This document shows, piece by piece, positions 1 through 64,000 of a DNA stretch of 64,000 bases. This DNA comes from Methyloversatilis thermotolerans. GTDB taxonomy: Bacteria > Pseudomonadota > Gammaproteobacteria > Burkholderiales > Rhodocyclaceae. The stretch's first letter is position 1. Every line of letters begins with the position of its first letter. The position numbers and the translations under genes are program-made. The notes under the pieces were generated by a model. That model had not been told where the DNA came from. It ran no database searches and saw only the letters and a list, made by a program, of their open reading frames with translations. The stretch spans positions 2,352,655 to 2,416,654 of the forward strand of contig NZ_KB889967.1 in assembly GCF_000372885.1 (NCBI RefSeq). The letters run 5' to 3'.

Positions 1-336
<336 letters not shown>

Positions 337-343
337 GCAGCGG

Positions 344-772
344 ATGGCGGTCGCCGAATTCCACCATGACGCGCCCGACCGGCTGCGCCACGCCTGCGCA
401 CTGGTGGCACGGCTGTACGCACAGGGCCGCCAGGTGTGGATACATTGCGACAGCGATCCGCTGGCGGCGCGGCTGGACCAGATGCTGTGGCTGTTCGAGC
501 CGCTGGCTTTCATACCGCATGTGCGCGAAGGGCATCCGCTGAGCGCGCAGACGCCGGTGCGCATCGGGCGAGATCCGTCCGCGGCACCGGCCGAGGCGGT
601 GCTGCTCAATCTGGCCGGCGACGTGCCGGTTGGTTTCGAACAGCGCGGCCACATCATCGAAATCGTGGGCCGCGACCCCGCCGACCGCGACGCCGCGCGC
701 GCGCGTTTCGTGCGCTACCGGCAGAGCGGCTTCGACATGCAGACCTTCAAGGCCGAGGCGGACCACACATGA
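344..772 (+). CDS. holC: DNA polymerase III chi subunit
   Basis: This 142-residue protein matches the HolC family in length and in its N-terminal layout: a DR-like helix, then QGRQVWIHCDSD and LDQMLWLF. Chi links the clamp loader (through psi) to single-strand DNA-binding protein at the replication fork. The start ATG lies 7 bases after the pepA stop. The stop overlaps the next ATG by 4 bases (ATGA), so translation of the following gene is probably coupled. The pepA-holC-valS neighbourhood supports the call strongly. Confidence 0.9.
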   Translation: MAVAEFHHDAPDRLRHACALVARLYAQGRQVWIHCDSDPLAARLDQMLWLFEPLAFIPHVREGHPLSAQTPVRIGRDPSAAPAEAVLLNLAGDVPVGFEQRGHIIEIVGRDPADRDAARARFVRYRQSGFDMQTFKAEADHT

Positions 773-1287
773 GCGAAGACATCCTGGGACGCGCCGATTC
801 GCTGATGCGGCGCAGCCGCACCTTCGTCGCCGGCCGCACGACCACTGCGCCAGCGGATGACGGCATCCCGCTGCTCACCGACGAGGTGGACCTCGGCGCA
901 TTGAGCGGCGTCGCGGACGATGCGCGAGAGGCCGCGCTGCGCGAAGCGACCGAACGCGTCAGCGGTGAAGTGGCCGCGCGCGTGACCGAGCAGTTGCAGC
1001 AGGCGACCTCGGATGCGCTGAGCCGCGAATTCGCCGATCTGCCGGAGCGCATACAGCAGCGCATCGACGACTGGTGCGCCACCTCGCTGCCCGCGCTGGT
1101 CAGCATAGAAATGCAGGTCGCGCTCGAAGCGGCGCTGAGCGCCGCGGTCGATACCGCCGCCGCGCGCATACGCGAACAGGCGGTGATCGATCTGCGCGAA
1201 CAGATCGCGGCCGACATCGAAAAGCGCAGCCAGGCCGTGCTGAACGCCACACTGTCGCCTGCGGGCGCCCCGGACCAGCCCTTATAA
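769..1287 (+). CDS. Helical protein between holC and valS, unknown function
   Basis: This is a 172-residue soluble protein without signal peptide or membrane segment. After a basic N-terminus it has an [11 protein letters not shown] patch near residue 37, then Ala/Glu/Arg-rich sequence predicted by eye to be almost entirely helical or coiled coil. The IPLLT patch resembles the start of DUF2486-like proteins that sit in this position in some betaproteobacteria; that comparison is from memory. It overlaps holC by 4 bases and lies 29 bases before valS, so it belongs to the same transcript. No catalytic motif is visible. Confidence 0.75.
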
Positions 1288-1316
1288 TCGGCGGTTTGCA
1301 CTTTCGCAGACCCGTC

Positions 1317-4271
1317 ATGACGCTGGCCAAAAGTTTCGAGCCGGCCGACATCGAACGCCGCTGGTACCCCGAGTGGGAATCGCGCGGCTATTTCGCTGCC
1401 GGCCTGGACACGCAGACCCCCGACAAGAAGAACTTCTGCATCCTGCTGCCGCCGCCGAACGTGACCGGCACGCTGCACATGGGGCATGGCTTCAACCAGA
1501 CCCTGATGGACGCGCTGACGCGCTATCACCGCATGCGTGGCGACAACACGCTGTGGCAGCCGGGTACCGACCACGCGGGCATCGCCACCCAGATCGTGGT
1601 CGAGCGCCAGCTCGATGCGCAGGGCGTGTCGCGCCACGACCTCGGCCGCGAGGAGTTCGTGAAGAAGGTGTGGGAGTGGAAGGAGTATTCGGGCTCCACC
1701 ATCACGCGCCAGATGCGCCGCCTGGGTACCTCGCCCGACTGGTCGCGCGAGCGCTTCACGATGGACGAAGGCCTGTCGAAGACGGTCACCCAGACTTTCG
1801 TGCGGCTGTACCAGGAAGGTCTGATCTACCGTGGCAAGCGCCTGGTGAACTGGGACCCGGTGCTGGGCACCGCGGTATCCGACCTCGAAGTGGTGCAGGA
1901 AGAGGAAGCCGGCTCGCTGTGGCACATCCGCTACCCGCTGGCCGATGGCTCCGGTCATCTGACCGTCGCCACCACCCGCCCGGAAACCATGCTGGGCGAC
2001 GTCGCGGTCATGGTGCATCCGGAAGACGAGCGCTACAGCGCGCTGATCGGCAAGACGGTGAAGCTGCCGCTGACCGACCGGGAGATTCCGGTCATCGCCG
2101 ACAGCTACGTGGATCGCGAATTCGGCACCGGCGTTGTCAAGGTGACCCCGGCGCACGACTTCAACGACTACGCGGTCGGCCAGCGCCACGGCCTGCCGAT
2201 GATTTCCATCCTGACGCTGGATGCGAAGATCAACGACAACGCGCCGGAAAAATACCGCGGTCTCGACCGCTTCGAAGCCCGCAAGCGCATCGTCGCCGAC
2301 CTCGAAGCCGCCGGCCTGCTGGAAAAGACCGACAAGCACACGCTCAAGGTGCCGCGTGGCGATCGCACGAATGCAGTGATCGAGCCCATGCTCACCGACC
2401 AGTGGTTCGTCGCGATGAGCAAGCCGGGTCCGGACGGCAAGAGCATCACGCAGAAGGCGCTCGATGTGGTGGCCAGCGGCGAGATCCGCTTTCACCCGGA
2501 AAACTGGGTGAACACCTACAACCAGTGGCTGAACAACATCCAGGACTGGTGCATTTCGCGCCAGCTCTGGTGGGGCCACCAGATTCCGGCCTGGTACGAC
2601 GATCAGGGCAATGTGTTCGTCGCGCACACGGAAGCCGAGGCCTACCAGAAGTATTTCGAGCACCTCGCGCAATCGAACCCGGACCTGAAGCGCCTGGCCG
2701 TCGCCACCGCGATGGCACGCGAAATGTCGGGCGACACCTTGCCGGACGTCGGCCGCAACTACGCGATCAAGGAAAACCTGCCGCTGCTCAGGCGCGACGA
2801 GGACGTGCTGGACACCTGGTACTCGTCGGCGCTGTGGCCGTTCTCGACGCTGGACTGGACACCGGAGTGGACGCCAGACCGGGAGCCGGGCAACCCGGAC
2901 ACAAGCAATCCTGCGCTCGACCTCTACCTGCCGTCGTCGGTGCTGGTGACCGGCTTCGACATCATTTTCTTCTGGGTGGCGCGCATGGTCATGATGACCA
3001 CGCACATCACCGGGAAGATTCCGTTCCGCGACGTCTATGTGCACGGCCTGATCCGCGACGCGGAAGGCCAGAAAATGTCGAAATCCAAGGGCAATGTGCT
3101 GGACCCGATAGATCTGATCGACGGCATATCGCTCGACGACCTGGTGAAGAAGCGCACCACCGGCCTGATGAATCCGAAGCAGGCGGAACAGATCGAAAAG
3201 CGCACGCGCAAGGAATTCCCCGAGGGCATTCCCGCCTTCGGCACCGACGCGCTGCGTTTCACCTTCGCTTCGCTGGCCAGCCCGGGTCGCGACATCAAGT
3301 TCGACATGCAGCGCTGCGAGGGCTATCGCAACTTCTGCAACAAGCTGTGGAACGCCACGCGCTTCGTGCTGATGAACTGCGAGGGCCAGGACTGCGGCCT
3401 CGCACCGTGCAACAACGACTGCGGTCCGGATGGCCCGCTGCACTTCCAGGCGCCGGACCTGTGGATCGTGAGCGAACTGCAGCGCGTGGAAGCCGAAGTC
3501 GACAGGCAGTTCAACGACTACCGCTTCGATCTGGTCGCGCAGGCGATCTACCGCTTCGTGTGGGACGAGTACTGCGACTGGTATCTGGAACTGGCCAAGG
3601 TGCAGTTGCAGAACGGCACCCCCGGCCAGCAGCGCGCCACCCGGCGTACCCTGCTGCGCGTGCTGGAAACCGTGCTGCGCCTGGCGCATCCGCTCATCCC
3701 CTTCATCACCGAGGAGCTGTGGCAGACGGTGGCACCGCTCGCCGGCCGCAAGGACGCCGATTCCATCCAGCTTGTGGCCTACCCGCAGGCCAATATGGAA
3801 CGCGTCGATGCGACGGCGGATGCCTGGGTGGCGGAACTGAAATCCATGGTGGATGCCTGCCGCAGCCTGCGCGGCGAAATGGGCATTTCGCCCGCCACCA
3901 AAGTGCCTCTGCTGGCAGCCGGCAAGGTGGACGCCGTCCATGATTACGCGCCCTATCTCGCCGCGCTGGCCAAGCTGAGCGAGGTGCAGGCGGTGGGCGA
4001 CGAACTGCCCGCTTCTCCGGCTCCGGTGCAGGTGATCGGCGAATTCAGGCTCATGCTGAAGATAGAGATCGATGTCGCCGCCGAGCGGGAGCGCGTGAAC
4101 AAGGAAATCGCGCGCGTGAAGGGCGAAATCGCCAAATGCGAAGCCAAGCTCGGCAACGACAGCTTCGTCGGCCGCGCGCCGGCAGCCGTGGTCGATCAGG
4201 AACGCAAGCGCCTGGCCGACTTCGCCGCCCTGCTCGCCAAGCTCGAGGAACAGGTGGGGCGACTGGGATGA
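1317..4271 (+). CDS. valS: Valyl-tRNA synthetase
   Basis: This cytoplasmic class I aminoacyl-tRNA synthetase of 984 residues charges tRNA-Val. The HIGH-type motif is in [16 protein letters not shown] (about residues 42-57) and the KMSKS loop in [14 protein letters not shown] (about 581-594). The editing (CP1) domain lies between them. The C-terminal 70 residues form the ValS arm coiled coil ([18 protein letters not shown]). I chose the ATG at 1317 because [21 protein letters not shown] is the canonical N-terminus; the frame is also open upstream. Confidence 0.97.
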
Positions 4272-4376
4272 CTTGAGGGGTTTGGGGCCAGGGATTCGGG
4301 GCGAGCGGATTGCCGGCGGCCAAGCCGCCCGGACACACTTTCCAGTCCCTGCTCCCTGGTCCCTGCGCCCTGGGCC

Positions 4377-5081
4377 CTAGCCCCTCCAGTAAACCTCCCT
4401 CATCCGCTCGCAGTAGCGAACGATGGATGGATGCTCGCGCTCGATGCGCGACTTGAACGGCAGATCGAGATCCACGAACACCACATTGGCCAGCATGCCG
4501 TAAGCGCTGGCGTCCGCGGTGGAGGGCTGGCCGAACAGGAAGGGCTTGTCGCCGAGCACGGTGGCAATCGCGGCGATGTCACGCATGCCCATTTCGGTGA
4601 TTTCGTCCGGCGAGTGCCGGCCCACGCCCACGGACTTCACCTGCTGCAGCATGCCCTTGCGCGCCAGATCGGGAACAAACCACTTCAAGGGCGCCCTCAT
4701 GCCGCCGAAGAAAGCGGCCCGCGTGGCGGGCCAGAAGCGCTCGTCGGCCCAGCGGAAGTACAGCACGCACCAGTAGGCGTGCTCTTCCAGCGTACGCTGC
4801 AGCAGCAGCGACTGGGCCCGCCCGGACGCATCCAGATGGCTGTCCAGCCTTACCCCGTGGCGTCGCGTCAGATGTTCGATGATGAGCCCGCTGTCGGCCA
4901 CCGTCGTGCCGTCGTCATCGACGATATAGGGCATCTTGCCCTTGGGCGCGCGCCCCAGATTCATCGAATACACGTTCTCGTACGGCAACCCCGCCATGCG
5001 CAGCCAGGTTTCGAGCTTCAGGCAGAAGCCGCTGGCATTGGGCAAGCCGAGCGCGGGCGGAAACTGGATGAGCTTGATCAT
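4377..5081 (-). CDS. Glutathione S-transferase-like protein, metaxin/FAXC type
   Basis: This 234-residue protein has a thioredoxin-like N-terminal half (FCLKLETWLRMAGLPYE, GKMPYIVDDDG, VADSGLIIEHL) and an all-helical C-terminal half, the GST fold. It resembles the metaxin/failed-axon-connections branch more than classical GSTs, and no typical catalytic Tyr or Ser is obvious, so enzymatic activity is uncertain. The start is the ATG before IKLIQFPP; upstream residues of the open frame do not look coding. It is convergent with valS, and tusA ends 10 bases upstream of it on the same strand, suggesting a joint transcript. Confidence 0.8.
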   Translation of the reverse strand: MIKLIQFPPALGLPNASGFCLKLETWLRMAGLPYENVYSMNLGRAPKGKMPYIVDDDGTTVADSGLIIEHLTRRHGVRLDSHLDASGRAQSLLLQRTLEEHAYWCVLYFRWADERFWPATRAAFFGGMRAPLKWFVPDLARKGMLQQVKSVGVGRHSPDEITEMGMRDIAAIATVLGDKPFLFGQPSTADASAYGMLANVVFVDLDLPFKSRIEREHPSIVRYCERMREVYWRG

Positions 5082-5091
5082 GCGGGGCTGC

Positions 5092-5319
5092 CTACTTGCA
5101 GCGGAAAGTGAAGCTGAATTCGCTGCTCTGTTCGCTGGTTTCCAGCAGCGTGTGGCCGGTCTGCCGCGCGAAGGCCTCGAAATCACGCACCGACCCCGGG
5201 TCAGTGGCGAGCACGCGCAACACCTGGCCGCTGCTCATGTCCGACAGCGCCTTCTTGGTGCGCAGTATGGGCAGAGGGCAATTCAGTCCGCGCGTATCGA
5301 TTTCCTTGTCGATTTCCAT
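5092..5319 (-). CDS. tusA: TusA-family sulfur carrier protein
   Basis: This 75-residue SirA/TusA-fold protein has the signature DTRGLNCPLPILRTKKAL, whose Cys (residue 14) carries persulfide sulfur. Such proteins deliver sulfur for tRNA thiolation or molybdenum-cofactor work. The start at 5319 has a strong ribosome-binding site, GGGAGGTG, just upstream. It lies between bepA and the GST-like gene on the same strand. Whether it is the tRNA-modification TusA or another paralogue cannot be told from one copy. Confidence 0.88.
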   Translation of the reverse strand: MEIDKEIDTRGLNCPLPILRTKKALSDMSSGQVLRVLATDPGSVRDFEAFARQTGHTLLETSEQSSEFSFTFRCK

Positions 5320-5369
5320 AACACCTCCCTTTCCGGAAGCGCGTTTATACCCGCACTCTCGAGCTGTGC

Positions 5370-6827
5370 CTACAGTCCGTCGCGTTTCTGTTCGGCCAGG
5401 CGCTGACGCAGCTCGCGCAAGCGCGCGTCGACCGCGGACTGCTGATAGAAATCGCCGTCGGACGCGCGCTGTGCCAGTTCGAGCTGTTCGATCGCGGCCT
5501 GGTACTGCCCGTTGAGCACATAGGCCTCGGCCTGTGCCCGATGCTGCGGCAGACGGCGGCCGAGCATCGCATAGCTCTGCGCCTGGTACTGATAGAGCTG
5601 CGGGTCGCGCGTGAACGCGGTGATGTCCGCGTTCACCACCTCCAGCGCCTCCTCCGGCCGGTTGTCGGCCAGCAGCGCATCGACCAGTCCATAGGTCAGC
5701 GCCTTGGCCTGGGGCACGCGATTCAGTCCGTCGCGGAACAGGCGTGCCGCCTTTTCGTGGTCGCCGGCATCCAGCGCGACGCGGCCTTCGAGCTGATCGA
5801 GCATGGGCGACACCAGCCCTTCTGCGCGCAGAGCGCGAACCTCGGCCGCCGCACGCTCGAAATCGCGCAGCCGCAGCGCCGCATGGGCCAGACCGAAACG
5901 CATGGCGGTTCGCGTGCTGCCCTGCACATCGAGCAGGCGGCGCTCGAATTCCTTGAATGCTTCGCGCGCATCGCCGTCGTAGGCGCGCAGCTTGGCGCGC
6001 ACCAGCAGGAAATCCATGCTGTCCGGCACCTGGCGATAGGTCGTTTCGTTGATGCGGGCCGATGCGTCGGAAATGCGTTCGGACGTCAACGGATGGGTAC
6101 GCAGATAGGCGTTCGAAGGGGATTCGTAGAAGCGCGCCGAACGCTGCATGCGCTCGAAGAAAGCGGCCATGCCGCGCGGGTCGAAGCCCGCCGCGTCCAG
6201 CATCTGTATGCCCATGCGGTCGGCTTCGCGCTCGAAATCGCGGGTATAGGCAAGCTGGCTCGCCACCGCGGCAGCCTGCCCCCCGACCAGCGCCGCCTGG
6301 GCCGCCTGCGAATTGCTCTGCGACGCCAGCACCGCGACGATGAGCGAGGCGAGCGCAATCATTGTCGTTTCGCCGCGCTTGGAATAGAGCCGCGCGATGT
6401 GGCGCTGGGTCACATGCGAAATTTCGTGGGAAATGACCGATGCCAGTTCGGATTCGCTCTGCGCCGCCATGATCAGCCCGGTATGCACGCCAATGAAGCC
6501 GCCCGGCCAGGCAAAGGCGTTCAGCGTCGGATCCTTCAACGCGAACAGTTCGAAATCCTGTGTCGAATTGGGCAACTTGGACACCAGCCGGTCCGCGAGC
6601 TGGTTCAGATAGCCATTCACTTCCGGGTCGTTCAGATAATTGCGCTGGCGCACGCGCATTTCCTGCCACAGCGATTCGCCGATGCGTCGCTCGAGTGACG
6701 GCGGGAGATCGGCCTGGGCGACATCGCCGAGATCGGGCAGGCTGTTGTCCGCGGCCGCGACAAAGGGGCAGAACAGCAGCGCCGTCGCGAGACGCTTGAC
6801 GGGACGGGCGAGCGGAATGAGATTCAT
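5370..6827 (-). CDS. bepA: Periplasmic M48 metalloprotease with TPR domain, BepA-like
   Basis: This 485-residue protein starts with a signal peptide (basic residues, then LATALLFCPFVAAA). The M48 zinc site HEISH is near residue 135 and the third ligand is in READRMG near 200. The second half is made of TPR-like helices. BepA (YfgC) assists and proteolyses outer-membrane proteins such as LptD at the BAM complex. I placed the start at 6827, because upstream residues of the open frame do not resemble a leader. It is divergent from the receiver-domain gene. Confidence 0.9.
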   Translation of the reverse strand: MNLIPLARPVKRLATALLFCPFVAAADNSLPDLGDVAQADLPPSLERRIGESLWQEMRVRQRNYLNDPEVNGYLNQLADRLVSKLPNSTQDFELFALKDPTLNAFAWPGGFIGVHTGLIMAAQSESELASVISHEISHVTQRHIARLYSKRGETTMIALASLIVAVLASQSNSQAAQAALVGGQAAAVASQLAYTRDFEREADRMGIQMLDAAGFDPRGMAAFFERMQRSARFYESPSNAYLRTHPLTSERISDASARINETTYRQVPDSMDFLLVRAKLRAYDGDAREAFKEFERRLLDVQGSTRTAMRFGLAHAALRLRDFERAAAEVRALRAEGLVSPMLDQLEGRVALDAGDHEKAARLFRDGLNRVPQAKALTYGLVDALLADNRPEEALEVVNADITAFTRDPQLYQYQAQSYAMLGRRLPQHRAQAEAYVLNGQYQAAIEQLELAQRASDGDFYQQSAVDARLRELRQRLAEQKRDGL

Positions 6828-7002
6828 GGCGGATGCTATGATACCGACGCGATGTGAACCGCGCGTCTGTGTGTCGGTGAGGGCGTGTATCCGCCCCCTG
6901 GCCGGCGTCCGGTCATGCATGATCACAGACGGTCCCCGGCGCAGCCGAAGGACATCCTCCGGATCCCGGATCCGGCTCCACAGTTCAGACTATTTGGCTC
7001 CG

Positions 7003-7473
7003 ATGTCCTCGCTACCGGTTGGTTCGCATGCGCTGTTGCTGATCGAAGACGTTCCCGAAGACGTGAAGCTCATCATGTCGGCACTGAACAAGATCGTGCC
7101 GCCGGAACAGATACAGGTGGCCGCCTCCGGTGAGGAAGGGCTGGATTACCTGTTCGGTCGCGGCGCCTTCGCCGGTCGCGACACCCGCTACCAGCCGGCC
7201 CTGGTCATGCTCGATCTGAGCCTGCCGCGCATAGACGGACTGGAAGTGCTGCGCCAGATCCGCGCCGAAGCGCAGACGCGGGTGCTGCCGGTGGTCATCG
7301 TGTCGGCGTCGTCGCAGCAGAAGGACATCCGCACCGCGGCGCAACTGGGCGCCAACAGCTTCGTTCGCAAGTCGCTCGATTTCGTCAGCCTGTCCGAAAC
7401 GCTGACGCTGCTCGCGCGCTACTGGCTGGAACTGAACATCCCGCCGCCGCATCCTTCGCTGATGAGCCGGTGA
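7003..7473 (+). CDS. Stand-alone response regulator receiver domain
   Basis: This is a 156-residue CheY-like protein without output domain. It begins [14 protein letters not shown] (acidic pocket) and has the phospho-acceptor Asp in [17 protein letters not shown] (about residue 68), VVIVSASS (conserved Ser/Thr) and FVRKSLDF (conserved Lys). The 22-residue loop before the acceptor resembles Rcp1-type regulators that pair with phytochrome or hybrid kinases. No histidine kinase is in the window, so the partner is elsewhere. moaC starts 7 bases after its stop, but no functional link is apparent. Confidence 0.88.
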
Positions 7474-7480
7474 GCAGACG

Positions 7481-7972
7481 ATGAGTGCCGATACGCCCTC
7501 CCCGCTCACCCATTTCGACGCGCAGGGCCAGGCCCACATGGTCGATGTCGGCGACAAGGCACATACCGCGCGCGTCGCGCGGGCTGCCGGCTCCATCACC
7601 ATGCTGCCGGCCACTTTTGCGCTGGTGCGTGACGGCTCCGCGAAGAAGGGCGATGTGCTGGGCGTCGCGCGCATCGCCGGCATACAGGCCGCCAAGCGCA
7701 CATCGGACCTGATTCCGCTGTGCCACCCGATCGCGCTCACCAGGGTGAGCGTCGAGTTTTCGCTGGACGAAGCCGCGCACCGTGTCGACTGTGAAGTGAC
7801 CGCGCACACCACCGGCCAGACCGGCGTCGAAATGGAGGCGCTGACTGCGGTCGGTGTCGCCCTGCTCACCATTTACGACATGTGCAAGGCCGCCGACCGC
7901 GGCATGCGCATAGACGGCATCCGCCTGCTCGAAAAGGCGGGCGGCAAATCGGGGCACTGGACCGCCGGCTGA
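7481..7972 (+). CDS. moaC: Cyclic pyranopterin monophosphate synthase
   Basis: This 163-residue protein matches MoaC in length and motifs: [16 protein letters not shown], then [17 protein letters not shown] and the C-terminal [15 protein letters not shown]. MoaC, together with MoaA, converts GTP to cyclic pyranopterin monophosphate, the first step of molybdenum cofactor synthesis. It acts in the cytoplasm as a hexamer. No other moa gene is adjacent. The REP-like repeat array begins about 10 bases after the stop. Confidence 0.96.
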
Positions 7973-8663
7973 GCGCGCATTCATCGGCTGCGTTCGCGGC
8001 CTGGGCGAGCTTATGTGGGAGCGGCCTCTGGCCGCGATGTGGCGCATGCAGGCCGCAGGCTTCGTTCCAGGCTGAATCGCGGGCAAGCCCGCTCCCACCA
8101 AACCCTGGCTCCGTTCGTGTTTGCCGCGAGCTCACCCGCTATCCCGGCTCCGTTCGCGGCCTGGGCGCGCTTACGTGGGAGCGGCCTCTGGCCGCGATGC
8201 AGCGCATGCAGGCCGCAGGCTTCGTTCCAGGCTGAATCGCGGGCAAGCCCGCTCCCACCACACCCTGGCTCCGTTCTTGTTTGCCGCGAGCTCACCCACT
8301 ATCCCGGCTCCGTTCGCGGCCTGGGCGAGCTTTTGTGGGAGCGGCCTCTGGCCACGATGCGGCTTATGCCGGCCGCAGGCTTCGTTCCAGGCTGAATCGC
8401 GGGCAAGCCCGCTCCCACCACACCCTGGCTCCGTTCGTGTTTGCCGCGAGCTCACCCACTATCCCGGCTCCGTTCGCGGCCTGGGCGAGCTTTTGTGGGA
8501 GCGGCCTCTGGCCGCGATGCAGCACATGCAGGCCGCCGGCTCCATCCCGGGCTGCATCGCGGGCAATACGGCCCTCGGCTCCGGTCAAGGTGACGAAATC
8601 CCGGCCATCTGTTCTACCATCCGGGGGTTGCGGGCGCCGACGCCCGTTCCGGCACAGGACGCG
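7973..8663. other. Gene-free interval filled by a repeat array
   Basis: About 690 bases between moaC and the CYTH-CHAD gene carry no credible gene. Open frames here run through the 160-bp repeats in several frames and encode near-identical copies of the same low-complexity peptide, as expected when a repeat whose length is not a multiple of three is translated. The last 95 bases before 8664 are non-repetitive and should contain the promoter of the downstream gene; I see no clear -35/-10 pair. Confidence 0.85.
7983..8567. repeat. Tandem array of 160-bp units containing paired REP-like palindromes
   Basis: Units begin with GTGGGAGCGG at 8015, 8175, 8335 and 8495, an exact 160-bp period. Three units are complete; the left edge has only the unit's tail and the fourth copy decays after about 70 bases. 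Each unit holds two facing stem-loops: GTGGGAGCGGCCTCTGGCC followed by GCGAT, and ATCGCGGGCAAGCCCGCTCC followed by CAC. This is the BIME arrangement of two inverted REPs. The REP core resembles REP families well known in Pseudomonas. Copies differ at only a few positions, so expansion is recent. Confidence 0.9.
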
Positions 8664-10157
8664 ATGGCCAAGGAAATCGAACTCAAACTGGCGCTGGCCG
8701 AACACGGCTGGCCGGCCTTCTCCCGACATCCGCTGCTGCGCGAGGCGATCGCGGCGCCGCACCGGCAGTCATTGCGCAATCTGTACTTCGACACGCCGGA
8801 CCTGGCGCTGAAGCGCCAGCGCGTGGCGCTGCGCCTTCGCCAGACCGGCCGCCGCTGGGTGCAGACCGTGAAATGCGCGGCGGCCGCCCGTGCCGGACTG
8901 TCCGCGCGACCGGAATGGGAAACCCCTTTCGACGGTCATTTCGATTTTTCCGCAGTCGATGATGAGGCGGTGCGCGCGGAGCTGGAAAGCCTGCGCGACC
9001 GCGGCGCACTGGCCACCGTATTCGATACGAATTTCGAGCGGCGCGAATGGCGCTTCGCGGCCGAAGGCGGTGAAGTCCTGCTGATGGCCGATCGCGGCCA
9101 CATCATTTCCGGCGAGCACCGCGAAACGATTTCCGAGATCGAACTCGAGATTGCCGGCGGCGCGAGCGTCCCCGCCCTGCTGGACATCGCCGCCCGGCTG
9201 GCCGAGCGTTTGCCGCTGCGCGCCGAATCGCGCAGCAAGGCGCAGCGCGGCTACGAACTGATGGCGGGCAGTACGCCGGTCGCAGTGCGCGCCAGCCGCT
9301 CCCCGCTGTCTGCCGAGGCCACTCCGGACGAAGCCTTCAAGGCGATCGCGCTGGACTGCATCGCGCACTACCAGGCCAACGAGCACGGCGCGCTCACCAG
9401 CGAAGCGCCGGAATTCGTGCACCAGATGCGGGTGGCTTTGCGCCGCTTGCGCAGCGCGCTGCGCGTGTTCGGTCCCGCGCTGCCGGAAGGTGTGGCCGAC
9501 GGGCTGACCGGCCGGCTGCGCGCACTGGCGGGCGATCTGGGCGAACTGCGCGACCGCGATGTGCTGCACGAGGAACTGCTGTCACCCGCACTTGTCGCGC
9601 ACCGTTCCGCCGGGCTGAAGAAGCTCGAGCGTCATCTGGCCGCAGCGCGGTCGCAGACGCGCGATCGGGTGTTGATCGCCCTGCAGGACGGTCGTCAGGC
9701 GCGCCTCATGATCGCGCTGCTGCAGACACTGCATGCTGCCCCGCCCGCCGAGCACCGGCTGTCGCTGCAGGCGCTCGCGCGCAAACGGCTGGCCCGCGCG
9801 CGCAGCCGCGTCGCCGCCGCCGTTGACCACGCGCGCGGCGGCGACATCGCCGCGCTGCATGCGCTGCGCATCGACGTGAAGCGCTTGCGCTACGCCGTCG
9901 AGTTCTTCATGCCCTTGCTGCCTCACAAGAAGGCGCAGCGGACGCTGGCCCTGCTCACCGAAGCGCAGGAAAAACTGGGATTCATCAATGACCTGAGCCA
10001 GGCCGGCCCGCGCCTGCTGCTGGCGGCGGACGGCGATGCCGCAATGCTGCGCGCGGTGAGCCAGATCGCGGCGCTGCACATGCCGCGCTACCGTCAGATC
10101 ATCGACCACGCGCCCAAGCTGCTGCGCACGCTGTCCCGATTGCCGAAATTGAACTGA
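8664..10157 (+). CDS. CYTH and CHAD domain-containing protein
   Basis: This 497-residue cytoplasmic protein begins MAKEIELKLAL, the ExExK signature of CYTH triphosphate tunnel enzymes, which bind metal-triphosphate substrates. The N-terminal ~200 residues are CYTH. The C-terminal ~280 residues are a CHAD helical domain with conserved His/Arg/Lys in VHQMRVALRRLRSALRVF and LRIDVKRLRYAVEFF, a phosphate or polyphosphate-binding surface. Related proteins act as inorganic triphosphatases or polyphosphate-granule proteins. The start was set by the CYTH signature. The histidine-phosphatase gene sixA follows 73 bases downstream. Confidence 0.9.
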   Translation: MAKEIELKLALAEHGWPAFSRHPLLREAIAAPHRQSLRNLYFDTPDLALKRQRVALRLRQTGRRWVQTVKCAAAARAGLSARPEWETPFDGHFDFSAVDDEAVRAELESLRDRGALATVFDTNFERREWRFAAEGGEVLLMADRGHIISGEHRETISEIELEIAGGASVPALLDIAARLAERLPLRAESRSKAQRGYELMAGSTPVAVRASRSPLSAEATPDEAFKAIALDCIAHYQANEHGALTSEAPEFVHQMRVALRRLRSALRVFGPALPEGVADGLTGRLRALAGDLGELRDRDVLHEELLSPALVAHRSAGLKKLERHLAAARSQTRDRVLIALQDGRQARLMIALLQTLHAAPPAEHRLSLQALARKRLARARSRVAAAVDHARGGDIAALHALRIDVKRLRYAVEFFMPLLPHKKAQRTLALLTEAQEKLGFINDLSQAGPRLLLAADGDAAMLRAVSQIAALHMPRYRQIIDHAPKLLRTLSRLPKLN

Positions 10158-10230
10158 ACACGCAGCCGTCATGAACCGTTCATCGCGCGCGCCGACACTG
10201 CGGCCGCCCGACATACAGCAGGACTGAACG

Positions 10231-10689
10231 ATGGACCTCATACTGTGGCGACATGCCGAAGCGCTGGACACCGTGCCCGATGCCACGCGCAAGCTGTCGG
10301 CGCGCGGCGAGAAGCAGGCGAAACAGATGGCCGCCTGGCTCAAGCCCCGCCTGCCGCGCAATACCCGCATCCTGGTCAGCCCCGCCACCCGTTGCCAGCA
10401 GACCGCGGCCGCCCTGGACCTGGAATTCGAAACTTCGCGCGCCCTGTTCACCGACGCCTCGGTCGCCGATCTGATCGCCGCCACCGACTGGCCGACCGGC
10501 GGCTCGGTGCTGGTGGTGGGACATCAACCGACGCTGGGCCGGGTAGCGGCTTTGCTGCTTTCCGGACAGGAGACCGACTGGTCGGTCAAGAAAGGTTCCG
10601 TCTGGTGGCTGTCGAACCGGGTACGGGAGGGACAGGCCCAACACATACTCCGCGCCTGTCTCGCGCCCGACTTGCTGGACGCGGACTGA
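10231..10689 (+). CDS. sixA: Phosphohistidine phosphatase SixA-like
   Basis: This 152-residue histidine-phosphatase-superfamily protein has the catalytic His in LILWRHAEA (residue 8), a conserved Arg in LVSPATRCQQTA and a second His in VLVVGHQPTLG. SixA removes phosphate from phosphohistidine, for example on phosphotransferase-system or histidine-containing phosphotransfer proteins. Its place next to a CYTH-CHAD protein suggests a role in phosphate or phospho-compound turnover; that link is inferred. Confidence 0.88.
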   Translation: MDLILWRHAEALDTVPDATRKLSARGEKQAKQMAAWLKPRLPRNTRILVSPATRCQQTAAALDLEFETSRALFTDASVADLIAATDWPTGGSVLVVGHQPTLGRVAALLLSGQETDWSVKKGSVWWLSNRVREGQAQHILRACLAPDLLDAD

Positions 10690-10692
10690 GCG

Positions 10693-11805
10693 GTGCTGTG
10701 CAAGGCGGTCTATGCAGCGCTCGGCCTTGCGGCCTCACTGCATTCATCATGGGCCTCCGACCAGTGCGATGAACACTTCCGGATCGATGTGGTGCAGTCC
10801 CTGCGCGCGGCTGCGCTGCCGGCTGCACAGGTCGCACTGAAACTGCCCGGCGAACACCCCTTCACCTTCGCCATCGGCGACGCGAGCCCGGGACGACCGC
10901 TTGGCGTCGACGATGCACTGCCACTCGCCAGTCTGAGCAAGATCGTGACCGGTCTGGCCGTACTTGATGCGGTGGCGGACGGACGCTGGACGCTGGACAG
11001 CCGGCTGATCGACATTCTCGGCGTCAATTCGCCACATGTCGGTGCCGGCGTGGAGCGCATCCGCATCGGCGATCTGTTGGGCCACCGGGCCGGCTTCCTG
11101 CGCCTGCCTGGCCCGGACGAAATGCTTCGCCCGCATCCCCGTTGCCCCGGCCGCAGCCAGCAGTTGCTTGCCATCCCCCTGGCACGGCCCCCAGGCAGCG
11201 GCTTCGACTACTCCAACACCGGCTACTGCCTGCTGGGCGAAGCGCTTAGCCACAACGCCTCCGCACCCGTCATCGATGTGCTGGCGGCAACCGTAAGCCG
11301 GCGACTTGGCGAACATTCGAGCTTCGCGCGGTGGCAGCCTTCAGGCGCACTGCGATTGCATGCGAGCCCGGACGACGCCGGCGACAACCCGCGCCTGTTC
11401 CGTTTCAACATCGATGCCTTGCTTGCAGCCGGAGGACTGCAGGCGACGGCAGCCGACATGGCGCGACTGCTGGATACGGGCTTTCCGCCAGAAATGCTGG
11501 GCTCGCTCGATACTTCGGCGCCGGACTGCCCGCGCGGACTCGGGCCGCGACGATGCCACGGCCTCATCTTCCATGTGCTGCTCGACCCGACACGCGGACG
11601 GCGACTGTTCTGGCGAGACGGTTCACTGCCCGGCGTGACGGCGGTGGCGGTCAAGCGGGACGATGGAAAGTGGAGCGCGGTGCTGCTTGCCACCCAGCGC
11701 CGGCAAGACTGGCGACAATTCAACGAACTCTGGTTGGCAACCCTGTCCGCCGCGGCCGAGGCGCATGCGCAATGCAGGGCTTCAGTCAGATCACGCCCGG
11801 AATGA
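10693..11805 (+). CDS. Serine hydrolase of the beta-lactamase/penicillin-binding protein class C family
   Basis: This 370-residue protein, starting at a GTG 3 bases after sixA, has an N-terminal signal-like segment (VYAALGLAASLHSSWA). Family motifs are SxxK as SLSKI (about residue 79), YxN as DYSNTGY and an HRAG loop. It is probably exported and could be a D-alanyl-D-alanine carboxypeptidase, esterase or peptidase-like enzyme. Five or more Cys residues suggest periplasmic disulfides. Its last 20 bases overlap the convergent ICMT-like gene. Confidence 0.82.
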   Translation: MLCKAVYAALGLAASLHSSWASDQCDEHFRIDVVQSLRAAALPAAQVALKLPGEHPFTFAIGDASPGRPLGVDDALPLASLSKIVTGLAVLDAVADGRWTLDSRLIDILGVNSPHVGAGVERIRIGDLLGHRAGFLRLPGPDEMLRPHPRCPGRSQQLLAIPLARPPGSGFDYSNTGYCLLGEALSHNASAPVIDVLAATVSRRLGEHSSFARWQPSGALRLHASPDDAGDNPRLFRFNIDALLAAGGLQATAADMARLLDTGFPPEMLGSLDTSAPDCPRGLGPRRCHGLIFHVLLDPTRGRRLFWRDGSLPGVTAVAVKRDDGKWSAVLLATQRRQDWRQFNELWLATLSAAAEAHAQCRASVRSRPE

Positions 11806-12823
11806 AACGGCAGGGAACCTTCTGCATGTACTGGCGATAACCATTGTCGCTCATGAGCAGATGCCGTTCCTCGGTCAGCGCGCGCGCCGCATAGATGGCC
11901 GTCCAGCCGCACAAGGACAGCAGTATCGCGATCACCTCGAAGGCCGAGCGTCCGCAAGCCGTCCACAAGGCCGGCATGGCTCCCAGCCACCACGCCAGAT
12001 TCTTGAATGTGTACGCGGGGTGACGCATCCAGCGATACACGCCATGGGTGACGATGCCTCGATTGGTCAGGTTGGACGCCTTGAAGCCCAGATTGACACT
12101 GGCGGCGCTGTAGATGGAAAAGGACAGCAGCACCGCGATGTTGATCGCGAACTGCAGGTAAGCGTCACCGACGACCGGTGTGTCGCTACTGTACCAACCG
12201 ATGAATGCCTTCAACCCCTGATTGAAGGGCGGGTAGCAGATAATGCAGATCAGCCAGCCCGACAACGTCGGATCAACCGAGACGAAGCCATTCTTCAGCC
12301 TTGGATGATCAATCAGATACCCGAGGGTAAAGCACAGCACATCGGCGAAGATCACCAGATGGATCAGCGGCGCATGGATGTGCTGGTTATACAGATCGAT
12401 CCAGCTCAGGTTCTCACGCACATGGGGAAACAGGGTCATATCCGAAAACCCTGCGAGATGCTGCAGCAACCAACTTACCATCAAGGGGGCAAAGAAGAAT
12501 TTCAAAAGCAGAATACGAAATGCGAGGGGCTCTTCGGCAGTTGGCGAGCGCCCGAAGAAAGTGAATCTCCAGGCAAGCTGCAAAACGATCAGCGCCTTGG
12601 ATTCGACTTTTGTCTGAGCGTAGTAGAACGGCAGTAGCGCAGCATAAACAAGCACGATCCAGATATAGGCATTGAAAACTGAGCCCACCAGAGCGCCATG
12701 ACTTCCGAACTCGAGCATGCGGTTCAATGCCGCTGAGTGCCACGGGCTGATCTGTGTGTAGAACGTCAGACCGAGCCCGAGAAACAACAGCGTGGCAAGG
12801 TAGCTGCGGATAATGACTTGCAT
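11786..12823 (-). CDS. ICMT/phospholipid-methyltransferase-like integral membrane protein
   Basis: This 345-residue protein has about seven hydrophobic segments. The C-terminal part has the membrane methyltransferase pattern: GIVTHGVYRWMRHPAY, two hydrophobic helices, LTEERHLL and GYRQYMQKVPCRFIPG. This is the ICMT/PEMT arrangement, in which RHPxY and the EE/RY region bind S-adenosylmethionine. The substrate is unknown. The gene lies directly downstream of the pilin gene. Its ATG sits 3 bases after the T-tract of the pilin terminator with no Shine-Dalgarno sequence, so its expression is puzzling. Base composition is visibly AT-richer than the surroundings. Confidence 0.75.
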   Translation of the reverse strand: MQVIIRSYLATLLFLGLGLTFYTQISPWHSAALNRMLEFGSHGALVGSVFNAYIWIVLVYAALLPFYYAQTKVESKALIVLQLAWRFTFFGRSPTAEEPLAFRILLLKFFFAPLMVSWLLQHLAGFSDMTLFPHVRENLSWIDLYNQHIHAPLIHLVIFADVLCFTLGYLIDHPRLKNGFVSVDPTLSGWLICIICYPPFNQGLKAFIGWYSSDTPVVGDAYLQFAINIAVLLSFSIYSAASVNLGFKASNLTNRGIVTHGVYRWMRHPAYTFKNLAWWLGAMPALWTACGRSAFEVIAILLSLCGWTAIYAARALTEERHLLMSDNGYRQYMQKVPCRFIPGVI

Positions 12824-12826
12824 GGC

Positions 12827-12853
12827 AAAAAAAGAGGCCCTTTCGGGCCTCTT
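12827..12853 (-). terminator. Rho-independent terminator of the pilin gene
   Basis: On the reverse strand, a GC-rich hairpin with arms AGAGGCCC and GGGCCTCT and a 4-base loop is followed by seven T residues. It lies 18 bases past the pilin stop codon and ends immediately before the start of the ICMT-like gene. Confidence 0.88.
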
Positions 12854-12871
12854 CCTAATACGCGCCTCGGA

Positions 12872-13384
<513 letters not shown>

Positions 13385-13435
13385 CTGTCTCTCCTTCGTT
13401 GACGGGAATGGCGCTGGGGCGCACGGGTCATTACG

Positions 13436-13451
13436 TGCAAGGCGGATGCCA
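13436..13451 (-). promoter_or_regulatory. Sigma-54 promoter of the pilin gene
   Basis: Read on the reverse strand the sequence is TGGCATCCGCCTTGCA. It matches the -24/-12 consensus TGGCAC-N5-TTGC with the GG and GC doublets correctly spaced. Predicted transcription start is near 13425, giving a leader of about 41 bases before the pilin ATG. Type IV pilin genes are commonly driven by sigma-54 and PilR. Confidence 0.8.
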
Positions 13452-13503
13452 GCTTTAGCAGTTTTTTACAGTTGTCTGATGCACAAGGGTTTTCCGGCAC
13501 GGG

Positions 13504-13518
13504 CGTGAAATATTCACG
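13504..13518. promoter_or_regulatory. Perfect 15-bp dyad upstream of the pilin promoter
   Basis: CGTGAAATATTCACG is a perfect palindrome with 6-bp arms around ATA. It lies about 85 bases upstream of the predicted pilin transcription start, a distance typical of sigma-54 activator sites. The cognate regulator is unknown; PilR is one candidate. Confidence 0.45.
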
Positions 13519-13558
13519 GTCGGCAAGCCCGATGGAGCTGCCGTGCGACGGCAGCTTG

Positions 13559-13573
13559 TGACAAAAATTGTCA
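13559..13573. promoter_or_regulatory. Perfect dyad at the end of the HD-GYP gene, upstream of the pilin
   Basis: TGACAAAAATTGTCA has 6-bp arms around AAA and overlaps the stop codon of the HD-GYP gene. It is about 140 bases upstream of the pilin transcription start. Similar TGACAAA half-sites recur at the start of the MSHA-like operon near 53571. It could be an operator or the stem of a weak hairpin. Confidence 0.35.
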
Positions 13574-15205
13574 GTTGGCGGGGGTCGGCGCGGGGTTGTA
13601 GCCGGGGATGGCGTCGAGGTCGACCGCGTCTATCTGCTCAGGGTCGAGGAACAGTTCGGCGTAGCGCAGATAGACCTGCTTGCGCACGAACACGTCGAAC
13701 AGGTCGGGATCGATATGGCCGTTGAGGCGGAACTTGCCGAGGATGTGCAGCGCCTCGGACAGTTTCATCGGCTTCTTGTACGGCCTGTCCTTGGCGGTGA
13801 GCGCCTCGAAGATGTCGGCGATGCCCATGACGCGCGCCTGCACGCTCATTTCCTCGCGGGTCAGGCCGCGCGGATAGCCCTTGCCATCCATGCGTTCGTG
13901 ATGACCGCCGGCGTATTCCGGCACATTGGTCAGGTGACGCGGCCAGGGCAGCGCTTCAAGCATGCGTATCGTCGATACGATGTGGTAATTGATGATTTCG
14001 CGTTCGGCAGCGGTCAGCGTGCCGGCGCGTATCGTGAGGTTGTCCACCTCGTCGGCGCTCAGACAGGGCTGGGTCCGGCCGCTGCTGTCGGTCCATGACC
14101 AGCGCGCGGCGATGGCCTGAACGCGGGCCACATCGCCATCGCTCATGCGTTCGGACCCGATATTGGCCTGGCGCAGGAAGAGCCGGTCGGCATCCAGCGC
14201 CTGCATGCGCGCGGCAGCCGCGGATTCGAAGTCGGCGCGCCGGCCGGGCTCGGCGGCACAGGCGCGCAGCGTGTCGATCTCGATGTCGCGCCGTATCAGG
14301 CCGAAACGGGTGTCTATCAGTTCGATGCGATCGAATATGGTCTGCAGCTTGGTCGCCTTGTCGACCACATGGACCGGCGTGGTCACCTTGCCGCAGTCGT
14401 GCAGCAGGCCGGCGATCTTCAGTTCGTAGCGATCGGCGTCGCTCATCGTGAAATCGGCCAGCGGACCGTCGCGCGTGTCATTCACCGCCTCGGCCAGCAT
14501 CATGGTGAGCGTGGGCACACGCTGGCAATGGCCGCCGGTATAGGGCGACTTTTCGTCGATGGCGTTGTTGATGAGGGTGATGAAGGATTCGAACAGTTGT
14601 TCGAGCTGGCTCACCAGATGTCGGTTGGTGAGTGCGATCGCCGCCTGCGAGGCCAGCGATTCGGCCAGCTTGCGATCGGAACCGGAAAACACGCCAACCT
14701 CGCCGGTCACCGGATGCAGCGCATTGATGAGCTGCAGCACGCCGATCACCGCGCCTTCGTGATTCATCATCGGCACGGTCAGGAAGCTGGTGGAGCGATA
14801 ACCGGTGCGCGCATCGAAGTCGCGCGTGCCGGAAAAGTCGAAGCCTTCGGCCGCGTAGGCATCGGCGATGTTCACGGTACAGCGGTTCAGCGCGCTGTAG
14901 GCCGCCACCATGGACAGATTGGGCGTGCCGTCATCGCGATGCAGCGGCAGCGGTGCAAAGGGTATCGGGCGGCCGCTGCTGCCGCCCATCGCGATGCCCA
15001 GCGAATCGGTGCGCATGATTTCGAAGCGCAGATGTCCGCCCGCTTCGTCTGTGCGGTAAAGCGTGCCGCCATCGGCATGGGTGATGGCCTTGGCCGCCAG
15101 CAGTATCTTTTCGAGCAGGGCTTCGATATTGCGCTCGTTCGACAGTGCCGCGCCGATCTCGTTGAGATCCTCAAGCCGCCGCAACAGATCGTCGAGCTTG
15201 TCCAT
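13571..15205 (-). CDS. GAF and HD-GYP domain protein, putative cyclic-di-GMP phosphodiesterase
   Basis: This 544-residue cytoplasmic protein has a GAF sensor domain (about residues 1-200) followed by an HD-GYP hydrolase domain. The metal-binding HD is in LLHDCGKVTTP (about 268) and the signature in HHERMDGKGYPRGL (about 432-445). HD-GYP proteins hydrolyse c-di-GMP. Between the HD motif and LTAAEREIINYH there are roughly 100 more residues than in a compact HD-GYP domain. The start is the ATG before DKLDDLLRRLEDL. The gene sits between the pilin promoter and the GAF-ATPase gene, 8 bases from the latter, so probably in one operon with it. Confidence 0.87.
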   Translation of the reverse strand: MDKLDDLLRRLEDLNEIGAALSNERNIEALLEKILLAAKAITHADGGTLYRTDEAGGHLRFEIMRTDSLGIAMGGSSGRPIPFAPLPLHRDDGTPNLSMVAAYSALNRCTVNIADAYAAEGFDFSGTRDFDARTGYRSTSFLTVPMMNHEGAVIGVLQLINALHPVTGEVGVFSGSDRKLAESLASQAAIALTNRHLVSQLEQLFESFITLINNAIDEKSPYTGGHCQRVPTLTMMLAEAVNDTRDGPLADFTMSDADRYELKIAGLLHDCGKVTTPVHVVDKATKLQTIFDRIELIDTRFGLIRRDIEIDTLRACAAEPGRRADFESAAAARMQALDADRLFLRQANIGSERMSDGDVARVQAIAARWSWTDSSGRTQPCLSADEVDNLTIRAGTLTAAEREIINYHIVSTIRMLEALPWPRHLTNVPEYAGGHHERMDGKGYPRGLTREEMSVQARVMGIADIFEALTAKDRPYKKPMKLSEALHILGKFRLNGHIDPDLFDVFVRKQVYLRYAELFLDPEQIDAVDLDAIPGYNPAPTPAN

Positions 15206-15213
15206 CGCGGCGC

Positions 15214-17592
15214 CTACTTGATGCAGACCGAACGGACCTGCTTCATGTCGGTGAGCCCCGACAGCACCTTTTCCATGCCATCCATCTTCAGCGTGCGCAT
15301 GCCTTCTTCCAGCGCGGTGGCCAGCATGGTCGCCACACGCTCGCGCTCCTGGATGTTCTTCTTGATGCGGTCGGTGCCTATCATCAGTTCGTGCAGGCCG
15401 AGCCGGCCGCGGTAGCCGGTATTGCCGCATTCGGCGCAGCCCTGGGCGCGATACAGCGTGAAGCGCCCCTTGTCGTCGGCGTAGGCCTTGATCCAGGCCT
15501 TCAGGATGCGGTCCTTGGCGGCTTCGGCATCGATCTTGAATTCGCTGGTATTGCCCAGTTCCTCGCTGTATTCGTCGAGGAAGTGCTTCATTTCCGCCGC
15601 GTCCGGGTGATAGGGCTGCTTGCAACTCGGGCACAGCCGCTTGGCGAGGCGCTGCGCCAGTATGCCGAGCAGCGCGTCGGCAAAGTTGAACGGGTCCATG
15701 CCCATGTCGAGCAGGCGGACGATGGATTCGGGCGCGCTGTTGGTGTGCAGCGTGGAGAACACCAGGTGACCGGTCAGCGAGGCCTCGATGCCTATGGCCA
15801 CCGTTTCCTTGTCGCGCATTTCACCGACCATGATCACATCCGGGTCGGCGCGCAGGAAGGCGCGCATGATGGCGGCGAAATCCAGGCCCGCCTTCTTGTT
15901 GATCTGCACCTGGCGCAGACCCTTCTGCGTGATTTCCACCGGGTCCTCGGCGGTCCAGATCTTGGTTTCCGGCGTATTGATATGGCTCAGTATGGAATGC
16001 AGCGTGGTGGTCTTGCCGGAGCCGGTCGGGCCGCACACGAAGAACAGGCCGTAGGGCTTGCTCACCGCATTCTTCAGACGCTCGAGGTTGTGCGGCAGCA
16101 CGCCCAGCTTGTCCATCGGTATCGGTTCGCCGGCCGCGAGTATGCGCATCACCACGTCTTCGACACCGCCGGCCGACGGGATGGTGGCCACCCGCAGCTC
16201 GATGTCCAGCGGGCCGAACTTGCGGAACTTGATCTTGCCGTCCTGCGGCTTGCGACGCTCGGAAATGTCGAGATCGCACATGATCTTGAGCCGGGTGACC
16301 AGCGCGCTGCGATAGCTGGCCGGCACTTCGATATAGGGGTGCAGCGAACCGTCCTTGCGGAAGCGCACCTGGGTCTTGTCCTTGCCCGGGCGCGGTTCGA
16401 TGTGGATGTCGGACGCGCCCTGCTGGTAGGCATCGACGATGATCTTGTTCACCAGCCGCACCAGTTCGTTGTCGGCCGCCGCGCTGACATCGTCACCGCC
16501 GGCATCGAGCGCATCGTCCTCCTGCCCGGCCATGTCGGACAGCAGGTCGCCGACCGTGGTGTCGTCCATCGCGGTGCCGCCATAGAACTGATCCAGCGTC
16601 TGCACGAATTCGCGCGTCGTGGTGACGCGGAAATTGAGCTTTGCCTTCGGGAAGATGTTGTTCACGACACGCGAACTGCGCACCTTCTCCGGGTCAAGCG
16701 CGACGATGCCTATGCCTTCCGACGTTTCCTCGACCGGCACCCACTGCTGTTCCTCGAGGTATTCGCGCTTCAGGTTCTTGATCAGATCGAACGGCTTTAC
16801 CCGTTCGCTCTTGAAGGTTTCGTAGGCCACGCCGAAGAATTTGGCGAGCGAAGCGCCTATGGCCGGCAGCTTGACCTGGAAGTCGCGCACCAGCACGTCC
16901 TCGATGTCTATGCCCTTGCGCCGCGCGGCGCGCGACGCGAGATCGAATTCCTGCGCCGACATGACACCATCGACCACCAGGTAGTCGTACTTCGACTTCA
17001 CCACGTGGGCCGGCTTGCTGCGCTGCTGGAACGCCACCGCCAGCGTATGGGCCATGCTCAGCAGGCCTTCCTCGGCCAGTGGCGAGAAGGGCTGGCCGGC
17101 CTTGTTGTTGATCAGTTGCACCACGCCGAGCAGATCCTTCTTGTCCGGATCGACGATGGGCGCCACCAGCATCTGCTGGGTGCGATAGCCGGTCTTCCTG
17201 TCCACGCCATCGAGGAACTTCAGGCTGGGAGAGTGGCTGTGCAGCTCGGCTTCGTCGTAGACGTCGCGGATGTTCAGCAGCTTGCGGCTCATCGCGACGA
17301 AACCGGCGATGGACTGCTCGGTCAGCGGCAGGCGCAGGTCCTTGAAGGAATTGAGGCCGGTCTTCACCTTGGACACGATGGTCGAGCGATCGTCGCCGAG
17401 CACATAGATGGTGAGGCGGTCGGCATTGAACAGCGCAGAAATGTCCTGCGACAGCTCAAGCATGATTTCGTCGATATTGGTCGTGGCGTGGATACGCGTC
17501 GTCACGCCCTGCAGGTTCTTGAAGAACGCAAGACGGCTGGACACGTCGCTCATCGTGGCCAGATCGCTGGCGGGAGGTACCACTGCACTCAT
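15214..17592 (-). CDS. GAF-domain GspE/PilB-type secretion or pilus ATPase
   Basis: This 792-residue protein has a GAF domain at about residues 20-190, a T2SS-E N-terminal-like domain at about 210-345 and a GspE-type hexameric motor from about 395. The motor has Walker A GPTGSGKTTT (about 520), an Asp box in WTAEDPVE, Walker B in DPDVIMVGEMRD (about 580) and the zinc tetracysteine CPSC (about 650) with CAEC (about 719). Such ATPases power pilus or pseudopilus assembly. Fusion to a GAF sensor is unusual, since ordinary PilB or GspE lacks it. The ATG at 17592 was chosen because upstream residues do not resemble protein. Confidence 0.88.
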   Translation of the reverse strand: MSAVVPPASDLATMSDVSSRLAFFKNLQGVTTRIHATTNIDEIMLELSQDISALFNADRLTIYVLGDDRSTIVSKVKTGLNSFKDLRLPLTEQSIAGFVAMSRKLLNIRDVYDEAELHSHSPSLKFLDGVDRKTGYRTQQMLVAPIVDPDKKDLLGVVQLINNKAGQPFSPLAEEGLLSMAHTLAVAFQQRSKPAHVVKSKYDYLVVDGVMSAQEFDLASRAARRKGIDIEDVLVRDFQVKLPAIGASLAKFFGVAYETFKSERVKPFDLIKNLKREYLEEQQWVPVEETSEGIGIVALDPEKVRSSRVVNNIFPKAKLNFRVTTTREFVQTLDQFYGGTAMDDTTVGDLLSDMAGQEDDALDAGGDDVSAAADNELVRLVNKIIVDAYQQGASDIHIEPRPGKDKTQVRFRKDGSLHPYIEVPASYRSALVTRLKIMCDLDISERRKPQDGKIKFRKFGPLDIELRVATIPSAGGVEDVVMRILAAGEPIPMDKLGVLPHNLERLKNAVSKPYGLFFVCGPTGSGKTTTLHSILSHINTPETKIWTAEDPVEITQKGLRQVQINKKAGLDFAAIMRAFLRADPDVIMVGEMRDKETVAIGIEASLTGHLVFSTLHTNSAPESIVRLLDMGMDPFNFADALLGILAQRLAKRLCPSCKQPYHPDAAEMKHFLDEYSEELGNTSEFKIDAEAAKDRILKAWIKAYADDKGRFTLYRAQGCAECGNTGYRGRLGLHELMIGTDRIKKNIQERERVATMLATALEEGMRTLKMDGMEKVLSGLTDMKQVRSVCIK

Positions 17593-17642
17593 CGCATCAC
17601 CTTCCCTTCCGATCACGACAGGCTGCACGGCGCAGGCTGCGG

Positions 17643-18410
17643 TCAGAAGTCGAAAACATGATTGTTGCGCAACATGCGCGGCATGTGTTCGCCGAGCGTG
17701 TCCATCACCTCGCGCATGGTCATGTCCATCTGGCTGGGCTTGAGATGGGTGATGTGGATCTGCGCCGGATGCCGGAGCTTGGTCAGTTCCTTCGCCAGCA
17801 GTTCCGGGCACAGATGGCGCGACATCACGGCAAGCTGCCGGTCGCGGTCGGGAAAGGCGGTTTCGATGATCAGATGGCGCAGATCGGGCAAGGCATTGAC
17901 GGCGGCCCAGAATTCATCGCACGCCGTGGTATCGCCGGAAAACGCCAGCGTGCCGCCCGGGCCGCGCACCGCGTAACCGACCGCAGGCACGGTGTGCAGG
18001 GCCGGCAGCACGCGAATGGCGCGGCTGCCCATGTCGATCTCGTCCCCCACCTTCAGTTCGCGAAAACACATGAAGGGCTTGTCGACCGACGGGATTTCGG
18101 TGAAATCGGGCCAGATCGACCAGTTGAAGATGTGCCGGCGCAGCACTTCCAGCGTCGCCGCGGTGGTCCATACGGTCAGAGGACGCTCGCGCAGGTCGCC
18201 CACGGTATCGATCATGAGCGGCAGGCAGGCGATGTGATCGAGATGGCTGTGCGTCACGAACACATGGTCGATCCGGGCGAGCTCGGCCAGAGCAAGGTCG
18301 CCGACGCCGGTGCCGGCATCGATCAGGATGTCGTCGTCGACGAGCAGCGAGGTTGTGCGCAGATGTGCGCCACCAATACCACCGCTGCAACCGAGCACAC
18401 GTATCCGCAT
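17643..18410 (-). CDS. Metallo-beta-lactamase-fold hydrolase, class II cyclic-nucleotide phosphodiesterase-like
   Basis: This 255-residue protein has the di-zinc motif HSHLDH (His54, His56, Asp58, His59), a third ligand in LHTVPAVGYAV, SGDTT and a C-terminal HITHLKP. Motif spacing fits class II 3',5'-cyclic-nucleotide phosphodiesterases (CpdP/PDE1-like), although RNase Z-like hydrolases share the fold. It is 16 bases downstream of an adenylate cyclase gene on the same strand, which makes cAMP breakdown a reasonable inference. It has no signal peptide, so it is cytoplasmic. Confidence 0.8.
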   Translation of the reverse strand: MRIRVLGCSGGIGGAHLRTTSLLVDDDILIDAGTGVGDLALAELARIDHVFVTHSHLDHIACLPLMIDTVGDLRERPLTVWTTAATLEVLRRHIFNWSIWPDFTEIPSVDKPFMCFRELKVGDEIDMGSRAIRVLPALHTVPAVGYAVRGPGGTLAFSGDTTACDEFWAAVNALPDLRHLIIETAFPDRDRQLAVMSRHLCPELLAKELTKLRHPAQIHITHLKPSQMDMTMREVMDTLGEHMPRMLRNNHVFDF

Positions 18411-18426
18411 CTGCCGTCCGTAATCG

Positions 18427-20664
18427 CTATTTCGTTTCGAAGGTTCTCACACCATCCCAGCCCTTGCCGGGCGGAAAACGGCGGTAATGTCCTATCTGTT
18501 CCGCGTAGGCAGCGTACAGCAGACAATCCGGCGCCATGCGTTGCAGATTGAACAGGGACAGTTCTGCCTGATCCCATTCCTGCGCCCTGAATTGCCGCAG
18601 CGCCTGATTCCAGAGCTTCAGTTCCTCGATACGCCCGCGGTCGAATTCCGCCTCGAATGCCAGCGGCTCGTGTATGGACACCGGTTCGTCCTTGCCCTTC
18701 ACCCGCACGCGGTCGATTTCCCGGAACACGATGCCCTTGACCGCGCGCCGGGTGTCCTCTCCCACCAGGATGCCCACACCGTACTGCTTGGTGAGCCCCT
18801 CCAGCCGGGACGCCAGATTGACCGCATCCCCCAGTACTGTATAAGCCTTGCGCACCGGCGAACCCATGTCGCCCACGGTCATCGTGCCGCTGTTCACACC
18901 GATGCCTATCTTCAGTTCCGGCCAGCCGCGGGCGGTCAGTGAGCGGTTGAGCTCGTCCAGCCGCTGCTGCATGTGCAGCGCCGCCGTCACGCCGTGCTGC
19001 GCATGATCGGCGTCGTCCACCGGCGCGCCCCAGAAAGCCATGATGGCGTCGCCGATGTATTTGTCGAGCGTTCCGCGCTGATCCTGAATGACCGACGTCA
19101 TGGCACCGAGGTATTCGTTCATGAGTCGCGTCAATTCGCGAGGTTCCAGGCCCTCGGAAATGCCGGTGAACCCCCGCACGTCGGAAAACATCACGGTGAG
19201 CTCGGCGGTGCGGGCATCCATGCTGTAGTGCTCGGGGTTTCGGCTCATTTCTTCCACCAGTTCGGGCGGTACATACTGGCCGAACATGCGGGCGAACTGC
19301 CTCTTCGAGCGCGCTTCGACGAAATAGCCGTAGAACATGTTCAGCGCGTACAGGCCGGCCACCATGAGCAGACTGGCAGCGACCGGCAGCACGAAATCGG
19401 CGTACTGCCAGAACGCGAAGTTCATCGCCACCAGCAGCACCAGCACGACGGCCGACAGACCGGTGGCACGCAGCGGCGACAGGCGCGGCAGCAGGAACAG
19501 CAGCAGGCCGCCGACCAGCGCCAGCACCACCACGTCGAATCCGGTCACGTACTGCGGCCGGTGCTTGATGCGGCCGTCCAGCATGCCGGCAATCAGGTTG
19601 GCGTGTATCTCGACGCCGGGATAGGTGCCGCTCACCGGCGTGGCGCGCAGGTCGAGCAGACCGGGCGCGGTGGTGCCCAGCAGCACGATGCGTCCCTTCA
19701 GCGCCTCCACCGGGGTGCGCCCGGCGAGCACATCGGCCAGCGAATGGTAGGCAAAGCTGCCCTGACGGCCGCGGAAGGGAATGAGCGCGGCCACGTTCTC
19801 GTCGACCGGAATGCGCAGCGTGCCCTGCTTCGCGCTCAGTTCCAGCCACTCCAGTCCGGCGTAGTCGCGCGGCGACACCGACATGAAGGACGCCTCCGCA
19901 TAACCGGGCGCAAGCTTGGGACTGCCGAGCAGGGTACGGACCATGGCCAGCGACAGTGACTCGTAATAGGCCCCCTTGTACTCGACCAGCATGGGCACGC
20001 GGCGGTTCAGGCCATCGAAATCGGGCAGCGGATTGAAATGACCGGCACCCAGCGCCGCGCTCTGGAAGGCGGGCAGATTGGCGCCGAAACTGTCGAAGCG
20101 CGCAAACGCGATGGAGCGGCCGCGGAAGGTACCGGCCGGCAGTACCGGCTCGGGCAGTTGCCCGGTACTCAGCCCTTCGCCCCGATCGCTGAAGTAATAG
20201 CCGAGCAGCACGGGGCGATCCTTCAGCGCGGCGGCAAACAGGCGATCGTGGTCGAGAGAGGGCCGCAAGCGCTCGAGTTCACCGCGGAAGGCATCGTTGT
20301 CGGCGAGCGTGCCGCGCGCGAGCGCCTCCAGCGCCGGCAGGCCGGAACTGGTGTCCGCCTCGGCGAACACCACGTCCACACCCAGCAGAAGGACGCCGTA
20401 ATGGTCGAACAGGCGGTCAAGCAGCGTCGCGAGGCGCTCGCGTCCCCAGGGCCAGCGTCCGACCTCGGCCAGCGAGCGCTCGTCGATATCGAGAATGGCA
20501 ATCCGATCATCACGCGTGCCCGGCATGGTGAGCGCGAGCTTGGTGTCGTAGGCGATCAGATCCAGATTGCCCAGCACCGGCAGGCTGTAGAAGCGCGCCG
20601 CGTGGCCGAGCAGCAGCAGGATGAGGGCGAGCCCCAGCCCGTAGCGCAGGGCGTGCTGCCTCAC
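18427..20664 (-). CDS. CHASE2-domain class III adenylate cyclase
   Basis: This 745-residue membrane protein has an N-terminal transmembrane helix (LGLALILLLLGHAA), a periplasmic CHASE2 sensor to about residue 360, then hydrophobic helices at about 368-440 and a cytoplasmic class III cyclase domain at about 480-660. Metal-binding Asp residues are in FSDVRGFTG (about 491) and YIGDAIMAFWG (about 535). The preceding Lys (LDKYIGD) and the Thr of YTVLGDAVNLASRLE are the adenine-selecting type, so it should make cAMP. The GTG at 20664 begins a normal membrane leader; a longer frame would overlap the FHA gene. Confidence 0.87.
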   Translation of the reverse strand: MRQHALRYGLGLALILLLLGHAARFYSLPVLGNLDLIAYDTKLALTMPGTRDDRIAILDIDERSLAEVGRWPWGRERLATLLDRLFDHYGVLLLGVDVVFAEADTSSGLPALEALARGTLADNDAFRGELERLRPSLDHDRLFAAALKDRPVLLGYYFSDRGEGLSTGQLPEPVLPAGTFRGRSIAFARFDSFGANLPAFQSAALGAGHFNPLPDFDGLNRRVPMLVEYKGAYYESLSLAMVRTLLGSPKLAPGYAEASFMSVSPRDYAGLEWLELSAKQGTLRIPVDENVAALIPFRGRQGSFAYHSLADVLAGRTPVEALKGRIVLLGTTAPGLLDLRATPVSGTYPGVEIHANLIAGMLDGRIKHRPQYVTGFDVVVLALVGGLLLFLLPRLSPLRATGLSAVVLVLLVAMNFAFWQYADFVLPVAASLLMVAGLYALNMFYGYFVEARSKRQFARMFGQYVPPELVEEMSRNPEHYSMDARTAELTVMFSDVRGFTGISEGLEPRELTRLMNEYLGAMTSVIQDQRGTLDKYIGDAIMAFWGAPVDDADHAQHGVTAALHMQQRLDELNRSLTARGWPELKIGIGVNSGTMTVGDMGSPVRKAYTVLGDAVNLASRLEGLTKQYGVGILVGEDTRRAVKGIVFREIDRVRVKGKDEPVSIHEPLAFEAEFDRGRIEELKLWNQALRQFRAQEWDQAELSLFNLQRMAPDCLLYAAYAEQIGHYRRFPPGKGWDGVRTFETK

Positions 20665-20740
20665 GCCACCGCCCCGGGGCGCCCGCGCTGTGCATGACCG
20701 GGCCGTCGCACCGGGCTCACCGGAAGCATGGCGTCGCCAC

Positions 20741-21520
20741 TCAGCGCTTGATGAAGAACTCCATCTTGACGCCCGCAATCTCGATCACGTCGTGATCGTT
20801 CAGCGGATGCGCCTGGGCATCGAGCTGGGCACCATTGACCACCGGGAAGCTGGCACCCTCGACATGGGTGATGAAATAGCCTTGCGGACGGCGGGTGATC
20901 ACCGCCACCTGCAGCCCTGGTTTGCCCAGCGTGGTCAAGGTCTTGGTCAGTTCGAGTTCGCGACCCGCATTGGCGCCATTGAGTATCTGTATCGCCCCGA
21001 TCTGGCTCGCTGCGGTCGGCGCCGGAGCAGGTGCCGGCGGCGGGGGCGGAGACGGCGGCAATCCGCCGCCCATCGACGTGCCGGCGGGAACCGATGCACC
21101 GGCGCGGAAACCGGCCTGGGTTTCGGTCAGTCCGCGTGCCGGCGCCGCGGGCGCATCGGCGGGCGGCTTGCGCATCATGTCCGGGCGCAGCACCATGGTT
21201 TTCTCGAAATCCGGCGACGGCGCCTGGCTGGGCGTGTCGTTGATGTACTTCAGGCGGTACTTGCCCAGTTCGACCACGTCGTTGTTCTGCAGGAAATGCT
21301 TCTTGATCGGCTGCCCGTTCACATAGGTGCCGTTGGTGCTGTTCAGGTCTTCGAGGAAGGAATCGTTCAGTATGGTCACGATCACCGCGTGCTCGCCGCT
21401 GATCGCCAGATTGTCGATCTGGATGTCGTTGTGCGGCTTGCGGCCTATGGTCGTGCGCTCCTTGGAGAGCGGAAGTTCCTTCAGGACCAGACCGTCCATG
21501 CTGAGTATGAGTTTTGCCAT
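20741..21520 (-). CDS. Protein with two FHA domains
   Basis: This 259-residue protein has an N-terminal FHA domain with the conserved phosphothreonine-binding residues (TTIGRKPHNDIQID, ISGEHAVI, LNSTNGTYVNG, about 20-85). A Pro/Ala-rich linker (about 125-165, including PPSPPPPPAPAPAP) is followed by a second, degenerate FHA-like domain. Thr residues in FEKTMVLRP resemble the regulatory phosphosites of FHA adaptors. It is likely a substrate or reader for the neighbouring Ser/Thr kinase and PP2C phosphatase. The start at 21520 follows the AAAGGA site; the gene starts 11 bases after the PP2C stop. Confidence 0.88.
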   Translation of the reverse strand: MAKLILSMDGLVLKELPLSKERTTIGRKPHNDIQIDNLAISGEHAVIVTILNDSFLEDLNSTNGTYVNGQPIKKHFLQNNDVVELGKYRLKYINDTPSQAPSPDFEKTMVLRPDMMRKPPADAPAAPARGLTETQAGFRAGASVPAGTSMGGGLPPSPPPPPAPAPAPTAASQIGAIQILNGANAGRELELTKTLTTLGKPGLQVAVITRRPQGYFITHVEGASFPVVNGAQLDAQAHPLNDHDVIEIAGVKMEFFIKR

Positions 21521-21531
21521 TTTCCAGTCCT

Positions 21532-22335
21532 TTACTTCAACCATGCGAGCAGGCGCGACAACACGCCACGCGGCGCCACCGGGAAGGGTTGCAGCACCTT
21601 CACCAGTATCACCGACACGTTGTCGCGCCCGCCATTGTCGTTTGCCATCTGCACCAGTTGATCGGCCGCAAGATCGAGATTGGCCGACAGGGCCTGCAGG
21701 GTGAGAGAGATGTCCTCGCCCTCGACCATGTCGTTCAGGCCATCGGAACAGAAAAGATAGACGTCGCCTGCCTCGACATCATAAGTGTGGATTTCCGGCT
21801 CGACGATCGGATCCACGCCCAGCGCCCGCGTCACGAGGTTCTTGTTCTGTGATCGCCGCGCTTCTTCCTCTGTAATCATGCCGCTGTCGATTTGCTCCTG
21901 CAACAGCGAATGATCGCGCGTGATGCACTCGAGCTGTTCGCCGCGCATGCGGTACATGCGGGAATCGCCGATATGCGCGACGGATATACGGTTATCGTGG
22001 AATACCGCCATCACCAGCGTAGTGCCCATGCCGGAATACTGGGGCTGGCTGTCGGCGGCCCGATAGATCGCCTCGTTGGCGCTGGCAATCACGGTCTCGA
22101 TCAGTGCCGGCAACGATTTGCGCCCCTCGCGGAGTCCCTGCGCAATTTCGGTGCCGATGACGGCGGTGGCCATGCCGCTGGCGACCTCGCCAGCGTTGTA
22201 GCCACCCATGCCGTCAGCCAGAATCGCCACGCCAATCGTGGCGTCGGTCATCACGGCATCCTCGTTGTGCGTGCGAACCATGCCGGCGTCGGTGCGGCTC
22301 ACCATCCGGAGGGCTTGGCTGAGATCCTGTGTCAT
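21532..22335 (-). CDS. PP2C-family protein serine/threonine phosphatase
   Basis: This 267-residue cytoplasmic PP2C has the metal-coordinating motifs RTHNEDAV (about 21-28), ILADGMGGYNAGE (about 39-51), AHIGDSRMYRM, FCSDGLNDMV and NGGRDNVSVI. It should dephosphorylate targets of the CHASE2 kinase encoded one base upstream (kinase stop at 22337, phosphatase ATG at 22335). The FHA gene follows 11 bases later. This kinase-phosphatase-FHA set is a known co-occurring module. No regulatory domain is fused to it. Confidence 0.93.
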   Translation of the reverse strand: MTQDLSQALRMVSRTDAGMVRTHNEDAVMTDATIGVAILADGMGGYNAGEVASGMATAVIGTEIAQGLREGRKSLPALIETVIASANEAIYRAADSQPQYSGMGTTLVMAVFHDNRISVAHIGDSRMYRMRGEQLECITRDHSLLQEQIDSGMITEEEARRSQNKNLVTRALGVDPIVEPEIHTYDVEAGDVYLFCSDGLNDMVEGEDISLTLQALSANLDLAADQLVQMANDNGGRDNVSVILVKVLQPFPVAPRGVLSRLLAWLK

Positions 22336-22336
22336 G

Positions 22337-24922
22337 TCAGATGCTGAAATCGACCTGCGAAAGGGATTGGGTGAAGCTGCCGGCGCAGGCGCGCAGGTCG
22401 GACGCCATGTCGTTGCCGGTCTGGTAGCGCGCATCGGCCTCCTTCGCCAGCGCCCGGTCGAGGATGGCGGCGAGACAGTCGGGCACATCCGGGCGCAGGT
22501 CGCGAATGTCGGGATGCGGCTCGTTGGCGATGCGGAACATGAGTTGCGCCATTGAATCGCCTTCGAAAGGCAGCTTGCCGGACACCAGCTGGAACAGCAT
22601 GACGCCCAGCGAAAACAGGTCCGAGCGCCCGTCGATCTTCTTGCCGGCGAGCTGTTCGGGCGACATGTAGGACGGTGTGCCCAGCACCATGCCGGTCTTG
22701 GTGCGCGACGAATCGGTGATGCGGGCGATGCCGAAATCGGTCACCTTGATCTGATCCGATTCCGGCTCGTACATGATGTTGGCCGGCTTCACGTCGCGAT
22801 GCACGACGTTCTGCCCGTGCGCGTAAGCCAGCGCATCGGCCACGCGCGCGACGATGTCCATCACCTTGGGCAAGGGCATGAGCGCGCCGGGCTTGGTCTG
22901 CGGCACCAGGTCGCGCCCCTTCAGGAACTCCATCGCGATGTAGGCGAGATCGTGTTCCTCGCCCGCGTCGAATATCGTGACGATGTTCGGGTGGTTGAGC
23001 CGACCGGCCGTTTCCGCCTCGCGGAAGAAACGCTGCTTGACGTCGGCCAGTTCGTCCTCGTCGAATTCCTGCGACAGGGCCATGGTCTTGATCGCCACGA
23101 CGCGATTGATCTTGGGATCGCGCCCGAGGTAGACCACGCCCATGGCGCCTTTGCCCAGTTCCTTCTCGACCTGGTAGCGCCCCAGCATGGGCTTTTCCAC
23201 GGTGCCATCGTCGAGCATGCTGGCATTGGTGCGCCCGCCGCCCGCGCCGCCGAGCATGACGGTTTCCGACATGGCCTTGGCGCGCTTGACGCGGGTTTCC
23301 AGGTCCTTGAATTTCGGGTCGAACCCGGCCATGTGACGGAACACCGTCTCGGCCTTGTTGAACTGGCGCTTGCGTTCGAAGTCGAGTGCCAGGTTGTACA
23401 GATTGTCCATGACCGCGTCCGACAGCGGCACCAGCCGGAACTTGTCCCACGCCATGTCGAGCTGGCCCTGCCCTTGGAAGGCCAGCGCCAGCATGCGGTT
23501 GGATTCGGCCGACTGTTCGTCCGACTTCACCTTGCCGCGCTCGGTCAGGAAGAAACGCTTTGTGGTGAGCAGCAGATGGCCGACCAGCAGCAGGGTGGCC
23601 GGCAGCATGAGCTGAAGCCACATGAGCTGCCTCGTCATCAGCACGAAATGCGTGGCCAGCAGGGCGGCGAACAGCACGGCGGTCACCGCGGCGCCGATGC
23701 CGGCCTTCAGCCGCGGCAACAACACGATGAGATAGAGGGCGACCAGCACGAACACGCCGAACTCGGCCGCCCCCGCCCACGGCGGTACGACGAAGAAGTG
23801 CTCCTGCAGGATGCTGGACAGCCCGTGCGCCATCACCTCGACCGAGGACATTGCCGGAGACACCGGCGTCGCATAGAAATTGCCGATGCCCGGAGCGGTC
23901 TGTCCGATCAGCACGATCTTGTCGCGATACTTGTCGGCCGGAATCTTGCCGGTCAATACATCGAAGAAGGAATCCACCGGAAAGGCCGGTTTGCCGTCGG
24001 CTCCGCGGTAGTAGAAGCTGTACATGCCCAGCCCGGGATCGGTGGCGATGTTGAGCTTGCCGAGCGCGACCGATTCCCCCAGCGTGAGCCGGATGTCATC
24101 GACCGCCAGATTCAGGCTGCGCGCCGCGAGCAACAAGGGCAGCGACGGATAGAACTGGTCGAAATGGGTCATCACCAGCGGCTGCACGCGCAAGCCGCCA
24201 TCGCGGTCGATCAGTGGATTGAGGTGACCCACCGCTGCAGCGACCTTGCCCAGCGGCTCGATGACCCCTGCGGCGACGTCCAGCGTCAGCGGCGGCAAGG
24301 GTTCGCTGCCCGCCACGTTCTTCAGCGCCATCGCACGCATGAAATCGGGCAGCGGCTTGTCCGGTCGGCCCTGCGGCTCACCGTCCTGGAACAGCATCGG
24401 CAAGGCGACATTGCCGGCTCGCGCCACGCTGTCGGCCAGGCGCCGGTCCGTGTTGAGTGCCGCCTCGGCTTCGTGCAGCACGCCGGAAAAGGCTTCGAGC
24501 GCGGCAGCCGGGGCGGTCGGCGCATCGCCGTCCATCGCCTCGCCTGCCGGCGGCACTGCGGCACGCGCTTCGCGCTCGATCGCGATCAGTTTGTTGATAT
24601 AGGCAAGACCGGGATCGATCTGGGGTTCGGCGAAAAAAATGGTGGTGCCGACCACCTTGGCCCGAGCTTGGCCGAGGGCGTCGATCATCTTCGCATGCAC
24701 ATCGCGCGGCCAGGGCCAGCGGCCGATGTTGTCGATGCTGCGCTGGTCGATCGCGATCACGGCGATGCGCGGGCTGGGTGAGCGGTCAGTGGCCGCCACC
24801 GCGACATCGTAGGCCTTGCGCTCCAGACTCTGGATGAGATCGCCGGATGCCGCGAACAGAAGGACGAGGCTGATGGCCAAGCCGAGAAACCAGTCGGTCT
24901 TCCAGATTGCGGCCCTGGTCAC
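22337..24922 (-). CDS. CHASE2-domain membrane serine/threonine protein kinase
   Basis: This protein of about 861 residues has an N-terminal membrane helix (FLGLAISLVLLFAASG), a periplasmic CHASE2 domain to about 370, transmembrane helices at about 377-447, a short TPR-like stretch at about 480-555 and a C-terminal Hanks-type kinase from about 585. Kinase motifs are GKGAMGVVYLG, VAIKTM, HRDVKPANIM (about 706), DFGIAR (about 727) and MSPEQ. Order is reversed compared with the usual kinase-TM-sensor proteins. No ATG lies near the N-terminus; the GTG at 24922 has an AGGGGG site about 7 bases upstream and was chosen. It is first in the reverse-strand signalling operon. Confidence 0.88.
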   Translation of the reverse strand: MTRAAIWKTDWFLGLAISLVLLFAASGDLIQSLERKAYDVAVAATDRSPSPRIAVIAIDQRSIDNIGRWPWPRDVHAKMIDALGQARAKVVGTTIFFAEPQIDPGLAYINKLIAIEREARAAVPPAGEAMDGDAPTAPAAALEAFSGVLHEAEAALNTDRRLADSVARAGNVALPMLFQDGEPQGRPDKPLPDFMRAMALKNVAGSEPLPPLTLDVAAGVIEPLGKVAAAVGHLNPLIDRDGGLRVQPLVMTHFDQFYPSLPLLLAARSLNLAVDDIRLTLGESVALGKLNIATDPGLGMYSFYYRGADGKPAFPVDSFFDVLTGKIPADKYRDKIVLIGQTAPGIGNFYATPVSPAMSSVEVMAHGLSSILQEHFFVVPPWAGAAEFGVFVLVALYLIVLLPRLKAGIGAAVTAVLFAALLATHFVLMTRQLMWLQLMLPATLLLVGHLLLTTKRFFLTERGKVKSDEQSAESNRMLALAFQGQGQLDMAWDKFRLVPLSDAVMDNLYNLALDFERKRQFNKAETVFRHMAGFDPKFKDLETRVKRAKAMSETVMLGGAGGGRTNASMLDDGTVEKPMLGRYQVEKELGKGAMGVVYLGRDPKINRVVAIKTMALSQEFDEDELADVKQRFFREAETAGRLNHPNIVTIFDAGEEHDLAYIAMEFLKGRDLVPQTKPGALMPLPKVMDIVARVADALAYAHGQNVVHRDVKPANIMYEPESDQIKVTDFGIARITDSSRTKTGMVLGTPSYMSPEQLAGKKIDGRSDLFSLGVMLFQLVSGKLPFEGDSMAQLMFRIANEPHPDIRDLRPDVPDCLAAILDRALAKEADARYQTGNDMASDLRACAGSFTQSLSQVDFSI

Positions 24923-24945
24923 GCTCACCCCCTGCAATTTGACGA

Positions 24946-24971
24946 CGCCCCCTTGCTGTCTGAAGGGGGCG
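24946..24971. promoter_or_regulatory. GC-rich hairpin in the leader of the CHASE2 kinase gene
   Basis: CGCCCCCTT and AAGGGGGCG are perfect 9-bp arms with an 8-base loop, about 25 bases upstream of the kinase GTG. There is no T-tract, so it is not a clear terminator. It may be an mRNA structure affecting translation or the remnant of a terminator for the gene upstream. Confidence 0.4.
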
Positions 24972-25163
24972 ACCGGTTGTTATGTGCTGTCGGCCTAAGG
25001 CGCCCGGAAAACCCGGTTCTGCATGAAAACAGGGCTCTGTTGCATATTCTTGCAGTTCGCCATGAAGACAGTCAAACACCGAAACGCGGCAGCCGGTGGA
25101 ATTTCACGTTCCCGGGTCGGAAGCGGTGGTACCCGGATCGCGGAGCGGACGCGGTGACGACGG

Positions 25164-26120
25164 TCAGTACGGCAGGGTGCGGCCCAGTCCGGCCTCGCGG
25201 GCGCGCACCAGCACGCGCTGCGCCAGCACCAGATCCTGGATCGCCATCCCCTGCGACTCGAACAGCGTGATGTCGGTGTCGCTGCGACGCCCCGGTCGCA
25301 TGCCAAGCAGCAGTTCGCCCAGTTCGACCATGCCATGCTCGGTCAGCCGTCCTTTTTCCAGTGCCGGAAGCAGGTCGCCCGACTCGCGCAGGGCGGTGGC
25401 ACGGGCGTCGACCGCGACCAGCGCGGCGCGACGTATCGTCGCTTCGTCAATTTCGCGACGGATGAGCGCATTGGAACCGGCCGCGGTGACGTGCGCCCCC
25501 TCTTTCAGCCAGCGACCGTCGAACACGGGTTCGCTTGCTGTGGTGATGGTGATGACCACGTCGGCGGCACGTACCGCCGCCTCGACGTCATCGGCCGGGC
25601 GGATCGGCCGCCCCAGACGGGCCGACTGCTCGGTACAGAAGGATTCCAGCCGGTCGCGCCTGCGCGCCACCACCTGGATGTCGCCGATTGCACGCACCGC
25701 GCACAGCGCCTCGATCTGGCTGCGCGCCTGCCAGCCGGCGCCGAATACGACAGCGCGTTGCGCATCGTCGCGCGCAAGCACCCGTGCGCCCAAGCCGCCG
25801 GCGGCCCCGGTGCGCATCATGCCCAGATAGTCGGCCTCCAGCACCGCCAGCGGGCGCCCGTTGGCGGCGTCGAACAGATGCACCCAGAAGCGGGCTGCCT
25901 CACGGCTGGTGGTGTAGCTCTTGTACCCCATGATGCCGAGCGGCAGTACCGCGCCATGCAGGATGTGCAGCGCAGAGTTCGGGGTGCGGCTGCGCGCGCG
26001 CGGCGTATCGATGGCCTCACCGGTGGCATGCCAGCGATGCGCGTCCTCGACCGCAGCCAGCGCATCGGGCAGGGTGAGCACCTGCCTGACTTCGTCCTCG
26101 GTCAGGTAGAGCGCGGCCAT
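25164..26120 (-). CDS. Ornithine cyclodeaminase/mu-crystallin family protein
   Basis: This 318-residue Rossmann-fold protein shows the family's N-terminal LTEDEVRQVL, the substrate-region Lys in MGYKSYT (about residue 67), the NAD(P)-binding VVFGAGWQARSQIEAL (about 123-138) and the C-terminal ESQGMAIQDLVLA. Members include ornithine cyclodeaminase, alanine dehydrogenase and imine or ketimine reductases; the exact substrate cannot be told. The start at 26120 is the family-like MAALYLTEDE. It follows the TerC-like gene by 4 bases, so they are co-transcribed. Confidence 0.9.
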   Translation of the reverse strand: MAALYLTEDEVRQVLTLPDALAAVEDAHRWHATGEAIDTPRARSRTPNSALHILHGAVLPLGIMGYKSYTTSREAARFWVHLFDAANGRPLAVLEADYLGMMRTGAAGGLGARVLARDDAQRAVVFGAGWQARSQIEALCAVRAIGDIQVVARRRDRLESFCTEQSARLGRPIRPADDVEAAVRAADVVITITTASEPVFDGRWLKEGAHVTAAGSNALIRREIDEATIRRAALVAVDARATALRESGDLLPALEKGRLTEHGMVELGELLLGMRPGRRSDTDITLFESQGMAIQDLVLAQRVLVRAREAGLGRTLPY

Positions 26121-26124
26121 GAAT

Positions 26125-26865
26125 TCACTGTATCGGGTAGTCCACCGGCTTCTGGCGCGACGCGACGATGCGTCCCACCGCCAGCACGATGAGTGCGCCG
26201 ATGACACCTGCGCCGTAGCGCACCGCATCCGCCACCTCCGGCCGGGCCTCGGTGCTCGTGTCGGCGAGCGGCATATAGGGCACGACACCCGGATCGGTCA
26301 CCAGCATGGTGCCCGCGATCCAGCCGAGCAGCATGGCGCCCAGCGTCACGATGAAGGGGAAGCGCGTCATCAGGCCCAGCACGATCTGGCTGCCCCAGAC
26401 GATGATGGGGATGGACACCAGCAGGCCGAACACCACGAGTGGCAACTGGTGGTCGCCACCGGCACCTTCCGCTGCACCGGCAATCGCGATCACGTTGTCC
26501 ACGCTCATGACCAGGTCGGCCACGATGACGGTCTTGACCGCCCCCCACAGCTTGTCGCTGGACTGGATATTGGCGTGTTCGTCCTCATCCTCGGGCATCA
26601 GCAGCTTGATGCCTATCCACAGCAGCAGCAGCGCGCCCACCACCTTGAGGAAGGGCACCTTGAGCAGCGTGAGTGCGAACATGATGAGGATGACCCGGAG
26701 CAGCACGGCGCCCGCCGTGCCCCACATGATGCCCAGCTTGCGTTGTGCGGCGGGCAGCTTGCGGCAGGCCAGCGCGATCACCACCGCGTTGTCGCCGCCG
26801 AGCAGGATGTCGATCATGATGATCTGGCCGACTGCAAGCCAGAAATCCGGGGAGGTCAGGTCCAT
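26125..26865 (-). CDS. TerC/Alx-family integral membrane protein
   Basis: This 246-residue protein has about seven membrane helices and the twin acidic family motifs LLGGDNAVVIAL (about 21-32) and MSVDNVIAIAG (about 119-129), related by internal duplication. TerC/Alx proteins export manganese or other metals, including to newly exported metalloproteins, and give tellurite resistance in some contexts. An acidic loop, PEDEDEHA, lies in the middle. No yybP-ykoY (manganese) riboswitch fold was recognised upstream. Confidence 0.88.
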   Translation of the reverse strand: MDLTSPDFWLAVGQIIMIDILLGGDNAVVIALACRKLPAAQRKLGIMWGTAGAVLLRVILIMFALTLLKVPFLKVVGALLLLWIGIKLLMPEDEDEHANIQSSDKLWGAVKTVIVADLVMSVDNVIAIAGAAEGAGGDHQLPLVVFGLLVSIPIIVWGSQIVLGLMTRFPFIVTLGAMLLGWIAGTMLVTDPGVVPYMPLADTSTEARPEVADAVRYGAGVIGALIVLAVGRIVASRQKPVDYPIQ

Positions 26866-27002
26866 CGGGAATGCGCTCGAAAAAATCGAAAGGGCGGATT
26901 CTACCGGCTGCGCGCTTCGTGAAGGGCAGAAACCTGAACCTGGAGCGGATCACCCGCGGCCCTGCCCCGCACGCGGGAGGTCGCCCGCTCCCTCGTGAGA
27001 AA

Positions 27003-27033
27003 CAGGAAGCCCCGGACCGGCCGGGGCTTCCTG
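27003..27033 (-). terminator. Terminator hairpin after sucCD
   Basis: CAGGAAGCCCCGG and CCGGGGCTTCCTG are perfect 13-bp arms around a 5-base loop, 17 bases past the sucD stop. On the reverse strand it is followed by TTTCTC, a short T-rich tail. Confidence 0.8.
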
Positions 27034-27049
27034 TGGCGAGGTCAGTCCG

Positions 27050-27943
27050 TCACAGCAGGCTTTTCAGCAGCTTGCCCATTTCCGAAGGATTGCGGGTCAC
27101 CTTGAACCCGCACTCTTCCATGATGGCGAGCTTGGCATCGGCGGTGTCGGCACCGCCCGAAATCAGCGCACCGGCGTGGCCCATGCGCTTGCCCGGCGGA
27201 GCGGTGACGCCGGCAATGAAACCGACCACGGGTTTCTTCATGTTGGCCTTGCACCACTGCGCCGCTTCGGCTTCGTCCGGACCGCCGATCTCGCCGATCA
27301 TGATCACGGCGTCGGTATCCGGATCGTCGTTGAACATGCGCATCACGTCGATGTGCTTGAGACCGTTGATCGGATCGCCGCCGATGCCGACCGCGCTCGA
27401 CTGGCCGAGACCGATTTCGCTCAACTGGCCGACGGCCTCATAGGTCAGCGTGCCGGAGCGGCTGACCACGCCGATGCGGCCCTTCCTGTGGATATGACCG
27501 GGCATGATGCCGATCTTGATTTCATCCGGCGTGATCAGGCCCGGGCAGTTCGGGCCGAGCAGCAGGGTTTCCTTGCCACCGGCCGCCACCTTGGCCTTCA
27601 TCTTGTTGCGCACCATCAGCATGTCGCGCACCGGAATGCCTTCAGTGATGCAGATGACCAGGTCGAGGTCGGCGTCGACCGCTTCCCAGATTGCCGCTGC
27701 GGCGCCCGGCGGCGGCACGTAGATGACCGACACGGAGGCGCCGGTGGCGGCCTTCGCGTCCGCCACCGTCGCGTGGATGGGAATGCCTTCGAAATCCTCA
27801 CCCGCCTTCTTCGGGTTCACGCCGGCGACGAAACAGTTCGCGCCATTGGCGTAGTCGCGGCACATGCGGGTGTGGAACTGGCCGGTCTTGCCGGTGATGC
27901 CCTGGGTGATGACCTTGGTGTCCTTGTTGATCAGAATCGACAT
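27050..27943 (-). CDS. sucD: Succinyl-CoA synthetase alpha subunit (ADP/GDP-forming)
   Basis: This 297-residue TCA-cycle subunit binds CoA through its N-terminal Rossmann fold ([12 protein letters not shown]) and carries the phosphorylated His in [13 protein letters not shown] (about residue 250). It also shows [10 protein letters not shown] and GIMPGHIH. With SucC it converts succinyl-CoA to succinate while making ATP or GTP. It starts 14 bases after the sucC stop, with an AGGGGAGA ribosome-binding site between them. Confidence 0.97.
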
Positions 27944-27957
27944 GTCTGGTTCTCCCC

Positions 27958-29124
27958 TCAGTGTCCGGCCACGGCGGCCACGATCTTCTGTGCCGCATCC
28001 GCCATGCTGTCGGCCGAAATGATGGGCAGACCGGATTCCGCCAGGATCTGCTTGCCCAGGTCTTCGTTGGTGCCCTTCATGCGCACCACCAGCGGCACCG
28101 TCAGGTGCACCTCGCGCGCCGCGGCAACCACGCCGGTCGCGATGGTGTCGCAGCGCATGATGCCGCCGAAGATGTTTACGAGGATGCCGCGCACCTTGGG
28201 ATTGCGCAGCATGATCTTGAACGCTTCGGTCACCTTCTCGGTCGTGGCGCCGCCGCCCACGTCGAGGAAGTTGGCCGGCTCCGCGCCATAGAGCTTGATC
28301 ACGTCCATGGTGGCCATGGCCAGACCGGCGCCATTCACCAGGCAGCCGATATTGCCATCCAGCGACACATAGCTGAGATCGAACTTCGACGCCTCGATTT
28401 CCGCCGCGTCCTCTTCATCGAGGTCGCGGAAAGCCACGATGTCCTCGTGACGATAGAGCGCGTTCGAATCGAAATTGAACTTGGCGTCCAGCGCCTTGAT
28501 GTTGCCGTTGCCCTCGAGGATGAGCGGATTGATTTCCGCCAGCGAGGCATCGGTTTCCATGTAGCAGATATACAGCTTCCTGAAAGTGTCCATCGCCTGC
28601 GCCTGCGACGCTTCAGGAACGCCGATGCCGACCGCCAGCGCCTTCGCCTGGGCGTCGGTCATGCCGACCAGCGGGTCGATGAACACCTTGATGATCTTTT
28701 CCGGGGTGTTGTGGGCGACTTCCTCGATGTCCATGCCGCCTTCCGACGAGGCCATCATGACCACCTTCTGGGTGGCACGATCGGTCAGCGCGGCAACGTA
28801 GTATTCCTTGCGGATGTCGGCGCCTTCCTCGATCAGCAGGCGACGGACCTTCTGGCCTTCCGGGCCGGTCTGGTGGGTGATCAGCTGCATGCCCATGATC
28901 TGGCTGGCGAACTGCTTCACCTCGTCGAGCGACTTCGCCACCTTGACGCCGCCACCCTTGCCACGGCCACCGGCATGGATCTGCGCCTTCACGACCCACA
29001 CACTGCCGCCCAGCGACTGCGCCGCCGCCACCGCCTCCTCCGCCGCGAAACACGGTACGCCACGCGGTGTCACGACACCGAAACGGCGCAATACCTCTTT
29101 CGCCTGATACTCATGAATCTTCAT
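27958..29124 (-). CDS. sucC: Succinyl-CoA synthetase beta subunit (ADP-forming)
   Basis: This 388-residue ATP-grasp subunit begins [17 protein letters not shown], the canonical SucC N-terminus. It includes [17 protein letters not shown] (nucleotide-binding loop), EINPL (metal site) and the C-terminal [15 protein letters not shown]. It is first in the sucCD operon. The start at 29124 was chosen over an open upstream extension because it gives the family N-terminus. Confidence 0.97.
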
Positions 29125-29270
29125 GCGTATTCCTCGCCTTGTTGTCTGCACGGGATGGTTGAATGCCCGCTTCGGGTTGTGGCCCTCGCGGATCTTGTCG
29201 GGCACCGCTGCGCCGGTCAGCGTGCGGTACCGACCCGATCCGGCATGAATGCAGGATCAGGTAATCCATA

Positions 29271-29276
29271 ATTATA
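29271..29276 (-). promoter_or_regulatory. Possible -10 element of the sucCD promoter
   Basis: On the reverse strand TATAAT lies about 147 bases upstream of the sucC ATG in a locally AT-rich patch. No good -35 hexamer is found at 17 bp, so the call rests mainly on the perfect -10 box. Confidence 0.35.
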
Positions 29277-29282
29277 TGCCCG

Positions 29283-29303
29283 GTTCGCTGCACTGCAGCG
29301 AAC
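29283..29303. terminator. Hairpin between the FAH-family gene and sucC
   Basis: GTTCGCTGCACTGCAGCGAAC is a nearly perfect inverted repeat, 17 bases past the stop of the FAH-family gene. It lacks a clear T-tract. It most likely separates that transcript from sucCD, and it overlaps the region where a sucCD -35 box would be. Confidence 0.45.
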
Positions 29304-29320
29304 GCCAGGATAAGAATTGC

Positions 29321-30028
29321 TCAGTCCAGGGCGGGCGCGATCATCAGATCCAGCGAACCCACACCCGCTATTGCAGCCGCGACGCGATCACCAGGCAGCA
29401 AGGCGGCAACGCCCGCCGGCGTACCGGTGAACAGCAGGTCCCCCGCCTTCAACTCGACTTGCTGCGACAGGCGACTGATCAGTGCATCCACATCCAGAAT
29501 CATGTCCGACAGATCGCCCGACTGGCGCAGCACGCCATTGACCGACAGCTCGATGCGCCCGCTGCGCGGATGCCCGCAGCGGGTGGCCGGCACCAGACCG
29601 GACACCGGTGCGCTGAAGTCGAAGCCTTTGGCCATGTCCCACGGATGCCCCTTGTCGCGCGCGGCCCGCTGCAGATCGCGACGGGTCAGATCCAGCCCCA
29701 CACCATAGGCAAAAATGGCGTCGCGTGCCGCCGCCGCGTCCAGTGCACGGCCTCCGGAGGACAGCGCCACCACCAGTTCCACCTCGTGCTGCAGATCGGC
29801 GGTGCTGGACGGATAGGGCACGCGCGCGCCCTGCTCCGGCCCGGCAGACAGTGCCGCATCGGCCGGCTTGGAAAAGAAGAAGGGCGCCTCCGCCTGCGGG
29901 TCATGCCCCATTTCGCGCGCGTGCTCGGCGTAATTGCGGCCGACGCAATAGATGCGGCGTACCGGGAAGCACTGCGCGCTGTCACATATCCGCAGCACGG
30001 TGCGTGGCAGCTCGAAAATCGCTCGCAT
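29321..30028 (-). CDS. Fumarylacetoacetate hydrolase family protein
   Basis: This 235-residue protein has the FAH-fold pattern: IYCVGRNYAEHAREMG (about 26-41), FFFSKPADA, the metal ligands in LQHEVELVV (Glu-x-Glu), a further acidic ligand in GVGLDLTRRDLQ and the C-terminal LLFTGTPAGV. Members are acylpyruvases, oxaloacetate decarboxylases and related C-C hydrolases; length fits the short FAHD1/YcgM type. The gene is divergent from the FimV-like gene. Confidence 0.92.
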   Translation of the reverse strand: MRAIFELPRTVLRICDSAQCFPVRRIYCVGRNYAEHAREMGHDPQAEAPFFFSKPADAALSAGPEQGARVPYPSSTADLQHEVELVVALSSGGRALDAAAARDAIFAYGVGLDLTRRDLQRAARDKGHPWDMAKGFDFSAPVSGLVPATRCGHPRSGRIELSVNGVLRQSGDLSDMILDVDALISRLSQQVELKAGDLLFTGTPAGVAALLPGDRVAAAIAGVGSLDLMIAPALD

Positions 30029-30230
30029 GGATGCGGTTCCTTACGCCATCAGGTGGATGCCAGGAATCAATTCTATACATTCGGTTCGCCGCCCCGGCGC
30101 GCTGTGCGGCAGCGGATGTGCGTTTCCGGACACTCCGCCACGAAAGTAAAGTTTCACCTGCCACGGCCGAAAACGCCTGTATCGGGGGTTGCCCCAAGCG
30201 CAGGTTCAGCCGGTGAAGGTCCAGATACAG

Positions 30231-32447
30231 ATGTCCGACAAGGTGCAGAAACGCGCGCGGCACGGGCTGCGTCCGACCCTGCTCGCCGCCCTGCTCGCCG
30301 GGGGCCTTCATGCCTCGTCGGCGTGCGCGCTCGGATTGGGTGGCCTGACGCAGAAATCGGCGCTGGGCGAAACATTCCGGGCCGACATCGCGCTGCTCGG
30401 CGACGATCGCGATACACCGGGGAGCAACTGCTTTGCGCTCGATGTTCCGGCCGCAAGCGGCGTGGACGATCTGCCCTGGCTCTCGCAGGCACGGCTGAGT
30501 GTGCGCGGTCGAACACTCAGCATACGCAGCAGCCAGCCCATCAATGATCCGGTGCTGATGCTGGGCATACGCGTCGGCTGCGGTCACGAGATCGCGCGCG
30601 AATACACGGTCCTTCTGCAGCCCGTCATCGCCCGCCTGCCGGATGCCGAGGCGGTCGGCAGCGCCACGATGGCCGGGAAGAGACTGCCGGCGGACACACG
30701 CGGAGACGCCGCAACCACCGCCGCGCCACCGCAGGCGCGCGCAACGACGGCAGACAGCACGGCAGGAAAGGTTCCGGGCGACACGCCGCGCAGTCAACGC
30801 CGCACAAAGAGGGCTGCGGCCGATGCGAACCGCCTGCGCGACCGGCTGTTCGTTGCGCCCGGAGCGGATGGCGGCGGGCTTCAGATGTCGGCCGGTCTGT
30901 CATCGCGCCCGACCGCGAGCGAGGCCGAACGAGAAGCGTTGCGCACGGAACAGAAGCTGCTGGCGGCGCTCGACGAGCAGATCGCCACCCATCTGGCCAT
31001 TTCGGAGAAGGTCCGCCAGCTTGAGGCGAGGCTGCAGGCGTTGCAGCAGCAACTGGGCCAGACCGACCAGGCGCTGGACAGAGCGGGTGCTCCGTCTCCT
31101 GCCGGGCAAGCGCCCTCGGTTCCGCCGGTCGCCGCAGTGGAGACAATGGCCACGCCGCTGGCTGACGGCGGGACCGAAGCGCCGGCGCCGATCACGGTCG
31201 CCGAAGAAGATGGAGGGGAGGTGGCACCGGCTCCGCCACCTGGTCTGACCAACGAGCCGGTTCGCGTAGTCACCAAATTGCCGCCGGATGGCGCGCCGGC
31301 CGCAAGCACCGAACCCGGTCCGGCGGGGATCGGCCTGGACTGGCCGGTGCTCGCTCTCGGCCTTGGCGCCGCATCGGCGATACTTGGTGGCGGATGGTTG
31401 CTGCGCCGCCGGAGCCGGTCCATCGCCGAGGCGCGCGCTCGCCGACAGCTCGAACTGGATGCGCGGCTTGCCGCAGCAAAACAGGAGTCGCGTCGCGAGC
31501 AGCGTGCCGCCGACGTAGAGTATGCGCAGCACGGCGAGGACGCCACGCCGTCCCGCCCGGTGCCGGCCCGTGAACTGCCGGCCGCCAATGCAGCCGCAGC
31601 CACCTCGCCCACCGTCGAATCGGTCGAACACTTTCCGGGAGAGGCGCCGGACGAACACATCGAGCATCTGCACTTCCTGCCCCCGGCTGCGGTCGACGGT
31701 ACGACGACGGCCGACTCGGTCAGGGAGGTCCCGGCCCGGCTGGATTTCGAACTCGGCGATGCGGACATGCCTGACAGCGGCGAGAACGCGACCACCCGGC
31801 TTGATCTCGAATTCGACTCCTTCGTCGGCAGCGCAAATGCGCTGGACGACGGAATCCGCACACAGATCGACGAGCGCGCACTGCGCCTGGTGAGCAGCGA
31901 CCCGCTGCCGACCAGCGGACTGCAATTCGAGCAGGGCGCGCGTTCGGCCAACGAGGAAACGCCTCCGTCGCACGAACACGTGCTCGAACTGGCCGAAATC
32001 ATGATGTCATTCGGCCGCGCCGAGGGTGCGGCACAGACGCTGTCCGAATTCCTTCGCGACTACCCGAAGGAATCCATCATTCCGTGGCTCAAGCTGCTCG
32101 ATCTGTATCACCGGAACGGACAGCGAGGGGAATACAACGACCTGGCACCCAAGCTGAACCGGGCATTCAACGTGAAGGTGCCGGACTGGGACGATTTCAA
32201 GGGTCCGATCACGACCGAAACGGTGGAACAGTTCCCGCACATCATGGCACGCATTGCGGCCGACTGGCCCAACCAGGCCTGTCTCGACTACATGACCGAG
32301 CTGTTGCGCGACAACCGCGACGGCGCGCGCGTCGGTTTCCCGCTCGGTGTGATCGACGACATCCTGCTGCTGAAGAGCGTGCTCGAGTGGCTGATCGCGA
32401 ACCCGTCGGTGACCGCCACCCACACCTCGCGCCTGGCGCTGCTCTGA
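30231..32447 (+). CDS. fimV: FimV-like peptidoglycan-associated protein
   Basis: This 738-residue protein has a signal peptide (LLAALLAGGLHASSACA) directly followed by the FimV N-terminal signature LGLGGLTQKSALGETFRADI. A coiled-coil region (about 225-285) and a Pro/Ala-rich linker precede one transmembrane helix (VLALGLGAASAILGGGWLL, about 372). The cytoplasmic part is acidic and ends in TPR-like helices (about 585-680). FimV proteins organise polar complexes and type IV pili. The usual LysM motif is not obvious. The start is the ATG at 30231; an upstream TTG or GTG would extend it slightly. Confidence 0.8.
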   Translation: MSDKVQKRARHGLRPTLLAALLAGGLHASSACALGLGGLTQKSALGETFRADIALLGDDRDTPGSNCFALDVPAASGVDDLPWLSQARLSVRGRTLSIRSSQPINDPVLMLGIRVGCGHEIAREYTVLLQPVIARLPDAEAVGSATMAGKRLPADTRGDAATTAAPPQARATTADSTAGKVPGDTPRSQRRTKRAAADANRLRDRLFVAPGADGGGLQMSAGLSSRPTASEAEREALRTEQKLLAALDEQIATHLAISEKVRQLEARLQALQQQLGQTDQALDRAGAPSPAGQAPSVPPVAAVETMATPLADGGTEAPAPITVAEEDGGEVAPAPPPGLTNEPVRVVTKLPPDGAPAASTEPGPAGIGLDWPVLALGLGAASAILGGGWLLRRRSRSIAEARARRQLELDARLAAAKQESRREQRAADVEYAQHGEDATPSRPVPARELPAANAAAATSPTVESVEHFPGEAPDEHIEHLHFLPPAAVDGTTTADSVREVPARLDFELGDADMPDSGENATTRLDLEFDSFVGSANALDDGIRTQIDERALRLVSSDPLPTSGLQFEQGARSANEETPPSHEHVLELAEIMMSFGRAEGAAQTLSEFLRDYPKESIIPWLKLLDLYHRNGQRGEYNDLAPKLNRAFNVKVPDWDDFKGPITTETVEQFPHIMARIAADWPNQACLDYMTELLRDNRDGARVGFPLGVIDDILLLKSVLEWLIANPSVTATHTSRLALL

Positions 32448-32461
32448 CTGCGGCAGCCGGT

Positions 32462-33217
32462 TCAGGCCGGATTGTCGATATCGACGAAGTCGACCTGCAC
32501 GCCGCACGTACCGGCAAGGTGTTCACCCAGAGCGCGGATGCCGTAGCGCTCGGTCGCATGATGGCCGGCGGCGAGGTAAGCCACACCCGATTCGCGCGCC
32601 AGATGCGTGGTCTGTTCCGATATCTCGCCGGACAGGTACAGATCCACCCCGAGATCGATGGCCTGTTCGAACATGCCCTGCGCCCCGCCGGTACACCAGG
32701 CGACCCGTCGCACTGGCCGCCCGTCGCCACCCACGCACAGCACGCCGCGGCCCAGAATGCGTCCGAAGCGGGCCGCCAGTTCGTCCGCCGAGGCGGCTTG
32801 CGCCGGTTCGCCATGCCACAGCAGCCCCTGGTCGCCCGCCGTACCGCGCGGCTGCAGGCCGAGCACGCGGGCGAGCTGGGCGTTGTTGCCCAGTTCCGGA
32901 TGAGCATCGAGCGGCAGGTGGTAGGCAATCAGATTGATATCGTGCGCGAGCACCCGGGCGATGCGCGCCCGTCGCATGCCCGTGACGCGACCGTCCTCAC
33001 CGCGCCAGAACCAGCCGTGATGGACCAGCAGCGTATCCGCGCCGTGGGCAATCGCGGCATCGATCAGGGCCAGGCTGGCGGTCACCCCGCACACCACTCG
33101 CGACACCTCGGCGCGACCTTCCACTTGCAGGCCGTTTGGGCAATAATCCTTGAAGCGCGCGGCTTCCAGCAGATCGTCGAGGTAGCGCAGCAATTGAATC
33201 CTGTCCATCCCGTCCAT
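32462..33217 (-). CDS. Nif3-like dinuclear metal centre protein (YbgI family)
   Basis: This 251-residue protein shows the NIF3 pattern: [11 protein letters not shown] (about 24-34), [16 protein letters not shown], the metal-binding LLVHHGWFW (about 63-71) and the C-terminal [14 protein letters not shown] with GHHATERYG. The family forms hexameric toroids and has GTP cyclohydrolase 1-like or unknown activity. It is convergent with the FimV-like gene (14-base gap) and divergent from the DegS-like protease. Confidence 0.92.
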
Positions 33218-33243
33218 CGTCCCCCTGTATCCGACTCCGAATT

Positions 33244-34443
33244 ATGCAGCGTCTGTGGCTGGTCTTTGCTCAATCGGTCACCGTCGCACTGGCCGTCCTG
33301 TTCGTCGTGTCCACATTGAAGCCCGAATGGCTCCCTGGCCGGGAAACCGGTGAGGCGGTCAGTCAGGCGCTTCCCTCGGTCGGCCAATGGATGCAGTCAT
33401 CGCCTTCGGTGACGACGCGGGTCGAGGAAGCCCGCGTCGTGAGCTACTCAGACGCGGCCCAGAAGGCACTGCCCGCCGTGGTGCACATCTTCACCACGAA
33501 GGCGGTGCGCACGCCACAGCATCCGCTGATGAACGACCCCATCTTCCGCCACTTCTTCGGCGATCGCCTGGGCAGCCAGCCGCAACGCCAGATGGGCCTC
33601 GGATCCGGTGTCATCGTGAGCGAGGATGGCGTGGTGCTCACCAACAACCATGTGGTCGAGGCTGCGGACGAGATAGAAGTGTCGCTCTACGACGGCGGCA
33701 AGTATTCGGCGACCCTGATAGGCAGTGATCCCGAATCCGATCTCGCGGTGCTGCGCGTGAAAGCACCGAGCAAGCTGCCGGCCGCCAGTTTCGCCGACAG
33801 CGACTCGCTGCGCATCGGCGATGTCGTGCTCGCCATCGGCAATCCCTTCGATGTCGGCCAGACCGTCACCATGGGCATCGTGTCCGCGCTCGGTCGTTCG
33901 CAGCTGGGCATCAATACCTTCGAGAACTTCATCCAGACCGACGCGGCGATCAATCCGGGCAATTCGGGCGGTGCGCTGATCGACGCCAATGGCAATCTGG
34001 TGGGCATCAATACCGCCATCTATTCACGCAGCGGCGGCTCGCTCGGTATCGGATTCGCGATTCCGGTCAGCACCGCGCGCAGCGTCATGGAACAGATCGT
34101 GGCCAATGGCTCGGTCACGCGCGGCTGGATAGGCGTCGAAGTGCAGGAACTGACGCCCGAACTGGCGGACAGCTTCAAGTACCCGATGACCGGCGGCGCG
34201 CTGATCGCCGGCGTCATGCGCGGCAGCCCGGCAGACCGGGGCGGCGTGCGCCCGGGCGACGTACTGCTCGAGGTGAATGGCGCCCGGGTGAAGGACGCCT
34301 CCGGCATGCTGCAGCTCATCGCCGCACTGGTTCCGGGCCAGCAGGCCACGCTGAAGGTCTATCGCAGCGGCGGCGAACGCTCGATCACGGTCGGTGTCGG
34401 CAAGCGTCCGGTGAACGGACAGGCGTCGGCCAGTCAGGAATAG
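33244..34443 (+). CDS. Membrane-anchored trypsin-like serine protease with PDZ domain, DegS-like
   Basis: This 399-residue protein has an N-terminal hydrophobic anchor (LVFAQSVTVALAVLFVVSTL) without clear cleavage site. The HtrA-type protease has its triad at His136 (LTNNHVVEA), Asp166 (SDPESDLAVL) and Ser241 (NPGNSGGAL), followed by one PDZ domain (about 290-385). One PDZ plus an anchor is the DegS/AlgW architecture, which senses misfolded outer-membrane proteins and cleaves an anti-sigma factor. A role in envelope stress is inferred from family. Confidence 0.92.
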   Translation: MQRLWLVFAQSVTVALAVLFVVSTLKPEWLPGRETGEAVSQALPSVGQWMQSSPSVTTRVEEARVVSYSDAAQKALPAVVHIFTTKAVRTPQHPLMNDPIFRHFFGDRLGSQPQRQMGLGSGVIVSEDGVVLTNNHVVEAADEIEVSLYDGGKYSATLIGSDPESDLAVLRVKAPSKLPAASFADSDSLRIGDVVLAIGNPFDVGQTVTMGIVSALGRSQLGINTFENFIQTDAAINPGNSGGALIDANGNLVGINTAIYSRSGGSLGIGFAIPVSTARSVMEQIVANGSVTRGWIGVEVQELTPELADSFKYPMTGGALIAGVMRGSPADRGGVRPGDVLLEVNGARVKDASGMLQLIAALVPGQQATLKVYRSGGERSITVGVGKRPVNGQASASQE

Positions 34444-34614
34444 CGCCGAGGAACAGCGCCGTCGCGTGATTGCAAATCCCGGCGCAGGTTCGCTCGTTCG
34501 CGCTGCCCTGGCTCGGTTCCCGCCAGCGCGCGTGCGCGGCTTCCGCTCTGGCTGCTGCCCCCAACCCATTGCGCACGAAGCGTGTCCGGGGAAGAACGCG
34601 GCAACGCGCCAGCC

Positions 34615-35361
34615 TCAGCCTGCGGCGTCCGTGGCTTCGCTGCGGCTGGAGGTGCCGGTAAAACGGGCCAGTATGATCCCGAGCTCGTACAGCAGACAGA
34701 GCGGGATCGCCAGCATGAGCTGCGACACGACGTCCGGCGGCGTCACCACGGCAGCCACGACGAAGGCGCCGACGATGACATACGGCCGCGCTTCCTTGAG
34801 CTTTTCGATGCTCACCAGTCCGAAGCGCACCAGCACGATCACCACCACCGGCACTTCGAAGGTCACGCCGAAGGCGGCGAACATGGTCAGCACAAAGCTG
34901 AGGTACTGCTCGATGTCCGGCGCCGGCGTGATGCTTTTCGGGGCGAATTCGGCGATGAAGTGGAACACCACGCCGAACACGAAGAAATAGCAGAAGGCCA
35001 TGCCGGCGATGAACAGCGCCGTGCCGGCAACAATGAGCGGCAGACCGAAGCGTTTTTCATGCGCGTACAGGCCGGGTGCGACGAAGGCCCAGGCCTGGTA
35101 GAGCACCACAGGCAGTGCGACCAGGAAGGCCACCATCATGGTCACCTTGACCGGCACGAAGAACGGCGTCACCACTCCCGTGGCAATCATCTTCGTCCCT
35201 TCCGGCAACGCGATCATCAAGGGACGTGCCAGCAGGTCGTAGATGTCCGCCGCCCACGGCATGAGGCAAATGAACACAATGACCACCGCCGCCACTGCAC
35301 GCAGCAGACGGTCACGCAGTTCGACGAGATGGGAAATGAAGCTTTCGGACTGCTCGTTCAT
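34615..35361 (-). CDS. tatC: Sec-independent translocase subunit TatC
   Basis: This 248-residue protein has six membrane helices. Its N-terminal ESFISHLVELRDRLLRA contains the conserved Glu and Arg that receive the twin-arginine signal. It continues with YQAWAFVAPGLYAHEKR and VTPPDVVSQLMLAIPLCLLYELGI. TatC is the receptor core of the twin-arginine export complex. Its ATG overlaps the tatB stop by 4 bases. Confidence 0.97.
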   Translation of the reverse strand: MNEQSESFISHLVELRDRLLRAVAAVVIVFICLMPWAADIYDLLARPLMIALPEGTKMIATGVVTPFFVPVKVTMMVAFLVALPVVLYQAWAFVAPGLYAHEKRFGLPLIVAGTALFIAGMAFCYFFVFGVVFHFIAEFAPKSITPAPDIEQYLSFVLTMFAAFGVTFEVPVVVIVLVRFGLVSIEKLKEARPYVIVGAFVVAAVVTPPDVVSQLMLAIPLCLLYELGIILARFTGTSSRSEATDAAG

Positions 35362-35864
35362 GCTTTGTCGACCGTCTTTTCGGACGTCGGAAGAGGCAGC
35401 GGATCCGCGGGCGGAATATCGAGCGACAGTTGGGCCGCAGGCGCGGTCGGGGTCGGGGTCGGCTGCGCATCGGCGTCGGCCACCGGCGCCATCGGTTCAG
35501 AGGGGACGTCGGCGCCGGTGCTGTCGACGCCCGCCTTCTCGATGGCGGCGTATTTCTCCTGCTCGGCCAGAGCCGCCTTCATCTGGTCGCTCAGCCCTTC
35601 GACTTCCTTGCTGACCGACTCGCCGGCATCCTGTGCCTGACGTTCCACCTCCCTCACCTGCTGCTCGACCTGCGCCTGCAGCTTGCGCAGTTCGTCGAGC
35701 TGCATTTCGCGCGAGATATCGGACTTCACGTCGTTCACGTAACGCTGCAGGCGGCCGAGCAGATGCCCGGCTGTGCGTGCGACACGCGGCAGGCGCTCGG
35801 GACCGAGCACCAGCAGCGCCACGATGCCGATCACGAAAAATTCGGAAAAACCGATGTCGAACAT
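35358..35864 (-). CDS. tatB: Sec-independent translocase subunit TatB
   Basis: This 168-residue protein starts with MFDIGFSEFFVIGIVALLVLGPERLP, the TatB membrane helix and hinge, with the conserved Glu at position 8. A long amphipathic and coiled-coil region (about 45-115) and a Pro/Ala-rich tail follow. It acts with TatC in signal-peptide recognition. It overlaps tatC by 4 bases and is 75 bases downstream of tatA. Confidence 0.95.
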   Translation of the reverse strand: MFDIGFSEFFVIGIVALLVLGPERLPRVARTAGHLLGRLQRYVNDVKSDISREMQLDELRKLQAQVEQQVREVERQAQDAGESVSKEVEGLSDQMKAALAEQEKYAAIEKAGVDSTGADVPSEPMAPVADADAQPTPTPTAPAAQLSLDIPPADPLPLPTSEKTVDKA

Positions 35865-35939
35865 GGGAGGCGGGAGATGGTCACGCGCGCCCGGTCAGGC
35901 CGACCGCGTGTGCAGTTTGGACGGCAGACGCCGCGGTGA

Positions 35940-36164
35940 TCAGGACTTGACCTTCTCTTCGGCTTTCACGTCTATCGTGTGGCCGACCTGCTGAGAAGGT
36001 TGCTCGGCCGACGGCGTACCCGCCTCGGCGCCCTTCATGCCGTCCTTGAAGCCCTTGACCGCGCCACCGAGATCGGAACCGATGTTGCGCAGCTTCTTGG
36101 TGCCGAATACCAGAAGCACGATGACGAGCACGATGATCCAGTGCCAGATGCTGAAAGAACCCAT
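35940..36164 (-). CDS. tatA: Sec-independent translocase subunit TatA
   Basis: This 74-residue protein begins [25 protein letters not shown], the TatA membrane helix and FGxxKL hinge, followed by the amphipathic helix [18 protein letters not shown]. It forms the pore-like oligomer of the Tat pathway. It starts 2 bases after the stop of the HIT gene, in the common his-HIT-tatABC order. Confidence 0.96.
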
Positions 36165-36166
36165 GA

Positions 36167-36526
36167 TTACCTCTCGGAAACGATCATGGGCGGCAGGGGG
36201 TGTTCGCCGCCCAGAACATGCATGTGAAGATGATACACCTCCTGCCGGCCCACCCTTCCGCAGTTGATGATGGTGCGGAAGCCGTCGCCAAGCCCGGCAG
36301 CCCGCGCCAGTTCGCCGGCCTTCGCGAGCATTCGCCCCAGCACCGCCTCGTGATTTCCGTCGGCGTCGTACAGCGTCGCGACATGCGCCTTCGGAATGAT
36401 GAGGAAGTGCACCGGGGCCTGCGGGTTGATGTCGTGGAAGGCGTAGATCAGATCGTCTTCATACAGCTTGCGCGACGGGATCTTGCCTTCGACGATCTTG
36501 CAGAAGATGCAGTTGGGGTCGTGCAT
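36167..36526 (-). CDS. hinT: HIT-family nucleotide hydrolase, HinT-like
   Basis: This 119-residue protein has [13 protein letters not shown] (zinc or structural Cys pair) and the histidine triad [10 protein letters not shown] near the C-terminus. HinT proteins hydrolyse adenosine phosphoramidates. It lies between hisE and tatA on the same strand, an arrangement conserved in betaproteobacteria, which suggests co-transcription rather than a histidine-pathway role. Confidence 0.94.
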
Positions 36527-36665
36527 GGTGTCAGTCTGTCCTCGGGGTCGGAAGTTTCAAATACGTGTATTACCGTATTGCGAGCGTCAGCGGCCGTCCG
36601 TCGCCTCAGCACCTGTCATCGCCACGCACGGCAGGCGCAAACGGGCGCGTCGCCCCGGGGCGGAA

Positions 36666-36992
36666 TCAACCCGGCGCGCGCGAACGCTTCTCGTCGATGC
36701 CGGAAATACCCTCGCGACGCCGGAATTCGTGCAGCACGTCATCCACGGTAAGACCATGATGCGCCAGAAGCACCAGGCTGTGGAACCACAGGTCGGTCAC
36801 CTCACGCACCACATGGCCCAGATCGCCGTCCTTGGACGCCATGATGGTTTCCGCCGCCTCTTCCGCCACCTTCTTGCAGATGGCGTCGGTGCCCTTGTGG
36901 AACAGCGAGGACACGTAGGACGACGCCGGATCCGCCCCCTTGCGCTCGGCTATGGTCTGGGCGACGCGATGCAGCACTTCGATATCGATCAT
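36666..36992 (-). CDS. hisE: Phosphoribosyl-ATP pyrophosphatase
   Basis: This 108-residue all-helical MazG-like protein shows SSYVSSLFHKGTDAICKKVAEEAAETIMA with the acidic EExxE metal site, then DLWFHSLVLLAHHGL. It removes pyrophosphate from phosphoribosyl-ATP, step 2 of histidine synthesis. The start at 36992 gives the family-like MIDIEVLHRVAQTI. HisI is a separate gene upstream, so the enterobacterial HisIE fusion is absent. Confidence 0.95.
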   Translation of the reverse strand: MIDIEVLHRVAQTIAERKGADPASSYVSSLFHKGTDAICKKVAEEAAETIMASKDGDLGHVVREVTDLWFHSLVLLAHHGLTVDDVLHEFRRREGISGIDEKRSRAPG

Positions 36993-37124
36993 CCTGAAAA
37001 CCTCGGTTGATTCCCTGTTACGGAGGCGACGCGACGGCCCCGTTGCATGCAGCCCGGCGCCTGCCGTTCCCGCGGCCAGCGGCTTCGCCGCCGTGCGCAC
37101 GATGCCGTTCCGGCGAGCCGGCGC

Positions 37125-37514
37125 TCATTTGTAGATATCGTGCGGATTCTTGATGACAGGTTCGACCTCATCCCAGCGGTCATCGACGAGGGAGTGGAAG
37201 AAACAACTGTGCCGCCCGGTGTGGCAGGCGATACCGCCGGTCTGTTCGACCTTCAGCAGCAACACATCGCGGTCGCAATCGAGCCGGATGTCCAGCACCT
37301 TCTGCGTGTGACCGGATTCCTCGCCCTTGTGCCAGAGCTTGCCGCGCGAGCGCGACCAGTAGACGCCCTCGCGCAGTTCCACCGTGCGTGCGAGCGCCTC
37401 ACGGTTCATCCACGCGAACATGAGCACGTCACCGCTGCCCGCTTCCTGCACGATGACCGGCAACAGGCCGTTGTCGTCCCAGGCGATATCCTTCATCCAG
37501 TCCGGAGCGATCAC
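37125..37514 (-). CDS. hisI: Phosphoribosyl-AMP cyclohydrolase
   Basis: This 129-residue protein carries the HisI zinc and substrate motifs: [28 protein letters not shown] and [14 protein letters not shown]. It opens the adenine ring of phosphoribosyl-AMP, step 3 of histidine synthesis. Its start overlaps the end of hisF by 4 bases. A 132-base gap separates it from hisE with no obvious terminator. Confidence 0.96.
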
Positions 37515-38281
37515 AGTCTCACCTCGATGCCGCGTTCGCGCATGCGTTCCTTGGCTTCACGCACGGTATGTTCGCCGAAATGGAAGATGCTGGCCGCGAG
37601 CACTGCATCGGCACCGCCGTCCAGCACGCCGTCGACCAGATGGTCCAGATTGCCTACGCCGCCGGACGCGATGACCGGAATGCGTACCGCGTCGCTCACC
37701 GCGCGGGTGAGCGCCAGATCGAAACCATTCTTCGTGCCATCGCGGTCCATGCTGGTCAGCAGGATTTCTCCCGCGCCGAGCGCCTCGACCCGCCGCGCCC
37801 AGTCGACCGCGTCCAGGCCGGTCGGATTGCGCCCCCCGTGCGTGAACACTTCCCAGCGCGGCCGGCCGTCGCGGTCGTCGACACGCTTGGCGTCGATCGC
37901 CACCACGATGCACTGCGAGCCCACCTTGCCCGAGGCACGCGCAACCAGATCGGGGTCCTTGATCGCCGCAGTATTCATGCTCACCTTGTCGGCACCGGCA
38001 TTGAGCAGGCGGCGGACATCGTCCACCGCACGTACGCCGCCGCCCACCGTCAGAGGGATGAACACCTGTTCGGCGACCTGTTCGACCACATGCAGGATGA
38101 TGTCACGCGCGTCGGAACTGGCGGTGATGTCGAGAAACGTCAGTTCGTCGGCGCCCTGTTCGTCGTAACGGCGGGCGATCTCGACCGGATCGCCTGCGTC
38201 CTTGAGCGACACGAAATTCACGCCCTTGACCACACGGCCGGCGTTGACGTCGAGACAGGGAATGATGCGCTTGGCCAGCAT
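37511..38281 (-). CDS. hisF: Imidazole glycerol phosphate synthase cyclase subunit
   Basis: This 256-residue (beta/alpha)8 barrel has the catalytic Asp residues in [16 protein letters not shown] (Asp11) and [13 protein letters not shown], and the phosphate-binding VGGGVR and ASGGVG loops. It uses ammonia delivered by HisH to form imidazole glycerol phosphate and AICAR. It lies 48 bases after hisA on the reverse strand and overlaps hisI. Confidence 0.97.
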
Positions 38282-38329
38282 AGGGGTTCCGCGCCTGGCG
38301 CGTGCAATGAAATGGGGGGCGGCGGCAGC

Positions 38330-39076
38330 TCAGCCTTCGCCGTTCAGGCGATCGGCTTCGGTCTGTGCCGCGGTGAAGTCCAGCGTGCCTTCATAGATCG
38401 CGCGACCGGTGATGGCGCCCATGACGCCCTCGTCCTCGACCGCACAGAGCGCACGGATATCGTCCAGATTGGTCACGCCCCCCGATGCGATGACCGGAAT
38501 GCGCAGTGCCTGGGCGAGCTTGACGGTCGCTTCGATATTCACGCCATTCAACATGCCATCGCGCCCGATATCGGTATAGACGATGGCTTCCACGCCCTGG
38601 TCCTCGAACTTCTTCGCCAGGTCGATCACGTCATGGCCGGTCATCTTGGACCAGCCATCCACCGCCACCTTTCCTTCCTTGGCATCGAGACCGACGATGA
38701 TATGGCCGGGAAACGCCCCGCAGGCATCGTGGACGAAACCGGGGCTCTTGACCGCCGCGGTGCCGATGATGACGTAGCTGATGCCGTCGTCGAGATAGCG
38801 CTCTATCGTATCCAGGTCGCGGATACCGCCGCCGAGCTGTATCGGGATTTCGTCACCCAGTTCGCGCACGATGGCCTTGATGGCCGATTCGTTCTTCGGC
38901 TTGCCGGCGATCGCACCATTCAGATCCACCAGGTGAAGCCGTCGCGCCCCGGCGTTCAGCCAGTGCCTGGCCATGGCAGCAGGATCCTCGGAAAACACGG
39001 TGGCGTCTTCCATGTCGCCCTGCTTGAGGCGTACGCAGTGACCGTCCTTGAGGTCGATGGCAGGGATGAGCAGCAT
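38330..39076 (-). CDS. hisA: ProFAR isomerase
   Basis: This 248-residue (beta/alpha)8 barrel is related to HisF. Catalytic Asp residues are in [16 protein letters not shown] (Asp8) and [13 protein letters not shown] (about Asp128), with phosphate loops QLGGGIRD and ASGGV. It isomerises the ProFAR intermediate, step 4 of histidine synthesis. The reverse-strand order is hisB-hisH-hisA-hisF-hisI-hisE. Confidence 0.97.
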
Positions 39077-39142
39077 GGCGCTAAAGTCAGGTCAGGAAAG
39101 GAAAAGGATCGATGCCGGAGGGCGGGCTCGCGCTCCGGCGCG

Positions 39143-39778
39143 TCAGGGCGTCCAGCCAATGAAGTTGGACAGGAGTCGCAGACCGGCCTGCGCACTCTTT
39201 TCCGGGTGAAATTGCACCGCAAAAATATTATCGCGGGCTATCGCGGCGGTAAAGGGTGCGCCATAGACGGTAAGTCCGGCCACAATGCCCGGTTCGGCAG
39301 GCTCCACGTAATAGCTGTGCACGAAATAGAAGCGCTCGTCGTCGCAAATTCCGCCCCACATGGGGTGCGGCGCAAGCTGCTGCACCCCGTTCCATCCCAT
39401 GTGCGGCACTTTCAGTCGTGCGCCGGTCACCGCATCGTGCGGATCGTCGAAGCGCTTCACCGTGCCCCGGAGAATGGACAATCCCGGTACATCGCCTTCC
39501 TCACTGTGCTCGAACAGCATCTGCAGGCCGATGCAGATGCCGAGAAAAGGTTTGTTCGCTGCCGCTTCGATCACCCCTTCGCGCAAGCCGCGCGCATCCA
39601 GTTCGCGCATGCAGTCCGGCATGGCACCCTGTCCGGGAAACACGACGCGGGTGGCGGCAGTCACGACCGCGGGATCGCTGGTCACGACGACTTCGGCATC
39701 GGGCGCGACATGCTCGATCGCCTTCGCGACCGATCGCAGATTGCCCATGCCATAGTCGATGATGGCAACTCGGTTCAT
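39143..39778 (-). CDS. hisH: Imidazole glycerol phosphate synthase glutamine amidotransferase subunit
   Basis: This 211-residue class I glutamine amidotransferase has the nucleophile Cys82 in [13 protein letters not shown] and the His/Glu pair in [13 protein letters not shown]. It supplies ammonia to HisF. The oxyanion [10 protein letters not shown] region is conserved. It is 26 bases downstream of hisB and 66 bases upstream of hisA. Confidence 0.97.
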
Positions 39779-39804
39779 GAAAGGCAGAAATTACAGGTGC
39801 GTGA

Positions 39805-40392
39805 TCAGAGCGTACCCTTGGTCGAGGGCATCTGGTCGGCGGCGCGCTCGTCGCGTTCGCTGGCCGCGCGCAAGGCGCGGGCAAAAGCCTTGAACACGGT
39901 TTCGCACTGGTGATGGGCGTTGATGCCGCGCAGGTTGTCGATATGCAGGGTCACCAGGGCGTGATTGACGAAACCCTGGAAGAACTCGCGCGTGAGGTCG
40001 ACGTCGAAATCGCCGATGCGCGCACGGGTGAAATCGACGTTGAATTCCAGCCCGGGGCGCCCGGACAGATCCACCACGACGCGTGAAAGCGCTTCATCGA
40101 GCGGCACATAGGCGTGGCCGTAACGGCGCAGCCCCTTCTTGTCGCCGATCGCCTTCGCAAAAGCCTGGCCCAGCGAGATGCCCACGTCTTCCACCGTGTG
40201 ATGGGCATCGATATGCAGGTCGCCGCTGGCCTGGATGTCCAGATCGATCAGGCCGTGACGAACGATCTGATCGAGCATGTGATCGAAGAAGGGCACGCCG
40301 GTATCGAGCTTGCCCTGCCCGCTTCCATCCAGGTTGATGCGCACCGTGATCTGGGTTTCCAGGGTGTTGCGCGTGATTTCGGCTTGCCGCAT
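39805..40392 (-). CDS. hisB: Imidazoleglycerol-phosphate dehydratase
   Basis: This 195-residue protein has the two metal-binding motifs [11 protein letters not shown] and [12 protein letters not shown]. It is the monofunctional dehydratase without the histidinol-phosphatase domain of enterobacterial HisB, so histidinol-phosphatase must be encoded elsewhere. It begins the reverse-strand hisB-H-A-F-I-E-hinT-tatABC run. It faces hisC head to head across 135 bases. Confidence 0.97.
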
Positions 40393-40527
40393 GAAAAGTT
40401 CGCTTCGTTGCCGCCCCGGCCGACGGCCGGAGCATGGTCAGGCGGATGATAACATCGAGTTGTGGCGCGCCACTCCGAGCAGGTCTGGGCGCAACATCCT
40501 GTTTACAACACCTGTCGCACGGTTCTC

Positions 40528-41595
40528 ATGAGCATTTTCTGGAGTCCTGTCGTCCACGCCCTGTCGCCGTACACACCGGGCGAGCAGCCAAAACTGGACG
40601 GGCTGATCAAGCTGAACACCAACGAGAACCCCTATCCGCCCAGCCCGCACGCGGTTGCGGCCATCCAGGCCGAACTGGGCGAAGACGGCGATCGGCTCAA
40701 GCTCTATCCGGAGCCGACCGGCCTCATGCTGCGCGAGGCACTGGCAGATCACTTCGGGATAGACAGTACGAACGTGTTCGTCGGCAACAGTTCGGACGAG
40801 GTGCTCGCCCACACCTTCATCGGCCTGCTCAAGCATGACAGGCCGCTGCTGTTTCCGGACATCACTTACAGCTTCTACCCGGTCTATTGCGGTCTTTATG
40901 GCATCGATTACCGCCAGATCGCCCTGGACGAGCGCTTCGCGATCCGCGTCGATGACTACATCGAAGCTCGCCCGGGCGCGGTCATCTTTCCCAATCCGAA
41001 CGCGCCGACCGGCCGTCTGCTGCCGCTGACCGACATTTCGCGCCTGGCGTCCGCATTGCCGGACAGCCCGGTCGTGATCGACGAAGCCTATATCGATTTC
41101 GGCGGCGAATCCGCGGTCGCGCTGATCGCCGAACACGCGAACCTGCTGGTCACGCAGACGCTGTCCAAATCCCGTTCGCTGGCCGGCCTGCGCGTCGGCT
41201 TCGCGATCGGCCAGCCGCATTTGATCGATGCGCTGACGCGGGTCAAGGACAGCTTCAACTCCTACCCGCTCGACCGGCTGGCTCTGGTCGGAGCCACGGC
41301 GGCGGTGCGCGATCGCGAGTGGTTCGACCAGACACGGCGGCGCGTCGCCGCCAGCCGTGATCGCCTGAGCGAGGAACTGGAATCGCTCGGCTTCGAAGTC
41401 CTGCCATCCGCCGCGAACTTCCTTTTCGTGCGCCATCCGCAACACGATGCGGCACAACTGGCGGCCGCATTGCGCGAGCAGCGCATCCTGGTGCGCCACT
41501 TCAAGGCGGCGCGCATAGACCAGTTCCTGCGCATCACGGTCGGGACCACGGCCCAGTGCAACGCGCTGGTCGACGCCTTGCAGTCCCTCGTCTGA
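40528..41595 (+). CDS. hisC: Histidinol-phosphate aminotransferase
   Basis: This 355-residue fold-type I PLP enzyme has the substrate-binding [14 protein letters not shown], the NPNAPTG Asn, the PLP-facing [10 protein letters not shown] and the Schiff-base Lys in [14 protein letters not shown], then the C-terminal FLRITVGT. It converts imidazole acetol phosphate to histidinol phosphate. Unlike all other his genes here it is on the forward strand, between the separated hisG-hisD and hisB-hisE blocks. The start at 40528 gives the family N-terminus [15 protein letters not shown]. Confidence 0.96.
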
Positions 41596-41670
41596 CGCGC
41601 ACGCACCCGTCGCTGGAGCGCTTCTTGCTCCGCGGACCGGGCCTTTCACACCGACACTTCCGGAACCGTC

Positions 41671-42267
41671 ATGACACGCATGCACCGCCTTCTGGCCTGT
41701 TCGATCGCAACGCTGCTCGCGGCAGGCTGCTCCAGCATTTCCTTCAAGCAGGGCGCCGGGGGTGCCGACTACAGGCGCGATGAACGCGCCTGCCTGGGCA
41801 CCACGACGGAGCGCACCGCCTTCCTGCAGTGCATGGAAGCCAAGGGCTGGTGGACACGATCCACCGAAGAACTGGCCACGATCACGCTGGTGCCGGTCGA
41901 CGAGACCGAGCAGGCCGGGGAGGACGCCATGAGCCCCGCCGAAGCGGATGCAGCCGCGTCGCACGCGACGCCCGCTCCGGCCGGTGTTTCCGCCCCGGCC
42001 GCCGCGCCCCCGCCCCCCGCGTCGGCGGGTGCGAGTGCGCGAACCGCACCGTCCACGACGGCTGCAGCGCGCGATCCGATGGCCCGGGTGCGCATCGCGA
42101 TGTGGTCCAGGATGGGTGCCGGCACGGCGGAACTGATCGCCGACCAGAAGCGCTGCCTGGACACGCTGGGTGAAGCTCATGCGCCGGACACCACGGCCGG
42201 TACGGTCACGCGCGGACTGTATGAATGCATGCGCAAGCAGGGCTGGACCGGTCTGACCTTACGCTGA
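41671..42267 (+). CDS. Putative lipoprotein with paired Cys motifs, unknown function
   Basis: This 198-residue protein has a lipoprotein signal peptide with lipobox LLAAGC (Cys20). The mature part has two related segments: ERACLGTTTERTAFLQCMEAKGWW (about 50-73) and KRCLDTLGEAHA with LYECMRKQGWTGL (about 160-194). They flank a Pro/Ala-rich, probably unstructured linker (about 100-135). Both segments have a Cys spaced from CM..KGW, suggesting an internal duplication with disulfides. Function is unknown. It sits 75 bases after hisC on the same strand. Confidence 0.8.
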   Translation: MTRMHRLLACSIATLLAAGCSSISFKQGAGGADYRRDERACLGTTTERTAFLQCMEAKGWWTRSTEELATITLVPVDETEQAGEDAMSPAEADAAASHATPAPAGVSAPAAAPPPPASAGASARTAPSTTAAARDPMARVRIAMWSRMGAGTAELIADQKRCLDTLGEAHAPDTTAGTVTRGLYECMRKQGWTGLTLR

Positions 42268-42274
42268 CTTGCAT

Positions 42275-42304
42275 TTGACATATTCAATCCCGATGTCATA
42301 GATT
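42275..42304 (+). promoter_or_regulatory. Sigma-70-type promoter upstream of the PEP-CTERM-like gene
   Basis: A perfect -35 TTGACA (42275-42280) is followed after 18 bp by TAGATT (42299-42304). This gives a leader of about 130 bases before the ATG at 42444. The patch is AT-rich compared with its surroundings. Confidence 0.5.
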
Positions 42305-42443
42305 GGCAGCGGGCGGTCACGCACGCGCACAACACTCACAACGCATCGATGACCACGGCCACGGCCGCGGACGATCTGCGGAGACACACCCGCCCAGCCC
42401 CTTCCGTCCGGGAGGGGAAACCTATCGCATTCAGGGAGGTGTC

Positions 42444-43193
42444 ATGTCTTCAAGGAAACTGCTGTGCCTGGCGTCGCTGAGCCTGTCCATCCACGCGGCT
42501 TTTGCCGCGCCGTCGGCAGGCGATATCGCCTTCACCGCCTACAACACGGACGAGGATGGCTGGTCCATCGTCGTGCTGTCGGACCTGGCGGCGGACAGCA
42601 CGCTTTACTTCACCGACAGCAACTGGGACGGCGCGACCTTCACCAGCGCCGAAGGTGTGCATCGCTGGAACTCCGGCGCCAGCGTCATCGCTGCCGGCAC
42701 CGTGGTGCGCTTCAGCGCCATCGATCAGGCCGCGCGTGCGGTTTCCATCGGCAGCCTGAGCAGCAGCGGCAATGCGGCATTGAGCAGCAGCGGCGACACC
42801 CTGCTCGCCTTCGTCGGGGCAAGCGCCGCTTCGCCGGACGCGTTCCTTGCCGGGGTGTCTTCGGAATCCGCGGCCAATGCGGCAGCAGCGCTCGCGGCGG
42901 CCGGTCTGGGGGCAGGCGCGCAAGCGCTGGCGCTGCCCTCAGGCACCGACTACGCGTTCTATTCAGGGCCACGCAGCGGTCTGCCCTCGATGACGGACTA
43001 TCTTGGTCTGCTGGGTGACAAGACGAACTGGACCGTCTACACCGACGGTAACCACGCCGACGCGGTACCCGACACAAGCGCATTTTCGGTATCGGCGGTT
43101 CCCGAAGTCGATCGATCCTCCTTGCTGCTGGCCGGTCTCGGCGTGATCGCCGCAGCCGCTCTGCGGCTGACGCGCAGCGAAAGTCCGCACTGA
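42444..43193 (+). CDS. Exported protein with PEP-CTERM-like sorting tail
   Basis: This 249-residue protein has a signal peptide (LLCLASLSLSIHAAFA) and a Ser/Ala/Gly-rich mature domain containing DIAFTAYNTDEDGW and LYFTDSNWDGATF, a pattern seen in extracellular lamin-tail-like or choice-of-anchor domains. The C-terminus is VPEVDRSSLLLAGLGVIAAA followed by LRLTRS. It is a short acidic motif, a hydrophobic helix and basic residues, the PEP-CTERM arrangement processed by exosortase. The motif reads VPEV rather than VPEP, so it is a variant. The ribosome-binding site GGGAGGTG fixes the start. Confidence 0.8.
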   Translation: MSSRKLLCLASLSLSIHAAFAAPSAGDIAFTAYNTDEDGWSIVVLSDLAADSTLYFTDSNWDGATFTSAEGVHRWNSGASVIAAGTVVRFSAIDQAARAVSIGSLSSSGNAALSSSGDTLLAFVGASAASPDAFLAGVSSESAANAAAALAAAGLGAGAQALALPSGTDYAFYSGPRSGLPSMTDYLGLLGDKTNWTVYTDGNHADAVPDTSAFSVSAVPEVDRSSLLLAGLGVIAAAALRLTRSESPH

Positions 43194-43201
43194 CGCCGGT
43201 C

Positions 43202-43234
43202 GCGGCCATGCGCGGAAAATCCGCCCATGGCCGC
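43202..43234. terminator. Hairpin between convergent genes
   Basis: Outer arms GCGGCCATG and CATGGCCGC and inner arms GCGGA and TCCGC form a nearly continuous stem with one C-C mismatch and an AAA loop. It lies between the PEP-CTERM-like gene and the convergent DUF2189 gene. No T-tract follows, so it may act as a bidirectional but weak terminator. Confidence 0.6.
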
Positions 43235-43250
43235 CCCCGACGCGCGGCCT

Positions 43251-44057
43251 TCAGCGTCCGGGCAGTGGCACGACCAGGGCCTTGTAGGCGTGCCAGGTGG
43301 CATGTCCTATCAGCGGCATCAGCACGATGAGGCCGAGGAAAAAGGTCATGAATCCGATCAGGGTGGCACTCACGATGAGCACCGCCCAGACCAGCATGGG
43401 GCCCGGATTGCGTCCCAGCGCGACAAGACTGGCGAGCATGGCGGTAACCGCGTCCTGTCTGCGATCCAGCATCAGCGGAATCGCCACCACGCTGGCGCCG
43501 AACACCAGCGATGCGAACACGAAACCCACCACCGCGTAGGCCATCAGGAACTCGAGGTTCTGCATCGACACCACCTGTTCCAGGAAACGGTTGAGAGTCG
43601 GCATTTCAGCGGTATAGAACAGCGCGAATATGACCAGCGACGCGCGTGCCCAGATCAGGAACACGATGATGAGGATGACCGCGAACACGCCGATGGCGCC
43701 GGCGTTCTGGTGTCCGGCGGTCAGCGAGTGCGCAAGCATCGGTTCCTCACCGCTCTCGCGCTGGCGCGACAGATCGTACAGACCGAGCGCGAAGAACGGC
43801 CCCACCAGCAGGAATCCGCACACCAGCGCCGATGTGAGCTGGTAGGCATGGCTGAACACCGTCATCAGCAGCCAGCCCATGGCAGCAAAACAGAAGCCGT
43901 AGAACAGACTGGCGCCCCGTATCGCGAGCAGATCGCGCGCGCCGCGCGCAAGCCAGTCGAATGGATCGGACAACTCGACTTCCCGGATTTCAGGGAAGGG
44001 CAGATCGATTGCATCGCCGGCAGCTTGTGGCTGCACGGATGTTTCCGACTGTTCCAT
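43251..44057 (-). CDS. DUF2189-like integral membrane protein
   Basis: This 268-residue protein has about six hydrophobic segments. A conserved-looking N-terminal cytoplasmic part, LPFPEIREVELSDPFDWLARGARDL, is followed by GWLLMTVFSHAYQLTSAL and LVGPFFALGLYDLSRQRE, the pattern of DUF2189 proteins. Function is unknown. The start at 44057 follows a good GGAGGTG site. An inverted repeat of the FNR/DNR type lies about 65 bases upstream. Confidence 0.8.
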   Translation of the reverse strand: MEQSETSVQPQAAGDAIDLPFPEIREVELSDPFDWLARGARDLLAIRGASLFYGFCFAAMGWLLMTVFSHAYQLTSALVCGFLLVGPFFALGLYDLSRQRESGEEPMLAHSLTAGHQNAGAIGVFAVILIIVFLIWARASLVIFALFYTAEMPTLNRFLEQVVSMQNLEFLMAYAVVGFVFASLVFGASVVAIPLMLDRRQDAVTAMLASLVALGRNPGPMLVWAVLIVSATLIGFMTFFLGLIVLMPLIGHATWHAYKALVVPLPGR

Positions 44058-44108
44058 ACCAGCACCTCCATTGGCACCGGTCACCCCGCCGCCCGACGGG
44101 GCAGACCC

Positions 44109-44136
44109 GGGGAACTTGACCTGCGTCAAGTTCCCC
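44109..44136. promoter_or_regulatory. Long inverted repeat containing an FNR/DNR-like box
   Basis: Perfect 12-bp arms GGGGAACTTGAC and GTCAAGTTCCCC flank CTGC. The core TTGAC-N4-GTCAA resembles binding sites of FNR/CRP-superfamily regulators (ANR, DNR, NnrR). Its centre is about 65 bases before the DUF2189 ATG. It could alternatively act as a hairpin, although no T-tract follows. Confidence 0.5.
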
Positions 44137-44261
44137 GTGCGCGGAATTTACGCCCGGATTCAGGGAGATGGAAGAGGCCGCCGACAAAGGGTGGCCGGTG
44201 CGACACACCGATCCACGACAGCCTCGGCGCACGCCCGCCCTGTCAGCAGGGCGGCAGAAGG

Positions 44262-45566
44262 TCAGCGCAGCCGCATTTCCGCGGAGCGGGCGTGTGCCTG
44301 CAGGCCCTCGCCGTGAGCAAGCACCGATGCGATGCGCCCCAGCGTCTGGGCGCCCTCCGGTGAAATGTCCAGGATGGACGTACGCTTCTGGAAATCGTAT
44401 ACGCCGAGCGGGCTGGAGAAGCGTGCACTGCGCATGGTCGGCAGCACATGATTGGGGCCGGCACAGTAGTCGCCCAGCGCCTCGACCGAATAATGGCCGA
44501 GGAACATCGCGCCGGCATGCCGGATGCGATCAACCAGTGCGCGCGGGTCGGCGGTACAGATTTCCAGGTGCTCGGGGGCGATGCGGTTGGCGATATCACA
44601 CGCTTCGCCGAGATCGCGCACCTTGACCAGCGCGCCGCGCTTGGCCAGCGACGTGGCGATCGTGTCGCGGCGCGGCATGCCGGCGAGCAGCGCATCGATG
44701 GATGCGTGTACGCGGTCGATGAAGGCGGCGTCGGTGCACAGCAGGATGGACTGCGCGAGCTCGTCGTGTTCCGCCTGGGCGAACAGGTCCATGGCCACCC
44801 AGTCCGGGTCGCCGTGTCCGTCGGAAATCACCAGCACCTCGGACGGTCCGGCCACCATGTCTATGCCCACGGTGCCGAACACACGACGCTTGGCGCTGGC
44901 GACATAGGCATTGCCCGGGCCGACGATCTTGTCGACCTGCGGAATGGTCCGCGTGCCGAAGGCGAGCGCAGCCACCGCCTGCGCCCCGCCTATCGTGAAC
45001 ACCCGGTCCACGCCGGTGATGGCCGCCGCCGCGAGCACCAGCGGATTGCGTTCCCCCCCCGGCGTCGGCACCACCATGATCAGTTCCTTCACCCCGGCCA
45101 CCTTTGCGGGCACCGCGTTCATCAGCACCGAGCTGGGATAGGATGCGCGCCCGCCCGGCACGTAGAGCCCGACGCGATCCAGCGGCGTCACCTTCTGCCC
45201 CAGCCGGGTGCCATCGGCCTCGGTGTACTCCCACGATTCCTGCTTCTGGCGCTCGTGATAGATGCGCACCCGCTCGGCGGCCTGCGTGAGCGCATCGCGC
45301 TGCGCGGCGGACAGGCTCGCGAGCGCGTCGTCGAGCACCTGGCGCGGCAGCTCCAGGGCCGCCATCGACGCCACGTCCAGGCGGTCGAAACGGCGGGTGA
45401 ATTCGATCACCGCTTCGTCGCCACGCGTCCGTACCTCACGCAGGATGTCCGCAACCGCGGCTTCGATCGCGTCGTCGGTCGAGCTTTCGAAGGCGAGCAG
45501 CGCATCCAGCCGCGCCAGAAAATCGGCCTGAGTGGTGTCCAGCCTGCTGATGGGGGTGTTGCTCAT
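44262..45566 (-). CDS. hisD: Histidinol dehydrogenase
   Basis: This 434-residue zinc enzyme performs the last two steps of histidine synthesis (histidinol to histidine, NAD-linked). Visible are [35 protein letters not shown] and the catalytic Glu/His in [10 protein letters not shown]. Its ATG overlaps the hisG stop by 4 bases. It is the last gene of the murA-hisG-hisD run; hisC, normally next, is displaced 3.7 kb away on the other strand. Confidence 0.97.
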
Positions 45567-46207
45567 GTACGTACGGCTCCTTCGATCGCCTCGAGTATCG
45601 GCGTGAGCAGGGCGTGCTTCACCTTCAGTGCCGCCTGATTGATGACCAGACGCGAACTGATGTCCATGATGTGTTCGACCTCGACCAGATTGTTCGCGCG
45701 CAGCGTGCCACCGCTGCTCACCAGATCGACGATGGCGTCTGCCAGACCGACCAGCGGCGCCAGTTCCATCGATCCGTAGAGCTTGATCAGGTCGACGTGG
45801 ACGCCCTTGGCCGCGAAATGTTCGCGTGCGGTGTGCAGGTATTTGGTCGCCACCTTGAGCCGGGCGCCACGGCGCACCGCCTGTTCGTAGTCAAAACCGG
45901 CCGGCACGGCGACGCTCATGCGGCAGCGCGCGATATTGAGATCGATGGGCTGATACAGGCCCGCGCCTCCATGCTCGATCAGCACGTCCTTGCCGGCGAT
46001 GCCCAGATCCGCTGCGCCGTATTGCACATAGGTCGGGGTGTCGGAGGCGCGCACGATGACCAGACGGACATCGGGCCGGTTGGTAGCGATGATGAGCTTG
46101 CGCGACGATTCCGGATCGTCGGAGGGCACGATGCCGGCCGCTGCCAGCAGCGGCAGCGTTTCCTCGAAGATGCGCCCTTTGGAAAGCGCCAGTGTGATGC
46201 CTTGCAC
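45563..46207 (-). CDS. hisG: ATP phosphoribosyltransferase, short form
   Basis: This 214-residue protein begins [21 protein letters not shown] and contains the phosphoribosyl-pyrophosphate loop [23 protein letters not shown] in a slightly varied form. It catalyses the first, feedback-controlled step of histidine synthesis. The length marks the short form that lacks the C-terminal regulatory domain and works as a complex with HisZ; no hisZ is in the window. Confidence 0.96.
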
Positions 46208-46233
46208 GGATAGGCCTCGTGTGATGCGTGCCG

Positions 46234-47499
<1,266 letters not shown>

Positions 47500-47503
47500 C
47501 TAC

Positions 47504-47743
47504 TCAGGTCTTCCATTCTTCCGGGGTAAGGGTTTTCATCGACAGGGCGTGGATTTCCTCGCGCATGCGATCGCCGAGCGCCGCGTACACCATCTGGTGG
47601 CGCTTGATGCTGCGCAGTCCGTCGAAGGCCGACGATACGATGATGGCTTCGAAATGCTGGCCGTCGCCGACCACATTGCAATGGTCACAGGCGATGCCGG
47701 CGACAATGGAATCACGGATGCTGTCAGGAGTCACCATGTTCAA
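47504..47743 (-). CDS. ibaG: BolA-family protein IbaG-like
   Basis: This 79-residue protein shows the BolA fold: HCNVVGDGQHFEAIIVSSAFDG, then SIKRHQMVYAALGDRM with the conserved His that helps bind an iron-sulfur cluster with monothiol glutaredoxins. Position next to murA and the Mla/ABC genes is typical of IbaG (YrbA). Its ATG overlaps the stop of the ABC-2 permease gene by 4 bases; a second ATG two codons later is possible. Confidence 0.93.
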   Translation of the reverse strand: MNMVTPDSIRDSIVAGIACDHCNVVGDGQHFEAIIVSSAFDGLRSIKRHQMVYAALGDRMREEIHALSMKTLTPEEWKT

Positions 47744-48498
47744 TTCCTCAATTTATAGCCTCTGGAGAGCATGCTCAGCGTAATGCCCGCAAGCACCGCG
47801 AAACTGCCTCCCGCCACAAGGGCGCTGATCCAGGGCGACACGTCGGACTGTCCGAAGAAGCCGTAACGGAAGCCGTCGATCATGTAGAAGAAAGGGTTCA
47901 GGTGCGATACCGCCTGCCAGAAGTCCGGCAGGCTGTGGATCGAGTAGAACACACCGGACAGGAAGGTGAGCGGCATCACGACAAAATTCTGGAACGCGGC
48001 AAGCTGGTCGAACTTGTCGGCCCAGATGCCCGCAATGATGCCCAGAGTCGCCAGCAGTGCGCCGCCGGTCAGCGCGAAAAAAAGTATCCACGCCGGCTGC
48101 GCATAAGGCAGATCGACGAACCACAGCGTGACCAGCCAGACCCCGGCCCCCACCACCAGCCCGCGGATCACCGCCGCCACCACGTACGCGGTGAAGAACT
48201 CGCGATAGGAGATCGGCGGCAGCAGCACGAACACGATGTTGCCGGTGACCTTGGACTGTATCAGCGAGGACGAACTGTTGGAAAACGCATTCTGCAACAA
48301 GCTCATCATGACCAGGCCGGGCACCAGAAAGGCGGTGTAGCTCACGCCACCATAGACCTCGACCTGCCGGTCCAGCACATGGGCGAACACCAGCAGGTAG
48401 AGCAGCGCGGTGAGCACCGGCGCCGCCACGGTCTGGAAGCTCACCTTCCAGAACCGCAGCAACTCCTTGTAGAGCAGAGTGCGCAGCGCCACGCTCAT
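47740..48498 (-). CDS. ABC-2 type transporter permease
   Basis: This 252-residue protein has six membrane helices and the ABC-2 pattern (FLVPGLVMMSLLQNAFSNSS, VVMPLTFLSGVFYSIHSLP, LNPFFYMIDGFRYG), as in YadH-type exporters. With the adjacent ATPase it forms an exporter of unknown substrate. Its position between mla genes and ibaG-murA is conserved in many betaproteobacteria. The ATG at 48498 overlaps the ATPase stop by 4 bases. Confidence 0.92.
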   Translation of the reverse strand: MSVALRTLLYKELLRFWKVSFQTVAAPVLTALLYLLVFAHVLDRQVEVYGGVSYTAFLVPGLVMMSLLQNAFSNSSSSLIQSKVTGNIVFVLLPPISYREFFTAYVVAAVIRGLVVGAGVWLVTLWFVDLPYAQPAWILFFALTGGALLATLGIIAGIWADKFDQLAAFQNFVVMPLTFLSGVFYSIHSLPDFWQAVSHLNPFFYMIDGFRYGFFGQSDVSPWISALVAGGSFAVLAGITLSMLSRGYKLRN

Positions 48499-49409
48499 GC
48501 CGGCACATCCTGCATCGTGGCCATGAACACGTCTTCCAGATCGGGCTTGTCCAGTTCGATGTCGTCGAAGCGGACGCCATGGGCATGCAGCCGGGCGACA
48601 CAGTCCGCCACCGTGTCGGCGCTGTCGAGCAGAAGCTCGATCCGGCCGTCCGGCGTCGCGCGGGCGATCGCCAGGAATTCCGCGGGCAGGGATGCGCCAT
48701 TGCCCAGTCGCAGGCGCAGCGTCTGCTGTACGCGACGCGCCAGCAGATCGGCCGTGCGTTCCAGTGCCACCACCCTGCCCTGCTTCAGCATCGCGATGCG
48801 ACTGCACAGACTTTCCGCCTCTTCCAGGTAATGGGTGGTGAGCACGATGGTGTGACCTTGCCGGTTCAGCTCGCGGATGAACACCCACAAGCCCTTGCGC
48901 AGTTCGACATCGACGCCGGCGGTCGGCTCGTCCAGCACGATGACCGGTGGTCGGTGCACCAGCGCCTGCGCCACCAGCACACGCCGCTTCATGCCGCCCG
49001 ACAGTGCGCGCATATTGACGTCCGCCTTGGCGGTCAGATCGAGGCGCGCGAGAATTTCGTCCATCCAGTCATCGTTCCTGCCCAAGCCGAAGTAACCGGA
49101 CTGGATGCGCAGAGTTTCACGTACCGTGAAGAACGGATCGAACACCAGTTCCTGCGGAACGACACCCAGCTTGCGCCGCGCCGCCCGGTAGTCCGAAACG
49201 GTGTCGTGCTCCATGACGCGGATGTGTCCGCTGTCCTGGCGGGCCAGCCCGGCCATGCAGGAAATGAGTGTCGTCTTGCCGGCACCATTGGGGCCAAGCA
49301 GACCAAAGAACTCGCCTTGCTCGACCTCGAAGGACACCTCGTCCAGCGCGCGCAGCGCGCCGAAACGCTTGCAGACGCCGTCGATGATCAGGGCGGGACA
49401 GGATGGCAT
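48495..49409 (-). CDS. ABC transporter ATP-binding protein, YadG-like
   Basis: This 304-residue ATPase has Walker A LLGPNGAGKTTLIS, the signature LSGGMKRRVLVAQAL, Walker B VIVLDEPTAGVD and the switch His in LTTHYLEEAE, followed by a C-terminal regulatory extension of about 80 residues. It energises the ABC-2 permease encoded next to it. It is 49 bases downstream of mlaB, so the exporter may share the mla transcript. Confidence 0.94.
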   Translation of the reverse strand: MPSCPALIIDGVCKRFGALRALDEVSFEVEQGEFFGLLGPNGAGKTTLISCMAGLARQDSGHIRVMEHDTVSDYRAARRKLGVVPQELVFDPFFTVRETLRIQSGYFGLGRNDDWMDEILARLDLTAKADVNMRALSGGMKRRVLVAQALVHRPPVIVLDEPTAGVDVELRKGLWVFIRELNRQGHTIVLTTHYLEEAESLCSRIAMLKQGRVVALERTADLLARRVQQTLRLRLGNGASLPAEFLAIARATPDGRIELLLDSADTVADCVARLHAHGVRFDDIELDKPDLEDVFMATMQDVPA

Positions 49410-49458
49410 GATTACAGCGGAGCGGCCGGCGCGGTGCGTCGGGCCGGCTCGCGGAAAG

Positions 49459-49746
49459 TCAGAGGGTGACGGCCTCCAGGCCGCAGAACGACGACACTTC
49501 GTACAGCCGGGCCAGACTGGTCAGTCCTTCCGGAGCGCCATTCACCGGCAGCGCGCTGCCATTGCCGCCGGCACGCTCCCACGCCAGCAGGACGGCAATC
49601 GCGGACGAGTCCACCTCGGTTACCGCCGACAGGTCGATGCAACGTGCGGCCTTCAGAAGACCCAGACCGGCATCGCGCAAAGCAGCGGCCTCGGGCAGGC
49701 GCATCGGACCGCCGACGCGCAGCACATCCCCTTCCAGCGAAATCAT
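49459..49746 (-). CDS. mlaB: MlaB-like STAS-domain protein
   Basis: This 95-residue STAS-domain protein includes IDLSAVTEVDSSAIAVLLAW, where the Ser pair matches the anti-sigma-antagonist phosphosite region. MlaB binds MlaF and stabilises the MlaFEDB inner-membrane phospholipid transporter. It overlaps the mlaC stop by 4 bases. Confidence 0.9.
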   Translation of the reverse strand: MISLEGDVLRVGGPMRLPEAAALRDAGLGLLKAARCIDLSAVTEVDSSAIAVLLAWERAGGNGSALPVNGAPEGLTSLARLYEVSSFCGLEAVTL

Positions 49747-50387
49747 TTGGCGACCGATGCGGTGGGGGCGGCAGGCGCGGTTGCGCCGGTCGCATTCTTC
49801 GCCCGCAAGGACTTCACCAGTCCATCAACCCCTCCGGCGCGGATTTCCGCGGCGAAGGTTTCGCGATAATTGGTCACCAGACTGACGCCAGCCACCACCA
49901 CGTCATACACCTTCCAGCCGCCATCCTTCATCTCGAGTGCGTAATCGAGCGGAATCGGGCGACCGCCGGGCTGGTTGATCTGCGTGCGCACCGTCACATC
50001 GGTATCGTTCGGCCCCATCTTGAAGGGCCGATAGTCTATGGTCTGATTCCTGTAGCTGGTCAGTGCATTGGAGTAGGTACGGACCAGCAGGGTGCGGAAC
50101 TCGTCGGTCAGTTGCTTCTTCTGCTCCGGCGTGGTGGCACGCCATTCCTTGCCCATGGCCAGCGCGGTCATGCGCGTGAAATTGAAGTGCGGCAGCACCT
50201 TGGTTTCCACCAGTTCAGCCGTCCTGGCGGTATCGCCCGCCTTGATGGACGGATCGGACCGCAGGGCGGCAAGCACTTCCTCTGTCACGTCCTTGACCAG
50301 CGCATCAGGCGCCTTGGGCGCGTTCTGCGCGGATGTGGCAGCGACAAAGCAGGCCAGGCACAGGGAAACAATCCACTTGAACATCAT
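49743..50387 (-). CDS. mlaC: Periplasmic phospholipid-binding protein MlaC
   Basis: This 214-residue protein has a signal peptide (FKWIVSLCLACFVAATSA) and the MlaC/Tgt2 fold: HFNFTRMTALAMGKEW, LLVRTYSNALTSY and GGWKVYDVVVAGVSLVTNYR. It ferries phospholipids between MlaA and MlaFEDB. Two consecutive ATG codons occur; the AGGAG site is 3 bases from the first (50387) and 6 from the second (50384), so the second may be used. A hairpin lies just upstream. Confidence 0.94.
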   Translation of the reverse strand: MMFKWIVSLCLACFVAATSAQNAPKAPDALVKDVTEEVLAALRSDPSIKAGDTARTAELVETKVLPHFNFTRMTALAMGKEWRATTPEQKKQLTDEFRTLLVRTYSNALTSYRNQTIDYRPFKMGPNDTDVTVRTQINQPGGRPIPLDYALEMKDGGWKVYDVVVAGVSLVTNYRETFAAEIRAGGVDGLVKSLRAKNATGATAPAAPTASVAK

Positions 50388-50407
50388 GTACTCCTGAAAT
50401 GAAAGAA

Positions 50408-50430
50408 GGCCTGTCGCCAGGCGACAGGCC
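50408..50430 (-). terminator. Hairpin with T-rich tail between mlaA and mlaC
   Basis: GGCCTGTCGCC and GGCGACAGGCC are perfect 11-bp arms separated by one base. On the reverse strand TTCTTTC follows. It sits inside the mla operon, so it may be an attenuator or partial terminator, or a processing site that changes the mlaC level. Confidence 0.55.
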
Positions 50431-50473
50431 ATCCCGACACGCTCAGCGACCGCTCGGGCCGCTGCCGCGGATC

Positions 50474-51352
50474 TCAGTTGGAAACGCTGGCAACCTCTTC
50501 CGGGACGCCATTCGCGGCGGGAAGTTCAATCTTCGGATCGAAACCATCGCCCACCAGCATGAGGTTCCAGGTCGGTTCCAGCGACTCGACGAGCTGCCGG
50601 TTGTCAAACGGAAGCGCTGCAGAATCGTCGTCCTTCTCGCGTGGCGGATTGCCATCATGGATCAGACTACGGCGACGTTGCAGGTAGGCGTCACGAATGT
50701 AAGCGTACTTGTCGAGCGCTGCCGCCTCGATCGCGTCCTCGGCCTTCAGCAGCGAAGCACGCTGGTCGATGGCCCGCAGCACGATGGCGGTGTTGCGGTA
50801 GCCGCGATGACCGTCCGCATCGCGCACCGGATCGACGTAGATGTCGGCGGCAACGCCGAAGGTGTCACGTACCGTACGCGGCCCCAGGATGGGCAGCACC
50901 ACATAGGCGCCGTCACCCACTCCCCAGCGGCCCAGCGTCTGGCCGAAATCCTCATCGTGCTTCTCGAGCCCCATGTCGCTCGCAACGTCGAACAGACCCA
51001 GAATGCCCAGCGTCGAGTTCACCAGCACACGGCCCGCATCGGACAGTGCGTCGCCCGGCTTGCCCTGCAGCAGGTTGTTGATGCCGATCCAGAGGTCCGC
51101 GATATTGCCGAAGAAGTTCGACACCCCGGTCTGCACCGGCTGCGGGGTGATGAAATCGTAGCCTTGGGCAACCGGCTTGATCACCGCCTTGTCCACGGTT
51201 TCATTGAAGGAGAACACCGCCCGGTTGAAGCCCTCGATCGGATCCTTGGGGTTGCCGGATGTCGCGCAACCGGTCAGAACCACGCCCGCCGCAGCAACCA
51301 TTGCCACGGAACGAAATGCTGCCAGACCCGATTGCTTGGAATTGATTTTCAT
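50474..51352 (-). CDS. mlaA: Outer-membrane lipoprotein MlaA (VacJ)
   Basis: This 292-residue lipoprotein has lipobox VLTGC (Cys29) and the MlaA pattern: DPIEGFNRAVFSFNETVDKA, FFGNIADLWIGINNLLQGK and GVGDGAYVVLPILGPRTVRD. MlaA removes mislocalised phospholipids from the outer leaflet of the outer membrane. The start at 51352 gives a normal lipoprotein leader after a GGAAAG site; an ATG at 51388 that overlaps mlaD is an alternative. Confidence 0.94.
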   Translation of the reverse strand: MKINSKQSGLAAFRSVAMVAAAGVVLTGCATSGNPKDPIEGFNRAVFSFNETVDKAVIKPVAQGYDFITPQPVQTGVSNFFGNIADLWIGINNLLQGKPGDALSDAGRVLVNSTLGILGLFDVASDMGLEKHDEDFGQTLGRWGVGDGAYVVLPILGPRTVRDTFGVAADIYVDPVRDADGHRGYRNTAIVLRAIDQRASLLKAEDAIEAAALDKYAYIRDAYLQRRRSLIHDGNPPREKDDDSAALPFDNRQLVESLEPTWNLMLVGDGFDPKIELPAANGVPEEVASVSN

Positions 51353-51384
51353 CTGTCGTTCTTTCCGGCTGTCCGTTCTTCGCA

Positions 51385-51861
51385 TCACTGTGCAGGAGCT
51401 TGCGGGCTCTCTGCTGCCTTGTTGAACATGAACTGGCTGATCAGCTTCTCGAGCACCACGGCCGACTGCGTCTTGGCAATGGTGTCGCCGGCCTTGAGCA
51501 TTTCGGTGTCTCCACCCACCTCCAGACCGATGTACTGCTCACCCAGCAAACCCGAGGTCAGAATGTTCGCAAAGGTGTCGCGTGGAAAACTGTAACGCTT
51601 ATCCACATCCATTTTGACCACGGCGACATAAAGACTGGAGTCGAAAGTGATTTCCGTCACCCTGCCCACCACAACGCCGGAGCTTTTCACCGGCGCACGC
51701 GGCTTGAGCCCGCCGATGTTATCAAAGTTGGCTTGCAGCCTATATGTCTCGCCGATATTAGCGGACGCGAGGTTGCCGACCTTTAGTGCCAGAAACAACA
51801 CCGCCGCGATTCCGACGGCCACAAAAACGCCGACCCACAGGTCGAGTACGGTCCGGTTCAT
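51385..51861 (-). CDS. mlaD: Phospholipid transporter substrate-binding subunit MlaD
   Basis: This 158-residue protein has one N-terminal membrane helix ([19 protein letters not shown]) and an MCE domain with [21 protein letters not shown] and [13 protein letters not shown]. MlaD forms the periplasmic hexameric lipid-binding ring of MlaFEDB. It overlaps mlaE by 4 bases. Confidence 0.96.
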
Positions 51862-52643
51862 CCATTGCCCCTGAACATGAAGGATGTAAGCACGAAGTCC
51901 AGCGCCAGGATGGCCAGCGCGGAATTGACGACGGTACGGGTGATGGCGCGCGATACGCCTTCCGCGGTGGGTGCCGAATCATAGCCCTCGAACACGGCGA
52001 TCAAGGCCACCGCGAAACCGAATACGACGCTCTTGATCACGCCATTCACGATGTCGTAGCGGAAATCGACCGACGCCTGCATCTGCGACCAGAAGGCGCC
52101 ATCATCGACGCCGATGAATACCACACCGATGAACCACGCCCCGAATACACCCATGGTCGAGAACAGCGCGGCCAGCAGCGGCATGGAAATGACCCCGCCC
52201 CAGAAGCGGGGAGCGACCACGCGGGCGATCGGATCGACCGCCATCATGTCCATGGCCTTGAGCTGCTCGGTGGTTTTCATCAGCCCGATTTCCGCGGTCA
52301 GCGCCGACCCGGCGCGGCTGGCGAACAGGAGGCCGGCCACCACTGGTCCCAGTTCGCGCACCAGGGACAGCGCCACCAGTATGCCCAGGGCGTCGCTGGA
52401 GCCGTAGCGCTGAAGCGTTTCATAGCCCTGCAGCCCCAGCACCAGGCCGACGAAGAAGCCGGACACCAGGATGATGATGAGCGACAGCACGCCGGTGGAG
52501 AAGATTTCGCGGATGGTGAGCTGGAAGCGCGCGAAGGAAGTGCCCGAACGCATCAGGATGGCGGCGAAGAAGCGCGCCGCGAAACCCATGCGCCAGATGC
52601 CATCGACAGTGCGCGCGCCGATGGCGCGGAGGATGCGCGTCAT
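51858..52643 (-). CDS. mlaE: Phospholipid ABC transporter permease MlaE
   Basis: This 261-residue protein has five or six membrane helices and the conserved permease segments [21 protein letters not shown] and [17 protein letters not shown]. It is the membrane core of MlaFEDB. It overlaps both mlaF and mlaD by 4 bases, indicating strict operon organisation. Confidence 0.96.
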
Positions 52644-53461
52644 GGTCTGCCCTCCATCAGCGCATCGCGGTAACTGCCGGACGGAAAATGGAAAGGCAGC
52701 GGGCCATCCGTTTCCGCATTGACGAACTGTTTCACGAAGGGATCGGTCGAGGCGCGGATTTCATCCGGCGTGCCTTCGGCCACGACCTTGCCGCCGGACA
52801 GGAAGTAGATGTAGTCGACGATTTCCAGCGACTCATGCACATCGTGGGTCACCATGATGGAACTGGCGCCCAGTGCATCGTTGAGCTTGCGGATGAGCTG
52901 ACCGACCACGGCCAGCGAAATCGGGTCCAGACCGGCGAAGGGCTCGTCGTACATGATGAGCATCGGATCCAGCGCCACCGCACGCGCCAGCGCCACGCGG
53001 CGGGCCATACCGCCGGACAGTTCGTTCGGCATGAGCTTGTGCGCCCCGCGCAGGCCGACCGCGTGCAGCTTCATCAGCACCAGGTCGCGGATCATGTCGT
53101 CGGGCAGATCGGTGTGCTCGCGCAGGGGAAACGCCACATTCTCGAACACGCTCAGATCGGTGAACAGCGCGCCGAACTGGAACAGCATGCCCACCCGCCG
53201 GCGCAGCGCATACATGTCCTTGCGCGCCAGCTTCGTCAGATCCTGTCCATCCACCGTGATCGTGCCGCCCGTGGGCCGGAGCTGTCCGCCTATCAGTCGC
53301 AGCAGCGTCGTCTTGCCGCAGCCGCTGCCGCCCATGATGGCCACCAGCTTGCCGCGAGGAATGCGCAGATTGATGCCGCTGAGGATGGGGCGCTTGTCGT
53401 AGGCGAAGTCGACGCTGGACACATCAACGAGCGTGTCGCCGGACGGGAAGGATACGGACAC
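52640..53461 (-). CDS. mlaF: Phospholipid ABC transporter ATPase MlaF
   Basis: This 273-residue ATPase has Walker [17 protein letters not shown], the Q-loop in [15 protein letters not shown], signature [14 protein letters not shown], Walker [14 protein letters not shown] and the switch His in MVTHDVHE. It drives MlaFEDB phospholipid movement. It is first in the reverse-strand mla operon, divergent from the MSHA-like operon across 115 bases. Confidence 0.96.
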
Positions 53462-53570
53462 GAGGGCAGAACAGCCGTGTGATAGGGGATCACGATTGTA
53501 GCAGACCGATGGGGGCCCGCCGCGGGACGCAAAGGCGATCGCCCACGCAAGGCGCTTGACGGCCCGATAA

Positions 53571-53605
53571 TGACAAATGCATTATTTGTCACGCCCTGTG
53601 ACAAA
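53571..53605. promoter_or_regulatory. Three alternating TGACAAA half-sites at the start of the MSHA-like operon
   Basis: TGACAAA (53571-53577), its complement TTTGTCA (53585-53591) and TGACAAA again (53599-53605) occur at an exact 14-base pitch with 7-base spacers. They form two overlapping perfect inverted repeats. The cluster covers the first possible ATG of the secretin gene, so it may be an operator. Confidence 0.5.
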
Positions 53606-55322
53606 GAGCCCACCGGTGACCACTGCCGCCCGGATATTCATCCTCCTCGCCCGTACCGCATCGCTCGCGTGCCGCAAACCGGCTGCGCTCTGCATGCTTG
53701 CGCTGGCGGCCGGCTGCGCGGCACCGGTTCCGCGGCCGCTTTCGCCGGCCCACATCCTGGCCGGGCAGGTCGCGCCGGCGCCCGCTGCGGCCATCCCGGA
53801 GCCAGTCGCCACACCCGCCGTCGAGCAGGCGCTGCCGGCTGAACCGGAGGAACACTACAGCGTGACGGTGAGCCGGCTCGAGGTCGGGGATCTGCTGTTT
53901 GCCCTGGCGCGCGACGCCGACATCGACCTCGACCTGCATCCGGCGGTGCGCGGAACCGTAACGCTGAACGCGACCGACCAGACCTTGCGCCAATTGCTCG
54001 ACCGCATTGCCGGCCAGGTACCGCTGCACTACACCTTGCGAGGGCGATGGCTGGTCGTTCTGCCCGACGAGCCGGTGCTGCACAGCTACCGCGTCGATTA
54101 CGTCAACATGAGTCGCGACGTGACCGGCACGGTGTCGATCAACACGCAGATCGCCGCCACCAGCTCCGCGGCCGGAACTGCGGGATCACCCGCTCCGGCA
54201 AGCGGCAACGCCGGCAACAGCTCGAGCACCCGCATCGAGAATTTCGCACGCAACCGCTTCTGGGAGACGCTGGAAGCCAACATCCGCGCCCTGCTGGCGG
54301 ATTCGTCCGCGGCCCAACCGGCGGCCGGTGACGCGGGAGCCGGTCCGGCAACTGCCGCAGCGCCCTCACTCGTCATCGTCAATCCGGAAACCGGCGTGCT
54401 GACAGTACGGGCGACCCGACGGCAGCACCAGCGCATTCAGTCCTTCATCGACGAAGTTGCCCGTATCGCGAGGCGTCAGGTGCTGATCGAAGCGACCATC
54501 GCGGAGGTCCAACTGACCGACAACTACCAGCAGGGCATAGACTGGACGGCTTTCGCCGGCGGCGGACGACGCGGCGGCGCGGTGTTGTCGCTCAACCCGG
54601 CGGGCAACGAATTGAGCGCCAATCCGCCTTTCGCCTTCGGCCTCGGGCGCAATCGCGAACTGATCGACAGCATCCGCCTGCTGCAGGCCTACGGTGACGT
54701 GAAAGTGCTGTCCAGCCCCAAGCTTTCGGTGCTGAACAACCAGACCGCCCTGCTTAAGGTGGTGAACAACATCGTGTACTTCGAAATCAAGTCCGATGTG
54801 GTGGCCAATACCAATACCCAGGCCGTGCGCAGCTTCAGCGCGACGCCGCGCTCGGTGTCGGTCGGCCTGGTCATGGCGGTCACTCCGCAGATCAGCGCCG
54901 ACGGGCATGTCCTGCTCAACGTCCGCCCCACCATTTCGCGCAAGGTGGGCGATGCCCAGGACCCGACGCCCGAACTGGCCACCCCCAATCTGGTACCGGT
55001 GATCCAGACACGCGAACTCGAATCGGTCATGCGCGTGGCCAGCGGCGAGACCGCCGTGCTGGGCGGCCTGATGCAGGACGAAATCAACTATCGCCAGGAC
55101 ACGGTGCCCGGACTTTCTTCACTGCCGCTGATCGGCCGCTTGTTCGCCGCGCGCAATGAAACCGCCCGCAAGAGCGAACTGGTGGTGCTCATCCGGCCCG
55201 TGGTGGCCGACGACGATGGCGGGCAGCCGACGGCTGCGCTGCCCGCAGGCGCGATACCCGACCGTCGCTTCCTCGCGCCGTCCTTTCCGGCCGGACGTCC
55301 GGACGCGGACTCCGCACCATGA
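53577..55322 (+). CDS. mshL: MSHA-type pilus secretin, MshL-like
   Basis: This secretin-family outer-membrane protein has up to 581 residues. It has an N-terminal hydrophobic leader ending in LALAAGC (lipobox Cys47), an STN-like domain (about 100-165), an N-domain with a Ser/Gly/Ala-rich insert and the C-terminal secretin barrel (RQVLIEATIAEVQLTDNYQQ, VLSSPKLSVLNNQTALLKV, GETAVLGGLMQDE). It forms the channel for a type IV pilus or type II secretion-like machine. The start is uncertain: the ATG at 53577 lies inside the half-site cluster, and a GTG at 53616 gives a shorter lipoprotein leader. Confidence 0.85.
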   Translation: MHYLSRPVTKSPPVTTAARIFILLARTASLACRKPAALCMLALAAGCAAPVPRPLSPAHILAGQVAPAPAAAIPEPVATPAVEQALPAEPEEHYSVTVSRLEVGDLLFALARDADIDLDLHPAVRGTVTLNATDQTLRQLLDRIAGQVPLHYTLRGRWLVVLPDEPVLHSYRVDYVNMSRDVTGTVSINTQIAATSSAAGTAGSPAPASGNAGNSSSTRIENFARNRFWETLEANIRALLADSSAAQPAAGDAGAGPATAAAPSLVIVNPETGVLTVRATRRQHQRIQSFIDEVARIARRQVLIEATIAEVQLTDNYQQGIDWTAFAGGGRRGGAVLSLNPAGNELSANPPFAFGLGRNRELIDSIRLLQAYGDVKVLSSPKLSVLNNQTALLKVVNNIVYFEIKSDVVANTNTQAVRSFSATPRSVSVGLVMAVTPQISADGHVLLNVRPTISRKVGDAQDPTPELATPNLVPVIQTRELESVMRVASGETAVLGGLMQDEINYRQDTVPGLSSLPLIGRLFAARNETARKSELVVLIRPVVADDDGGQPTAALPAGAIPDRRFLAPSFPAGRPDADSAP

Positions 55323-57049
55323 ACGACGCCGCAGTCCCCGCTCGCCTGCCACTCGGCCAATGGCTGGAGTCGCGCGGCCTGATCAGCGCGGACCAGTTAC
55401 GCATCGCTCTGCGCGAACAGACTCGCCACGCACGCCCCATGGGGCGGGTGCTGATCGACCTCGGCTTCATCAGCGAGGGCATCCTGCGCGATGCGCTCGG
55501 CCAGTCGCTCGGACACGCCTCGATAGATCTCGACCAGGTGCTGCCGGATCCGGCCGCCCTCGCCCGCCTGCCGGAGCGTGTCGCCCGCCAGCACCGCGTG
55601 CTTCCGGTGAGCTGCAGCGAGGACGGCCGGCAGATGACGGTGGCGATGGCCGACATCCACGACATTGTGGCGCTCGATGTGATGCGTGACATGCTGCCGC
55701 ACGACGCTACGCTGACAACGCTGCTGGCCGGCGAGGGCGAACTCGCCCAGGCGATAGACCGCAGCTACGGCCACGCGCTATCGATCGAACACATCCTGGC
55801 CGAACTGGAAAACCACGGTCCGGAGCAGGCGAATCGGGTGGCCCAGGATGGCAGCCCGCCCGTGGTACGCCTGGTCGACGCACTGCTGATCGACGCGGTG
55901 AAGCGCGAAGCGTCGGACATCCATTTCGAACCCGAAGCCGGCTTCCTGCGCATCCGCTACCGCATCGACGGCCTGCTGCGCCAGATACGCGCGCTGCATG
56001 CAAGCTGCTGGCCCGCCATGGCGGTGCGCATCAAGGTGATGGCCGGTATGAACATCGCCGAACACCGGGCCCCGCAGGACGGGCGCCTTTCGCTGCACGT
56101 GAGCGGCCGCGCCATCGATCTGCGCGTGTCGTCGCAACCCACGCTGCACGGCGAGAACATCGTCCTGCGCATACTCGACCGGGCGCGCGGCATCGTACCG
56201 CTGGACAGCCTGGGACTGAGCGAGCCGACGCGACAGGCGCTCACCCTGCTGATGGCCCGGCCGGAAGGGCTGATCCTGGCGACCGGCCCCACCGGCAGCG
56301 GGAAAACCACCACGCTGTACTCGCTGCTGAATCACCTGAATCACGAGGGTGTGAACATCATGGCGCTCGAGGATCCGGTCGAATACCCGATGCCGCTGAT
56401 GCGACAGACTTCCGTAGTGGAGGCGGCACGGCTCGACTTCGCCAACGGCATCCGATCGATGATGCGCCAGGACCCCGACATCATCCTGGTGGGCGAGATC
56501 CGCGATGCCGACACCGCCGGCATGGCTTTCCGCGCGGCCATGACCGGACACCAGGTGTACTCGACGCTGCACAGCAACTCGGCGCTCGGCGCGCTGCCCC
56601 GGCTGCTCGATCTGGGTGTCCGGCAGGACGTGCTGGCGGGCAATCTGATCGGCGTGATCGCACAACGATTGCTGCGCCGCCTGTGCCCGGAATGCAGCCA
56701 GCCACGCATTGCCGGCGCGGCCGACATGCGCCTGCTTGGAATGGCCGCGGATACGGCCCCCGTCGTGCTGCGCGATGCCGGAGGTTGTCCGGCCTGCGAC
56801 TTCACCGGCTATCGCGGCCGCTTCGCCGTAATGGAAATCCTGCGCATCGACGCCGGGCTGGAAGGACTCATCGGCACCGGCGCGAGTGCGGCCGAATTGC
56901 GACGGGCGGCCGGCACAGGGCTGCGCAGTCTGGCCGACGAGGGCGCTGACGCCGTGCTGGCGGGGCGTACTTCCCTGGCCGAGCTGTGTCGCGTGATCGA
57001 CATGTCGTCCCGTCTGGCCGGATTGCACGCAGAGAGGGGCGCATCGTGA
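55319..57049 (+). CDS. mshE: MSHA pilus assembly ATPase, MshE-like
   Basis: This 576-residue GspE-type motor has an N-terminal domain with two tandem MshEN-like 24-residue motifs (from PLGQWLESRG, about 11-34, and PMGRVLIDLG, about 40-63), the c-di-GMP-binding element of MshE. The motor has Walker A GPTGSGKTTT (about 323-332), the Asp box MALEDPVEYP, Walker B DPDIILVGEIRD and the zinc Cys pairs CPEC and CPAC. Motif 1 begins with Pro where MshE has Arg, so c-di-GMP binding needs testing. It overlaps mshL and mshG by 4 bases. Confidence 0.92.
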   Translation: MNDAAVPARLPLGQWLESRGLISADQLRIALREQTRHARPMGRVLIDLGFISEGILRDALGQSLGHASIDLDQVLPDPAALARLPERVARQHRVLPVSCSEDGRQMTVAMADIHDIVALDVMRDMLPHDATLTTLLAGEGELAQAIDRSYGHALSIEHILAELENHGPEQANRVAQDGSPPVVRLVDALLIDAVKREASDIHFEPEAGFLRIRYRIDGLLRQIRALHASCWPAMAVRIKVMAGMNIAEHRAPQDGRLSLHVSGRAIDLRVSSQPTLHGENIVLRILDRARGIVPLDSLGLSEPTRQALTLLMARPEGLILATGPTGSGKTTTLYSLLNHLNHEGVNIMALEDPVEYPMPLMRQTSVVEAARLDFANGIRSMMRQDPDIILVGEIRDADTAGMAFRAAMTGHQVYSTLHSNSALGALPRLLDLGVRQDVLAGNLIGVIAQRLLRRLCPECSQPRIAGAADMRLLGMAADTAPVVLRDAGGCPACDFTGYRGRFAVMEILRIDAGLEGLIGTGASAAELRRAAGTGLRSLADEGADAVLAGRTSLAELCRVIDMSSRLAGLHAERGAS

Positions 57050-58245
57050 CCCTGTATGCCTACACGGCGGCCGACGGCGAAGGCCGCATCATCCGCGGCC
57101 GTCTCGATGCGCTCGGGCCGGAAGACCTGGATCGACAGCTTGCCGCGATGCGGCTCGATCTGGTCCGCATGCGCCGGGTGCGACCGACGCTGGCGCGCGG
57201 AGGAAAGCTGCCGCGACGCGCCCTGATCGCGTTCCTGTTCCAGCTCGAGCAGATGCTGCACGCAGGCATACCGCTCATCGATGCCCTGACCGACCTGCGC
57301 GACACATCGGCCCGCACCGACCTGCGCACGCTGGCCGCCGCGCTCGTGCAGCGCATCGAGGGCGGCTCGACGCTGTCAGAAGCCCTGCGCAGCCAGAACG
57401 GCGCATTTCCCGATGTGTGCTGCGCTCTGGTGGCCGCCGGCGAACAGAGCGGTCAGCTCACCGAAGTGCTGTCGCAGCAGCTCGAACAGCTCAAATGGGA
57501 AGACGAGCTGGCTGCGCAGACCGGCCGCCTCATGATCTACCCGCTCGTCCTCGCCGTCGTGCTGCTGGGCGTGATCGCCCTGCTCATGCTGGTCGTGATG
57601 CCTGACCTTGCGCGTTTCCTGCGCAGTGCGGGCATCGCAATGCCATGGCAGACACGGCTGCTCATCGCGGTGTCGGATGCACTGCAGGCCGGCTGGCCCG
57701 CGCTTATCGCGCTGATCCTTGCAACGCCATTGGCCGTGGCCGTCGCGACACGCAGATCCCCGGCGGCGAAACTGCGTCGTGATGCCTGGCTGCTGTGCAC
57801 GCCCTTGATCGGCCCCGTGCTGCGCAAGCGTGAACTGGCGGCAATGGCTCGCCTGCTCGCCATGCTCTACGGAGCCGGCATCCCGGTCATCGCTGCACTT
57901 GAAAGCTGCGAGCGCGCGGCGGGCAACGAGGCGGTGCGCCGGTCGATCGCTCACGCGCGCGAACGCATAGACCAGGGGCAGCCACTCAGTCAGGCCTTTG
58001 CCGGCGGCGATCTCTTCCCCTCACTGATCCGGCGCATGGTGCGCATAGGAGAACAGACCGGCGCCCTGGACCGGGCGCTGCGCGAAGCCGCCTACTTCTA
58101 CAGCCGCGACGTGCGCGAAAGGGTCGCCCGCGTGCAGGCCCTGCTGGAACCGGCGATGACACTCGTGCTGGGCGCCCTGCTCATGCTGGTGGCGTTCGCG
58201 ATCCTGGTGCCGGTATACGACCTCGTTACCGGCATGCAGCCATGA
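57046..58245 (+). CDS. mshG: Inner-membrane platform protein, MshG/GspF-like
   Basis: This 399-residue protein has two GspF repeats (FLFQLEQMLHAGIPLIDAL and MARLLAMLYGAGIPVIAALE) and three main membrane helices. It is the platform on which the ATPase acts during pilin assembly. It starts at a GTG overlapping the mshE stop (GTGA), and its stop overlaps the next ATG by 4 bases. The N-terminal LYAYTAADGEGRIIRGRLDA is typical GspF. Confidence 0.93.
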   Translation: MTLYAYTAADGEGRIIRGRLDALGPEDLDRQLAAMRLDLVRMRRVRPTLARGGKLPRRALIAFLFQLEQMLHAGIPLIDALTDLRDTSARTDLRTLAAALVQRIEGGSTLSEALRSQNGAFPDVCCALVAAGEQSGQLTEVLSQQLEQLKWEDELAAQTGRLMIYPLVLAVVLLGVIALLMLVVMPDLARFLRSAGIAMPWQTRLLIAVSDALQAGWPALIALILATPLAVAVATRRSPAAKLRRDAWLLCTPLIGPVLRKRELAAMARLLAMLYGAGIPVIAALESCERAAGNEAVRRSIAHARERIDQGQPLSQAFAGGDLFPSLIRRMVRIGEQTGALDRALREAAYFYSRDVRERVARVQALLEPAMTLVLGALLMLVAFAILVPVYDLVTGMQP

Positions 58246-59750
58246 CCCTGACGCCGACGGGAAACCGGGTGGTTCTTTACCTGAGCGGCGCGTCGCTGAG
58301 CGCCTGGGTGTTCCGGAACACGCGACCGATCGGCTGCGAAAGCTTCGGGCGCGATGACGCGTCAACGCCGGCCTTCCAGGATTTCCTGCGCCGGCAGCAC
58401 GGAGCACGATTCTTCCTTCTGTGCGACCTGCCGGACGAACGCTTCGTGACGGACAGCATGCCCTACACCTGGGGACCGGACCGCTCGGCGCTGCTGACAC
58501 TCAAACTGCAGAAGCACTGCGCCAATACCCCGTTCCGCAGTGCGCGCGCAGTGCGCAGACTGGCCGATGGCCGGCGCGATCTGCAGATCCAGTTGCATGC
58601 GCTGGACAATGCCGGCGCGCTGCAACCCTGGCTGGAGGTACTGGACCGAACGGGCGTGGCGCTGTGCGGCGTACATACGATTGCCCAGGCGGCCGGACGC
58701 TTGCTGCGCAGGCTGCGCCATCACCAGGGTCAGGCCCTGCTGATCGCCGCAACGCTTTCCGGCCTGCGACAGATATTCACCGACCAGGGGCTGCCACGAT
58801 TCTGCCGTCTGAGCAGCCTGCCGCCGGACGGCGACTTCGCCGCCGCAGGTGCAGGGGCGGCGCGCAGCGTCCGTGACTACCTGATCGCGCAGCGCATGCT
58901 GGGGCGCGATCGCCCCCTGCAGCTCTGGATACTGGCCCCGGAAAGCGGACATGCCGCGCTTGCCGCGGCCTGCGCGGACGATGCCGGGCTGCGCTGCGGT
59001 CTGATCGATGCAGGCGCCCAGTTGCGCGCCGACGGTGTCCGCTTCAATGCCGGTCCGCTGGCGAACGAGCTGCTTCTGGCACGCGCCGTCGTGATGAGAC
59101 CCCCTCGCACTCAGCTCGCACCGGCCGCCCACCTTCAGGTGTGCCGCATCCGGCATGCCGCGGGCCTCGCGCTGTACGCCGGTCTGTGCGCGCTGGCCGC
59201 GGGAACGGCCTTTGCCGGTCATGCCATATGGTCGGCACATGTACTCGACGCGCAGCGGCAGCGCGTCCTGCTCGATACATCCGCCCTGCGCCAGCGCGAA
59301 CAGGCGCTGTCGGCACGCCTGCCCGAGCTGGGTTATCCGCTCGACACGCTGCGCCGCGTCGTCGAACGCCACGAACAACTGCGACAGCGCAGTGCCACAC
59401 CGGCGGATCTGCTGCAGACGCTGGGCGCGGTGCTGGCGCAGCTTCCCGACATCCAGCCTGCATCGCTGGAATGGTCGCTGACCAGCCTTCCATCGCCGGT
59501 CCCCGGCACGCTGCCCCCGGTACGCGCGGAACTGCTGCTGACCGCCAGCCTGCCCGTTTCACACGCCGCACAACCCCGGCGCGCGCAGGACGTGGTCGAT
59601 GCCGCGCGCGCGCTCCTGACGCAGGACCCGGGCATCGAAGTCGACATCGTGCGCGCGCCCTTCGATGTCGACGCTCGCACACGCAACACTGCCGAAGCCC
59701 GGGCGCCGGAATTCACGCTGCGCATCCGGAGAATGCTCCCTTGTCCATGA
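58242..59750 (+). CDS. PilM/PilN- or GspL-like assembly protein
   Basis: This 502-residue protein has a cytoplasmic N-terminal domain of about 300 residues, which by position and secondary-structure pattern could be a diverged actin-like PilM/GspL domain. One membrane helix (AGLALYAGLCALAAGTAFAG, about 308-328) and a periplasmic coiled-coil and ferredoxin-like part follow, similar to PilN. MSHA loci encode such a protein as MshI. No clear ATP-binding motif is seen. It is embedded in the overlapping operon (4-base overlaps at both ends). Confidence 0.7.
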   Translation: MTLTPTGNRVVLYLSGASLSAWVFRNTRPIGCESFGRDDASTPAFQDFLRRQHGARFFLLCDLPDERFVTDSMPYTWGPDRSALLTLKLQKHCANTPFRSARAVRRLADGRRDLQIQLHALDNAGALQPWLEVLDRTGVALCGVHTIAQAAGRLLRRLRHHQGQALLIAATLSGLRQIFTDQGLPRFCRLSSLPPDGDFAAAGAGAARSVRDYLIAQRMLGRDRPLQLWILAPESGHAALAAACADDAGLRCGLIDAGAQLRADGVRFNAGPLANELLLARAVVMRPPRTQLAPAAHLQVCRIRHAAGLALYAGLCALAAGTAFAGHAIWSAHVLDAQRQRVLLDTSALRQREQALSARLPELGYPLDTLRRVVERHEQLRQRSATPADLLQTLGAVLAQLPDIQPASLEWSLTSLPSPVPGTLPPVRAELLLTASLPVSHAAQPRRAQDVVDAARALLTQDPGIEVDIVRAPFDVDARTRNTAEARAPEFTLRIRRMLPCP

Positions 59751-60349
59751 AGACCGCAGCGACCCGCTACCGTCACGCAGCGGCACTGCGACGCGCGCTG
59801 CTCGGACTCCTGCTCGCCGGAGCGGGCGTGCTGGCGGCCGCCGCGGGACGGGGTTATGTGGATACTGCCGAGCGCCTGCTCGAGGCAGCGAATGCCGGCC
59901 ATGCGCAGGCGGATTCCACGCTGCGCGACACCGCCGCCGCACTGGAAGAACTTCGGCGCCTCCAGCCGGCACTCCAGGTACTCACGCAGAGACAGCTCAT
60001 CGGTGACGAGCAGCGCCTGGTCTGGCTGGAACGGCTGGATGCGCTGTCTCGCCCGCTCACCGGCTACGGCATGAGCTGGCAGTTCATGCCACGGCGACCC
60101 ATCGACCCGGCCATTCTGGATGCCGAGGCCGGGACACTGGAAGTCACCGGCAGTCGCCAGACCCTCGACCTGTCCATACGCCACGAGGGGCAGTTGCTCG
60201 ACCTGCTCGATGCCCTGATCGACAGCGTGCCGGCCCTGGTGCGCATCGAGCGGTGCAGCCTGTCGCGCGATACCGGCGATGCTCGGGGCGGACTCAGCGC
60301 GCAATGCACGCTGGACTGGATCACCTTCCGTCCGCGCGTGCCGCCATGA
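59747..60349 (+). CDS. PilO/GspM-like inner-membrane protein
   Basis: This 200-residue protein has a single N-terminal membrane helix (RALLGLLLAGAGVLAAAAG), a coiled-coil segment (about 45-80, LRDTAAALEELRRLQ) and a periplasmic domain with alternating strands, the architecture of PilO or MshJ. It probably pairs with the PilN-like protein. Identification rests on topology and gene order, not on strong motifs. Its ATG overlaps the previous stop by 4 bases. Confidence 0.65.
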   Translation: MKTAATRYRHAAALRRALLGLLLAGAGVLAAAAGRGYVDTAERLLEAANAGHAQADSTLRDTAAALEELRRLQPALQVLTQRQLIGDEQRLVWLERLDALSRPLTGYGMSWQFMPRRPIDPAILDAEAGTLEVTGSRQTLDLSIRHEGQLLDLLDALIDSVPALVRIERCSLSRDTGDARGGLSAQCTLDWITFRPRVPP

Positions 60350-60777
60350 AGAATGCACTGTGCCAACTGCTGTGCGTACTGTGCATGCTGAGCGCAGCAA
60401 GCGCCGCAGCGCGGCCGCTCGGCCGCCTGTTCTTCACCGATGACGAGCGTGCCGCACTCGACCGGCCGCCGGCACCGGCGGCCGCAGACGAAGCGCCCGC
60501 CGCCACCCCGCGACAGCCGGTGCGCTTCGACGGACTGCTGCGGATAGACGGTCGATCCGCGCGCTGGTTCGTCAATGGCGAAGCGCTGAACGCGGACGAT
60601 CTGAGGGCCCGGGGACTGTCGGTTCCGACTTCCGCCCCGCCCTGCGGCCTGTCCATGCCCCGGTCCGGCGGAGGTTCGACCCTGTTACGCGCCGGACAGA
60701 CAGCCGACGTCGACACGGCAGGCCACGCGCACGCGGTAAGCCCCGACGCGGCCGTGCAAAGGACGTCGTCGCCATGA
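60346..60777 (+). CDS. Small exported protein of the pilus operon, MshK/PilP position
   Basis: This 143-residue protein has a signal peptide (LLCVLCMLSAASAAA) followed by RPLGRLFFTDDERAALD. A compact domain includes VRFDGLLRIDGRSARWFVNG, and the C-terminus is low-complexity. The RLFFT..ERAALD start recurs in proteins encoded in this slot of secretin operons, and the small beta-strand domain could contact the secretin like PilP or MshK. That role is inferred from position. It overlaps both neighbours by 4 bases. Confidence 0.65.
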   Translation: MKNALCQLLCVLCMLSAASAAARPLGRLFFTDDERAALDRPPAPAAADEAPAATPRQPVRFDGLLRIDGRSARWFVNGEALNADDLRARGLSVPTSAPPCGLSMPRSGGGSTLLRAGQTADVDTAGHAHAVSPDAAVQRTSSP

Positions 60778-61667
60778 GGCGCCATCAGCGCGGTGCGATG
60801 CTGCTGGCCTTGCTTGGTGTGATCGCCGCGCTGGGCAGTCTGCTGTTGTTGCGCATGGCAAGGGCGCGCGATGCATCGCCTCACAGCGAAACCGGCGAGC
60901 GCGCGCTGGCCCGCGCCCGCGAGGCGCTGATTGCCTATGCCGCACTCGGAAACGCTGCCGGCAACCACGACAACTCGCCGGGCGCCCTGCCCTGCCCGGA
61001 CCTCGACAACGATGGTGTTGCGGACTTTCGCTGCAGCGCGGATATCGGACGACTGCCGTGGCGCACACTCGGTCTGGGACTGCTGACCGACCATGCGGGC
61101 GAATGCCTCTGGTATGTGCGCAGCCCGGCCTTCGGCAACAACATTCCCACCGCCGGGCGCGGCGGTTCGGCCGACCGGCCGGCGCTCAATCCGGCGCTCG
61201 CTGGCCAGATCGGCGACGTCGAGAACGGTCAACACGGTACCCGGACCTGGGTCGCCCTGGTGATCGCCCCCGGCGACGCGCTGCCACATCAGCAGCGCGG
61301 CGCCACGGACCGGCTGTCCGGATGCCGCGCGGGCGGCGCCCAGTCCTTCCTCGACCGGTCCTCTTTCCCCGGACTCGATCATGCGCAAGGCAAGGTCGCC
61401 ATCCGCGAGGCGGTCAGCGAACACTTCAATGACCGGGTGATCGGCATCGACGCGACCCCCCACTTCTCGCTGGCAGCGGCGCGGGTACTGGGCGACGTCG
61501 AACTGAGCGGCGGCGCACCACCTCATGCATGGTGGTCGCGCAACCGATGGTGCGAGTCCCTGTGCGCCGACGGCCCGGTCGGCGTCATCCGGATTCCGGA
61601 TGGCGAGCCGGTCCGCCGCCCGCTGGCTGCCCTGCCTGGATGTGCCCTGCCATGCGAGCGACCGTAA
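60774..61667 (+). CDS. Atypical pseudopilin-like protein lacking Glu5
   Basis: This 297-residue protein has a prepilin-like N-terminus, MRRHQRG followed by AMLLALLGVIAALGSLLLL, but position +5 is Ala instead of Glu. The periplasmic part contains AREALIAYAAL, ALPCPD, a Cys, GRLPWRTLGLG and LWYVRSP, which align with the next gene. The missing Glu5 suggests a tip-initiating GspK-like role or a non-pilin function. Its 3' end overlaps the next gene by 16 bases. Confidence 0.75.
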   Translation: MRRHQRGAMLLALLGVIAALGSLLLLRMARARDASPHSETGERALARAREALIAYAALGNAAGNHDNSPGALPCPDLDNDGVADFRCSADIGRLPWRTLGLGLLTDHAGECLWYVRSPAFGNNIPTAGRGGSADRPALNPALAGQIGDVENGQHGTRTWVALVIAPGDALPHQQRGATDRLSGCRAGGAQSFLDRSSFPGLDHAQGKVAIREAVSEHFNDRVIGIDATPHFSLAAARVLGDVELSGGAPPHAWWSRNRWCESLCADGPVGVIRIPDGEPVRRPLAALPGCALPCERP

Positions 61668-62371
61668 GCCCGCGTCGCCGCGGCTTCACGCTGATCGAAA
61701 TGGCGATCGCGCTCGCCATCATGGCGCTGCTGAGCGCGGGCGCCATCGCCTTGCTGCAAAGCGCGCAACTGCGCGCACGCATCGCCCGCACGCAGGATGC
61801 GCTGGAACAGGCGCGCGAGGCACTCGATGCCTATGCCGTCATCCACAGATCGTTGCCCTGCCCTGCGGCATCGCCCCTGGACGGCTACGAACAGAGCCGT
61901 GCCGGCGGCCAGTGCGCGAGCCGGCGTGGTCTGCTGCCATGGAGCACACTTGGGGTGCAAGGGCTGGATGGCTGGGACAACCGGCTGGGTTACGTCGTTT
62001 CACCGGGCCTGGTGAAGCGGCCGGGCGAACGCATTCAACTGTCCAGCCAGGGCGATGTACGCATCGTGCAGCGTGACGGACAAGGTTCGGAAATCGATGT
62101 GGTGACCGCATCGGCCGTCGCCTATGGCATCTGGTCACATGGCGCGAATGGCCGCGGCGCGACCACCCACCTGGGCACGCTGCGCGCGGACGACGGCAGC
62201 GACAATATCGACGAGAAGGGCAACAGTTCGCAGGCCGGCAGCGACCCGGTCCTGCGCGCGCGGGAAGAAGGTGCCGCGGGCAGCGCCGGCGGCGAATACG
62301 ACGACATCGTGCTGTGGGAATCCCGCTACATCCTGTTCGGACGCATGATGCAGGCGGGGCAACTGCCTTGA
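61652..62371 (+). CDS. Type IV pilin-like pseudopilin
   Basis: This 239-residue protein has a full prepilin signature, RRRGFTLIEMAIALAIMAL, with Gly11 before the cleavage site and Glu at +5. The periplasmic domain has AREALDAYAV, SLPCPA, Cys, GLLPWSTLGVQG, LGYVVSP and an acidic Ser/Gly-rich C-terminal part. It shares the LPCP/LPW.TLG/YV.SP framework with the preceding gene. It is the last gene of the operon, before a strong terminator. Confidence 0.85.
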   Translation: MRATVSPRRRGFTLIEMAIALAIMALLSAGAIALLQSAQLRARIARTQDALEQAREALDAYAVIHRSLPCPAASPLDGYEQSRAGGQCASRRGLLPWSTLGVQGLDGWDNRLGYVVSPGLVKRPGERIQLSSQGDVRIVQRDGQGSEIDVVTASAVAYGIWSHGANGRGATTHLGTLRADDGSDNIDEKGNSSQAGSDPVLRAREEGAAGSAGGEYDDIVLWESRYILFGRMMQAGQLP

Positions 62372-62398
62372 TCTTAGCCGGTCGCGCGGACGTGGACG

Positions 62399-62426
62399 AA
62401 AAACGGGCGCCCGAAGGCGCCCGTTT
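62399..62426. terminator. Bidirectional terminator between the pilus operon and the porin gene
   Basis: ACGGGCGCC and GGCGCCCGT form a perfect 9-bp stem with a CGAA loop. It is flanked by five A on the left and TTT on the right, so it should stop the reverse-strand porin transcript strongly and the forward operon more weakly. Confidence 0.85.
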
Positions 62427-62453
62427 CAACACGACTTTCTGATCGGAAACCGA

Positions 62454-63647
62454 TTAGAAGGTGTGAGCGATACCCAGGTTGAAGCCGGAATCGCCGTAGG
62501 CGCCGCCCGAACCGGTGGTAACGTCAGCGCGACGATTTCCAGCGGTGGTGAGAGCGCATGACATCGAACGATCATTGCTCAAACGAGCGTACGTCGCATA
62601 CATCATGGTGCGCTTCGAGAACGTATATTCACCGCCGAACGCCCACTTGTCGCAGTCACCAGCGCCAGCGCGCTTGTCTTCGGCGCTCACGTAGCTAGCC
62701 TTCAGAGCGATATTGGCAGTGACCGGAGCCGTAACACCGATCAGCCAACCATCGCTGTTGGACACAGCCTTCGACGCGGAATCGTCACCTTCAACGTTTT
62801 CGTAGTATGCGGACAGCTTTGCGACGCCGAAATCGTAGCTTGCACCAACAACCCACAGATCGAACTCGAGATCGTTGCCGCTGTTGGCACGCTTGATCTG
62901 AAGGTTTTCGTAGTCGAGGGTCAGGCTGATCGGGCCATTGTTGTAGAGCGCGGCGATCGCGTACAGCGGGGTATCACCGGTTTCGATATCTTGACCAACA
63001 GCAGCAGCCACGGCACTCGAGGTTGTAACGACACCGGTGGATGCATTGCGGCTGGCTCCATCGAATCCGCGACCTTCTTCACCCAGCAGCGAGGTGGTGT
63101 AAGCCGCCAGGAATTTCAAGCCAGGAGCCAGTTCCGGCGTGATATACACGATTGCGTTGTCAGCACGGTCGGCCTGCCCAAGGTTCGACGTTGCGCCGAA
63201 AACGGAAGCGGCATTACCCACCGTCTGGTTCTTGAACGGATCGTACTGGCCAACGAAGGAGTAGCGCGCGCCATCAACGCGGCCACCGAGCACGGTACCA
63301 AATGCACCTTCCAAGCCAACCCAGGAATGACGGTTGGAATTGAAAGTCGCGTTTGTGTCGCCGGCGAAGCCCATTTCGATTTCGAAGATTGCCTTCAGAC
63401 CATTACCGAGGTCTTCCTTGCCACGAAAACCGAGACGGTTGCCACCTGCGATACCATCTTCCATTTCGTTCAGGCGTCCGGTACGGCCACCGCGCTCATC
63501 AGTTGCACCGTTTGTGCCATCGGTGCCTCCGCGCGACACAAAACCGTAGTCGATACGACCATAGATGGTCACGTTGGACGATTCGGCCATGACGGCGGCC
63601 GGGGCGAGCGCTGCGGCGATGGCAGCGGCAAGCAGTTTCTTGGACAT
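62454..63647 (-). CDS. General (trimeric) porin, Neisseria/Burkholderia type
   Basis: This 397-residue protein has signal peptide MSKKLLAAAIAAALAPAAVMA. The mature N-terminus SSNVTIYGRIDYGFVSRGG is typical of 16-strand porins of the gram-negative porin 4 family, with NRLGFRGKEDLGNGLKAIFE, HSWVGLEGAFGTVLGGR and a C-terminal Phe (GFNLGIAHTF) recognised by BamA. It provides diffusion of small solutes. The ribosome-binding site GAGGAGAA fixes the start. The lower GC than its neighbours fits high expression. Confidence 0.95.
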   Translation of the reverse strand: MSKKLLAAAIAAALAPAAVMAESSNVTIYGRIDYGFVSRGGTDGTNGATDERGGRTGRLNEMEDGIAGGNRLGFRGKEDLGNGLKAIFEIEMGFAGDTNATFNSNRHSWVGLEGAFGTVLGGRVDGARYSFVGQYDPFKNQTVGNAASVFGATSNLGQADRADNAIVYITPELAPGLKFLAAYTTSLLGEEGRGFDGASRNASTGVVTTSSAVAAAVGQDIETGDTPLYAIAALYNNGPISLTLDYENLQIKRANSGNDLEFDLWVVGASYDFGVAKLSAYYENVEGDDSASKAVSNSDGWLIGVTAPVTANIALKASYVSAEDKRAGAGDCDKWAFGGEYTFSKRTMMYATYARLSNDRSMSCALTTAGNRRADVTTGSGGAYGDSGFNLGIAHTF

Positions 63648-63941
63648 TACGCAATTCTCCTCTTGCGATGATAGTGGGTGCCCGGGTCGTATTGAGCCGT
63701 GAGGCTTGAGGATTGCCGGGCTACACACCTTCGGAGCTTCAGAAGGTGTGCCGGACTGTACCGAAGCACCAAACGCAGCGGCAAGCCATGCGTCAAATTA
63801 CGTAGGTCCTTGTGGTCGCCTCTTGTGGCTTTTGCGCAACACGCGACAAATCCGCGGGCTTTGTGTCGGACAGATGACAGCGCCAGGCCCTGAACGGGCC
63901 GTCCCGCATCGCAGGTCATGGTGCACCGCATGATGCCGCCA
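63648..63941. other. Porin upstream region, no gene recognised
   Basis: About 290 bases upstream of the porin contain only short overlapping frames without recognisable protein sequence. On the reverse strand a TTGACG (63791-63796) could be a -35 box, but no convincing -10 follows at 17 bp. A hairpin (63724-63750) lies in the probable leader. Highly expressed porin genes often have long structured leaders. Confidence 0.6.
63724..63750. promoter_or_regulatory. Hairpin in the porin leader region
   Basis: CACACCTTC and GAAGGTGTG are perfect 9-bp arms around a 9-base loop, about 75-100 bases upstream of the porin ATG. It could be a leader structure or a weak terminator for a reverse-strand gene upstream. 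No T-tract is present. Confidence 0.4.
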
Positions 63942-64000
63942 TCAGGCAGCCGCGCCTGCAAGTGCCCAGCCCAGCATCGCAATGACGCGAACCACCTGCT
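63942..64000 (-). CDS. Possible C-terminal end of an unidentified membrane protein (partial)
   Basis: On the reverse strand one frame enters from the window edge and reads QVVRVIAMLGWALAGAAA before a TGA. The composition is that of a membrane-helix C-terminus. Only 18 codons are visible and no start is in the window, so this is a weak call based on hydrophobicity and position. Confidence 0.3.
   Translation of the reverse strand, partial: QVVRVIAMLGWALAGAAA

Follow-up and report, generated by a model that had tools for sequence, protein, structure and literature searches.

A conserved gene cluster of Methyloversatilis thermotolerans with a putatively cyclic-nucleotide-responsive, pilus-type extension ATPase

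The window, a 64,000-nucleotide stretch of the Methyloversatilis thermotolerans genome, contains seven consecutive minus-strand genes between positions 24922 and 13571, at the coordinates and in the order given by the initial annotation, whose domain assignments were borne out by Pfam except for a second FHA domain. In the direction of transcription, the genes encode a CHASE2 Ser/Thr protein kinase of 861 aa (22337..24922; Pfam CHASE2, 5.9e-53; Pkinase, 5.9e-53); a 267-aa PP2C Ser/Thr phosphatase of the Stp1/IreP family (21532..22335; NCBIfam NF033484, 252.1 bits, cut-off 230); an FHA protein, in which one canonical FHA domain is followed by an E-x-T motif and a conserved C-terminal region (20741..21520; Pfam FHA, 7.8e-23); a 745-aa CHASE2 class III adenylate cyclase with an uncertain start codon (18427..20664; Pfam CHASE2, 8.6e-53; Guanylate_cyc, 5e-23); a 255-aa metallo-hydrolase resembling class II cyclic-nucleotide phosphodiesterases (17643..18410; Pfam Lactamase_B_2 and PDEase_II over cut-off); a 792-aa protein with GAF, divergent MshEN, and T2SSE/PilB-type ATPase domains in Pfam, referred to here as the GAF motor (15214..17592); and a 544-aa GAF-HD-GYP protein, a predicted c-di-GMP phosphodiesterase (13571..15205; Pfam HD_5, 1.6e-41; GAF). 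A 170-aa PilA-like type IV pilin is encoded next on the same strand (12872..13384; Pfam N_methyl and Pilin). The intergenic gaps, the sizes of which depend on the start codons picked among the listed candidates, are 1 nt between kinase and PP2C, 11 between PP2C and FHA, 76 between FHA and cyclase, 16 between cyclase and hydrolase, 50 between hydrolase and motor, 8 between motor and HD-GYP, and 186 between HD-GYP and pilA. A promoter and terminator scan gave matches at about the chance level, so it is these gaps that suggest a single transcript for the seven genes.

The arrangement of the cluster is far beyond chance. The conserved-neighborhood comparison proposed in the initial annotation came out in its favor: in 200 genomes of the order, a single gene order is kept in all 73 clusters with at least three of six marker genes (a set that excluded PP2C and FHA), on which ground we set a chance neighborhood aside. 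All five core markers occur in one cluster in 37 other genomes of this set, and each of the ten possible core-marker pairs is found together more often than chance would predict (p ≤ 1.3e-9) in a test that took 200 as the count of other genomes, the source genome probably being among them, and that left out four chimeric second matches. Core-marker pairs are mostly linked on one strand, as with hydrolase and motor in 77 of the 81 genomes holding both and motor and HD-GYP in 69 of 74. Because the genomes are related, the cluster counts are not independent events. Some cluster members are absent from other genomes; absence of the cyclase from 41 of 90 motor clusters, in some cases via contig breaks, counts against the pilus regulatory module that we propose below, as does the situation outside the order, where 20 places were fetched among 28 matches listed and the GAF motor has no cluster neighbors in eight of nine loci. 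By title and abstract, the open-access literature yielded no paper on this gene cluster.

The initial annotation had assigned the cluster a maker and a breaker of cAMP, and both assignments hold up at the level of motifs and families. A class III adenylate cyclase is characterized by a catalytic domain with metal aspartates and a Lys/Thr purine pair, and the cluster's cyclase has this domain and its motifs, DKY.GD and AYT, which do not vary across 21 sequences. The hydrolase has yeast cyclic-nucleotide phosphodiesterase PDE1 as its best PDB match (E = 1.9e-9), belongs to class II by its score of 55.5 bits against Pfam PDEase_II (cut-off 23.7), and carries the HxHLDH motif as HSHLDH; against the NCBIfam equivalog NF041851 it scored 39 bits, far under the cut-off of 400. 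A gene for a cNMP-binding/rhodanese protein follows the hydrolase in 29 of 80 loci found through their kinase. In the 200-genome set, 12 of the 49 cyclase-containing motor clusters carry this gene versus none of the 41 that lack the cyclase, and in six of 18 carrier genomes it is located away from any motor cluster, in one case with only the hydrolase beside it. The M. thermotolerans genome does not contain the gene, which weighs against the proposed module; its cNMP-binding domain matches number 14, of which 13 are over cut-off. The annotation of the last gene as a c-di-GMP hydrolase was likewise upheld as a prediction, since the HD and HHExxDGxGY residues are invariant in 71 sequences. Its architecture is that of PDB 4mcw ("metal dependent phosphohydrolase"), a GAF-HD-GYP protein from Persephonella that is matched by the cluster's GAF domains, except that the cluster's protein sits in a conserved pilus-motor cluster.

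M. thermotolerans encodes three extension-type ATPases, namely PilB, TfpB, and the GAF motor. The last of these falls below the curated cut-offs for PilB (TIGR02538, 474.8 bits against 675.65), TfpB (NF053534, 404 against 850), and the type II secretion ATPase GspE (TIGR02533, 446.7 against 630.25); on the PilB model, the genome's own PilB scored 835.2. Acinetobacter baylyi also has more than one such ATPase, its two extension motors being PilB and TfpB (PMC8213720), whereas the GAF motor is neither by these cut-offs. The divergent MshEN domain that Pfam places between the GAF and ATPase parts is an addition to the domain list of the initial annotation. Vibrio cholerae MshE and Myxococcus xanthus PilB are described as extension ATPases with a c-di-GMP-binding MshEN domain (PMC5013675, PMC11656802), and resemble the GAF motor in joining an N-terminal second-messenger domain to such an ATPase, but the GAF motor has lost the MshEN c-di-GMP motif and has a cNMP-type GAF. 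Scored for the tandem RLGxx...LxxxLxxQ motif given for the MshEN receptor (PMC5013675), 86 GAF motors reached 8 to 11 of 22 positions, shuffles of 20 of them likewise reached 8 to 11, and GAF-less sister motors from other orders reached 15 to 19 in 11 of 11 cases. With the motif at shuffle level, we set aside c-di-GMP binding by the motor's MshEN domain. The PilB and TfpB of M. thermotolerans, both GAF-less, scored only 7 to 8, and a missing MshEN motif therefore does not by itself imply gain of a GAF domain.

The motor GAF, encoded at window positions 17535 to 16993, has as its best PDB match the cAMP-bound GAF of CyaB2 (1ykd, E = 3.3e-27), followed mainly by the GAF domains of PDE2, PDE6, PDE10, and PDE5. 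The same genome has 13 further GAF matches, of which three served as controls. None of the three matched 1ykd at 0.01: for two, NifA-type regulators came first, and one matches almost nothing. Two of the controls do weakly reach a phosphodiesterase entry (3.4e-8 and 6.3e-4), which tempers the comparison. The cAMP contacts reported for CyaB2 GAFb, R291, T293, I308, D356, and N359 (PMC4411481), align with R59, T61, V76, D131, and T134 of the motor, where 86 sequences (83 distinct) have R in 86, T in 85, V or I in 84, D in 86, and T in 86. Four of the five contacts are kept in kind (R, T, V/I, and D), with N359 replaced by T. Conservation reaches ≥98.5% in 26 of the 175 GAF columns, which include four of the five positions; the chance of at least four of five contacts falling in those columns is 1.8e-3. 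In the GAF motors of other orders, the contact R, T, and D are kept in nine of nine, but all nine have Y or F in place of I308, which counts against the proposed module. The NKFDE motif, a mark of cNMP-binding GAF domains, is incomplete in the motor: N is present in 86 of 86, F in 85, and E or D at the E position in 84, but D is present in only one, and K sits one position away, where 68 of 86 sequences have it. In PDE2, NKFDE-motif mutants are reported to lose cGMP binding (PMC11977230). By sequence, the motor GAF is of the cyclic-nucleotide-binding type, a feature absent from the initial annotation, and cAMP is its candidate ligand. The motor shares this GAF subfamily with the tandem-GAF cyclase CyaB2 of Anabaena and with PDE2 and PDE10, but their GAF domains control a cyclase or a phosphodiesterase, whereas the motor's is single and sits on a pilus-type ATPase. 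In the part of a 2024 review of PilB control considered here, GAF domains are unmentioned (PMC11656802).

It is conceivable, if unlikely, that the cluster regulates the pilus while cAMP acts only through a CRP-type transcription factor or the cNMP-binding/rhodanese protein, the motor GAF serving another ligand or dimerization. The incomplete NKFDE motif and the abundance of cNMP-binding domain matches in the genome would fit such an arrangement, as would the Pil-Chp–CyaB–Vfr circuit of Pseudomonas aeruginosa, in which cAMP control of type IV pili is transcriptional, via Vfr (PMC11656802), but the near-invariant contacts in the motors of the order, the R, T, and D kept in those of other orders, and a best match to a cAMP-bound GAF that the control domains do not reach argue for binding at the motor itself. 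The P. aeruginosa circuit has cAMP, envelope or surface sensing, and type IV pili in common with the cluster, for which we propose a direct effect on the motor instead.

The connection to type IV pili comes from ATPase genes in relatives and from the adjacent pilin. In four draft genomes, a chimeric ATPase gene adjoins pilC (T2SSF) and pilD (A24 peptidase); its first 160 to 200 residues are PilB-like and the rest is GAF-motor core, with 74 to 75% identity to the GAF-motor core versus 40 to 41% to the PilB core. These chimeric cores group within the GAF-motor clade, and one chimeric PilB scored 578.6 bits on TIGR02538. The initial annotation had described the gene following the cluster as a sigma-54 pilin gene, and a sigma-54-type −24/−12 pattern, TGGCATCCGCCTTGC, does lie 52 nt upstream of the pilin ATG (13437..13451, minus strand). 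Such patterns are not enriched in the window (32 found versus a mean of 37.6 expected from shuffles), and the support for this site comes from recurrence of the same pattern upstream of pilins in relatives. Leaving aside loci that had <1.2 kb downstream, carried fewer than three markers, or shared an identical protein end, 38 distinct loci had room for a downstream pilin. One lies no more than 1.5 kb away in 16 of these, 10 of them with a sigma-54-type site; the other 22, with room but no pilin directly downstream, count against the proposed module. Further sigma-54-type pilins occur in uncounted loci (e.g., L034, L045, L054–L056, L085, L090, L171, and L177). It is improbable that the ATPase instead powers a pseudopilus like that of type II secretion, or some other filament, the adjacent pilin being incidental: the motor does fall under the cut-offs of PilB, GspE, and TfpB, and no pilC, PilC-like, or secretin gene is among the seven, but a motor-type core beside pilC and pilD and the recurrent sigma-54-type pilins favor a pilus.

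The kinase, phosphatase, and FHA protein had been read as a phospho-Thr set, and the active-site motifs of kinase and PP2C are indeed conserved in 21 sequences, with the kinase catalytic motifs invariant in an alignment of 15. The description of the third protein as double-FHA stood for one Pfam domain; its conserved C-terminal region is FHA-like by eye and undetected as FHA by Pfam. The Thr of its E-x-T motif aligns in 21 of 21 sequences, and E-x-T is present in the stretch after the FHA domain in 86 of 89. Anti-phage defense was rejected, the PADLOC matches shown being to kinase and cyclase domains only. In the T6SS threonine phosphorylation pathway, PpkA-PppA-Fha, a kinase, a PP2C, and an FHA reader are also encoded together, but the cluster's kinase carries a CHASE2 sensor and its FHA protein scored 42 bits against the TagH model TIGR03354 (cut-off 120.25), and on this score we set that pathway aside. 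The kinase is connected to the motor by gene order alone, which weighs against a common output. That two or three independent regulators are neighbors by history, with the trio controlling something else as in the T6SS pathway, would fit loci in which the trio occurs with HD-GYP alone (L111, L115, and L129) or with an opposite-strand cyclase (L109 and L132), without a motor in the fetched stretch, and relatives with motor and hydrolase but no kinase, yet it is improbable in view of an order never scrambled among the 73 clusters, a motor in 56 of 64 kinase genomes, and an FHA protein far below the TagH cut-off.

We consider it somewhat probable that the cluster is a conserved type IVa pilus regulatory module, the output of which would be an extension ATPase with a cNMP-type GAF gated by cAMP. 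An envelope signal sensed by the CHASE2 cyclase would raise cAMP, to be removed by the hydrolase acting as a phosphodiesterase; cAMP would bind the motor GAF, change ATPase activity, and set pilus extension, with the motor presumably acting on the shared PilC platform and the downstream pilin gene having its own sigma-54 promoter. cAMP may perhaps also bind the GAF of the HD-GYP enzyme and set local c-di-GMP, although the contact arginine is not present in that GAF, which speaks against cAMP there. The second CHASE2 protein, the kinase, would be opposed by PP2C and would have among its targets the FHA protein, which may relay the phospho-Thr state to the same pilus machinery, such that phospho-Thr, cAMP, and c-di-GMP would converge on the ATPase. 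The more specific version, in which cAMP gates the extension motor directly, the GAF has replaced the c-di-GMP-binding MshEN, the cyclase, phosphodiesterase, and kinase/phosphatase/FHA arm are inherited together with it, and HD-GYP couples cAMP to c-di-GMP, is tentative and falls a little short of probable. In the control of type IV pili, cAMP is known to act via transcription and c-di-GMP via the motor or the motor's helpers. If the proposed module is correct, a motor in which a cAMP-type site has replaced one for c-di-GMP would represent a rewired second-messenger input to a nanomachine, and the Ser/Thr phosphorylation set would gain a candidate function, in the context of the pilus, in many little-studied Betaproteobacteria.

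The seven consecutive genes that run from 24922 to 13571, all on the minus strand, have the coordinates given in the initial annotation and are separated by 1, 11, 76, 16, 50 and 8 nt, with a further 186 nt before the pilin gene. By Pfam they encode, in order, CHASE2 with a kinase domain, PP2C, FHA, CHASE2 with a class III cyclase, a metallo-hydrolase with a PDEase_II match, GAF-MshEN-T2SSE and GAF-HD-GYP; two of the three CHASE2 matches in the genome fall inside the cluster. The enzyme sets proposed from the domains hold at the level of catalytic motifs, which are conserved in kinase, phosphatase and cyclase (21 sequences) and in the HD-GYP protein (71 sequences). The FHA protein had been called double-FHA; only one FHA domain is detected by Pfam, which leaves the second unproven. 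C-terminal to that domain lies an E-x-T motif (Thr aligned in 21/21 sequences, found by pattern in 86/89), a candidate phosphorylation site that we take to be comparable to that of GarA/OdhI-type proteins. In the PDB the hydrolase best matches PDE1 of yeast (E 1.9e-9), which is a class II cyclic-nucleotide phosphodiesterase, and RNase Z-type enzymes come after it; its top NCBIfam scores are to RNase Z models, all below cut-off. The kinase shares 88% identity with its counterpart in a draft genome of Methyloversatilis discipulorum, and upstream of the kinase gene in the window is a promoter-like site (25075-25046) of a kind that shuffled sequences hold about as often. Elsewhere in the window, 7985-8566 is a repeat of a 160-bp unit in 3.6 copies.

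The conserved-neighborhood analysis proposed in the initial annotation shows that relatives keep this gene order. We searched 200 genomes of the order Burkholderiales, with a strict E-value limit per marker, for kinase, cyclase, hydrolase, motor, HD-GYP and a cyclic-nucleotide-binding/rhodanese gene, a marker set without PP2C and FHA. All 73 clusters with at least three of the six markers have one single order, and 37 other genomes hold the five core markers (those other than the cyclic-nucleotide-binding/rhodanese gene) in one cluster. With this genome excluded, the markers occur in 64, 85, 123, 89, 86 and 18 genomes, respectively. Linkage is tightest for hydrolase and motor (77/81 genomes with both) and for motor and HD-GYP (69/74), and cyclase and hydrolase are linked in 63/78; these counts are lowered because many genomes are drafts with broken contigs, and they are not independent events since the genomes are related. 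Neither did the order deviate in 20 loci chosen for two close CHASE2 genes, where kinase and cyclase are present by selection and some other members are absent or past contig ends. The 80 loci found by the kinase have the same order, with natural variants. Four relatives (L111, L115, L129 and L098) retain kinase-PP2C-FHA-HD-GYP; L168 has PP2C-FHA-hydrolase-motor, with no kinase in the fetched stretch, and L171 has PP2C-FHA-motor-pilin. L098 also carries, on the strand opposite to its kinase cluster, an ATPase core (21711-22511) 75% identical to the GAF-motor core and cut off such that its N-terminus, GAF or PilB-type, lies outside the visible stretch. The variants indicate a module in which individual members may be absent but the order stays fixed. 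The cluster also occurs in two draft genomes (L075 and L123) that bear the title Bordetella parapertussis, probably through a mistake in binning or naming.

Among the 80 loci found by the kinase, 29 have the cyclic-nucleotide-binding/rhodanese gene, a fusion of the two domains in the four proteins scanned; it comes after the hydrolase, between hydrolase and motor (e.g., L053:6065-7147). In the 200-genome set it accompanies 12/49 motor clusters with a cyclase versus 0/41 without (Fisher p 3.7e-4, uncorrected for relatedness). Six further genomes have it outside a motor cluster, once next to the hydrolase alone, and a search of this genome at 1e-40 gave no match.

Compared with all PDB sequences, the GAF domain of the motor (792 aa, 15214..17592) is closest to the tandem GAF of CyaB2, an adenylate cyclase of Anabaena (1ykd; E 3.3e-27 for both GAFs together, 3.1e-14 for the best single stretch). 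Most of the next matches are GAF domains of PDE2, PDE6, PDE10 and PDE5. Besides this domain the genome has 13 GAF matches, of which three served as controls, and none of the three matched CyaB2 at 0.01: two had NifA-type regulators as first match, with weaker hits to a phosphodiesterase entry (3.4e-8 and 6.3e-4), and the third had a single match, at 0.009. The cAMP contacts of CyaB2 given in an excerpt of PMC4411481 (R291, T293, I308, D356 and N359) align pairwise with R59, T61, V76, D131 and T134 of the motor. Among 86 motor sequences, 83 of them distinct, these positions are R in 86, T in 85, V or I in 84, D in 86 and T in 86; four of the five are among the 26/175 GAF columns conserved at ≥98.5%, with a chance of 1.8e-3 for at least four. 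Nine GAF motors of other orders (39-44% identity) keep the contact R, T and D and have Y or F at the I308 position. Counting against a cAMP-type reading, parts of the NKFDE motif are missing or shifted (D in 1/86, K displaced by one), and mutations in this motif abolish binding in PDE2, according to a passage of PMC11977230. The GAF of the HD-GYP protein matches PDE5, CyaB2 and one GAF-HD-GYP structure in the PDB and is without the contact arginine.

In known extension ATPases, MshEN binds c-di-GMP through a defined motif of 2 x 24 residues (excerpt of PMC5013675). The 86 GAF motors match it at 8-11 of 22 positions, on par with shuffles made from 20 of them. The MshE-like ATPase at 55319, encoded with an MshL-like secretin and a GspF/PilC-like protein in an MSHA-type pilus locus of the same window (53577-58245, plus strand), has the motif largely intact (16 of 22). 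Lack of the motif is not peculiar to GAF motors, as this genome's PilB and TfpB, both without GAF, score 7 and 8. Of 20 related motors taken from other orders, the 11 without GAF score 15-19 and the nine with GAF 7-9. In an ATPase-core tree, whose root is poorly supported, the GAF motors of the order group with GAF-less sisters, and the nine others lie outside (0.957). Thus, within the motor lineage, two branches of the tree combine a GAF domain with loss of the c-di-GMP motif. Three GAF-less sisters (L234, L238 and L244) have ~150 residues N-terminal to the MshEN repeats, in which a scan found no Pfam domain over cut-off. L250, from outside the order, encodes a GAF motor with HD-GYP (57%) and hydrolase (44%) homologues on the opposite strand of the same stretch, an isolated second association.

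This genome encodes TfpB and a PilB over the curated cut-off, the latter followed by PilC-like and prepilin-peptidase genes, so the cluster ATPase is an additional motor. Its platform is suggested by four draft genomes from two families (G036, G081, G123 and G132; loci L225, L226, L227 and L228) with a chimeric pilB beside pilC and pilD. Residues 1 to 160-200 are PilB-like, and the remainder is 74-75% identical to the GAF-motor core versus 40-41% to the PilB core. The four chimeric cores form one clade nested in the GAF motors (0.977 in the ATPase-core tree), which argues against four assembly errors; the arrangement suggests that a GAF-motor core may work on a PilC platform. Of 38 distinct loci with enough downstream sequence, 16 have a pilin ≤1.5 kb downstream of the cluster, 10 of the 16 with a sigma-54-type site, and none was found within that distance in the other 22. 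The pilin in the window ends in a Gly-Ser tail from nine copies of a 6-bp repeat (12878-12931), whose copy number could vary between strains.

In the best-supported model, which we consider moderately probable, cAMP directly controls an extension motor of the type IVa pilus. Made by the cluster's own cyclase and removed by its own phosphodiesterase, it would act on a motor flanked by a phospho-Thr arm and a c-di-GMP-degrading enzyme. What is said of the genes themselves is observed directly; the motor's ligand, the change in its activity, its PilC platform and the target of the kinase are inferred. A 2024 review on how PilB is controlled (PMC11656802), in the portion that we consulted, presents cAMP as a transcriptional input to pili and does not mention GAF. 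A full-text literature search, in which subscription journals are mostly not covered, found no paper on this cluster. On this view the cluster is a conserved signaling module that contains an extension motor of the pilus whose regulatory domain is new.
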